A DNA stretch of 37,898 nucleotides from a virus. Each line of letters opens with the position of its first letter. The first letter of the stretch is position 1. The stretch spans positions 1 through 37,898 of IMG/VR virus record IMGVR_UViG_3300025646_000132; one strand, 5' to 3'. The translations under genes were made by a program, and so were the position numbers. The notes below the pieces were generated by a model. It had not been told where the DNA came from. It saw only the letters and a list, made by a program, of their open reading frames with translations, and searched no databases. Positions 1 through 37,898 of the stretch are shown piece by piece.

Positions 1-1
1 T

Positions 2-1012
2 ATTGAGTTTTCAGGGGTTAGAAAAGATGAAATTGTAACACAAGTAGAAGTAGTATTCTTTGATGGTGCTAATAACTATGAGCGTGATGTTGTATTAGTT
101 ACTGATCCTGATTTAATAAACTTACCAGAAAAGAGTATTACAGTAGAACTACCTTCTTGCTCTAGACGCAGTCAGGCTATGCGATATGCTCAGTATTTAT
201 TAGCTAATTTTAAATATTTAAGAAGAAAAATAGCATTCTCTACCACTAGTGAGTGTGAAGATTTAAAACCTGGCTCAATTGTATCTATTTCAACTCAAAA
301 TGCAACTTTGAACCTAGGTTATAATGGTATAGTACAAGACGTTTCAGCTATTGGATCTTCTAATGTCAGACTTCAACATATAGGATTTCCTTCAATATCT
401 GAAACTACTATAACAGCTAATACGCTTCCTTTAGTATTAAGGCATTTTAGCAATAAAAGTAATAAAGGATCTTTATATTTAGTAAGTAATACTAATTATA
501 CTATTGATAATACAGGAAACTCTTATTCAGGAAATGATTATCTTGAGGTTGTTGTTGATAAGATTTGGAATCCGCATATAAGAAATTTTGAATCTTTTAT
601 AGGATTTACTTCTTTTAACAATCCCGAACCTAATGATCCTTGGTCTTTTGGAGAAATGAATCCTAGTAGTTATTACTCTACTTCTTCTGATAAATTATTT
701 AGATTAGATTCTATATCTTTTAATGAGGAAGGTGTTGCTGCTATAACTGCCACAGAGTACGTATCTAATGTATATACAGATAGTGATGCTATTATTAACT
801 ATGAGCCTACCCCTAGAAAAGTAATAGTAAATTCTTTTGTTAAACCTGCCCCACCTGTAGTATCTGTAACTCCTACTCCTTTTGCTAGCGCTTCAGGAGC
901 AGTTACTACTAGTATTTTTGTATCTATCTCTTCGCCTACAGGAGCTGCTACTACTAGGGTAGCCTTCTTACCTCTCTCTTCTATTGTACCTATCCTCGGA
1001 GTAGTTATATGA
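2..1012 (+). CDS. Tail tip (gpJ-like) protein, 3' part only
   Basis: The reading frame is open from the window edge, so the 5' end lies outside; 336 residues are visible and an internal ATG at 179 is not the start. The visible part has the pattern of the lambda gpJ / Phage-tail_3 family: an R-R-S-x-A helix near visible residues 57-75 followed by L-K-P-G-S-I-V, which in this family precedes a beta-rich domain. gpJ-type proteins form the hub at the tip of siphophage tails and contact the receptor. The C-terminal 60 residues are rich in Ser, Thr, Pro and Val. The stop overlaps the next start (ATGA at 1009-1012), so the next protein is probably translationally coupled. Family assignment is by pattern only; a generic baseplate hub protein is the alternative. 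Confidence 0.6.
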   Translation: MEFSGVRKDEIVTQVEVVFFDGANNYERDVVLVTDPDLINLPEKSITVELPSCSRRSQAMRYAQYLLANFKYLRRKIAFSTTSECEDLKPGSIVSISTQNATLNLGYNGIVQDVSAIGSSNVRLQHIGFPSISETTITANTLPLVLRHFSNKSNKGSLYLVSNTNYTIDNTGNSYSGNDYLEVVVDKIWNPHIRNFESFIGFTSFNNPEPNDPWSFGEMNPSSYYSTSSDKLFRLDSISFNEEGVAAITATEYVSNVYTDSDAIINYEPTPRKVIVNSFVKPAPPVVSVTPTPFASASGAVTTSIFVSISSPTGAATTRVAFLPLSSIVPILGVVI

Positions 1013-4000
1013 CAACAATTAATTTTAGAGTAGCTAATGTACAGCCTTTTATAGGGCGAGAAGGTGTTATTATTCTTGGAAAAAATGGATTTGAATCAGT
1101 CTTAGGACAAGTAAAACCTTTAGTTACTAATGCAGCAGTTTTAGACTCTAATATAGTATTTACTGTTTCTAATTTACATTTACTTTATGATGATAACTTT
1201 AATTGCCATATCTTAGATGCTCGTAGTAACGCACAGTTAGTTGCGCTTAGTGATACTGTTCCTAATAATTTAGCTACATTCTCAGTAAACTCAAAAACTG
1301 CTTCAAGCACTTCAGGTAAGATTGCAGGTACTGTTGGACATCAAACTACTTTAGATACTATAACAGCTAATATTATTTCACATAATATTAGTGCAAATAC
1401 TATTAGTGTATCATTTAGTAATAACTCAGTAGCTACTTCTATTAAAAATAAACTTTTAGATGTTCCTTTCTATATTAATTTAAATCAAATAGTAGATAAA
1501 AGATTTTTATCATCTAATACTTTTTATATATCGGGAGATTTAAGACTTATATCTAATACTCATAACGTAACTAATTTAACAGGTAGTGCTAATTTATATT
1601 TAGGAACTACAGTGCCTCTTAAAGGACTTATCTCTACATATATTAACGGATCTATTGAAGAGACGAATGCTTTAGAATATTCTTATAATCCTGGTGATCA
1701 ATATATAACACATAATCTTTCTAATTCAGATTTGATTATAAAAACAGTAGTAGAAGATTATACAGTTCCACATATTGAAGACATAGACACTGTTTATATT
1801 TATGACAATCAACAGACAGTGCAGATAAATGCTATAAGCTATTCTAGTAGTTCTTCTATTTATAATGCTGCCTTAACTGCTTCAGATTTTTTTAAAGTTA
1901 AACTTACAGATAATATATCTGCTAATGTAGCTAGCGCTACATTAATTAATATTACAGAAGACTTAATTGCAGATATTAGCGCTGTAAACGTTTCAAGTAA
2001 TGTAGTATCAATAACTTATAATGAAACTGTATACCCTAATAAATTAAATCTTGTTAGTCAAGGTATTTACAGCATGGCACCTTTTGATTATGCTTTATTT
2101 AAAGATGTTGAGATTGTTGATGGTAAATTAACAGTACCTACTCTTGCGGGAGTATATGTGTTTAAAGTAGCCAGTGTTAACGAGTTAGGCAGAATAAGTA
2201 CGCCAGTAACAAAGTCTATCTCTTTAGAAGATTTACCTATGGGTCAAGTTACTAATCTTATTCTATCTGAAATTCTATTTAGAGATAGAACTAAAGGTGT
2301 TATGTCTAGGATTAGTGGTTCTTTTACACACATAGAAGGTAGGAACGTTCAAGAATACGATATTGCATATAGAATTAATCTTGTATCAGGTACAGAACCT
2401 CATCCTAGTGGAATGACTAATTTTAACTCTTTTAAAATAGATAAATCAGGAGTAGGCACTGATGGCTTAGTAAGATTTACTATTGATAATATTGATCTAG
2501 GTAGAGCTGGTAATACTTATGAAATTGAAGTAATGGTTACTCCTATAAACGGTATAAATACAGGTATATATAATATTAAAAAACTAGAACTAAGGGGTAA
2601 ATCTACTAGACCTCTTCCTGTAACTACTTTTGAAGTATATCAAACTGATAGTACTATTGTTTTTGAGGTTGATTATCCTGTAGATACTCAAAGTAATTTA
2701 AATGAATTAGATATTTTACATACAGAGATTAGATTACGATCACCTGTAACAGCTATTAATACTTTAGATCAAAGAGATTTTGCTTTTACCAATGGGGGCA
2801 CTCTTATTTTAATACCTCATCCTCTTACTAGAGCAGAAATATCTGCTGAAAGATTGGGAGAAGGTAGCTTTACTTTTACTGCTAAAACTGTAGATACTAG
2901 CGGTAATAAGTCTTCTGATACTTTAGCTAAAAATTTAAGTATTGACCTTCCTTCTACTATTGTTCCTATTGCTGCGTGGAATGAGGCAAATCCTAATTCT
3001 AATGTTATTGTAGGATTATTTAATTCTAACTACGCAACAAACAATTTTGTTAGTGTTACAGATTCAGATAATGGAGGATTTGTTTATGACGTAGATCCTG
3101 TTACTAGTGCAATAGTAAATAATTCTGTTGTTCCTTCTACTGTTGCTGAAGATGCTAATGCTTCTGCTACAGGCTTTGCTTGGAGTTCAACAGCTAATGG
3201 AGTGTTAGATTCTACTGACTTAATTATCACTACGAACTATTCTTCTTATATAACCCCAGTTAGAGATTTAGGAGAGGTAGTAAAAGGCTCTTTAGTAATA
3301 TCTAGTACTGTTGAGACACAACTAGCTAAAACCTGGTTAGAAATGTCTAATGATTTAATAGTAGGGGTAGCAGAACAATCTCCTAGTTCTAATGTACTAT
3401 TTGATGCAGATTTTGAAATTGGTAATATAGTGGGTTATAATAATTCTAATTTTAGCTTCAGTTTTAGTAATGTTCACGCTACTATAGTAGATAATTCTCC
3501 TTCTACAAGAGTTTTTGCTATTGTTAACCCTGGACAAGAAGTAGTCGGAGAACGTACTGCTAGAGAAGATATAAGTAACGTCTTTAGTTATGCTCTTATT
3601 GCCGGAGCTATTAATGCACATGCTATTGAAATATCTAATGTATATTATGCAAATGGAAGTGTAGTGGTAGGGGGTAATACTAGTGGCAGTATTGCGTTGG
3701 CTAACTTAACAAGTGCCGGAAGCTCTTATAGATTAGTTGACTTAGCTCAGTTTACAGATGATGAGGCTCAACAAGACTACAGTCCTGATCTTGATATTTC
3801 TAAAAATGTTTATGTACGTTTCTCTTCTGCAAATGTTTTTCTGGCTCCAGATGTAGGATCTTCTAAGCCTCATGGTAATGTAGATGAAGAACTATTTGAT
3901 GCAACTACATTAGAAGGTAACTGGACTCAACAATATTCAGGTATTAGAAGATTTAGATATTTTCAAGTTAAATTAGATATTAATATTGCCGACTATGGAG

Positions 4001-4299
4001 AGACAGCTAATGCTTACTTAGATCAATTTTATTATCAAGTATCAGCTCCTAGGAAAAACTTTACTACCACTGTTACTTCTACAGGTAATATATTAGGAAA
4101 TGTTTCTGTAGACTATAGTAGTACAGGTTTTTATAATATCCCTTCAGTTTTCTGTCAAGTTTTAAGTGATGGATCATTTTTAGCAAAAACGAATAATTTG
4201 ACAAATACTGGCTGTAATGTTAGAATAATTGATACTACTACAGGAAACGTTGTAAGCACTGAGGGCTTAGAAATTTTAATCTCTGCTACAGGAGCGTAA
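1009..4299 (+). CDS. Large tail fibre / receptor-binding protein (1096 aa)
   Basis: This is a 1096-residue protein rich in Ser, Thr, Asn, Val and Ile and almost free of Cys, typical of extended beta-structured phage fibres. Segments starting near residues 408 and 533 look like fibronectin type III-like modules (alternating strands, with P-x-x-V-T or P-V-T-T-F starts), as found in the distal part of gpJ-like proteins. The last 80 residues resemble the small beta domain that ends many fibres. It overlaps the tail-tip gene by 4 bases and probably attaches to it, so it could correspond to the C-terminal half of a gpJ split into two polypeptides. Host-range function is inferred from position and composition. 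Confidence 0.6.
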   Translation: MTTINFRVANVQPFIGREGVIILGKNGFESVLGQVKPLVTNAAVLDSNIVFTVSNLHLLYDDNFNCHILDARSNAQLVALSDTVPNNLATFSVNSKTASSTSGKIAGTVGHQTTLDTITANIISHNISANTISVSFSNNSVATSIKNKLLDVPFYINLNQIVDKRFLSSNTFYISGDLRLISNTHNVTNLTGSANLYLGTTVPLKGLISTYINGSIEETNALEYSYNPGDQYITHNLSNSDLIIKTVVEDYTVPHIEDIDTVYIYDNQQTVQINAISYSSSSSIYNAALTASDFFKVKLTDNISANVASATLINITEDLIADISAVNVSSNVVSITYNETVYPNKLNLVSQGIYSMAPFDYALFKDVEIVDGKLTVPTLAGVYVFKVASVNELGRISTPVTKSISLEDLPMGQVTNLILSEILFRDRTKGVMSRISGSFTHIEGRNVQEYDIAYRINLVSGTEPHPSGMTNFNSFKIDKSGVGTDGLVRFTIDNIDLGRAGNTYEIEVMVTPINGINTGIYNIKKLELRGKSTRPLPVTTFEVYQTDSTIVFEVDYPVDTQSNLNELDILHTEIRLRSPVTAINTLDQRDFAFTNGGTLILIPHPLTRAEISAERLGEGSFTFTAKTVDTSGNKSSDTLAKNLSIDLPSTIVPIAAWNEANPNSNVIVGLFNSNYATNNFVSVTDSDNGGFVYDVDPVTSAIVNNSVVPSTVAEDANASATGFAWSSTANGVLDSTDLIITTNYSSYITPVRDLGEVVKGSLVISSTVETQLAKTWLEMSNDLIVGVAEQSPSSNVLFDADFEIGNIVGYNNSNFSFSFSNVHATIVDNSPSTRVFAIVNPGQEVVGERTAREDISNVFSYALIAGAINAHAIEISNVYYANGSVVVGGNTSGSIALANLTSAGSSYRLVDLAQFTDDEAQQDYSPDLDISKNVYVRFSSANVFLAPDVGSSKPHGNVDEELFDATTLEGNWTQQYSGIRRFRYFQVKLDINIADYGETANAYLDQFYYQVSAPRKNFTTTVTSTGNILGNVSVDYSSTGFYNIPSVFCQVLSDGSFLAKTNNLTNTGCNVRIIDTTTGNVVSTEGLEILISATGA

Positions 4300-4305
4300 T
4301 AAAAA

Positions 4306-4929
4306 ATGACATTAACTACTTCAAATACTTTTCAATTATCTGTCTCTAGTGACACTATCGCAGCTTCTAGAATTTATTTTAATTCTAGTTTCAAAGCTTT
4401 ACTTCAAAATTTTGCTAGTGCCAATGCTATTCCAGTAAGTACGAATTTAACTTTTGAAGATGGATTGCGTACTCCTGAAGACGGTATGCTTTGGTATAAC
4501 CAAGATTCAGGAGGTCTATATATTAGAACAACTAATTTTGGTACAGGACCTTACGGTAATTTTAGACGTATGGGGATTAGTACTAGAGCATACGATAGCA
4601 TATCTGCTGCAATGTCTAAGTCTTATGAGTTAGATACAGGAGAACTTATAGTAGTAGTTAAAGATTCTGCAGGTAGTGCGGCAAATAATAGAGTTTACTT
4701 AGTATCTGATGATAATAAAACTTTAGTAGATGTTAGTGTTCCTTATGAGCGTACAGTTGATAATACTAAGATAGCTCTTAAAACATTAACAGGTGCAGAA
4801 ATAGCAAATAATACTATTACTGCAGATCACATAGCGGATGGAACAGTTATAGAAGCAGATTTTGCGGATGAATCAGTAACTGATCGTAAATTAGATTCTG
4901 CACTAGTACTATTAGGATTGGTATTATAA
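4306..4929 (+). CDS. Tail fibre accessory protein (207 aa)
   Basis: A 207-residue protein six bases after the large fibre, preceded by AGGAG at a long spacing. Residues 50-90 contain the P-E-D-G-M-L-W-Y-N motif, which is common in phage virion proteins that display a short beta-hairpin collar. The C-terminus has a repeating I-x-x-x-x-I/V-x-x-D pattern (N-N-T-I-T-A-D-H-I-A-D-G-T-V, then D-F-A-D-E-S-V-T-D-R-K-L) like the triple-stranded shafts of trimeric fibres. A structural role at the tail tip is inferred from these features and from position; no enzyme motif is visible. Confidence 0.5.
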   Translation: MTLTTSNTFQLSVSSDTIAASRIYFNSSFKALLQNFASANAIPVSTNLTFEDGLRTPEDGMLWYNQDSGGLYIRTTNFGTGPYGNFRRMGISTRAYDSISAAMSKSYELDTGELIVVVKDSAGSAANNRVYLVSDDNKTLVDVSVPYERTVDNTKIALKTLTGAEIANNTITADHIADGTVIEADFADESVTDRKLDSALVLLGLVL

Positions 4930-4930
4930 A

Positions 4931-5431
4931 ATGGCATTTAAAATATACTTTTTCTTGTTTCTTATAATTGCATTTAGTAGTGTAGGTTTTGCAGGGTATA
5001 AGTATTATAAAGATTCTCAAGAAACTATAAGAATATTAACTGAAAATAATGCTAAACTAGAGGTAGCAGTAGCACTTAATGAAGAAACTATAAATTCATT
5101 ACAGGCAGACTATGCTTCTGCGCAAACTCAGTTATCGGAACTAAATGCCGCCTTTATTTCTATTCGCAGACAAAATCAACAATTAGCCGACAAATTACAA
5201 CAGGTTGACCTTACTGCTGCAGCTATTGCCAATCCTGAAGCTATTGAACGTGCGGTAAATAGAGGAAGTGAAAATGCAGGTAGATGTTTTGAACTTCTAT
5301 CTGGAGCAGAATTAACTGAAAGAGAAAGGAACGCAGAAAATGGTATCGCTTTTAACAAAGAGTGCCCTTGGCTTTACGATGATTATCGTGCTCGCGGCTT
5401 GCTCAGCGAGACCCCAACCCCAGCCAATTGA
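4931..5431 (+). CDS. Rz: Inner-membrane spanin (i-spanin, Rz-like)
   Basis: 166 residues with one N-terminal transmembrane helix (about residues 5-24) after a short basic start, followed by a long predicted coiled coil (about 30-90) and a periplasmic C-terminal region. This is the classical Rz topology (N-in, C-out). The last 92 bases overlap the start of a lipoprotein gene in another frame, the hallmark nested Rz/Rz1 arrangement. With its partner it should fuse inner and outer membranes in the last step of lysis. It starts one base after the fibre stop with no good Shine-Dalgarno, so translation probably depends on coupling. Confidence 0.75.
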   Translation: MAFKIYFFLFLIIAFSSVGFAGYKYYKDSQETIRILTENNAKLEVAVALNEETINSLQADYASAQTQLSELNAAFISIRRQNQQLADKLQQVDLTAAAIANPEAIERAVNRGSENAGRCFELLSGAELTERERNAENGIAFNKECPWLYDDYRARGLLSETPTPAN

Positions 5432-5735
5432 GATAAGTACTAAGCCTGTACAAAAACCTTCTTTAACACTGCCTCCTGTTGACGAATTAAATCTTAGACC
5501 TGTTGAGTGGATTGTTATTAATGAAAATAACGTAGATGAAGTTATGAATAGGTTTAAAAACTCAGGTAAGTCATTTGCTATATATGGTCTTACAGGGGAT
5601 GGATATGGAAACTTAGGTTTAAACTTTAGTGACATTAGAGCTTTAGTACAACAGCAACAAGCTATAATAGTAGCATATGAACGCTACTATCAGCAAGCAG
5701 AACAAGCTCTGGATGAGGCTGTTGTAGTAGAATAA
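5340..5735 (+). CDS. Rz1: Outer-membrane spanin lipoprotein (o-spanin, Rz1-like)
   Basis: 131 residues starting inside the i-spanin gene, with AAAGGA nine bases ahead of the ATG. The N-terminus is a lipoprotein signal peptide with lipobox L18-A19-A20-C21, followed by a Pro-rich stretch (RPQPQP, then L-T-L-P-P-V), both typical of Rz1. It is longer than lambda Rz1: after the proline-rich linker there is a conserved-looking L-R-P-V-E-W segment and a Gln-rich, probably helical C-terminus. Many marine phage spanins share this longer form. It would be anchored in the outer membrane and pair with the i-spanin in the periplasm. Confidence 0.8.
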   Translation: MVSLLTKSALGFTMIIVLAACSARPQPQPIEISTKPVQKPSLTLPPVDELNLRPVEWIVINENNVDEVMNRFKNSGKSFAIYGLTGDGYGNLGLNFSDIRALVQQQQAIIVAYERYYQQAEQALDEAVVVE

Positions 5736-5760
5736 CTATAACATCCAAAGGAGAAAATAT

Positions 5761-6084
5761 ATGTCTAAACAACTAGAACCAAATTCAAAATATGCACAGT
5801 TTGACGCTGATGGCGATGGGATTGTAACTGATGAAGAAATGTCAAGAGCAGAACGTATGCTTCAAATTGAAAATGAAGACAAAAAAGAAGATGCTCAGCG
5901 TAATATGGCGTGGTTTGCTCTATTAGGTATGCTTCTGTACCCATTTGCAGTTGTAGGTGCCGGAATGGTAAGTTTAGAAACTGCTGCTACAATTTTAGGT
6001 GACATGGCACCTACATACTTTGTATCTGTGGCTGCGATTGTAGCAGCATTTTATGCAAAAGAAGGTTATACTAAGGGGAAGTAA
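5761..6084 (+). CDS. Holin candidate with an EF-hand (107 aa)
   Basis: Residues 15-26 form a complete EF-hand calcium loop (D15, D17, D19, G20, T23, E26 in the canonical positions). They are followed by a charged helix and two hydrophobic segments (about 49-70 and 83-99), ending in a short basic tail. Small size, two membrane spans, and position directly after the spanin pair suggest a holin or another membrane lysis protein. The start has a strong AAAGGAGA site. Calcium binding is predicted from the loop residues; holin function is inferred from topology and neighbours. A membrane-anchored regulator of lysis is an alternative. Confidence 0.55.
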   Translation: MSKQLEPNSKYAQFDADGDGIVTDEEMSRAERMLQIENEDKKEDAQRNMAWFALLGMLLYPFAVVGAGMVSLETAATILGDMAPTYFVSVAAIVAAFYAKEGYTKGK

Positions 6085-6107
6085 TACAAAATTTAAAAAT
6101 TTAATTA

Positions 6108-6137
6108 TTGGTAATAATCTCAATTATTGCTTATAAT
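6108..6137 (+). promoter_or_regulatory. sigma70-type promoter for two small genes
   Basis: TTGGTA at 6108-6113 and a perfect TATAAT at 6132-6137 are separated by 18 bases. Transcription would start near 6144, just ahead of the Shine-Dalgarno of the gene at 6159. The 18-base spacing matches two other near-consensus sites in the window. Confidence 0.6.
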
Positions 6138-6158
6138 ATAAAAAATCGGAGATTAAAT

Positions 6159-6356
6159 ATGGCAAAAATTGATGTTAATAGATCGATTACCCCACTGCCT
6201 AATGAAGCTAGAAATCTAGACTCAATGACAGAGGCTCAAAGGGAAGCACGTTATAGCAAACTAGCAAGTGCTGATAACCCTGTAATAGATGGGACTAGTC
6301 AGGTAAGAGGTCAATCAAGCGGAATGAATCCAATTTCAAATAAACCTATAAGGTAA
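6159..6356 (+). CDS. Small hypothetical protein (65 aa)
   Basis: 65 residues, hydrophilic, with no transmembrane segment, signal peptide or cysteine. The start at 6159 is chosen because CGGAGA lies at a normal distance and the promoter at 6108-6137 would start transcription near 6144; an in-frame ATG at 6108 coincides with the promoter itself and is unlikely. The C-terminal part is rich in Ser, Gly, Asn and Pro and looks disordered. It is co-transcribed with the similar-sized gene at 6370. No function is recognised. Confidence 0.6.
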   Translation: MAKIDVNRSITPLPNEARNLDSMTEAQREARYSKLASADNPVIDGTSQVRGQSSGMNPISNKPIR

Positions 6357-6369
6357 CAGGAGAATCATT

Positions 6370-6663
6370 ATGAGACCAGAAGTAAGTGGAAATCCACGCG
6401 ACTATGGCCATTCTAAAGGCGATGATAATAACTTTATCGAAACACCTGATGGTCGTGCTAAAGGAAAAAGAAATATTGCTGGAACCCCAGTAAATTCTAA
6501 TGGTGGAACAACTGCTATGAGAAGTACTGTTGCAGGACCTGCTAATGCAGGAATGGCAAAAGTAGGCGGTGCAGCAATTGAAAATCACGTAGGGGCTAAA
6601 CCTATGACCGGCGGAAGAGCTAATGCTCCTCTAAAGCCAGGGCATGAGCCAAAGCGCAGATAA
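6370..6663 (+). CDS. Small disordered basic protein (97 aa)
   Basis: 97 residues, rich in Gly, Ala, Asn, Pro, Lys and Arg, apparently disordered, with no hydrophobic segment and no cysteine; it ends in a basic tail (HEPKRR). AGGAGA precedes the ATG. It is the last gene of the rightward block and is followed within ten bases by a strong terminator. With its neighbour at 6159 it forms a two-gene unit with its own promoter. The composition would suit a nucleic-acid- or virion-associated protein, but nothing identifies a function. Confidence 0.55.
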   Translation: MRPEVSGNPRDYGHSKGDDNNFIETPDGRAKGKRNIAGTPVNSNGGTTAMRSTVAGPANAGMAKVGGAAIENHVGAKPMTGGRANAPLKPGHEPKRR

Positions 6664-6667
6664 AAAT

Positions 6668-6692
6668 AAGGCGGGAAATTCCCGCCTTTCTT
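6668..6692. terminator. Bidirectional intrinsic terminator
   Basis: A nearly perfect hairpin (AAGGCGGGA / TCCCGCCTT, loop of about 3 bases) is flanked by T-rich DNA on the right and A-rich DNA on the left, so it can terminate transcripts from both sides. It sits exactly between the rightward gene ending at 6663 and the leftward gene ending at 6694. Confidence 0.85.
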
Positions 6693-6693
6693 T

Positions 6694-7053
6694 TTACCTA
6701 ATTCCTTCTAGAATAGAATTAAAAAAGTTTCGTTTATAGTAAAGCTCTAAATCTCCAAGACTTCCAATTAGTTTACCATCTGCGTAAATTAGGGGAGAGA
6801 AATTATGCCCCCTACTTAATGCATCTTGAGCACTACCCTCAGAAAATACTTGATAAGAAACTACTTCCCCATGTTCTTTAAGAAGTGCAAGTGCAATAGG
6901 TGTTAAATCACAGTTAGGCACTGCGTACACACTCCAACGCTTAGGGCGATAGGTATCTCTAGACCAGTGTTTAGGTTTTTCAAATTTAGGCTCTTCCACT
7001 TTAGGAGGGGCCTTTACTGTTTTTACGGCAGCAACCGTATTTGCTTTTTCCAT
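6694..7053 (-). CDS. Glutaredoxin-like protein, CxxT active site
   Basis: 119 residues: a Lys/Pro-rich N-terminal tail of about 40 residues and then a glutaredoxin-like domain. The motif V-P-N-C-D-L-T sits where glutaredoxins have C-P-Y-C, so only the first Cys is kept (monothiol-like). Further on, S-P-L-I-Y-A-D-G-K-L-I-G-S-L-G-D-L matches the cis-Pro loop and the G-G/G-D-L region of the fold. Being last in the operon with ThyX and close to nrdAB suggests a redox partner in dNTP synthesis, but without the second Cys it may not reduce NrdA directly. Start supported by AAAGGAT. Confidence 0.65.
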   Translation of the reverse strand: MEKANTVAAVKTVKAPPKVEEPKFEKPKHWSRDTYRPKRWSVYAVPNCDLTPIALALLKEHGEVVSYQVFSEGSAQDALSRGHNFSPLIYADGKLIGSLGDLELYYKRNFFNSILEGIR

Positions 7054-7057
7054 ATAA

Positions 7058-7744
7058 TTATCCTTTATTAATATAACTAGCAGCTAGAGGAAAAATATGA
7101 CTAATAGCTTTTGCTATTTCAATCGCAATTTCCATGTGTTCTTTTTGTGTTCCGTTGCCTGAACGTAGATCTATATAGTGAATCCAGGAACGAATAGTAC
7201 CTTGCATGTATAGTCGAGAAACAGTATTTCCTTCAGGTAGAACTGCACGAGCTTGTTCTTTAGCAATACCATTGGCAATAGCCCAATCATAGGCTTCTTT
7301 AGCTGTTGTAATTACCTTTTCTTGTTGTCTTCGCCATTCTCGATCTAAATCACGATCAAAAGCTCTGTCCATATTCAAATTAATAGAGTCTTGTCTGTTA
7401 GTTGGGTGTTGTAACCTTGCTTCTCGTACAACAAATGATTCTTCTAACGCATCGACTTCTTTATAGCGCTGACTGAATTCTTGAAAAGAAAATGATCTAT
7501 GACGAAGCATTTGACGAGCAATATCACGAGTCGTTTCAACTTCCATAGTAGCTGAAGCCATTTCAAAAGGCGACCAGTGGGCATGAGAACTTAAATAATT
7601 GAGTAATCTTTCTGAACTTGAAAAATCAGTTTGAAATTGGGGATTAGATACTTTAGCACAGTATGCAATAATATCTTGTATATTCTCTAACCCCTCAATC
7701 TCCCCTTCAATAGGTTGAGTACATGCAAAAAGTTTTACTTTCAT
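7058..7744 (-). CDS. thyX: Flavin-dependent thymidylate synthase ThyX
   Basis: 228 residues, the usual ThyX length. The signature RHRxxSxxxxSxR is present as R81-H82-R83, S86, S91, R93. The enzyme converts dUMP to dTMP with methylene-tetrahydrofolate, FAD and NAD(P)H, without the dihydrofolate product made by ThyA. AAAGG precedes the ATG at a normal distance. It lies between the flap endonuclease and the glutaredoxin-like gene in a compact leftward operon and complements the phage ribonucleotide reductase. Confidence 0.95.
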   Translation of the reverse strand: MKVKLFACTQPIEGEIEGLENIQDIIAYCAKVSNPQFQTDFSSSERLLNYLSSHAHWSPFEMASATMEVETTRDIARQMLRHRSFSFQEFSQRYKEVDALEESFVVREARLQHPTNRQDSINLNMDRAFDRDLDREWRRQQEKVITTAKEAYDWAIANGIAKEQARAVLPEGNTVSRLYMQGTIRSWIHYIDLRSGNGTQKEHMEIAIEIAKAISHIFPLAASYINKG

Positions 7745-7745
7745 T

Positions 7746-8606
7746 TTATACCTTTATTTTATTTAGAGCATTAGAAAGAACTTCTGAAACAACTTCAGGA
7801 CTTTCTGACATAGAAATAGCAACATCAAGATGACTAGTTAAATCCATTAACTGTTTATTTAGCAAAAGAATCTCTTTGCCGCTATTAAGATTTTGAATAT
7901 ATTTAGATTTACCTTTTAAGGGTAAAGCAGCAATAAGATTATCAAGAGTTTTATATTCTTGTACTAAAGTTTGACTACGTTTTTTACCTATACCTTCAAT
8001 ACCTAGAATGCCATCACTCTTATCTCCTTCAATAATTCGAGAGAATAGAAACTCTTCGGGAGTAAGCTCTGTTTCTTCATAGAGAGAATCTAGTGTTATC
8101 TCTTTACGAGAAAACAAATTGAAGATACTAACGTTATGATCAAGAAGCTGATATAAGTCTCTGTCACTTGAAACTATCCATACATTATCATACTTATCTT
8201 TTAAGTTTACTGTAAGATAGGTAATGATATCATCAGCCTCAACACCTTTAAATTTATAGTGCTCAAAAGGTAGAATATCTGTGGTATCTTTCAGGCAATT
8301 GAAAAATCCGGTAAAACGAATCTGTTCTTCTTCTGTGCGCTTAATCTCTTTACGATTTTGCTTATACCCTGCAAAAATTGTTTTTCTATAAGCAGAGGCT
8401 CCTACATCAAAGCAGCAAATTGTTCTAAGTGCAGAATAGCTTTTAGCTAAACTACTAATTGTTTTAATATATTCTTGAGAAAAATTATCAAAGTTAGGAC
8501 GATGCAAATACCTAAAGGCTAAGTTATTAGCATCAATAAGCAATAAATTTTTTTCTTCTAGCTTCTCTTGTTCGAGTTCAGCTAGATCATTCCAACTACT
8601 AGTCAT
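7746..8606 (-). CDS. 5'-3' exonuclease / flap endonuclease
   Basis: 286 residues with the T5 D15 / T4 RNase H / Pol I N-domain pattern. Metal-binding acidic residues are visible at D25, D68, E123, D125, D126, D148, D150, D195 and D198. The H3TH DNA-binding motif follows at about 198-210 (G-I-E-G-I-G-K-K-R). It should remove RNA primers and flaps from lagging strands, which matters because the phage polymerase has no such N-terminal domain. First gene of an operon with ThyX and the glutaredoxin-like protein. GGAGA precedes the ATG and a promoter candidate lies at 8635-8663. Confidence 0.9.
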   Translation of the reverse strand: MTSSWNDLAELEQEKLEEKNLLLIDANNLAFRYLHRPNFDNFSQEYIKTISSLAKSYSALRTICCFDVGASAYRKTIFAGYKQNRKEIKRTEEEQIRFTGFFNCLKDTTDILPFEHYKFKGVEADDIITYLTVNLKDKYDNVWIVSSDRDLYQLLDHNVSIFNLFSRKEITLDSLYEETELTPEEFLFSRIIEGDKSDGILGIEGIGKKRSQTLVQEYKTLDNLIAALPLKGKSKYIQNLNSGKEILLLNKQLMDLTSHLDVAISMSESPEVVSEVLSNALNKIKV

Positions 8607-8634
8607 TATTGTTATTCTCCATAATTATATAATC

Positions 8635-8663
8635 ATAATATAATATATTTAATCGTTGTGCAA
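8635..8663 (-). promoter_or_regulatory. Candidate promoter for exonuclease-thyX operon
   Basis: On the minus strand TTGCAC (8663-8658), 17 bases, then TATTAT (8640-8635), about 30 bases ahead of the exonuclease ATG. The surroundings are very A+T-rich, so chance matches are possible. Confidence 0.4.
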
Positions 8664-8682
8664 GTAAAAATTAAAAGAATGA

Positions 8683-9123
8683 CTAGCTCTTTTTAGTAAC
8701 TTCTTGAATCCAATCGTCAAATAATCCCATTTTAAAATACATATCTTCTATTTTAACGCTTATTTGATCACCAATTTCTATTTCATCATTCCAACATACA
8801 TATATCTTACTTCTATCCCATTTATAAACTAGTAAAGGCTTACGTTTCATTTTATCAGCTTCTCTACAAGTTTGTTTCCAGAAATCTAGTAATAGGGAAG
8901 ATTTTTTAGCACTAATTAAGTTGTTCCACGGTACTTCTTTATGGTGTTTTGCCTCTATACAATATGGAAACTCTGGTAGCCAAGGACAATAAACATCACC
9001 TTTAAGATACTCTAAGGCTCCTGAAAGAGGCACTCTTTCAAATTTATTATTAAAGTGTTCAGAGAAAAGATCTCTAACTACATATTCAAAAGACCTACCT
9101 TTTGTTTTACTTTTACTACTCAT
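8683..9123 (-). CDS. PD-(D/E)XK nuclease, resolvase-like
   Basis: 146 residues from the ATG at 9123, chosen because AAGGGAG lies just ahead; an in-frame TTG five codons upstream would place that site inside the gene. Catalytic residues expected of an archaeal Hjc-type or related PD-(D/E)XK nuclease are seen: E13 in K-G-R-S-F-E, D43 in K-G-D-V, and E57-A-K59. After K59 comes a region rich in Lys and Trp. A Holliday-junction or branch-cleaving role during recombination is inferred from the fold signature and the neighbouring repair genes; a plain phage endonuclease is also possible. Confidence 0.65.
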   Translation of the reverse strand: MSSKSKTKGRSFEYVVRDLFSEHFNNKFERVPLSGALEYLKGDVYCPWLPEFPYCIEAKHHKEVPWNNLISAKKSSLLLDFWKQTCREADKMKRKPLLVYKWDRSKIYVCWNDEIEIGDQISVKIEDMYFKMGLFDDWIQEVTKKS

Positions 9124-9171
9124 AATAACTCCCTTCAAGATAAGTGTATATAATTAAGCAGCAAAAGTCCA

Positions 9172-9201
9172 TAAAAAAAGAGTCCTAATTAGGACTCTTT
9201 T
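9172..9201 (-). terminator. Intrinsic terminator overlapping a stop codon
   Basis: Perfect inverted repeat AAAAGAGTCC / GGACTCTTTT around TAATTA, followed on the minus strand by a run of seven T. The stop codon of the 64-aa gene (9191-9189) lies in the loop, so a ribosome ending there would cover the left arm. Confidence 0.85.
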
Positions 9202-9383
9202 GATTTTAAAATTGTAACCTCTGTCATACACTTTCGGGCTTCTTCGTAGTATCCTTGTCGGGCAAGCTCTGCTGCAGTTCTTGCATATCCAATTGCACAG
9301 AATATACGATTAGCTTTAGAAACCACATTACTAATCCAAATATAAATACTGTTAGTAGTGCTGATAACCATATCATTCATCAT
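9189..9383 (-). CDS. Small DUF1127-type / alphaproteobacterial-like protein (64 aa)
   Basis: 64 residues from the ATG at 9383, which overlaps the stop of the preceding gene (ATGA), so the two are coupled. The central A-R-T-A-A-E-L-A-R-Q-G-Y-Y-E-E-A-R pattern is typical of small proteins of alphaproteobacteria related to DUF1127. The N-terminal 25 residues are mildly hydrophobic. The gene ends inside a terminator. It is probably a host-derived regulator of metabolism or RNA, but no biochemical role can be read from the sequence. Confidence 0.55.
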   Translation of the reverse strand: MMNDMVISTTNSIYIWISNVVSKANRIFCAIGYARTAAELARQGYYEEARKCMTEVTILKSKES

Positions 9384-9616
9384 ACCCACCCTTTTGCTTT
9401 AGAATTCTTAGGAAAAGAATTATAAGCAACCTCATAGATTCCTCCACGAGTAAGACCTATGTCTGTTAGTTCACTATCACTAAGTTTATTTAACTCTTCA
9501 ACAGTTTTTGCTACATCTCTGTATCTTTTATAGTTACTCATTTGCTCTTCAAACCATGAAATTAGTTTATACGAGTAAATAGAGATAAAAGAAAGAGATT
9601 CAATTAAAAGTTTCAT
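9380..9616 (-). CDS. DUF1127-domain protein (78 aa)
   Basis: 78 residues; the C-terminal half has the DUF1127 pattern (Y-R-D-V-A-K-T-V-E-E-L-N-K-L-S-D-S-E-L then D-I-G-L-T-R-G-G-I). DUF1127 proteins are common in alpha- and gammaproteobacteria and have been linked to RNA turnover and nutrient regulation. The start at 9616 is chosen because AAGGAGA lies seven bases ahead; an in-frame ATG at 9715, three bases after the nrdB stop, would add a hydrophobic 33-residue N-terminus but has no ribosome site. The ribosome site lies in a 12-bp inverted repeat (9621-9671), suggesting control of translation. Confidence 0.7.
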   Translation of the reverse strand: MKLLIESLSFISIYSYKLISWFEEQMSNYKRYRDVAKTVEELNKLSDSELTDIGLTRGGIYEVAYNSFPKNSKAKGWV

Positions 9617-9620
9617 TATA

Positions 9621-9671
9621 TTTCTCCTTGTTTGTTTATCTACATTATTATAATAACATAACAAGGAGAAA
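9621..9671 (-). promoter_or_regulatory. Hairpin hiding the DUF1127 ribosome-binding site
   Basis: TTTCTCCTTGTT at 9621-9632 (plus strand) and AACAAGGAGAAA at 9660-9671 are exact reverse complements separated by 27 bases. In the leftward mRNA the upstream arm pairs with all of the Shine-Dalgarno AAGGAGA of the gene starting at 9616. The loop holds a smaller palindrome, TTATTATAATAA. Confidence 0.6.
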
Positions 9672-9718
9672 ATAACAATTGTTAAAACGGCAAACCCGAT
9701 ATGCAAAATTTGCATAGC

Positions 9719-10885
9719 TTAGAGGCTAAAACCCTCAAATGTTTTATCGTTTACATCCTGCTTAGTTCCACCAATGACATAAGAAGAAATTTCAGTTTCT
9801 TGAGGTGCAACTTGTACCTCTGCTCCTGAAATCCATTTTTGAGTCCAAGGAAGTGGGTTAGCTCTCGGTACAGAAAATGAAGGTTTAATACCGACTGAAG
9901 TCATGCGTTTGTGAGCAATCCAATCTACATACTCTTTTAATAATTGAGCATTTAAACCAATCATAGAGCCATCTTTAAATAAATATTCAGCCCACTGTTT
10001 TTCTTGTGTGATAGCATCCATAAACATAGCTTTAACCTGCTCTTCACATTCACTTATGATCTGCACATAGTCAGGATCATCTTTAGGCAGCAGTTTAAGA
10101 ATTTGTTGAGTAGACGCAAGATGAAGATTTTCATCACGAGCAATGAACTTAATAATCTTAGCATTACCTTCCATTTTCTTAAGCTCTGCAAATGCCCAAC
10201 TACAAGCAAAGCTAACGTAGAAGCGAACACCTTCTAAAATATTAACACTCACTAAACAAAGATAAAGTAGTTTTTTAAGCTCGTATAGGTTTACAGCTAC
10301 TTCTTGTGATTGCCATATTTCTCCACCAGAGGTTTTTCCTTTTAGAGTTCTTATTACATGCTTACCTTCTCCTAAGAGCTGATACCACTGGCTTAAAGTG
10401 ATAAGTTCGTCATAGTTCTTAGTAATATCGTCAGCACAGTCAACAATTTCTTGAATATCTAACATTTCATCAAACACTTTAGAGGGGTTTGAGTATACGT
10501 TACGAATAATGTGAGTGTACGAACGAGAGTGAATAGTTTCAGAAAAAGCCCAAGTTTCAATCCAAGTTTCAAGTTCAGGAATAGTTACAATAGGAAGTAG
10601 TGCAAGATTGGGAGATCGACCTTGTACAGAGTCTAGTAGAATTTGACGCTTTAAGTTAGATGTAAATATATGTTGCTCAGACTCTGTAAGTTCTTTAAAA
10701 TCTTTAGCATCTCGTAGTACATCTACTTCTTCAGGTCTCCAAAAGAATCCTAATTGCTTATCTGTTAGTTTATCGAAAGACCTATATTTCATAGTATCAT
10801 AACGTTGCATTCCTAGATCCCCAGAGGGATCTAGAAACATAAGAGCTTGAGTGTGATCATTATTTTTTGTGCTTAGTACTGACAT
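9719..10885 (-). CDS. nrdB: Ribonucleotide reductase class I, small subunit
   Basis: 388 residues with the diiron ligands expected of NrdB: D85, E116, H119, E218, E252, H255, plus the radical tyrosine Y123 (S-E-T-I-H-S-R-S-Y). It generates the tyrosyl radical passed to NrdA for NDP reduction. AAAGGAT precedes the ATG, and 11 bases separate it from the nrdA stop, so both are made from one transcript. Ligand order and length fit class Ia. Downstream, two DUF1127-type genes follow closely. Confidence 0.95.
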   Translation of the reverse strand: MSVLSTKNNDHTQALMFLDPSGDLGMQRYDTMKYRSFDKLTDKQLGFFWRPEEVDVLRDAKDFKELTESEQHIFTSNLKRQILLDSVQGRSPNLALLPIVTIPELETWIETWAFSETIHSRSYTHIIRNVYSNPSKVFDEMLDIQEIVDCADDITKNYDELITLSQWYQLLGEGKHVIRTLKGKTSGGEIWQSQEVAVNLYELKKLLYLCLVSVNILEGVRFYVSFACSWAFAELKKMEGNAKIIKFIARDENLHLASTQQILKLLPKDDPDYVQIISECEEQVKAMFMDAITQEKQWAEYLFKDGSMIGLNAQLLKEYVDWIAHKRMTSVGIKPSFSVPRANPLPWTQKWISGAEVQVAPQETEISSYVIGGTKQDVNDKTFEGFSL

Positions 10886-10896
10886 AATTTTATCCT

Positions 10897-13185
10897 TTAA
10901 ATAACACAGCTTTCACAGTTTGCGTCGTCAATTTCTTCTAGTGCTAATGGTTCTTCATTTAGTTTGTTTAAGTCTACTTCACCTTGTCCGTCATAAGTAT
11001 TAAAATAGTAAAGCTGTTTACCACCATACTTATAGAACATTAGAAGATGTTGTAGCATAGTACTCATTGGTATTTTTTCATCAGGAAAATATTGTGGATT
11101 ATATGAAGTGTTTACGCTAATACCTTGGTCAATATATTTTTGTAATACAGATACAATTTTAATATATCCTTCTGGAGATCGTTGATCCCATAGAAGGTCA
11201 TATTTAGATTTTAGCTTATGAATACCAGGCACTACTTGTTTTAAAACACCATGTTTTGATTGTTTTACGCTTACAAAACTACGTGGAGGTTCAATTCCGT
11301 TTGTACTATTTGATATTTGAGCACTCGTTTCAGCGGGCATTAACGCCATAACTGTAGAGTTTCTAATACCGTGTAGTGCTAAATCAGCACGTAAGCTTTC
11401 CCAGTCCATACGTTCTACATGAGGTACTAATTCATCTACTTCACGCTTATAAGTTTGGTTAGGAGTAATTCCTTTGCCATACTTAGTTTCCATAGATCCA
11501 GGGCAGGCACCTTGTTCTTTAGCTAATGTATTAGAAGCTTTAATTAAATAATAACTCCAAGCTTCTGCCCACTCATCAATTAACGCAAGATTAGGTTCTT
11601 GATAACTTGAACCATTCTTTGCAAGCCAGTAGGCAAAGTTAATAATGCCTACTCCAAGGGGCCGACGAAGATCGGTTGCACGGCGTGCAGCTTTAATAGG
11701 GTAATCTTGATAGCTTAATAACGCATCTAACCCACGAATTGCAAGCTCACAAGGACGTTCAAATTCTGCGGGGCTTTTAATATTACCCCAGTTAATAGCG
11801 CTTAAAGTACAAAGAGCTATCTCCCCACTTTCATCTTCAAAACTACTCAAAGGTTTTGTAGGTAAATCAATTTCAGCACACAAATTAGACTGATGAATAG
11901 GAGCTACTTTTTCATCAAAGCTTGAATGAGTATTAGCGTGATCTACGTTTTGTAAGTATATACGCCCAGTATTTTTACGCTCTTCCATAAAAGAGGTAAA
12001 AAGATCAATAGCTTTTAAGCTTTTTTTACGAATTGCGGGATTACGCTCTGCTGCTTCATAGAGTAGTTTAAAAGTGTCTTGATTATTAAAAAATGACTCA
12101 TACAAACCTGGTACGTCGGAAGGAGAGAAAAGAGTAATGTTTCCTCCAGTAATTAATCTTTCGTACATTAACTTATTAAATTGTACGCCATAGTCCATAT
12201 GTCGTACACGATTATCTTCCGTGCCTTTATTGTTTTTTAGTACTAATAGATCTTCTACTTCTAAGTGCCAGATAGGATAATATAAGGTTGCTGCTCCGTT
12301 ACGCACTCCTCCTTGAGAACAAGATCGAGTAGCGGCTTGAAACATTTTATAGAACGGAATTACTCCGGTGTGATAAGCATCACCTTTGCGAATAGGGGAG
12401 CCCAATGCTCTAATCCTACCTGCTCCAATTCCAATTCCAGCCTTTTGAGAGACATATTTGACCACACTACTAGTAGTAGCATTAATGGAATCAAGGCTGT
12501 CATCAGTCTCGATAAGAACGCAACTAGAGAACTGTCTCTGAGGAGTCCTAACACCGGCCATAACAGGAGTAGGAAGGCTAATATCATGCTGACTAATAGC
12601 ATCGTAATATTCCTTTACCCATTTCAATCTAGTATCTACAGGATAAGACTGAAATAATGTCATTGCAATTAACATATAAGCTATTTGAGGAGTTTCAAAT
12701 ATTTCACCTGTTACTCTATTTTGTACTAGATATTTACCTCTGAATTGCTCCATAGCTACATAAGTTAATTTTTCATCTCTTTGATGTTTAATATATTTAT
12801 TTAGAGTAGCAAACTCTTTTTTAGAATACACCTCTAGAATACTTTTATCGTAGAAGCCTCTTTTAGCATTTGCCTCTACAATATCTAGTAGCTCATAAGG
12901 TTCGTATCGTCCGTATACTTGTTTACGTAAATGATAGTTAATTAATCTACCAGCTACAAACTGGTAATTTGGATTTTCTTCAGAGATTAAATCAGCTGCA
13001 GATTTAATTAAAGTCTCTTGAATTTCACTTGAGGTAATCCCATCAAAAAATTGTACCTGACTATGTATCTCTACTTCACTGGCACTAACTCCTGCAATAC
13101 CCTCACAAGCGAAAAAAACTACTTTATGTAGTTTTTCAATGTCTAATGGCTCTTTACGTCCGTCTCTTTTAGTTACTAGAATCAT
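10897..13185 (-). CDS. nrdA: Ribonucleotide reductase class I, large subunit
   Basis: 762 residues, full length. An N-terminal ATP cone (starting V-T-K-R-D-G-R) suggests allosteric control by ATP/dATP. Catalytic residues are C222 and C459 (redox pair), N434, C436 (thiyl radical) and E438. The C-terminal swinging-arm cysteines are C757 and C760 (C-E-S-C), two residues from the end. The enzyme makes dNDPs for phage DNA synthesis. GAGGAG lies ahead of the ATG and 11 bases separate it from the SbcC-like gene. Confidence 0.96.
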   Translation of the reverse strand: MILVTKRDGRKEPLDIEKLHKVVFFACEGIAGVSASEVEIHSQVQFFDGITSSEIQETLIKSAADLISEENPNYQFVAGRLINYHLRKQVYGRYEPYELLDIVEANAKRGFYDKSILEVYSKKEFATLNKYIKHQRDEKLTYVAMEQFRGKYLVQNRVTGEIFETPQIAYMLIAMTLFQSYPVDTRLKWVKEYYDAISQHDISLPTPVMAGVRTPQRQFSSCVLIETDDSLDSINATTSSVVKYVSQKAGIGIGAGRIRALGSPIRKGDAYHTGVIPFYKMFQAATRSCSQGGVRNGAATLYYPIWHLEVEDLLVLKNNKGTEDNRVRHMDYGVQFNKLMYERLITGGNITLFSPSDVPGLYESFFNNQDTFKLLYEAAERNPAIRKKSLKAIDLFTSFMEERKNTGRIYLQNVDHANTHSSFDEKVAPIHQSNLCAEIDLPTKPLSSFEDESGEIALCTLSAINWGNIKSPAEFERPCELAIRGLDALLSYQDYPIKAARRATDLRRPLGVGIINFAYWLAKNGSSYQEPNLALIDEWAEAWSYYLIKASNTLAKEQGACPGSMETKYGKGITPNQTYKREVDELVPHVERMDWESLRADLALHGIRNSTVMALMPAETSAQISNSTNGIEPPRSFVSVKQSKHGVLKQVVPGIHKLKSKYDLLWDQRSPEGYIKIVSVLQKYIDQGISVNTSYNPQYFPDEKIPMSTMLQHLLMFYKYGGKQLYYFNTYDGQGEVDLNKLNEEPLALEEIDDANCESCVI

Positions 13186-13196
13186 TTTTCTCCTCT

Positions 13197-15020
13197 TTAG
13201 AGTATCATACTAATATTATTCTTTTTTACAATTTCAATTTTAGGAATTAATGGATGGCTATAATCATGACTAATTAAGAACACATTTAATCCTTCTTCTT
13301 CAGAAAGTACTTCAAATAGCTTTTCTTTTCCAGACTCGTCTAAGACGCCTGTAATTTCATCTAAAAATAGAAGATTTAGGCTGTTGCCACCAATTTTTGA
13401 TAAGGTAGATCTAACAGCTAAAAGAACACTAGTTTGAACTCGGCTAAATTCTCCACCAGATAAAGACTCTATAGTTACTTCTTGACCATTATTGATCACA
13501 ACAACATTGAGTTTTTCACCGGCTAGTCTAAATCTAACAGAAAATTGACCATCAGAAAGAACAGCTAAATATCTATTTATAGTTTGTTCTAAATCTTTGG
13601 CTACATTTTCCAACTTAAAAGCAACAATACCCGAAGCAGAGAATGCTTTTTTAAGAATTTGGATGTTGTTAGATTTATCTTGAACTTTAACTATATCACT
13701 AGTTAATACTTCTTGTCTAGATAAAAATTTTTCTTTTTCCTCTCCTAAAAGATCTATTCTAGTATTATGGAGACGTACTTCTTCGTTTATTTTCTCTGCA
13801 TTATTTTTTTCTAATTTTTGATTTCGCAAAGTTGATTTGAGAGTAGCTTCTTTTTTAGATAGTTCTGTTTTATCAGGAATTTCAGTAGGCAGCGAAAGAT
13901 CTATTAAGTTAGATAGAGATTCAAACTTTTCTATAGATTTTTGATTTTGTTCATAGATTTTTAATGCAGATATATATTCATCTTTTTTCATACTTAAATC
14001 AGTATGTAATTGCTTATTGAGTTTATATATTTTAGTTTGGTTATCAATCTCTTCTTCAAATCTATTTTTTTGCGCAAGCGATTGAGAGTTATCTAAAGGT
14101 TGATGACAAGCATAGCAAATATCACTTAAATCAAGATGTTCTAGTTTTTTCTTAGTATCTTCTACTGCTCTTTTAGCTTGATTTGCGCTATCTCTAGCTT
14201 TTTGAATATCTTCATCTAAGTTAGGATCTTCTGGTTTAAGTATAGAAACATCAAACTTAATAGCTTCACGCTCTTTTATATTTAGATTGTTTCTATCAAT
14301 TCTTTTTGCGTCTTTTTCTACATTTTCAATTGCAGCAGCTAATGCAATAATCTGCTCTTCTAATTCTTCATCTACACTTGGAACTTCTACTAATTCTCTT
14401 TTTTCACTTATAGCTAAAGAGTTTAAATAGTTTTCAACAGTTTTAAGCTCCCCGCGAAGAGACACAAGCTCTCTATCTTGCTCTGCTCCTAAAAGCTTTA
14501 TCCTATCTCCTATTTCAAGATATTTTTCAAAACCAAATAGGTTGATTAAAAATTTTTTTCTATTAGCATCAGTAGCTTTTAGAAAGTCTAATAGATCAGT
14601 AGAGCTTTGATAGGTAAGTTGAGAAAATACTTCAAAGGTCATACCTAATATATCGTGTAGCTTTTTATAGGTATCTAATACTTTATGCTCTGATATATCA
14701 AATCCGTTCTGAAAAAGTTCTACTTTAGTTTGAGCGCCAAAACGTTTTACATCTAATACATAATCATCTTCATCTACAGAAAAATGAAGAGTCGCCTCCC
14801 AGTTTTTTTCTGTAGAATACTTGTTAAGAATATCACCTTTTTTAATTCCTTTAATATTCTTATTAAATAGAATCTCTTGAAGAATTAAAGCAATAGAGCT
14901 TTTCCCACTACCATTAGGAGCAGATAGTTGTGTAATTTTTTCTTTATTCAAGTCAATAGAAATGCCTTTTCCATAGCTATACATATTGCTAAACTTTAGA
15001 TTTTTTAAAATTATAGGCAT
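13197..15020 (-). CDS. SbcC / T4 gp46-like recombination ATPase
   Basis: 607 residues with the SMC/Rad50 layout: Walker A at 35-42 (P-N-G-S-G-K-S-S), coiled coil on both sides of a zinc-hook C302-x-x-C305, signature L-S-G-G-E at 520-524, and Walker B ending D554-E555. The coiled coils are short, as in phage versions. With the SbcD-like partner encoded just upstream it should form an end-processing nuclease for recombination-dependent replication. It starts four bases after the partner's stop. Confidence 0.93.
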   Translation of the reverse strand: MPIILKNLKFSNMYSYGKGISIDLNKEKITQLSAPNGSGKSSIALILQEILFNKNIKGIKKGDILNKYSTEKNWEATLHFSVDEDDYVLDVKRFGAQTKVELFQNGFDISEHKVLDTYKKLHDILGMTFEVFSQLTYQSSTDLLDFLKATDANRKKFLINLFGFEKYLEIGDRIKLLGAEQDRELVSLRGELKTVENYLNSLAISEKRELVEVPSVDEELEEQIIALAAAIENVEKDAKRIDRNNLNIKEREAIKFDVSILKPEDPNLDEDIQKARDSANQAKRAVEDTKKKLEHLDLSDICYACHQPLDNSQSLAQKNRFEEEIDNQTKIYKLNKQLHTDLSMKKDEYISALKIYEQNQKSIEKFESLSNLIDLSLPTEIPDKTELSKKEATLKSTLRNQKLEKNNAEKINEEVRLHNTRIDLLGEEKEKFLSRQEVLTSDIVKVQDKSNNIQILKKAFSASGIVAFKLENVAKDLEQTINRYLAVLSDGQFSVRFRLAGEKLNVVVINNGQEVTIESLSGGEFSRVQTSVLLAVRSTLSKIGGNSLNLLFLDEITGVLDESGKEKLFEVLSEEEGLNVFLISHDYSHPLIPKIEIVKKNNISMIL

Positions 15021-15024
15021 TTTT

Positions 15025-15990
15025 TTATTTAATTCCTGTATTTTTAAACTCGTCTATTACAGCTTGTTTATTTTCTACTTTAATATAGTTTAAATATTCT
15101 TCAAGCTCTTCTACTAGACTTTTATTTCTAAGATCTAACTTAGAGTCTTCACTAGGTTGTATAGCAATTCTTTTATCTATTAGCTCTGAGTTTTCTATTT
15201 TAGAAACTTCATCAATAGAGCCAGTTATTTCATATATAATATGATCATAGCTATGTGGTAAAATATCTGATTGCTTACTAACAGTTTTTCTAATTAGTTT
15301 TGGTAATTCTAAATCTACAAATTCAATTGTATAATTACTAGAGTCTATAAGTGTAAAAATATCTACACCATATTTACGTTTAGAGTCTCTATCAAAATGA
15401 GTATTTAATGGAGATCCTGGATAATATATATTATAATCTTTGTACTTATGTCTAAAATGTAAATCACCCAAAAGTGTTAAAGGCCACTGTCTAATCTGCT
15501 CAAAATCAAACTCAGCAGTTACATGAGGTGGTACCTCACCTCTGATATGAGTTACTAAAATATCTCCGGGTACATACTTTGGTATATTACCTATCTGCAT
15601 TTCTCCATAAGGAAAGAACTGAATTCCTTGATTATAGATCTCAGTTCTTCCATTTTTAGTAAATATATGTACATTTTTATTAGTTATTGCATTATCTTGA
15701 TTAAAATACTCAAAAAAGCTTTCACCTTTTTTAGTGGCTTCATGATTGCCTGGAATAATATAGGTAGGTATGGTAACTGTATTAATATAACTTAAAAACA
15801 AACATATTTCATCAGGTTCTGGTTTTTTATCGAAAATATCTCCTGCAATAATATGAATATCACAAGAGTACTCAAGCTCACGTAGTTTTTGAAACATGAG
15901 CTTGAATCTGTTTTCTTGCCATTCATAAGGCACTTTCTTTTTTCTAAGAAGAATGTGCCAATCTGCACTTGATAAAATCTTAAGGGCCAT
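15025..15990 (-). CDS. SbcD / T4 gp47-like nuclease subunit
   Basis: 321 residues with calcineurin-like phosphoesterase motifs: D10-W-H12, G-D51-I-F-D, G-N82-H83-E, then T-H-I-R-G-E near 150 and G-D-L-H-F-R-H further on. It is the Mn-dependent nuclease of the Mre11-Rad50-type complex with the next gene. The start overlaps the previous gene by 11 bases. The final 80 residues are the variable capping and partner-binding region. Confidence 0.93.
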   Translation of the reverse strand: MALKILSSADWHILLRKKKVPYEWQENRFKLMFQKLRELEYSCDIHIIAGDIFDKKPEPDEICLFLSYINTVTIPTYIIPGNHEATKKGESFFEYFNQDNAITNKNVHIFTKNGRTEIYNQGIQFFPYGEMQIGNIPKYVPGDILVTHIRGEVPPHVTAEFDFEQIRQWPLTLLGDLHFRHKYKDYNIYYPGSPLNTHFDRDSKRKYGVDIFTLIDSSNYTIEFVDLELPKLIRKTVSKQSDILPHSYDHIIYEITGSIDEVSKIENSELIDKRIAIQPSEDSKLDLRNKSLVEELEEYLNYIKVENKQAVIDEFKNTGIK

Positions 15991-16993
15991 AGTTGAAAAT
16001 CTTATTTAAGTTACCTTGGAAGGTGAACGCACCTACATGGTTAAGTTTAGTATTTGGGTCTACCCAAATTTTACCGCCTAGCGCTTGCCAACGGCGACAG
16101 AAAGTATAGTCTTCAGATAAGTATCTATTATCTCTAGGATCATGAATAGTATCAAATAGAGAATAGCAGTACTTATTAAATCGAGGATCAATTGAACTGT
16201 CATTTCTGTAGTGAAGATCTGGATAAGCCTCAAACATAGTTTTCACTACTTCTTTTTTAATCATAAAGAAGCCAGTAGAGGCGTCTAGAACTTCTACTGC
16301 ACCATCTTGAGAGTTAACACGTTTAGTTTCTTTATCTGCAAATTTTAAATTAATTGCATATTCAGCGCCAAAAGGAGCGGGTTCTGATTCTTTACGTTCT
16401 ACAGCACGAGCAACGCCGTTCCAATCAACAGTCTTTTTAGGATACGCAGCAGCAACAACATTTTTATTCATTGCTAACATACGAAGAACTGAATCTGGTT
16501 CAAATTCAATATCAGCATCAATAAACATTAAGTGAGTTGAATTAGGATCGTCCATGAACATAGCTGTTAAGATATTTCTGGCACGAGGAATTAAACTTTC
16601 ATTTCGTAAGGTTGTAATACGAAAATTGATACCATTCTGAATTAGTGCTTGTGATAGCTTGAACATGCTTAAAAAGTACTGATCTGTAATCATGCCACCA
16701 TAACAAGGAGTAGCAAAAAATACATTCATTTTTTTAAGTGCTTCACCATCAAGTTTTACTTGATTAGGTCCTACCTGGTTGAAAAAGGCTTTTCCATCAG
16801 GAGGAATACTTACTGAGTTAATAGGGCCTGTTAGTGTTTTTCTTGTGCCAAGAGCAACTACGTCCTTAGTAGCTTCTGACTCTTCTAAAGAAGGTGCTGA
16901 CATTTTTACAGGTTCAGGCGTAGAAACTTCTGTGGAGGCTTTCGCCTCCACATTAGAACCACCTGCATAATCAGATAGTTTTTTCTTAGTCAT
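15980..16993 (-). CDS. Glycosyltransferase of GT-A type in the replication operon
   Basis: 337 residues: a disordered 60-residue N-terminus rich in Ser, Glu and Pro, then a GT-A-like domain with F-F-A-T-P-C-Y-G-G at 92-100, R-N-E-S-L-I-P-R-A-R-N at 130-140, and the metal-binding D159-A-D161. Related GT2-like proteins occur in many phages. Its start overlaps the SSB stop by one base and its stop overlaps the SbcD-like gene, so it is made with replication proteins, away from the sugar cassette. The acceptor is unknown; modified DNA bases or a virion protein are possible. Confidence 0.7.
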   Translation of the reverse strand: MTKKKLSDYAGGSNVEAKASTEVSTPEPVKMSAPSLEESEATKDVVALGTRKTLTGPINSVSIPPDGKAFFNQVGPNQVKLDGEALKKMNVFFATPCYGGMITDQYFLSMFKLSQALIQNGINFRITTLRNESLIPRARNILTAMFMDDPNSTHLMFIDADIEFEPDSVLRMLAMNKNVVAAAYPKKTVDWNGVARAVERKESEPAPFGAEYAINLKFADKETKRVNSQDGAVEVLDASTGFFMIKKEVVKTMFEAYPDLHYRNDSSIDPRFNKYCYSLFDTIHDPRDNRYLSEDYTFCRRWQALGGKIWVDPNTKLNHVGAFTFQGNLNKIFNYGP

Positions 16994-17661
16994 TAAATAT
17001 CGTCCATAGTTTCATCATCATCTACTCGTAGATCCCCTACAACTGTTTCAGAAAAGTAGGAAGTGTTACGAAGCAGAAACTCTTTTTGTTCTTCGTAAGA
17101 AGGACGCTTAAAGATCTTTTCAAGATCAAATAATTCAAGTTGACGTTCAGCTTCTGTCAACGGGACAGTACGACGAGAAGGAATGCAAGTATACTTAACA
17201 TTCATTACTTGAGGTCCTGTTTTTTCTTTCTTAATAGTAATATCATACCCCTCTTCATAATCAGAAGGATTTCCATATTCAGGATTCATTGCATAATCAA
17301 GAATTTGACGATAAATAGTTGGTTTTAAATCAAATAGTTTAATCTGTCCGTCTTTGCGATCAATCGCATTACAAACATAAGAGAAAACAGGCTTCTCTGA
17401 GTAGATAGCGGGATCAATTTCTCTAACAGGATCAATTCCAGCTGTATCTTTAAAAGTTTCATTCTCACGAACAAAACTCAAGCACTCAACAGGAGTGCGT
17501 TTACCTTCATTATTTGTTAGCCAATACACATAACGAGGCATAACATTGCCAATTAGGCGAAGTCTATTTTCGCCATCTCCGAGCTTAATACGCTCAATAT
17601 TACGATTACCGTTGGTATTTCCCGCAGGTTGTACTTTAAGATTAGTCCATTCAAGTGCCAT
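16993..17661 (-). CDS. Single-stranded DNA-binding protein
   Basis: 222 residues ending in an acidic tail (V-D-D-D-E-T-M-D-D-I), the usual protein-interaction tail of phage SSBs such as T4 gp32 and T7 gp2.5. The N-terminal R-L-R-L-I-G-N-V-M and P-R-Y-V-Y-W segments fit an OB-fold of the T4-like gp32 type. The gene lies between a UvsW-like helicase region and SbcCD-like genes, the right setting for a replication/recombination SSB. The call rests on the acidic tail, length and context. Confidence 0.72.
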   Translation of the reverse strand: MALEWTNLKVQPAGNTNGNRNIERIKLGDGENRLRLIGNVMPRYVYWLTNNEGKRTPVECLSFVRENETFKDTAGIDPVREIDPAIYSEKPVFSYVCNAIDRKDGQIKLFDLKPTIYRQILDYAMNPEYGNPSDYEEGYDITIKKEKTGPQVMNVKYTCIPSRRTVPLTEAERQLELFDLEKIFKRPSYEEQKEFLLRNTSYFSETVVGDLRVDDDETMDDI

Positions 17662-17662
17662 T

Positions 17663-18097
17663 TTATTTCTCCAATGTAAGTTTTATCATCCGATCAGCAT
17701 GAGTTATTAATGGATTTTTCCAGTAACGCTCATCTACATAGTGCTCAGGAAAATAGTTTAAGCTTGAGTGCATACTACGCTGACCTAGGATGTGCAAATA
17801 ATCGCTCTTAATTTTAGAAGATATATTATAGTGAAGCCATCCAGGGCTTGTCATATAACATTGTGGTTCTACTATTTCAAATCTAGATACGATTTTATTA
17901 GGGTATCTTTGTAGATAGCCCTTAGTGAATAAGAATTCAGGTATGTAAGATATATGAAGTTTTCTTCTTAACACTTCAAAATCTGTAGAGATAACACGAT
18001 CTTTTCCTGCAGCGAGAGCAAAAGTAAGAAGCACTTCTGCATCTGGCATACTTTTTGCTGCTTTTTGTATCTCTAGTATATTTAATATTATACGCAT
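17663..18097 (-). CDS. Hypothetical protein (144 aa or 128 aa)
   Basis: No family is recognised. The protein is basic with several Tyr, Trp and His residues, no signal peptide and no clear membrane segment. The start is uncertain: the ATG at 18097 lies inside the promoter core at 18087-18116, so a transcript from that promoter would need the ATG at 18049 (128 aa); read-through from the upstream gene could use 18097. Neither has a good ribosome site. It sits one base from the SSB gene, so a replication-related role is plausible but unproven. Confidence 0.5.
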   Translation of the reverse strand: MRIILNILEIQKAAKSMPDAEVLLTFALAAGKDRVISTDFEVLRRKLHISYIPEFLFTKGYLQRYPNKIVSRFEIVEPQCYMTSPGWLHYNISSKIKSDYLHILGQRSMHSSLNYFPEHYVDERYWKNPLITHADRMIKLTLEK

Positions 18098-18116
18098 TAG
18101 GAGTACGAACTGTCAA
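18087..18116 (-). promoter_or_regulatory. Near-consensus sigma70 promoter
   Basis: On the minus strand TTGACA (18116-18111), 18 bases, then TATAAT (18092-18087): both hexamers match the consensus perfectly. It would drive the 17663 gene, SSB, glycosyltransferase, SbcD/SbcC-like genes and nrdAB. It shares TTGACAGTT and the spacing with the site at 25968-25997. Confidence 0.75.
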
Positions 18117-18118
18117 CT

Positions 18119-19423
18119 TTAAAATGGATTTATATGAAATTGTTGCTGTTTGTACCATTGCAACCTTTTTTCTTGCATATTTTTTACTATAGAACCTTTA
18201 AGCCAAAAATCAACTATAAGAGGAAAACGTTTTTCTTCATGCTCTCGTACAATTCTACCTATACGTTGTTCTAGTTTAGCATAGTTATTTTGTGGGCATG
18301 TAAATAAGATTGTATCAAGTCTATGACAAGAAATACCTTCATCAAATATTTTAGTTGAAAGAATTGCATCTACAGTTTTTCCTGCTCCTGCAAGAATACG
18401 TTCTCTATCTGCATTTTTTGTAGCTCCTACTAACATTTCAGAGCGTTCTAGTTTTGCATTGATTCTCTTAAGCATGTCAATACGCTCAGATATAATTAGC
18501 AAACAACGTCCTTGTGCTATTTTACGTCTAGCTGTATCACATATAAGATTAATATACTCTTCGTTTTGAGCTAATTGATTAAGTCCTAATGCCCAATCTC
18601 TAGCTGGATGCCTGATTCTAAAATTTATATCAGTACGTATAACTTCTACTGCAGGTGTAAGACGTGCTTTATCAACTGCTGTAATTCTATTAGGCCCGAA
18701 GTAATCTGATAAAACAATGTGCATTCCGTCTTTTCTAGTTGGAGTTGCACTGAGTGCTATTTTAGTTCTTGCGCTTAGTCCGTTTACTACTTGGCTAAAC
18801 ATTTCTGCTGGACAGAGATGCGCCTCATCTACAATAACAACTTCGTACCTACGCTGAAGAGGTTCAAGATGATTAATAAGAGTTTTATAAATAGCTACTG
18901 TAATGTCTTGAGGTTCTAAACGCCCATCTCCGATAAAACCAATAGGAACATCTGGAATTAAGACTTTCAGTGCGTCATACCATTGATAAGCTAGTAATTT
19001 AGTGTGTACTACAATTACAGTAGGTTTTGCATTATTAGCAATTAAATAGCAGCCTAAAAAAGTCTTACCCCACCCGCAAGGAGCTTTAATAAGTCCGTTA
19101 TATAGTCTACCGTTTTGAAATATTTTATCAGCTACTTGTTGTTGTTCTGACTTAAGAGTGCCATTAAAAGACCAGTTTCTTCTATCAAAAAGAGGTCTTT
19201 GATCGTTTATGTTTTCGAACTCTATTTTATAAAAGGCACCTGAAGGCACAGAGATTTCTTTAGTCTCTTCATTCTGAGACCATGTTGAAGCAAACTCTTC
19301 TCCGATTTTATAATTAAAAAACTCATAGAATATATCGTCAGCGTCTTTGTACAAATCTTCTGCCGAAAAATAAATTTTATCCGAGATCTTAGCGTTTTTT
19401 AGAGAGAATTTTTTGTTATTCAT
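18119..19423 (-). CDS. UvsW-like SF2 DNA helicase
   Basis: 434 residues with superfamily 2 motifs: Walker A A-P-C-G-W-G-K-T at 114-121, D199-E-A-H202, S225-A-T227, and near the end I-F-D-E-G and Q-R-I-G-R. T4 UvsW and related proteins remodel branched DNA and forks and help switch to recombination-dependent replication. The start overlaps the preceding stop (ATGA at 19420-19423). A short N-terminal domain of about 85 residues precedes the helicase core. Confidence 0.85.
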   Translation of the reverse strand: MNNKKFSLKNAKISDKIYFSAEDLYKDADDIFYEFFNYKIGEEFASTWSQNEETKEISVPSGAFYKIEFENINDQRPLFDRRNWSFNGTLKSEQQQVADKIFQNGRLYNGLIKAPCGWGKTFLGCYLIANNAKPTVIVVHTKLLAYQWYDALKVLIPDVPIGFIGDGRLEPQDITVAIYKTLINHLEPLQRRYEVVIVDEAHLCPAEMFSQVVNGLSARTKIALSATPTRKDGMHIVLSDYFGPNRITAVDKARLTPAVEVIRTDINFRIRHPARDWALGLNQLAQNEEYINLICDTARRKIAQGRCLLIISERIDMLKRINAKLERSEMLVGATKNADRERILAGAGKTVDAILSTKIFDEGISCHRLDTILFTCPQNNYAKLEQRIGRIVREHEEKRFPLIVDFWLKGSIVKNMQEKRLQWYKQQQFHINPF

Positions 19424-19938
19424 AGTTTAATTCTATCCTTTCGTTTATAGAAAGGGCTAAAGTCATAAATATGCCAACAAAAATCTACGTATACCACTCC
19501 TACCCATAAGTTTTTTAAATCTTGAAAATCAATTAAAAACTCTGGTAGCTCGAATGGGTGACTTATTCCTTCTAGCCAAAAAGCGTTTTTTCGTATCTTT
19601 ATAACTTTTCTATAGCTCAATCTAAATTCTTTGTAAGCGCTGTCAAAGTAGTGAATTTTATTGGCACTGTCATAGCCCCATCTAGATCTACTAAGTAATA
19701 AAGCACTTAAATTAGTACATGTAAAATCATAGTCTATTACTTTATAAGGCCCTAGCCTCATAATTTCTAATCTACGAGGATACGTAGCATTTATAGATAA
19801 ATCATCTACTAGTATTAAGTTATCTTCTTTACCACTGCTAGGCACTACAAAAATTTTATTCTGTTTATAGACTTCACTTTGGGGAGTCTTTTTTGTAGTA
19901 AAAATAGGAAATTGAATACCGTAAAACTTACTTCTCAT
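19420..19938 (-). CDS. Hypothetical protein (172 aa)
   Basis: No recognisable family. The protein is basic and rich in Tyr, Phe, Trp and Ile, with no signal peptide or clear transmembrane segment. It overlaps its neighbours on both sides (11 bases with the 47-aa gene, 4 bases with the helicase), so it belongs to the replication operon. A role alongside the UvsW-like helicase is inferred only from this coupling. Confidence 0.5.
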   Translation of the reverse strand: MRSKFYGIQFPIFTTKKTPQSEVYKQNKIFVVPSSGKEDNLILVDDLSINATYPRRLEIMRLGPYKVIDYDFTCTNLSALLLSRSRWGYDSANKIHYFDSAYKEFRLSYRKVIKIRKNAFWLEGISHPFELPEFLIDFQDLKNLWVGVVYVDFCWHIYDFSPFYKRKDRIKL

Positions 19939-20071
19939 GTCTAATACTAGAGGTTGCTTTTAAACTTTTACAGTTCTTACAGTATACTAGCTTAACTACA
20001 TAACGAGCGTCTTCAACATAGATAACATGTTGAGTACTTTCAATTATAGTATTTGCACAGCAACTAGTCAT
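19928..20071 (-). CDS. Zinc-ribbon-like small protein (47 aa)
   Basis: A 47-residue reading frame exactly fills the gap between its neighbours: ATG at 20071 overlaps the upstream stop by 8 bases, and its stop overlaps the next start by 11. It has two pairs of cysteines, C4-C5 near the start and Y-C-K-N-C about 26 residues later, suggesting a small zinc-binding knuckle. Overlapping ends and Cys spacing support a real gene; its function is unknown. Confidence 0.55.
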   Translation of the reverse strand: MTSCCANTIIESTQHVIYVEDARYVVKLVYCKNCKSLKATSSIRHEK

Positions 20072-20687
20072 AGCCTCTCTCTTCTAACCAAGATAATATA
20101 TCTGGGTCATTCCAACTCTCTTCACTTAACCAGTTTTTATAATCTGTTTTGTCTAAACTAATATGATTGGGATGAAAATGAGTTCTACGATCCTCTCGTA
20201 CAGTAAGAGTATCTACAAATTTTTTAACTGCATGAATGTTATGACATTCTATTAATATATCTACAACATCTTTAGGAAGTAGTAGGTTAAGAGAACTTAG
20301 TATTTTTTTAATACCTAGTTCTATATTTATAATATCTTCTTCATAGCGTAATTCATAGATAGAAAGATGTTCCTTTTCTACTCTATTTTTAACAGCTCTA
20401 TCAGTCCTAACTAGAAAACACATAAACTCTTTAGCTGTTTTAGTTCTAATTGACGGATGTTGGAAGTTATGCTCTGTCCAGCCCCGTTTTCGCATAAAAG
20501 AGGCTGTACAGTTTCTTATATCTCTATAAGAATAAATGTTTAAGTCAGAGTGAAATATAGGTATTCCTAACCAGTGTTCATGATGTTTTACTACATTATC
20601 TTTTACTAATCCTTCTACTATTAGCTGTCGAACAATGTTATAGATAACAGTAGACCCACTTCTGTATAATCCGTTTACATAAATCAT
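20064..20687 (-). CDS. Sulfotransferase-like protein (207 aa)
   Basis: The N-terminus G-L-Y-R9-S-G-S-T13 matches the 5'-phosphosulfate-binding loop of sulfotransferases, and Y-R55-D-I-R-N-C-T-A-S63 matches the 3'-phosphate-binding segment (R and S nine and one before and after R-D). Such enzymes transfer sulfate from PAPS to a carbohydrate or other hydroxyl. The gene overlaps the polA stop by four bases and so is translated within the replication operon, an unexpected place. The acceptor is unknown; a P-loop kinase is a less likely alternative because no Walker A G-K-S/T is present. Confidence 0.65.
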   Translation of the reverse strand: MIYVNGLYRSGSTVIYNIVRQLIVEGLVKDNVVKHHEHWLGIPIFHSDLNIYSYRDIRNCTASFMRKRGWTEHNFQHPSIRTKTAKEFMCFLVRTDRAVKNRVEKEHLSIYELRYEEDIINIELGIKKILSSLNLLLPKDVVDILIECHNIHAVKKFVDTLTVREDRRTHFHPNHISLDKTDYKNWLSEESWNDPDILSWLEERGYD

Positions 20688-22921
20688 GTATAGCCTTTCA
20701 ACTCTCCCCAGCTAGGTCCTACCTCAATATCAACTTTAATAGGTTTACCAGGAATAAATACTCCACGATCTCTTTGAAGATTTGATCGCAGAGTATTAAC
20801 ATAGGCGTCTAGCATGTCTTCACGTACTTCAGCAACTGTAGAGTCATGAACTGTTGCAAATATTCTTACAGAGTCTTGTAGATTATTTTGCTGTACCCAA
20901 TCAACAGTATCAATAATACCTAGTAGGTTAATATCAGAAGCAACAGATTGAATTAAAAAATTAAGACCTGAACGTTCTGCATGAGCAGCTACACCTTTAG
21001 AATCAGCTCCCGCTTCAGGGAGACGACGTTTGCGACCAAATTCGCTGTAGGTAAAATGGTTGTCTTTAATAAATTTAATATTAGAGTCAATCCAAATCTT
21101 CAGATCGCGTGCCTGATTAAAATATAGTTTAATAAAACGCTTAGCTTCTTCCATAGATACGTTTGCAGTTTCTGCAATTTTAGAAGGTCCAGCTCCGTAT
21201 AGAATACCAAAAGTAATAGCTTTGGCATTTTGACGTTGTTCAGGGTATAGATCTTTTACTTCTTCTATCTCACATGGCAGTTTAAACATGCCATGAGCCA
21301 CGTAAGAGTGGAAGTCTAGTTCTTCTACGAAAGCTCGTTGTAAAAACTTATCTTTAGCCAAAGCAGCAGCGACATATACCTCAGCAGTACCAAGGTCTGC
21401 TTGTACAATTTTATAACCAGGAGCTGCGCGAAAGAACTTTTTAATACCAGAATCTTTGTCTCGTGGAAGGTTTTGATAGTTTAACACACCGGACGACGAT
21501 AGTCGTCCTGCGGCAGTGCCTATAATATTAAACGATGATCGTAGACGCATATCATCATCTACACCTTCACGAATATTCTTAATATATGTAGTAGAAAGTT
21601 TTACTTTCTTACGGAGATCAAGAATTGCATCCGCTAACGGATTGTTTAGTTCCCCTAGAACTTCTGCATCTGTAGATAGCGCTCCAGTGCTAGTTTTTTT
21701 AGAGCTTTTCAACTTCATAATATTAAAAAGAACATCACGAAGATGATAAGTGCTATTAGGGTTAAATGTTTTTTTCTGCTGATCTTCAAAGATTTTAATA
21801 GCTGGGTGCATAGAAATTTCAGCCATACACTCTTCAATATCAATGCGGAAGTCAGATTCAATAGATTCAAGAACAGAAAGATCAATTGGACCTCCTGTAT
21901 CTTCTAAATACATTAATGCACGAGTAGCCGGTTTAAGAATATTTTCATATACATTCTTAAAGTTTTTATTTTTATCAATGATAGGTTTGAATTTAGTATA
22001 AAGCTGAAAAGTAGCATCAGCATCTTTACAAGCATAAGGAGCTAGAATTTCAATGGGAAGCATTCCATAGTTAAAATCTGCTAGTAGAATTTTGTTTTTG
22101 CGACAAAACTCTTTCTTGTACTCATGCAAGTCTTTATCATAGTCACCTAAATCTGTAAACTTCATTGCAAGCTCTTTTAGACCGTGAGAGCCTACAGTTT
22201 CGTCAAGACAGTAGTGCATAAGAATAGTATCCTCAAAAAGAGGAAACTCAAACTTTAGCTGCTTGTATAAAAATTGAACGTCGAACTTTGCATTGTGCAG
22301 AACAGTGGTTTTAGAACGAAATAACGCATCTACTTCATCATAGAACTCTTCAATTACATCACAGGCGACAAAGACACCTTGGTGAGGACGAGAAGATAGA
22401 GCGACGCCAATAACTGAGCCTTTACGTGCACTTAGAGCCGTAGTCTCAATATCGCATACAAGAACGTCTGCTTTTTTAAACTGTTCTAGATAAGGAAGAA
22501 AATCTTCTGCAGTGTCAATATATGCATAGTCTTTTTCATATTTAATAGAAGCTTCACCTGCTACAATACTTTTTATCTTATCAAAACTCTTTTGAAGTTC
22601 GACTTTATACTGTGGTTTAATAGAAAGCATATTTGGATCAATGATAGGAATATACTTATCATTAACTACTTGACCAGCATACTTTAGAATACCTGTAAGA
22701 CCGCAGGTGTACTTTAGAGACTCTGCACCAACAGGGCTAATAATATCGTAACCATCTAGAACGTTAAGGTCTAGAGTGACATCTTTCTTTAGAATCTTTT
22801 CTTTTGGCTCTGAAGATAAGTAAAAAACATCAAAATCTAGCCCTTTAGAGAAAGATCGTAGTTTTACAGGGGTATCCTGTTTTATAGGTGAGCTTAGTAC
22901 ATAGGCTAGTTTAAGTGTCAT
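20684..22921 (-). CDS. polA: Family A DNA polymerase with 3'-5' exonuclease
   Basis: 745 residues from the ATG at 22921, chosen because GGAGAAG lies just ahead; an in-frame TTG at 22933 includes that site. The exonuclease motif D157-I-E159 is near residue 157. The polymerase has motif A D509 (Q-A-D-L-G), an O-helix with R563, K567, F571 and Y575, and V-H692-D693-S. F571 equals Phe762 of E. coli Pol I, often linked to virulent phages. There is no 5'-3' exonuclease domain, which is supplied by the separate gene at 7746. Confidence 0.95.
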   Translation of the reverse strand: MTLKLAYVLSSPIKQDTPVKLRSFSKGLDFDVFYLSSEPKEKILKKDVTLDLNVLDGYDIISPVGAESLKYTCGLTGILKYAGQVVNDKYIPIIDPNMLSIKPQYKVELQKSFDKIKSIVAGEASIKYEKDYAYIDTAEDFLPYLEQFKKADVLVCDIETTALSARKGSVIGVALSSRPHQGVFVACDVIEEFYDEVDALFRSKTTVLHNAKFDVQFLYKQLKFEFPLFEDTILMHYCLDETVGSHGLKELAMKFTDLGDYDKDLHEYKKEFCRKNKILLADFNYGMLPIEILAPYACKDADATFQLYTKFKPIIDKNKNFKNVYENILKPATRALMYLEDTGGPIDLSVLESIESDFRIDIEECMAEISMHPAIKIFEDQQKKTFNPNSTYHLRDVLFNIMKLKSSKKTSTGALSTDAEVLGELNNPLADAILDLRKKVKLSTTYIKNIREGVDDDMRLRSSFNIIGTAAGRLSSSGVLNYQNLPRDKDSGIKKFFRAAPGYKIVQADLGTAEVYVAAALAKDKFLQRAFVEELDFHSYVAHGMFKLPCEIEEVKDLYPEQRQNAKAITFGILYGAGPSKIAETANVSMEEAKRFIKLYFNQARDLKIWIDSNIKFIKDNHFTYSEFGRKRRLPEAGADSKGVAAHAERSGLNFLIQSVASDINLLGIIDTVDWVQQNNLQDSVRIFATVHDSTVAEVREDMLDAYVNTLRSNLQRDRGVFIPGKPIKVDIEVGPSWGELKGYT

Positions 22922-23795
22922 ATTCTTCTCCAAATAACATCATTAATTCTTCTTTAGTCATATCTCCAGGATCTCTGCCTTCAGGCGGATATATTATTTC
23001 CGTTTCAATATCTTTTGCTTCCAACAACGATTGGATGGCTTCTGCAGCTTTTCTTCCACTTACGTCGTTATCCATAAATATGATAGCGTGCTTACATCCT
23101 GCATCATCTATAACTTTTGCTTTTTCTTGTTTAAAATTGTTTGTTCCAAATATACATACAGTATTTTTATATCCATGTTGCCATAAGTTTAACATATCAA
23201 ATAACCCTTCGACAAGAATTAAATGACTTTTATTTTTAATTTTATCTAAGGGAAATAGCAGATCAGATACTTTTGCATTAACTGGTTTTCTCATATACCT
23301 AGGACTATTAGTTTTAACATTAAGAAGCTTATAGCGTCCTTCAATAAAACGTATCTTCCCAGATTGATAAACTGGAAAGCATATATAATCAGCTAATCCG
23401 TGTTGAGAGGTTGTAAAAGCTTCAAACTCTTTTATAGTACTACTATCAACTCCTTTAAAATCAAAATTAAAGTTAATAGCATCTCCAGGAATTTCAATAT
23501 CAAGCTTAAAATATTTATTGTGTAATTTGTCTTTTAGCTTTTTTATCTTATATGTCTGCTTAGTTTCAATCTCAATAGATTCATCTTCATGTATAGCTTT
23601 TAACAGTTTTTTATATGAACCACCAAAGCCACAAGAGAAGCAATGAAATACATTTTTATCTAAGTCAAATCGCATACTAGGATTTGCATCTTCATGCAAT
23701 CCGCTAACACACTTGATTAGTATTTCATTTTTCTTATTAGGATTTACTGTATACTCAATTTGTTTTTTATTAAGAATAGAAAAGAGATCATGCAT
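22911..23795 (-). CDS. DNA primase (zinc + TOPRIM)
   Basis: 294 residues. The N-terminal zinc site is C29, H34, C52, C55 (H-C-F-S-C-G), followed by a TOPRIM core with E196 (L-V-E-G) and D242-x-D244 (F-M-D-N-D). This is the primase half of a T7 gp4 / bacterial DnaG-type enzyme made as a separate polypeptide. Its start overlaps the helicase stop by one base (TAATG), so primase and helicase are coupled in translation. It makes RNA primers for lagging-strand synthesis. Confidence 0.92.
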   Translation of the reverse strand: MHDLFSILNKKQIEYTVNPNKKNEILIKCVSGLHEDANPSMRFDLDKNVFHCFSCGFGGSYKKLLKAIHEDESIEIETKQTYKIKKLKDKLHNKYFKLDIEIPGDAINFNFDFKGVDSSTIKEFEAFTTSQHGLADYICFPVYQSGKIRFIEGRYKLLNVKTNSPRYMRKPVNAKVSDLLFPLDKIKNKSHLILVEGLFDMLNLWQHGYKNTVCIFGTNNFKQEKAKVIDDAGCKHAIIFMDNDVSGRKAAEAIQSLLEAKDIETEIIYPPEGRDPGDMTKEELMMLFGEEYDT

Positions 23796-25171
23796 TAACC
23801 AAGATCCCTCCCCTGTTCTTTTTCATCGTCACCATATTTGTTAAGAATACGACCACTAATAGCTTTAGATTTGTTTGAGTCAATGCGTAAACAATTCCAA
23901 TCCATATGTACATTGAATTTCATTGCTTTACCATTACGAATTTTAGCTGTTTCAAAAGGTAAAGCATTTGGATCTTCGTTTAAGTCACTAGGCATAAATC
24001 TAAAACTCTTATCGGCAGAGTCTAGCACACCTTTAGCAAAACGAGCCTCACCAGAGGCATCAATCTGGTAAGGTGATAACATAATAACTTTATACTTGCG
24101 AGCTAGAGTTTTTAGAGAATCTGAAATACCGATTTGAGATTTCCAATCCATTCGATCTTCTACCTTAACAATATTAAGATAATCAACAACACACATTTTA
24201 ACATCATACTTAGTACTCATCATATTTAGATAATGATCAATACGTGCTAAACTTAGTTGAACATCGTCAATAATATGAAATCTATGCTCTTTAAAAGGCA
24301 CAGCGTTTTGCTTTAGCTCTCTATCAAACTCTACAAAACTACCACTTTTTAATAGCTTAGAATAAAGAGCGTCTGCTTCTTCTCCAGGTTTATAAAAAGT
24401 ATCTAGCTTAGCTTTTGCTACAGCTAGTTTTTCTTCTGTTGAAAGTTTGTTAAGCATAAAGTTGCTAAAAGGTACTCGACTAATCATACTCATAAGTCGA
24501 TAGTATACTTCTACATATCGCATCTCAATACTCATAAACATAACTGAATTACCTAGTAAAAAGTTATTCAGAGCCATGTTTAGAGTAATAATTGACTTAC
24601 CTGATCCTCTTCTTCCACCAAATAGAATAAGTTCTTGTAGGCCAAAACCGCCGTTTGCAGCATCAAATTCTGAACTTAATCCACTTGGATACATAACAAA
24701 GTTTTCTTCTGTGGGAACTGTTTCAATAGTTGCCACATCAAATAACTCTTCGCCTTCAGGAATAAATTTTTGAACAGATAGTACGTGTTCTTGTAGTTTA
24801 TCAATAATTTCAGTTTGTTCAAGATTATCTAGATCATCAATGAACTTATCAATAAAAGAAATAGTTTCTTCTCGAATATAGTAGTCTTGTAGCTGTGCAG
24901 CAATAAAATTAGAGTCTACATTATTTTCTCCTTCGAGAGCTGTAGACATAATTTCGCGATACAAGTAGTCTTTAGCCGACTCTTGTTTCTGTATTTCATA
25001 AAACTCCTGTAGGGAAGGAATTCTAAGTTGTTTTGTATAGAAAGAGTTAATTTTCCTGAATAAAATAAGATTATTACCAGTGAAGTATTTATTCACTAGC
25101 TTATTATAGAAATCAGGACTTTGAGTTGTTAACAGCCTTTTTAAGGCCAACTTCTGTAAATCTACTGCCAT
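23795..25171 (-). CDS. DnaB-like replicative helicase
   Basis: 458 residues. A helical N-terminal region of about 150 residues is followed by a RecA-like core with Walker A G-R-R-G-S-G-K192-S193 and a Walker B ending V-V-D-Y. This matches T4 gp41 / T7 gp4C hexameric helicases. It unwinds DNA at the phage fork and interacts with the primase encoded just downstream. The start lies directly after the stop of the HTH gene. Confidence 0.92.
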   Translation of the reverse strand: MAVDLQKLALKRLLTTQSPDFYNKLVNKYFTGNNLILFRKINSFYTKQLRIPSLQEFYEIQKQESAKDYLYREIMSTALEGENNVDSNFIAAQLQDYYIREETISFIDKFIDDLDNLEQTEIIDKLQEHVLSVQKFIPEGEELFDVATIETVPTEENFVMYPSGLSSEFDAANGGFGLQELILFGGRRGSGKSIITLNMALNNFLLGNSVMFMSIEMRYVEVYYRLMSMISRVPFSNFMLNKLSTEEKLAVAKAKLDTFYKPGEEADALYSKLLKSGSFVEFDRELKQNAVPFKEHRFHIIDDVQLSLARIDHYLNMMSTKYDVKMCVVDYLNIVKVEDRMDWKSQIGISDSLKTLARKYKVIMLSPYQIDASGEARFAKGVLDSADKSFRFMPSDLNEDPNALPFETAKIRNGKAMKFNVHMDWNCLRIDSNKSKAISGRILNKYGDDEKEQGRDLG

Positions 25172-25939
25172 TTATTTTGTAATTACCGGAAATAGTTCAT
25201 GTCTAGGAATCCCCATTCTCCAGTGACTTGCATCACCTTCAATCCAGAGATCATATGATTCTCTACCATATTGTTCGATATGAGTTTCTACAGATCGAAT
25301 AATATTTTTAACTGCACTTAGTTTCATCATAGTAAGATCTTCTAGAATCCAGTAAATCTCATAATGAATACCTTCTTTAGGTTCTGAGTATTTAGAGTTA
25401 GGAGTCCAAGGATACATTTCTACATACTTTTGTAGACCTGAACGTAGCCATTCTACATACTCTTCATCTCTCACTCTTGTAATTGTGGCAAAACAATTAG
25501 AAGGGCCATGAAAAACTCTATCATTAACCTTAAACTTTATGTCAAGGTCTTGAACAACGTGATCTGTTTGTGCAGCTGCATTCTTCTTACGGGCGCGAAT
25601 CGGAACGCCTACTTCAAGAAGAAAACTTTTAACTTTTTGAGAAGAGATATAGTTACGTTCTGCAATAGAAGTAACAGTTTCTCCTTCTTGATAATCCTTA
25701 GCCATCTGACGCTTTTCAGCTTCAGTGAACTCTTTTTGTTTAGCCATTTTCTTGAGTTGAACAAGTCTCTCTTGTTTCTCAAGAAAGTCATTAATAATAT
25801 TGTCCAATCTCTTAGTATTATATGCAATACCAAGATGCTCACAAATTGCTTTTTTAGTTTTATTAGTTTTCATCATCCAAATGGCTTGACGAATTTTAGC
25901 CTCTGGAATTTCATCAGACTTATCTTTTTTAAGAGCCAT
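25172..25939 (-). CDS. Helix-turn-helix protein before the helicase (255 aa)
   Basis: Two helix-turn-helix-like segments can be seen, at about 14-50 (K-K-A-I-C-E-H-L-G-I) and 70-110 (T-V-T-S-I-A-E-R-N-Y-I-S). They are followed by a C-terminal domain of about 125 residues with several Trp and Tyr that I do not recognise. First gene of the replication operon, under the near-consensus promoter at 25968-25997. Likely roles are a transcriptional regulator or an origin-binding/helicase-loading factor; the sequence does not decide between them. Confidence 0.6.
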   Translation of the reverse strand: MALKKDKSDEIPEAKIRQAIWMMKTNKTKKAICEHLGIAYNTKRLDNIINDFLEKQERLVQLKKMAKQKEFTEAEKRQMAKDYQEGETVTSIAERNYISSQKVKSFLLEVGVPIRARKKNAAAQTDHVVQDLDIKFKVNDRVFHGPSNCFATITRVRDEEYVEWLRSGLQKYVEMYPWTPNSKYSEPKEGIHYEIYWILEDLTMMKLSAVKNIIRSVETHIEQYGRESYDLWIEGDASHWRMGIPRHELFPVITK

Positions 25940-25967
25940 AGGTAGTCCCCACTTATTTGTATAGTTA

Positions 25968-25997
25968 ATTATATGTTAAAAACTGGGTAACTGTCAA
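25968..25997 (-). promoter_or_regulatory. Near-consensus sigma70 promoter of the replication operon
   Basis: On the minus strand TTGACA (25997-25992), 18 bases, TATAAT (25973-25968). Both hexamers match the consensus. The first nine bases (TTGACAGTT) equal those of the promoter at 18087-18116. Confidence 0.8.
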
Positions 25998-26005
25998 TAT
26001 ATAAA

Positions 26006-26323
26006 TTAATTTATTTGATACTGATAGGCATCTGGTATAAAGTATAAGTCATTAGAAACCTCTCTCACTAGTCCAGTTTTTGTGTAAACACAAGTGAAAA
26101 CCTTAGCTATTACAGGTTCTGTTCGAAGAATGTATTCTAATTCAAAACTTCCTTGATAATTAGATACTAGCCTATCTTTCTCATCTTTATCTTCTATTTC
26201 TGGATAAAAACGTTTAATTAAGTGCATAAAATAATAACGCCTATCTTCATCAGATAGCGCTAAAATATCTTCTAACTTTTCGATAGGTAAATCTTTAAGG
26301 AAAAAGGAAATGTCGTTGCTCAA
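26006..26323 (-). CDS. Hypothetical acidic protein (105 aa)
   Basis: 105 residues, acidic, rich in Tyr, Phe and Leu, with no known motif and no membrane segment. It starts with TTG at 26323; AGGAG lies at a proper distance, and no ATG is available nearby. The gene begins only about a dozen bases after the run of T in the terminator of the 26395 gene, so it is probably expressed by limited read-through or from a promoter not obvious to me. Confidence 0.5.
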   Translation of the reverse strand: MSNDISFFLKDLPIEKLEDILALSDEDRRYYFMHLIKRFYPEIEDKDEKDRLVSNYQGSFELEYILRTEPVIAKVFTCVYTKTGLVREVSNDLYFIPDAYQYQIN

Positions 26324-26335
26324 ATAAGTACTCCT

Positions 26336-26372
26336 ACTATAAAAAAAGGCACGACATTGCTGTCGTGCCTTT
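26336..26372 (-). terminator. Strong intrinsic terminator
   Basis: A 12-bp perfect stem (AAAGGCACGACA / TGTCGTGCCTTT, 4-base loop) is followed on the minus strand by seven T. It ends the transcript of the 231-aa HTH protein. Confidence 0.9.
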
Positions 26373-26394
26373 CAGCTGTTCTCAGACTATGAGA

Positions 26395-27090
26395 TTACGC
26401 TTCCACAGCTTTGGGAGTGTAATCGGTAGCAGAGATACCACGGCGAGTAAGAACAGTTTTAACACCGCGCTCGCTCTTACCGAAGTGCTCAGCCAACTCA
26501 GCAACGCTCATGCTGGTAGCCAAGTCTTCGATTCCTTCATAAGAATCAGACTTAGCAGCCTTCTTATCACGCTGAGGAGCTTTGATCTGCATAGAAAGAA
26601 GCTTTCCACGGATAGAATTAACAGTCTTACCGAGAGCCTCTGCGATATCCTCAAGGAATGCGCCACCTTCAGCCATTTCAGCAATCTGAGCTTCTTCTGC
26701 TTCAGAATAAGTGCGAGGTGCAACTTTCTTTTCAGCAGGCTTAATGTGACCAGTCATTTCTAGAGAAAGTGCTTTACCATTTACTTGGCGAGAATTAACT
26801 TCACGACCCCATGCGTTGGTAAAGTGAGCAGCGATTTCTTCTGCAGTGTGAACGCCACTGTTAGCTTCCAAGAAGCTGACTAGGGCATTAGTTTCTGCTT
26901 CGTCAAAAGCAGGAGCTGCTTTAGGCTTCGTTGGTACGTCGTAACCAAGCTTGCGAAGCTTTGCAGTTACAGAACGGCGAGGAAAGTCGAACTCTTCGCA
27001 AAGAGAAACGATGATATCTTCGTTAATGCCGCCTGCGCATACTTGCTCCATACGAGCAACCATGTCTTCTGTGTATTCAAATTTTGCCAT
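26395..27090 (-). CDS. Multi-HTH DNA-binding protein (231 aa), likely abundant
   Basis: 231 residues with four consecutive helix-turn-helix-like units (about 1-53, 58-115, 122-165, 178-222) of the Myb/SANT or GcrA-like kind, separated by Lys/Ala/Pro-rich linkers. The start at 27090 follows GAGGGGA; a longer frame upstream is not supported. The gene is far richer in G+C than its surroundings (28 and 36 G+C in two 60-base lines at 26401 and 26461), and it has its own promoter, a 5' hairpin and a strong terminator, which fits high expression. A genome-binding or global regulatory protein is most likely. Confidence 0.7.
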   Translation of the reverse strand: MAKFEYTEDMVARMEQVCAGGINEDIIVSLCEEFDFPRRSVTAKLRKLGYDVPTKPKAAPAFDEAETNALVSFLEANSGVHTAEEIAAHFTNAWGREVNSRQVNGKALSLEMTGHIKPAEKKVAPRTYSEAEEAQIAEMAEGGAFLEDIAEALGKTVNSIRGKLLSMQIKAPQRDKKAAKSDSYEGIEDLATSMSVAELAEHFGKSERGVKTVLTRRGISATDYTPKAVEA

Positions 27091-27133
27091 TTTTATCCCC
27101 TCTGAACAAAATGTTATGTTTAAGTGTTGAAAT

Positions 27134-27150
27134 CGAAACTTTTCGTTTCG
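27134..27150 (-). promoter_or_regulatory. 5'-UTR stem-loop of the multi-HTH gene
   Basis: CGAAAC-TTTTC-GTTTCG forms a 6-bp stem with a 5-base loop. It lies just downstream of the predicted transcription start (near 27151) and could protect the mRNA 5' end or act as an operator. Confidence 0.45.
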
Positions 27151-27157
27151 TAAGATG

Positions 27158-27186
27158 ATATTATCAAATCTTTTAAGTATGAGCAA
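27158..27186 (-). promoter_or_regulatory. Candidate promoter of the multi-HTH gene
   Basis: On the minus strand TTGCTC (27186-27181), 17 bases, TAATAT (27163-27158). The same pattern appears at 35580-35608 (+) and, with TAAATT, at 34970-34998. The gene-free stretch 27091-27263 also has GAACAAAATGT twice (27104, 27187 regions). Confidence 0.45.
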
Positions 27187-27263
27187 GAACAAAATGTAAT
27201 TAAGTTAAGCATTGACTCTTTAATTTATATTCTGTGCTCAGACTCTAAAATATGTTATCTTTC

Positions 27264-27578
27264 TTATTCTTGTATTTTAGCTTTTAAAGCATCAACAAGC
27301 AACTCTAAATTTGATTTTTTTGTTAGGTTTAGACCATCAATTTCTATTTCTAACATTTCCTCTATATCTCGAATCATTGTTTTGACGCTTCGTTTATCTT
27401 CTTTATCGTCTGTTGGTTTTCTGTAAACTTTCATTTGAACTAGTTTACTAATTACGCTTCTATGACCTTTTTTAAAGTGTTCAGCGACATCATAAACATC
27501 TAGTCCTTGGTTTACGTATAGTTCAAGAAGAACTTCTTCTTCTTCATCACTCCAAGCCTTATTAGACTTTGCAGCCAT
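27264..27578 (-). CDS. Myb/SANT-like HTH protein (104 aa)
   Basis: The first half (about 8-50) reads W-S-D-E-E-E-E-V-L-L-E-L-Y, then D-V-Y-D-V-A-E-H-F, then H-R-S-V-I-S-K-L, the tryptophan-led three-helix pattern of Myb/SANT-like DNA-binding proteins found in many phages. The second half is a charged helical tail. The start overlaps the stop of the PC4-like gene by one base, and GAAGGAG precedes it. Probably a DNA-binding regulator expressed with the PC4-like protein. Confidence 0.65.
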   Translation of the reverse strand: MAAKSNKAWSDEEEEVLLELYVNQGLDVYDVAEHFKKGHRSVISKLVQMKVYRKPTDDKEDKRSVKTMIRDIEEMLEIEIDGLNLTKKSNLELLVDALKAKIQE

Positions 27579-27865
27579 TATTCTTCTCCTTCTTCAAACA
27601 ACTCTAGCTGTTTATCGTACACTCCAGTACGTTTTAAATATGTTTTTGCAAGTATTTCACCTGCTTGACTTAATAAGTGAGCTGCCATGTCTACGCTGTC
27701 TGGTCTAAGCGCTAGTCCTTTTTTAGTAGGAAACCAGTGCCCAGTATCTCCATCACACATATATTCACGTATGTGAACATATTCTTGACCTCTAAACTCA
27801 TTTATAGTAATTTTGATAGCTTTATCTTCTGAGATAAAACATACAAATCCTAAATCAATTTCCAT
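27578..27865 (-). CDS. PC4/p15-like single-strand-binding protein (95 aa)
   Basis: Residues about 16-60 follow the PC4 (transcriptional coactivator p15) pattern: I-T-I-N-E-F-R-G-Q-E-Y-V-H-I-R-E-Y, a turn, then P-T-K-K-G-L-A-L-R-P-D and a helix. PC4-like proteins bind single-stranded DNA and melted duplex as dimers; bacterial and phage members are known. It overlaps the glycosyltransferase gene upstream by 11 bases and the Myb-like gene downstream by one. A role in late transcription or DNA packaging/replication is inferred. Confidence 0.7.
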   Translation of the reverse strand: MEIDLGFVCFISEDKAIKITINEFRGQEYVHIREYMCDGDTGHWFPTKKGLALRPDSVDMAAHLLSQAGEILAKTYLKRTGVYDKQLELFEEGEE

Positions 27866-28976
27866 GTACTCTTTTTATAGTTGGATACTCATGCACTGCT
27901 TTTAGTACATCATAATATTGTTTCCCAACTGTTTCCCATGTTTTAATTTTATTATTTCTAGGAATAGCTGATTTACGAGAATCATAGAGCATACGCATTT
28001 TTTGCATTAAATCTTGGGTATCTGGTTCAATAACCCATGTATGAGATCCCATTAAATTAAAGCTATCTCCTGGTTTACCTGCAAATATATTATTAATATC
28101 TACTAGTTTTTGAGAAGATCTAATTTTGTAATCTTCAACAAATTCATCAGTACAACCACGACCTGTAACAAGAGGTATTGTCCCACAAGCAATTGCTTCT
28201 TGAATGGGCATACCAAATCCTTCTCCACGATAAGGATGTACTAATACATGAACACTTCTATATAAATCTGCCATTTCTTGTTCAGTATAAGCATCGTCAA
28301 TATAAGTAATTTTACCTATATCATTCTTATACTGAAGCTCTATTAATTGATTTTGAAGATTTGTTTTACCGTATATTTGAGGAGTATCTTTTACAATAAG
28401 CTCTACATTATCAGTAGATTTGAATGTGTTAGCCCAGGCTTGAAGTAAAATATCAAAACCTTTTCTATACTGATCACACCCTACAAATAAGAAAGTATAA
28501 CGATCACGTTTTTTAGCTGCACGATCAATATAAAAGATTTCAGGGTTATAACCGATCGGAAGTGCAAAAAGACGTTCAGGATTAATACCACCTTCATGAA
28601 ACACTGCAGCAGTCCAACGAGTAAAAGTAATTAGTGAATCAGCAAAAGTTTCAAACTTATACTGCCATTCAAAGGGAACTTTAGAAAATTCCCACGGTTG
28701 AATATATACTACCTTAGTTTCATTAGATGCAGGCCACCGCCAAATTGGAGGGTAGGTATGTCTAATTTGAATGTCTGGGTGTGTAGTATCATTTGAAGTA
28801 GGCTTTAAAGCCTCTAAGCTTGCTAGAGTTTTTTTATCAAGTTTAGCTTCTGGTTTATAACTATCTAAAGGTGATATTACAACTTTTGCATACTTTGAAA
28901 GTTCTAAAACTAGATACCTATTAACAATAGATAGTGAATGATTATCGTAAAATTTACCTACATACTCAATTAACAT
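27855..28976 (-). CDS. Glycosyltransferase family 4 (GT-B) (373 aa)
   Basis: 373 residues from the ATG at 28976, which has GGAGG five bases ahead; an ATG four codons upstream includes that site. The GT-B signature is visible: F-L-F-V-G-C-D-Q-Y-R-K-G at the start of the second domain and E-G-F-G-M-P-I-Q-E-A-I-A-C-G, the E-x7-E sugar-nucleotide motif of GT4. It transfers a sugar from a nucleotide donor to an unknown acceptor. Last gene of the sugar cassette, coupled to the gene before it by adjacent stop and start. Confidence 0.85.
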   Translation of the reverse strand: MLIEYVGKFYDNHSLSIVNRYLVLELSKYAKVVISPLDSYKPEAKLDKKTLASLEALKPTSNDTTHPDIQIRHTYPPIWRWPASNETKVVYIQPWEFSKVPFEWQYKFETFADSLITFTRWTAAVFHEGGINPERLFALPIGYNPEIFYIDRAAKKRDRYTFLFVGCDQYRKGFDILLQAWANTFKSTDNVELIVKDTPQIYGKTNLQNQLIELQYKNDIGKITYIDDAYTEQEMADLYRSVHVLVHPYRGEGFGMPIQEAIACGTIPLVTGRGCTDEFVEDYKIRSSQKLVDINNIFAGKPGDSFNLMGSHTWVIEPDTQDLMQKMRMLYDSRKSAIPRNNKIKTWETVGKQYYDVLKAVHEYPTIKRVHGN

Positions 28977-28977
28977 A

Positions 28978-29796
28978 TTATCCTCCATACATTAGTTTGA
29001 CTTGATTCTTACAATAGTTTAGCAGCTCGTCTTCTCGTAATTTAGTAAGAGATTCCCATTGAGGCCCCATATTACTAGTTTTAAAATTTTTAAGCTGTGT
29101 CCAATTATTTTCATCTACTCGTGCTTGAATATCATAGAATGGGTCTTTTTTAGACTCAATACTATGTCCAAAATTGTTTACTTTTAAATCAAGCTCTTCA
29201 GGAGGACGACAAAAACTCCAATGTAAAATAGCTAGAGGAGATTGAATGCGTCGTTGATTATTTGTCCAACGGCAATAGTTATAAGTATTACGTTTGTCAG
29301 TTACAAAACCTTGAACTTCATTATTTTGTAAGTTTCCATCATTTTTAGTGATAACTAAAATTTCACCATTGGATAGTCGTTTATAAGGTAGAATCCAGTA
29401 AAACATATGGTCTAAATCATAAGACTCTACTAGAGGGCAATAACGTGTAAAATAGTCATGAGCGTTCACAAGCTCTTCATCAGCATCAAAACTAAATATC
29501 CAGTCGTGAGAACAATATTCTTTTAAGTAATTACGTTCGTGATTGTCATTTTCAATTGGAACTGCACTACGATGAAAATTGCCTTCTACAACTTCTATTT
29601 TGCCGTCTCCATCTATTTGAGAAAGCTCTTTCCAGAGAGCTTCTTCATCAAAAGAAAATTTGTTTCCGCTCCAAGAAATTCTATCTTGATCTAAGCCAAG
29701 TATGATTTCATCCACATACTCATAATAGGTGCGAATGGAATTCGCTAGATATGAGGCATCATAGGAAATTAAACTAATAACACTTTTTTTACGCAT
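28978..29796 (-). CDS. Glycosyltransferase, GT2-like (272 aa)
   Basis: 272 residues from the ATG at 29796 (an in-frame GTG at 29802 is possible). The N-terminus K-S-V-I-S-L-I-S-Y-D-A starts a Rossmann-like fold and W-I-F-S-F-D-A-D-E-E contains the D-x-D-E metal motif of GT-A enzymes. Several Trp and Tyr in the second half are typical for acceptor binding. It overlaps the GT-methyltransferase gene and lies next to the GT4 gene, so all three act on the same glycan or substrate, which is unknown. Confidence 0.7.
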   Translation of the reverse strand: MRKKSVISLISYDASYLANSIRTYYEYVDEIILGLDQDRISWSGNKFSFDEEALWKELSQIDGDGKIEVVEGNFHRSAVPIENDNHERNYLKEYCSHDWIFSFDADEELVNAHDYFTRYCPLVESYDLDHMFYWILPYKRLSNGEILVITKNDGNLQNNEVQGFVTDKRNTYNYCRWTNNQRRIQSPLAILHWSFCRPPEELDLKVNNFGHSIESKKDPFYDIQARVDENNWTQLKNFKTSNMGPQWESLTKLREDELLNYCKNQVKLMYGG

Positions 29797-31225
29797 TTTC
29801 ACCTGCCTTTTCTATTATCATAAGTCCGTTATTATCTTTAGTTTCGTAAACTATTTTCCAGTTGTTATTAGCCTCTAAAAACTCATCAATTGCTAACCTT
29901 ATTCCACCTTGACTACTTAGTTTATCTCTAGTAGGATGATTAGGATCCATGTCAGGATACCCCTCTCCTACAGCTCCAAAAGTTTCTATATCATGGAATG
30001 CTATATACTTGTTAACTTTAGGAGCGTGTAATCTTAATTCTTCTTTTAATTGTTCATACACATGCCAGGTATCAATAAATAATAAATCTGTTTCTTCAAT
30101 TTCTATATCTAGTACATTAGCACCTATATAATTGGCATTAATTCCTATATTTTTTCTAGCCCCATCAATTAAAAATTTAAGTCTTTCTACTGCTTCTGCA
30201 AGATGAGGCTCTGGATTACTATATTGATAGTCATAAGAAATAAACTTATCAGTATCAGATAGTAAAAATGCTACAGTACTGTTTCCAGTTCTAGCACCCA
30301 TTTCTGTTACGCTTTTGCACTTACTGGCATAGTCTTTTAAGACTGGTAGGTGTTTATAAATATCTGATTCAGTATTACAAGCATATTCATATATATCTTC
30401 TAGTAGCTTTTTATCTACAATAAATTTTTTTGGCTCGGGAGCAATTAATTCATTGCCTGTTTCAACTTCAATATTTAAAGTTTGCATTTCCTCTGAACCG
30501 TTCCATTTTTCCATGAAGATAGAACGATTAATAGACCATTTTTCGTTTAGAGAAGGGTTCTGAGCAATTAGTCTTTTGTTGTCTTTTCCCTCGAAGTGAA
30601 GGAGCGGAATACTTGTTTGATAAATTTTGATACCAGCGCGACGGGCAGTAAGACACCAATCCACATCACGATAGTAAGTCCAATAATAGGAGGGATCAAA
30701 ATTGCCAACAGTAGCACGAGCAGAAGAACGAATATATATACCGCCCATTGTAACCCAGGAAACTTCTCTAAGTTTGTCGTACTGCCCTTCATCGACTTCC
30801 AGTTCTTTATTTGTTCTTCCATCAAAGAGGTTAAGTCCTCCTCCGAAATGTACTGCTTCACCATTCTTTTCAAATCTCCCGCCAGCATGTTGTATTATGT
30901 ACTGGTTCTTATCATTTTTTTGTGGATAGAGAAGCTTCATTCCAAAAATACCAGCTTCTGGATGGGCATCTACTATTGCTAGTAATTCATCATACCAGCT
31001 ATTATCTTTGTCTTCTGGCAGAGGAAGCATATCTGCATGAAGAATAATTACATCTCTATCTTTGTGCTTATTCCATAAATATTGGTAAGCTAGATCACTT
31101 CCTATACGCCCTACATCTTGCCAAAACTCATAGTCTAGTTTCCATCCTAGAGCTGATTTTAACTCTTGTATTTCTTGTTCAAACAGATAGGGAGTTATAA
31201 TAATAGGGTTATTTATATTTTTCAT
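29789..31225 (-). CDS. Glycosyltransferase-methyltransferase fusion (478 aa)
   Basis: Two domains in one polypeptide. Residues 1-240 look like a GT2 enzyme: I-I-L-H-A-D-M-L-P, a G-G-x-Y-I-R-S-S loop and Y-R-D-V-D-W-C-L-T-A-R-R-A-G. Residues 280-478 look like a class I SAM methyltransferase of the Methyltransf_24 type: V-T-E-M-G-A-R-T-G-N-S and D-L-L-F-I-D-T-W-H. A single protein that adds and methylates a sugar would suit glycan capping. It overlaps both neighbours. Confidence 0.75.
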   Translation of the reverse strand: MKNINNPIIITPYLFEQEIQELKSALGWKLDYEFWQDVGRIGSDLAYQYLWNKHKDRDVIILHADMLPLPEDKDNSWYDELLAIVDAHPEAGIFGMKLLYPQKNDKNQYIIQHAGGRFEKNGEAVHFGGGLNLFDGRTNKELEVDEGQYDKLREVSWVTMGGIYIRSSARATVGNFDPSYYWTYYRDVDWCLTARRAGIKIYQTSIPLLHFEGKDNKRLIAQNPSLNEKWSINRSIFMEKWNGSEEMQTLNIEVETGNELIAPEPKKFIVDKKLLEDIYEYACNTESDIYKHLPVLKDYASKCKSVTEMGARTGNSTVAFLLSDTDKFISYDYQYSNPEPHLAEAVERLKFLIDGARKNIGINANYIGANVLDIEIEETDLLFIDTWHVYEQLKEELRLHAPKVNKYIAFHDIETFGAVGEGYPDMDPNHPTRDKLSSQGGIRLAIDEFLEANNNWKIVYETKDNNGLMIIEKAGENA

Positions 31226-32213
31226 TTAACCAACTTTCAAATACATCTAAAATATCTTTTGATACTACTGTTTTAGTACAAGCCCATCCTGATTCGGTAT
31301 AAGGACATTTTCTAGGCCAAAAACCTAACTTTGCAAAAGGCCCTTCTTGTCCAGAAAAAGATTCTTTATCTTTATTAGCATAAAACTTTGTACCTAGACA
31401 TTTTGTCTCTTTTACTTTACAGTGGTTTTCAGGTCTATGTTCTACGTTTAAATGAGTGCCTTTAGTAGAATAGTACTTAGGCGTATCTAAGGTAGTAGGA
31501 AATATAGAAGGAATTGAGATTGTGTCTACATTTAAAGCAGCAGCAGCATGATGAAGAGATCCTATTGGCCCTAAAAATAGGTTATGTATATTTAATACAC
31601 ATAAAGCCTGATACATAGTATAGTTATTTATCTCTACTCCAAAAAAATTTATCTCAGCTCTTATATTTTTTGCTATAAGTATTTCTTGAATACCATTTAT
31701 AACTTCTATTCGTGTTTTTTCACTTTGTAATTTTCTATTCCAGTCTAAAGGCCCAGACATACCAATTCTTAATATATCATCTTTTATCTTATCGCTCTCT
31801 ACAAATAACTCTAAGTTGCCATCATCTAAAATATCTTCTGGTAGATAGTCTTTTATGTGATAATTATTACTTTTATTGTTTCCAAAGTCAGTCCACCACT
31901 TAGTTTGTGGCACAAAAAGATCTGGCTTTCTTTTTGAAAGCTCAGTGTCTGAAAGTACTATATTAGTTACATTACCTTGACCATCTGTAACTAAGTATCC
32001 TACGGCATCTAACCACGGTTGTTTAGAATATACCTCTAAAGCTTCTTGCATTCCCGCTCTACCATCGTTAGTTGTAAGATTAAAATTTTCTCTAATAGTA
32101 AAAGCTATTTTCCAGTCAGGGTTATTTTCTTTAAATCTTCTAGCAGAGTTGATACCAAATAACGTATCTCCAAAAGCCATTGAGTTAAAAAATAGTGCAT
32201 ATTTTTGTGTCAT
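31209..32213 (-). CDS. Heptosyltransferase-like (GT9, GT-B) protein (334 aa)
   Basis: The pattern F-F-N-S-M-A-F-G-D-T-L-F at the start and L-G-P-I-G-S-L-H-H-A-A-A-A-L-N-V near residue 220 resembles GT9 heptosyltransferases (first loop and donor-binding G-x-x-G/H-x-A-A-A). A C-terminal extension carries four Cys (two in K-C-L-G / H-C, two in K-C-P-Y / W-A-C), possibly a metal site. Its start overlaps the epimerase stop by four bases. The donor could be a heptose or another nucleotide sugar. Confidence 0.6.
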   Translation of the reverse strand: MTQKYALFFNSMAFGDTLFGINSARRFKENNPDWKIAFTIRENFNLTTNDGRAGMQEALEVYSKQPWLDAVGYLVTDGQGNVTNIVLSDTELSKRKPDLFVPQTKWWTDFGNNKSNNYHIKDYLPEDILDDGNLELFVESDKIKDDILRIGMSGPLDWNRKLQSEKTRIEVINGIQEILIAKNIRAEINFFGVEINNYTMYQALCVLNIHNLFLGPIGSLHHAAAALNVDTISIPSIFPTTLDTPKYYSTKGTHLNVEHRPENHCKVKETKCLGTKFYANKDKESFSGQEGPFAKLGFWPRKCPYTESGWACTKTVVSKDILDVFESWLNEKYK

Positions 32214-33241
32214 TGGTTAAACAGCTTGTCTTTCCAAGTTTTAGGAGTGTGCTCATTAACAATTTCTAGCTCAAGATGATAGTTAAAGTCACGTTCCGGT
32301 TGCGTTTTCATCCAAGAAACTGTGTCTCTAATAGTTTCTTCCATTGAAGTATCTGCATGATAGTTTAGCTGTATTTCAGCCTTTGTAGTAGAAACCCAAG
32401 CATTTTTAACTTCACGAGGTCGTTCAGGGACAAAGTTTATTTGAGCAGCTTTGTTAAAATGAGCTGCAACACGATGTGCTAGTTCTAAAACACTAGTCTC
32501 TGTTCCGTGGCTCGGGCCAATATTAAATACTTCTTTAGAGTTAATTTGCTCACGTTTTTCGTATATTGTAATAAAAGCGTCTACACAATCTCGAACATGT
32601 GAGAATGAACGTTTTTGTGATCCGTCACCATAAATATATATAGGCTTGTCCTTAGAAATTAGGTTGGCAAATATGCTCATTACGTTTCTAAAAGGATCAC
32701 TATAACACTGGTGAGGGCCACAAACATTATGCGGAACCATGTGAAATACTTTTATGCCGTGTATATCGCTCATAAGATTAAGATGCTGCTCAGCGTGTAG
32801 TTTAGCTAATCCATAAGGATCTACAGGTTGAGGAGTCATAGCTTCGTCAAAAGGAGGTTCAATAGCTCCATAGCGCGCCATTGAAGTAGTGTTGATAAAG
32901 TAACGTACACCCGCTGCGATAGCGGCGCTGACTACTGAAGCTGTGCCTGCATATATATTTTCTACAATCGTTTTAGGAGCGAATACACTTAACCCTTCGT
33001 GTGCTAGCGCAGCACAGTGAATTACTAGTTTAGGCTCAAATTCTCTAAATATTGCAGAAAGAGTTTCATTGTCTAAAATGTCTACATTTCTATAGTGAAA
33101 ATCTACATGATCTGGCATATTTGAAGCATAACCGCCAATAAGATTATCAATTCCTACTACTGCCCAGCCTAGCTCTAAAAACTTAACACAAAGATGACTA
33201 CCTATAAGCCCAGCGCTTCCAGTAATTACCACTGATTCCAT
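32210..33241 (-). CDS. NAD-dependent nucleotide-sugar epimerase/dehydratase
   Basis: 343 residues from the ATG at 33241; an in-frame TTG at 33253 is also possible. An extended short-chain dehydrogenase: V-V-I-T-G-S-A-G-L-I-G (G8, G11, G14) binds NAD, T-S-M-A-R-Y-G and the following D-P-Y-G-L-A-K supply the Ser, Tyr-x3-Lys catalytic residues. It matches the GalE/WcaG family and probably makes the activated sugar used by neighbouring transferases. Specific substrate cannot be read. Confidence 0.88.
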   Translation of the reverse strand: MESVVITGSAGLIGSHLCVKFLELGWAVVGIDNLIGGYASNMPDHVDFHYRNVDILDNETLSAIFREFEPKLVIHCAALAHEGLSVFAPKTIVENIYAGTASVVSAAIAAGVRYFINTTSMARYGAIEPPFDEAMTPQPVDPYGLAKLHAEQHLNLMSDIHGIKVFHMVPHNVCGPHQCYSDPFRNVMSIFANLISKDKPIYIYGDGSQKRSFSHVRDCVDAFITIYEKREQINSKEVFNIGPSHGTETSVLELAHRVAAHFNKAAQINFVPERPREVKNAWVSTTKAEIQLNYHADTSMEETIRDTVSWMKTQPERDFNYHLELEIVNEHTPKTWKDKLFNQ

Positions 33242-33999
33242 ACTTCGTTCCAATCAATTATAGGAGTTACACAACCCTCTTGTAAGTGAGTACTAGTGCC
33301 TGGTAGGGGGCACACCGCTACAGACTGTCTAAAAGCTTTCCAGGTCCAAGAATCGTCTGAAAATAGTCCTGCTTGTAAGATAGAAAACTTAAAAGGTAAA
33401 AAGCTTTTACCTTTTGCGGCTAGAGTTAGTGTAGCGCTACACACAGTTTTAAGATGACAATCTGGTCCTATCAACACTTCTGCGTGCCTATCTCTATCAA
33501 AGTATCTATCTGGGTAGTCATAGGGTAAATAAAAACCTTCATATCCGGCAGAGAATACGTTTTTCATAATACGTATTGCTCCGGGAGTATGAAGGTAGTC
33601 GTCTTCACAAATATAGATAAGCTCTTCAGGATACTGCTCACAAAGTTGTATAAGTCGCTCCATAAGAGGGATACAAGTATTAATAGTTACAGGATGGTAC
33701 TGCGGATAAGGATGTGTACCATAAGGAGGAACCTCTGTGCGAGGAGGGATGTCTTCAATTTCAAGTTTTGTAGGAATGGCGCAAGTTTCCTGCATCCACT
33801 CTTTAGTTTCTTCAGTAACTTTATCTGCTAGAACAACGATTCTATCGGCCCAGCCTTCTAGATCTTGTTGTAAAGACAACCAACACTTACGAAAGATTTC
33901 ATCTTTTTTTCTACCGTTCCAGCGAGGTCTATCTTGTGAGCCATCAGAGATACTGCCGGGAGATTTATTAGCTTCAGAAGCTCTATATAAGATTATCAA
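33226..33999 (-). CDS. Glycosyltransferase-like protein (257 aa)
   Basis: 257 residues. The frame starts with TTG at 33999 in a TTGA overlap with the upstream stop, and no ATG occurs for the next 60 residues. The segment L-I-Y-I-C-E-D-D-Y-L-H-T near residues 130-140 resembles the E-D-D metal motif of GT-A proteins, and I-V-V-L-A-D-K lies earlier in the fold. A sugar-transfer role is inferred from this motif and from its place between acyltransferase and epimerase genes. Confidence 0.55.
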   Translation of the reverse strand: MIILYRASEANKSPGSISDGSQDRPRWNGRKKDEIFRKCWLSLQQDLEGWADRIVVLADKVTEETKEWMQETCAIPTKLEIEDIPPRTEVPPYGTHPYPQYHPVTINTCIPLMERLIQLCEQYPEELIYICEDDYLHTPGAIRIMKNVFSAGYEGFYLPYDYPDRYFDRDRHAEVLIGPDCHLKTVCSATLTLAAKGKSFLPFKFSILQAGLFSDDSWTWKAFRQSVAVCPLPGTSTHLQEGCVTPIIDWNEVWNQW

Positions 34000-34580
34000 A
34001 GTGCTTTCTTTCTTGACTGATTATAAAATTCATCTATAATACTTATTATATAAGTAGAAATAGGTTCTGAGCCATCTTTAATATACTGTTTAATTTCTAA
34101 CATTTCTATTTCAGAAAAACTCTCTTTAAACTCTTTAGAAGAAGTAATTCCTTTAGAAACTGCAGGATTACCAAATACTTTTGAAAAAGGCTTTGCATCT
34201 TTTATTAAAGGGGTAAGAGTTCCAATAGTAGCCCAACTACCCACAGTGCTATAAGGACTAATAGTTGCTCCAGCTTCTAAAACAGAATTGCTTAACACAC
34301 AAGCATGATGCCCTACAAAATTAGAGCCTTCTAATATATTATTATTTCCTATAATAGCATCACTTTGAATTGTAACACCTGCACCAATATAGTTATTTGA
34401 GCCTATTAAGGTATTTTCTCTATATCCTGAAGCTGCATGTACTACACAACCTGCTAAAATAGTGTTATTCTTACCTATGGATACCCCGTACCTATCATCT
34501 TCTATAATAAATACTACACTATCATGAATATAGTTAGAACTATCAATATCTTGTAATTCTTTGGCTGTTATTATTTTCAT
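33996..34580 (-). CDS. Hexapeptide-repeat acyltransferase (194 aa)
   Basis: 194 residues whose middle part repeats the I/L/V-G-x-x-x-x hexapeptide pattern (I-G-S-N-N-Y-I-G-A-G-V-T-I, then I-I-G-N-N-N-I-L, then F-V-G-H-H-A) and so should fold as a left-handed beta helix. The family includes O-acetyltransferases acting on sugars; the final K-V-F-G-N-P-A is typical of the C-terminal edge. First gene of the sugar cassette, located just past the tmRNA terminator; GAGG lies near the ATG. Confidence 0.8.
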   Translation of the reverse strand: MKIITAKELQDIDSSNYIHDSVVFIIEDDRYGVSIGKNNTILAGCVVHAASGYRENTLIGSNNYIGAGVTIQSDAIIGNNNILEGSNFVGHHACVLSNSVLEAGATISPYSTVGSWATIGTLTPLIKDAKPFSKVFGNPAVSKGITSSKEFKESFSEIEMLEIKQYIKDGSEPISTYIISIIDEFYNQSRKKAL

Positions 34581-34591
34581 TGTGCCTCTAT

Positions 34592-34625
34592 ATAAAAAGA
34601 TGCTGTGCTAACCGTGGCACAGCGC
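34592..34625 (-). terminator. Intrinsic terminator of the tmRNA gene
   Basis: GCTGTGC / GCACAGC (34602-34608, 34617-34623) forms a 7-bp stem with an 8-base loop, followed on the minus strand by ATCTTTTT. It ends the tmRNA transcript just before the acyltransferase gene. Confidence 0.75.
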
Positions 34626-34706
34626 GCACTTATTAGGTAGTGACCCCGATAAACTGTTAAGGAGCGAGCCCGTTCTGTTTCTAGGTGGAACTCATACCCA
34701 CTGCGG

Positions 34707-34751
34707 TTACGCTGCTAGAGCGAACTCAGATGGTGCAAAATTATCGTTTGC
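34707..34751 (-). other. tmRNA tag reading frame: ANDNFAPSEFALAA
   Basis: From the resume codon GCA at 34751 fourteen codons lead to TAA at 34709-34707, encoding ANDNFAPSEFALAA. The A-N-D-N start matches known alphaproteobacterial tags (for example A-A-N-D-N-F-A in Caulobacter), and the final A-L-A-A is a ClpXP-type degron. With the Ala carried by the tmRNA itself the full tag would begin AANDN. Confidence 0.9.
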
Positions 34752-34830
34752 ATTTAGTTTAATCGACCGATACGAGGTCATCCGGTAAACTCCACTCTAT
34801 CTTCACACCTGTCGATCCTATTTCGACCCC

Positions 34831-34901
34831 ATCAAAAACATACTCCAAGTATCAGCCCTTCCAACCCTGCTGATATATGTTTGGGTACACGAGTATGTTT
34901 A
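34831..34901 (-). other. tmRNA intervening sequence with extended stem
   Basis: The 71-base spacer between acceptor and coding pieces starts with AAACATACTC and ends with GAGTATGTTT, exact complements that would extend the acceptor stem; ATCAGC and GCTGAT inside it form a second hairpin. It should be removed during maturation by host tRNA-processing nucleases. Confidence 0.8.
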
Positions 34902-34969
34902 TGGTGGAGTCGTCGGGTACCGCCCCCGAGTCCAGAATGTGTCCACGTCGCTTCAACGTTTACAAATTA

Positions 34970-34998
34970 AATTTAACATAAAAAATACCACTTAGCAA
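34970..34998 (-). promoter_or_regulatory. Candidate tmRNA promoter
   Basis: On the minus strand TTGCTA (34998-34993), 17 bases, TAAATT (34975-34970). Transcription would begin near 34963, just before the acceptor piece. It resembles the sites at 27186 and 35580. Confidence 0.5.
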
Positions 34999-35000
34999 CT

Positions 35001-35020
35001 AAAAATTAAATTTAATTTTT
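35001..35020. repeat. 20-base A+T palindrome
   Basis: AAAAATTAAATTTAATTTTT is a perfect palindrome spanning the bS21 stop codon; its core AAATTAAATTTAA recurs at about 34965-34977, next to the tmRNA promoter. It may be a weak terminator, a protein site or simply A+T-rich DNA. Confidence 0.4.
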
Positions 35021-35278
35021 ACTCTTTGCTGGTTTTGTTACTTTTTTGTTAAAAGCCTGTTTTTGTTCTAGTTTATCAATTAGGGCGCGTCTTTTTGCTT
35101 CTGCTTTTCTGTATCTAGCTGTCCCAGCTTTTTTGTCTTCTCTAGCTTGTTCACTCTTTGATACATAAAAACTTTTTCTTTTTGTATCGGTATAGAATCC
35201 CTCAGCATTTAGTTTTCGCATCATAATTCTATATGCTTTAGATATATCATTATTATATCTTTTAACACTTATTTTCAT
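35012..35278 (-). CDS. rpsU: Ribosomal protein bS21 homologue (88 aa)
   Basis: 88 residues, very basic. It follows the bS21 pattern through its length: V-K-R-Y-N-N-D-I-S-K-A-Y-R, R-K-L-N-A-E-G-F, K-R-K-S-F-Y-V-S-K-S-E-Q-A-R, then a Lys/Arg-rich helix (K-A-E-A-K-R-R-A-L). bS21 binds the 30S platform near the anti-Shine-Dalgarno and helps start translation. Phage copies are known from marine phages. The start overlaps the preceding stop by four bases, and the tmRNA gene follows about 50 bases on. Confidence 0.8.
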   Translation of the reverse strand: MKISVKRYNNDISKAYRIMMRKLNAEGFYTDTKRKSFYVSKSEQAREDKKAGTARYRKAEAKRRALIDKLEQKQAFNKKVTKPAKSKN

Positions 35279-35517
35279 TTAGTACCTTTCATATATTTTT
35301 TTACCCACTCTAATACTATTCCTGGAGTGTGTTTACCTTCTAACTTAGATAACACACCTCCCTGTTTAAATATAGCAAATGCGGGGGTTAGTATTGTTTT
35401 AGGCAGTTTAGAAGCGTCTACAAGTTCTACTTCTATGCCGTTTTGATTAAGCATGTATGCTTCTTTTAATACATACAACTTATTAGCTTCTGTGTAATAA
35501 GCTTTTATGTTTTTCAA
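35275..35517 (-). CDS. Thioredoxin-fold-like small protein without CxxC (80 aa)
   Basis: 80 residues starting with TTG at 35517, with AGGAG six bases ahead. The C-terminal half, T-P-A-F-A-I-F-K-Q-G-G-V then L-E-G-K-H-T-P-G-I-V-L-E-W-V, follows the thioredoxin pattern after the cis-Pro, but the region where the CxxC would be (T-E-A-N-K at 9-13) has no Cys. The protein is therefore not an ordinary reductase; it may be a binding module. It is coupled to the bS21 gene by a 4-base overlap, suggesting a shared function. Confidence 0.5.
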   Translation of the reverse strand: MKNIKAYYTEANKLYVLKEAYMLNQNGIEVELVDASKLPKTILTPAFAIFKQGGVLSKLEGKHTPGIVLEWVKKYMKGTK

Positions 35518-35535
35518 TTAACATCTCCTAGTTAA

Positions 35536-35541
35536 ATTATA
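35536..35541 (-). promoter_or_regulatory. TATAAT -10 element ahead of the thioredoxin-like/bS21 genes
   Basis: A perfect TATAAT on the minus strand, 20 bases ahead of the TTG start. No good -35 hexamer is visible at normal spacing, so an activator or another sigma contact may be needed. Confidence 0.4.
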
Positions 35542-35579
35542 TCTTTCTAAGTTAGACACAATTTACTTTAATTTTATTC

Positions 35580-35608
35580 TTGCTAATTCCATATTTCTCA
35601 GCTAATAT
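35580..35608 (+). promoter_or_regulatory. Promoter candidate of the rightward operon
   Basis: TTGCTA (35580-35585), 17 bases, TAATAT (35603-35608), about 30 bases before the first rightward ATG. Together with the minus-strand -10 at 35536 it makes 35518-35637 a divergent control region. Confidence 0.5.
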
Positions 35609-35637
35609 GAGTTTATAAACATTAAATTGAGTAAAAC

Positions 35638-35874
35638 ATGGAATATCAAAATGAGTTAAATAGATGTGTTTCTTTAGTAAAGTGGGATCCTTCTTCCGCT
35701 ATTCACGACATGCTTGTGTTAAGAGAAGAAGCTAACAGTTCTAATTTAAAAGAAAAAATGTGGATTAGAGCTGCAAAAGAAATAAACAATTTTTTAAATG
35801 CAATAGAAAAGACAAGATTCTATAATCAAACAGAATTTTGGAAAAACAAAGAACCTACCAGATTGGAGATTTAA
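35638..35874 (+). CDS. Hypothetical protein (78 aa)
   Basis: 78 residues, probably all helical (many Glu, Lys, Asn and Leu), no membrane segment, one Cys. First gene of the rightward operon; the ribosome site is weak (GAG nine bases ahead), so the transcript may start close to the ATG. No family is recognised. The next gene is of similar size and also unknown. Confidence 0.55.
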   Translation: MEYQNELNRCVSLVKWDPSSAIHDMLVLREEANSSNLKEKMWIRAAKEINNFLNAIEKTRFYNQTEFWKNKEPTRLEI

Positions 35875-35879
35875 TTTAA

Positions 35880-36215
35880 ATGAACCTTTATCAAAAAGAT
35901 CTTTTTGATATTAAACTTCTTCTTAATACTAATCAGTATGAGTCTCTTGATGAGGCTAAGAAGAGCATTAAACCTATTTTCCTAAAACTAAACAATCCAA
36001 CTTTTTATAAAAAACATGTATATTCTAAGCCTACAGAACAGTTTGGATTTGCTGATTCTAAAGATTACTCAAACAATATTCTAGTTAAATTCACATCAGA
36101 GTGTATCAAAATTATTAACGAAAGTCAAGACCTATCTGAAATGCTTAAAAAGCTTCAAGTAGAATATTCTTGGACTATTGTGAATAATCTCAATCATTGG
36201 ATGAAAAATGCCTGA
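35880..36215 (+). CDS. Hypothetical protein (111 aa)
   Basis: 111 residues, basic and apparently helical, rich in Lys, Asn, Ser and Leu, no Cys, no membrane segment. GGAGA lies upstream at a long spacing. The stop overlaps the Fpg/Nei gene by eight bases, so the two are coupled. No function is recognised. Confidence 0.55.
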   Translation: MNLYQKDLFDIKLLLNTNQYESLDEAKKSIKPIFLKLNNPTFYKKHVYSKPTEQFGFADSKDYSNNILVKFTSECIKIINESQDLSEMLKKLQVEYSWTIVNNLNHWMKNA

Positions 36216-37053
36216 AGGTCCAGAAGTAACCCGCGTAGCTAATCAACTTAATTCTGTTGTTAAAAATGCACTACTAGACTCTATTACTATTTTGTCAGGT
36301 AGGTACACTAAAAAAGCACCTGATGGTTACTTCAATCTTGAGAGCGCCCTACAGCGGGGCGCTCTTTTGATTAAAGAAGTTCGCAATAAAGGAAAATTTA
36401 TTTGGTGGGAACTTGAAGGTGAGCGCTTTATTTTTTCTACCCTTGGTATGAGTGGGCGTTATGCCCTATCTCAAACCACCCATTCCAGAATTCAGTTTGA
36501 TATAACTAAAGTATATAGTAAATACACAGAATCGCTGCCTGTTTTTTATGAAGACATTAGAAATTTCGGAACAATTAAGATAGTTAATGACCGTAATATC
36601 TTAAATAAAAAATTGGACTCTATCGGTCCAGATATGTTAAATAATCCTTGTAGTGTTTGTGAATTTTTAAAAATTGCCCGTAAAAATAATAATAAATCTA
36701 TTGTTAAGTTTTTAATGGAGCAACGATATATAAGTGGTGTTGGCAACATTTATAAAAGTGAAAGTTTATTTTTAGCTCGTATTTCACCGCTTAACTTGGT
36801 TAGTGACCTTTCAGACGACGATCTGACAAGGTTACATGGCTGTATAATTAAAGTATTAAGTGAGTCTTATAGAACTGGAGGTTCTACGATTCAAACTTAT
36901 AAAGATGTGTATGGAAATTCAGGTAATTACACGAAAGAAGCATCTAAACTAATGGTATACAATCAGAAAACTGATTTGTATGGCAATCCAGTAGAAAGGA
37001 TTACTCTTGACGATGGAAGGACTACTTTTTTCTCTCCTACTATCCAGTTTTAG
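36208..37053 (+). CDS. Fpg/Nei-type DNA glycosylase, zinc-finger cysteines lost
   Basis: 281 residues. The mature N-terminus is P2-E3-G-P-E-V, the catalytic motif of Fpg/Nei; K63 (N-K-G-K-F) and L-G-M-S-G-R-Y are in place, as is the H2TH segment with G-V-G-N-I-Y-K-S-E. In the C-terminal finger (about 250-281) all four zinc Cys are absent, but R271 in D-G-R-T-T-F-F-S-P keeps the DNA-contacting Arg, as in 'zincless finger' relatives (NEIL1, mimivirus Nei1, plant Fpg). It should remove oxidised bases. It overlaps both neighbours. Confidence 0.88.
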   Translation: MPEGPEVTRVANQLNSVVKNALLDSITILSGRYTKKAPDGYFNLESALQRGALLIKEVRNKGKFIWWELEGERFIFSTLGMSGRYALSQTTHSRIQFDITKVYSKYTESLPVFYEDIRNFGTIKIVNDRNILNKKLDSIGPDMLNNPCSVCEFLKIARKNNNKSIVKFLMEQRYISGVGNIYKSESLFLARISPLNLVSDLSDDDLTRLHGCIIKVLSESYRTGGSTIQTYKDVYGNSGNYTKEASKLMVYNQKTDLYGNPVERITLDDGRTTFFSPTIQF

Positions 37054-37486
37054 CCCCGTCTTACCTCTAGATTCTATAAGTGACGCAGACATGATGTGCT
37101 TAACTAAGAATATATATTTTGAATCTAGAAATCAAGATATTATTGGACAAATTGCAGTAGCTCATGTTACTATAAATAGAGTTATAGATTCTAGATACCC
37201 CGATACTATTTGTGCTGTTGTTAAGCAGGGATACGTAGAAGGACGTAGAGACTGCCAATTTTCTTGGTATTGTGATGGAAAGCCAGATAGAATGGTAGAG
37301 GAAGACGAACGCATAATAGCTTCTGCAATAGCAGAAGCAGTTATACAAGGTAGATTTGTAGATATTACTGATGGAGCTACTCATTACCACGCTAATCATA
37401 TAACTCCTTATTGGAGTAGATCTCTTACAAGGATAGCAGCTATTGAAGACCATACTTTTTATAGATGGGAAACTGCTAATAATTAA
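37007..37486 (+). CDS. SleB-type cell-wall hydrolase (endolysin)
   Basis: 159 residues. The TTG start at 37007 is chosen because AAAGGA lies six bases ahead; an ATG at 37013 is also possible. A hydrophobic N-terminus (about 4-20) may be a signal or signal-anchor. The SleB/Hydrolase_2 core is clear: N-I-Y-F-E39-S-R, I-A-V-A-H-V-T-I-N-R-V, C-Q-F-S-W, then G-A-T-H-Y-H-A and I-T-P-Y-W. It cleaves peptidoglycan in the periplasm. It overlaps the Fpg/Nei gene by 47 bases. Confidence 0.85.
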   Translation: MTMEGLLFSLLLSSFSPVLPLDSISDADMMCLTKNIYFESRNQDIIGQIAVAHVTINRVIDSRYPDTICAVVKQGYVEGRRDCQFSWYCDGKPDRMVEEDERIIASAIAEAVIQGRFVDITDGATHYHANHITPYWSRSLTRIAAIEDHTFYRWETANN

Positions 37487-37489
37487 AAA

Positions 37490-37789
37490 ATGTCAGAAGA
37501 AAGAATTAACGATATTCAACAAAATATCTATACTTTACATGAGCGATCACAAAAAACAAAGAGTGAGTTAGAAACTCATGAAGCTGTTTGTGCAATTAGG
37601 TATCAAGGTATTGATGAAAAACTTGATAGACTCAGCCGTATGGTAGAAGAAAACAATAAACAAATTGCAGATTTACATCGTATAGCCACTGAAGGCAGAG
37701 TAGGGTTTAAAACTACAATGTTTTTAGGTAGTATAATGGTAGCAACAGCAGGATTTGTTTATACTCTAATGAGTATTTATAAAGGATAA
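37490..37789 (+). CDS. Coiled-coil protein with C-terminal membrane segment (99 aa)
   Basis: 99 residues: a coiled coil (about 5-65, with Q, E and K in heptad order) and one transmembrane helix near residues 73-96. The layout resembles XhlA-like holin partners and other phage membrane proteins that sit beside endolysins. It starts four bases after the endolysin stop. A lysis-accessory role is inferred from layout and position. Confidence 0.6.
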   Translation: MSEERINDIQQNIYTLHERSQKTKSELETHEAVCAIRYQGIDEKLDRLSRMVEENNKQIADLHRIATEGRVGFKTTMFLGSIMVATAGFVYTLMSIYKG

Positions 37790-37791
37790 TA

Positions 37792-37898
37792 ATGACAAAA
37801 GAAGAAATAAAGCAAGCATTTAAAATTATTATTTCTTCTCCTCCTACTGATATTTATAGAGAAGATTCAAATATCAGAGAAAGTAATGTAGAATTAAT
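37792..37898 (+). CDS. Start of a further gene, cut by the window edge
   Basis: The ATG at 37792 lies two bases after the previous stop with AAAGGA upstream, and 35 codons stay open to the edge. The visible N-terminus (M-T-K-E-E-I-K-Q-A-F-K-I) is helical and charged. No family is recognisable from this piece. Confidence 0.5.
   Translation, partial: MTKEEIKQAFKIIISSPPTDIYREDSNIRESNVEL

Follow-up and report, generated by a model that had tools for sequence, protein, structure and literature searches.

Almost every bacterium has its own tmRNA, which raises the question of why a phage would bring along another copy. Phage-encoded permuted tmRNAs are already in print. In the paper on the Methylophilales phage Melnitz, 18,146 genomes yielded 402 phages with a tmRNA (133 unique, 53 two-piece), with 50 of the 53 two-piece tmRNAs being marine or aquatic; according to the legend of its figure 5, phages share the three lineages of their hosts, Melnitz being the exception (PMC9004378). 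A tmRNA database paper of 2025 includes 79 phage sequences (PMC11915505), and phages of Bradyrhizobium elkanii are reported to have tmRNA genes, with no form given, in a preprint of the same year (PMC12632393). The tmRNA of Melnitz and its kin (PMC9004378) is phage-borne, permuted and alpha-type, with a complete acceptor stem including G3-U70 and an ALAA-ending tag (ANDNYVPVDYALAA), and the Melnitz-1 record also contains an S21 gene. The phages DSS3P8, vB_RpoS-V10, MD18, DSS3_MAL1 and RcXuper, whose hosts, where stated, are Ruegeria, Phaeobacter and Rhodobacter, likewise have a permuted tmRNA of the alpha type, which falls among the viral copies in the tree comparison described below. Only one of these five records has its tmRNA annotated; for vB_RpoS-V10, DSS3P8, RcXuper and MD18 (L269, L270, L272, L274) the permuted tmRNAs called by ARAGORN are unannotated in the public records.

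Phage-encoded bS21 has been described separately, with five clades in 47 genomes and Bacteroidetes as predicted hosts (PMC9723584); these S21-family phage proteins are thought to enter host ribosomes and their genes are located among structural genes. The words "tmRNA" and "ssrA" are absent from the main text of that paper, as is "tmRNA" from the searched text of a paper on jumbo-cyanophage ribosomal proteins (PMC13157829), while a paper on huge phages names S21 and tmRNA as separate items (PMC7162821). In the open-access literature searched, which included PMC10504331 and PMC10931766, we found no report of a bS21-tmRNA gene pair or of a separate viral clade of permuted tmRNAs. The lineage of the tmRNA and its pairing with bS21 are therefore the parts worth following.

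The window, the whole stretch of DNA analysed here, is a viral record with a length of 37,898 bases. ARAGORN predicts one tmRNA in it, labelled "Permuted", on the minus strand (c[34616,34996]) with the tag ANDNFAPSEFALAA. An Rfam search of the whole window matches alpha_tmRNA (RF01849) at 35014-34663 with 123.9 bits (E 1.5e-33) and tmRNA_permuted (RF04321) at 34964-34707 with 106 bits (E 6.8e-20), both scores being more than twice the gathering cut-offs of 50 and 47 bits. A sequence-only reading of the locus had proposed a circularly permuted two-piece tmRNA and named Rfam and ARAGORN scans as a check, and both programs bear it out. The window thus carries an intact circularly permuted alpha-type two-piece tmRNA, an identification that rests on both programs and on a comparison to 130 further copies from viruses. 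The gene order is acceptor piece, 71-nt spacer and coding piece (Table 1). The acceptor stem is formed by GGGGTCG (from 34830) and CGACTCC with seven pairs including G3-U70, followed by A73 and a CCA ending at 34902, which reproduces the coordinates, the stem, the alanine identity elements, the encoded CCA and the two predicted ends (34902 and 34830) of the earlier reading. Its degron-like tag end was recovered as well: the frame is open after the resume codon and has a hydrophobic, ALAA-type end before the stop TAA.

Table 1. Coordinates of the tmRNA locus and the flanking genes in the window
Feature	Position	Strand	Evidence or remark
80-aa gene overlapping the start of the bS21-like gene	35275..35517	minus	no family match
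bS21-like gene, 88 aa, directly upstream of the tmRNA	35012..35278	minus	Pfam Ribosomal_S21 (borderline)
Permuted tmRNA gene	34616..34996 (ARAGORN); 34663-35014 (Rfam alpha_tmRNA)	minus	
P2 outer helix, GTAAAC with GTTTAC	34958..34963 with 34785..34790	minus	
Acceptor piece, tRNA-like 3' part: T arm, CGACTCC, A73, encoded CCA ending at 34902	34902..34942	minus	
Spacer hairpin arms AAACATACTC and GAGTATGTTT, stacked on the acceptor stem	34891-34900 and 34836-34845	minus	
Intervening sequence, 71 nt	34831..34901	minus	removal expected
Coding-piece 5' end: GGGGTCG with G3-U70, then D-loop-like part	34803..34830	minus	
AGT filling three virus-typical alignment columns	34794..34796	minus	
Tag reading frame GCA...TAA, peptide ANDNFAPSEFALAA	34707..34751	minus	ARAGORN
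Terminator-like hairpin, then T run	34602..34623	minus	
Hexapeptide-repeat transferase, downstream of the tmRNA	33996..34580	minus	Pfam Hexapep
257-aa gene of no known family	33226..33999	minus	downstream in the 6 relatives holding it whole

In Melnitz, a 141-kb myophage, roughly 10 kb separate the S21 gene and the tmRNA, and the spacer has 142 nt; in the window the bS21-like gene adjoins the tmRNA and the spacer has 71 nt. The Melnitz authors describe a glutamine riboswitch in the tmRNA gene (PMC9004378); none was found over 34580-35020 of the window, where only tmRNA models match at E up to 1, the remaining matches being lower-scoring, overlapping ones of the same clan, and a riboswitch of this kind is rejected. 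The five roseophages differ in size (146-150 kb), in carrying tags such as ANINNAPMEMAIAA and in having no S21 match in their records. Bacterial ssrA (RF01849/RF04321) shares the gene order, CCA, acceptor identity elements, resume codon and tag; the viral copies differ from it by a 3-nt insert, longer spacers and a C near the T arm where bacterial copies mostly have T, G or A.

How often permuted forms occur in phages was a question raised by the sequence-only reading. Besides the 53 unique two-piece tmRNAs of PMC9004378, at least 119 viral stretches carry the exact acceptor motif, with ARAGORN finding a whole permuted tmRNA in 70 of the 119 listed. For comparison, a tmRNA core was used that begins with the two tRNA-like pieces and extends through the 60 nt that follow the tag, with the spacer omitted and identical cores merged before counting. 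A first sample, based on the same exact acceptor motif together with similar phage records, gave 169 cores, and a second viral sample used a looser motif. The final 131 viral rows consist of the window, five relatives, 58 and 59 rows from the two IMG/VR samples, seven named phages and one contig of a metagenome-assembled genome (MAG), L198. Since every viral row was selected through a motif or through its resemblance to the window, viral tmRNAs outside this selection may show a different pattern. Class-wide hosts came from 142 genomes, 131 of them above cut-off, from which 107 copies were extracted; another 43 hosts were left when 45 host rows, drawn at random from those selected by motif, had been merged; according to their titles, 36 of them are Rhodobacterales, and one has the title Gammaproteobacteria. 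Rows for which ARAGORN gave no permuted tmRNA were dropped (49 of 119 viral and 14 of 120 genome loci, one of six relatives, namely the Rfam-positive L027, one of eight phage loci, 26 of 140 loci in L276-L415 and 42 of 104 new second-sample viral loci), as was an additional ARAGORN prediction for L423 whose spacer length was impossible. Four distinct rows of the MAG Water_Bin34, which has eight tmRNAs, were excluded from the 222- and 281-row trees.

The acceptor stem covaries among the viral copies. All seven pairs are present in 128 of the 131 distinct viral tmRNAs, and G3-U70, A73 and CCA in 129 each, counts that are partly selected for since ARAGORN favours copies with good stems. Pair 5 is T-A in 58, G-C in 45 and C-G in 23 of the 131 copies, and within the window and its five ARAGORN-parsed relatives the stem reads GGGGTCG/CGACTCC, GGGGCTG/CAGCTCC, GGGACCG/CGGTTCC or GGGGCCG/CGGCTCC, each fully paired. 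The spacers vary in both length and sequence, and their ends pair with each other: at least five end-to-end pairs are found in 121 of the 126 spacers from viruses that are 26 nt or longer, with a mean of 9.2 pairs against 2.4 in shuffles. This hairpin is not restricted to viruses, as host spacers also form one (58 of 74 tested; mean 6.6 against 4.0 in shuffles). The whole fold of the tRNA-like and spacer region is unexceptional (z -1.54). P2 looks rebuilt in some relatives, with GTAATC/GATTAC in L023 and L026; a duplex-energy test of cognate against non-cognate partners is weak, the non-cognate ones pairing equally well in 1367 of 3275 trials.

That the tmRNA is phage-encoded, as the earlier reading had it, agrees with the nature of the record and with two of its proteins. 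The DNA polymerase is about 38-40% identical to phage proteins, the best among the matches listed being those of Providencia phages PR1 and PSTCR5, and a 222-aa protein (16993-17661) is about 28-33% identical to phage proteins, several of which are annotated as D11 or ssDNA-binding. The phages matched by these two proteins are ones that we take to be T5-like. The tail protein at 1009-4299 has no match in 50,697 phage records at an E limit of 1e-5. Elsewhere in the window, a homologue of the formamidopyrimidine-DNA glycosylase Fpg (36208-37053, plus strand) lies above the Pfam cut-offs for its two main domains and aligns over its full length with TIGR00577 at a score below cut-off. Behind the tmRNA, consecutive sugar-related genes (27855-34580, minus strand) encode the hexapeptide transferase, an enzyme of the epimerase/GDP-mannose dehydratase type and a group 1 glycosyltransferase, and there are weak matches to glycosyltransferases and methyltransferases. 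Next to the gene for DNA polymerase, 20064-20687 (minus strand) has a weak Sulfotransfer_3 match (22.4 bits, cut-off 27).

The gene directly upstream of the tmRNA encodes a divergent protein whose match to S21 is borderline. Pfam Ribosomal_S21 is barely passed by the window protein (27.9 bits, cut-off 27); in a six-frame search the window gene scores 23.2 bits, below 27, while five of the seven group members (the window and six relatives) are above cut-off. The NCBIfam model S21p (TIGR00030, cut-off 28.95) gives 24.0 bits for the window protein and 20.4 to 26.7 bits for those of the three relatives tested, a profile built from six of the proteins finds no PDB match at E 0.01, and the AlphaFold model is weak (pTM 0.34). 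For these reasons the protein is named only bS21-like. It has no match in 50,697 phage records at an E limit of 0.01.

The position of the gene is the same in the six relatives with a tmRNA. These six are among 21 viral records that encode a protein related to the 222-aa protein; the permuted tmRNA is present in six of the 21. A search for S21 covered the window and 11 of the 21. It was positive in the window and in all six relatives with a tmRNA, where the hit is upstream, on the strand of the tmRNA and some 160 to 520 bases away from its modelled extent; it was negative in the other five searched, which are perhaps fragments and are also without tmRNA. The downstream 257-aa gene is matched in seven of the 21 records and is whole in six, exactly those with both the tmRNA and the bS21-like gene; in the seventh (G009) the contig end cuts inside the gene. 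As all six relatives with the whole region have both genes, the pair is fixed in the phage group of the window as far as visible. An ORF resembling, by eye, the 80-aa gene of the window lies upstream of the bS21-like gene in relatives. In one subgroup (L023, L024, L027 and L028) a conserved 55-aa ORF (MNTEKDKIINEAVEKLHNNPLKFAPY...) separates the bS21-like gene from the tmRNA. The hexapeptide transferase was not seen at the corresponding place in the relative G018 (L025).

A general link between tmRNA and bS21 in viruses is rejected. In the exact-motif sample, in which near-copies were kept, S21 was found in 17 of 31 tmRNA-bearing IMG/VR records of at least 20 kb, against none of 40 randomly drawn viral records that also reach 20 kb (the 40 among 80 listed); the Fisher p of 2.6e-8 is overstated because near-copies were not removed. 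A second, looser-motif sample gave S21 in one of 18 tmRNA-bearing records (from 30 listed records of at least 20 kb), and for this reason the pairing claim is limited to the phage group of the window. The tmRNA motif and S21 are 0.7-1.1 kb apart in G030, G034 and G048 and 6-11 kb apart in the other records positioned, the near-copy of the window (G031) aside; in Melnitz-1 and Sinorhizobium phage Phosso S21 is elsewhere in the genome.

The sequence-only reading had placed a promoter-like site and a terminator at the flanks of the tmRNA. The terminator-like hairpin is present at 34623-34602, with two such hairpins in the scanned region against a mean of 0.6 in shuffles. The promoter did not stand: between the stop of the bS21-like gene (35012) and the tmRNA there is no minus-strand sigma-70-like site, and the nearest one upstream (35278-35249) is found where the bS21-like gene begins. 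As the number of such sites in the scanned region is near chance (7 against 5.3 in shuffles) and none is located at the tmRNA, a promoter of its own is not supported.

Taken together, the RNA is very probably a working phage-encoded tmRNA of the permuted alphaproteobacterial two-piece type, for which the following mechanism is proposed. It would be transcribed most likely with the bS21-like gene ahead of it, ending at the terminator-like hairpin. Host tRNA-processing enzymes would excise the spacer hairpin of 71 nt to give an acceptor piece with its 3' CCA at 34902 and a coding piece with its 5' end at 34830, presumably held together via the acceptor stem and P2. Host AlaRS would charge the RNA through G3-U70 and A73. 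A search for SmpB that was positive in 10 of 14 well-known genomes gave no hit in 20 phage records, window included, so that host SmpB would have to serve in bringing the tmRNA onto stalled ribosomes. Nascent chains would then gain ANDNFAPSEFALAA and be directed to ClpXP-type proteases, and ribosomes would be kept free while host breakdown yields broken mRNAs. The tmRNA and the bS21-like protein may form a small unit for ribosome takeover.

The authors of the Melnitz study proposed, as an alternative, that such a tmRNA may serve amino-acid recycling (PMC9004378). A functional tmRNA that serves mainly to mark proteins for breakdown and not for rescue would also retain the degron-like end seen in the window tag. 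Tagging by tmRNA is restricted to chains on stalled ribosomes, however, which makes recycling a by-product, and as the main role we consider it improbable. Ribosome rescue by the phage-encoded tmRNA is the preferred reading.

The trees bear on where this tmRNA comes from. With 169 cores the host label requires two changes, against a shuffled mean of 54.4, and the best branch separates 97 hosts from 71 viral rows and one MAG contig (SH-aLRT 94). A DNA polymerase of phage type (PHROG 262, 1030 bits) is encoded on this misplaced contig (L198); the genome to which it belongs (MAG Water_Bin34, G093) has eight permuted tmRNAs. A careful tree of 222 rows, for which the class-wide hosts were added, again requires two changes, with a branch supported at 100/99 and Mesorhizobium phage Cp1R7A-A1 as the one misfit, and a quick tree of the 222 rows plus Bin34 requires one change when Bin34 is not counted. 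With 281 cores (131 viral, 150 bacterial) viruses and hosts separate with three label changes in an unrooted tree. Its branch with the fewest misplacements (three: the viral L147, the host L347 and L414) is unsupported at 14/0, and the next, with four (adding the host L413), has support of 99/90. L414, although part of a host genome, is itself phage-borne, with genes for terminase and major head nearby; it is a second permuted copy in that genome (G190; L414/L604). Without tag and tail, five changes are needed, whereas 30 shuffles need 93 on average and 84 at the lowest, while the tRNA-like part alone gives a less clean split (eight changes). In AU tests on 76 rows, a clade of the window with 25 Rhodobacterales hosts is rejected (p-AU 0.0002), though the hosts of the window may be of another order, and a clade of the five roseophages with Rhodobacterales hosts has p-AU 0.038; all phages on one side, with the Mesorhizobium phage left out, is unrejected (p 0.465).

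The viral copies also share sequence marks. The 3-nt insert after the 5' tRNA-like part of the coding piece, AGT at 34796-34794 in the window, is filled in 126 of 131 viral but 4 of 150 host copies, and alignment column 7 is C in 121 of 131 viral against 6 of 150 host copies. Spacers have a median of 86 nt in viruses against 25 nt in hosts (p 4e-29, on rows that are not independent), the class-wide hosts alone having a median of 32 nt. Judged by these alignments and trees, the window tmRNA belongs to a lineage that looks viral and not freshly host-derived. A host ssrA that was recently picked up, or left behind by imprecise prophage excision, and has no special role would draw on the presence of the same RNA type across Alphaproteobacteria (131 of 142 genomes above cut-off), on ssrA genes that can serve as prophage integration sites according to PMC9004378, and on L347, a copy that looks like a true host gene, with neighbours that by eye are cellular, but is placed with the viruses in the largest tree; a past capture from some other host order may also have occurred. 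Against this stand the AU results for the window (0.0002) and the five roseophages (0.038), the three label changes among 281 copies and the conservation of the tmRNA in place in all six relatives holding the region whole, and recent capture is quite unlikely.

Mycobacteriophage DS6A has an RNA without a tag for which a decoy role has been suggested, and a tRNA-like-only RNA resembling it is reported to inhibit tmRNA (PMC4131195, PMC11915505). That the viral RNA of the window is such a decoy, binding SmpB or stalled ribosomes so that rescue by the host is blocked, is highly unlikely, since a decoy would need no tag and the window copy retains an open tag, a stop and a degron-like end, with 124 of 131 viral tags ending in LAA, IAA, MAA or VAA (LAA in 102). 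Long or odd viral tags occur as well, such as ANDNALSNVTFVDFSAPVTAVNEDFALAA in L489 and L503, ANANFKPELFFDFEVLEAA and similar ones in L059, L086, L146, L040 and L075, and AVPRTN(L/F)IIA..ANYSLAA in L118 and L128.

The signature described here could flag viral tmRNA contigs that have been binned into bacterial genomes, as with L198 and the second copy in G190. It is conceivable, if somewhat short of probable, that the viruses of Alphaproteobacteria hold an old tmRNA lineage of their own, marked by the 3-nt insert and long self-pairing spacers, that has passed between unrelated phages without being taken anew from hosts, and that one T5-like group has joined it with the bS21-like gene in a module for translation start and rescue. 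Such a two-part module, if true, would re-tune both translation start and the rescue of stuck ribosomes from one transcription unit. A virus-specific lineage with its own signature and a fixed place beside a ribosomal-protein-like gene would make the question of why a phage carries a second tmRNA testable.
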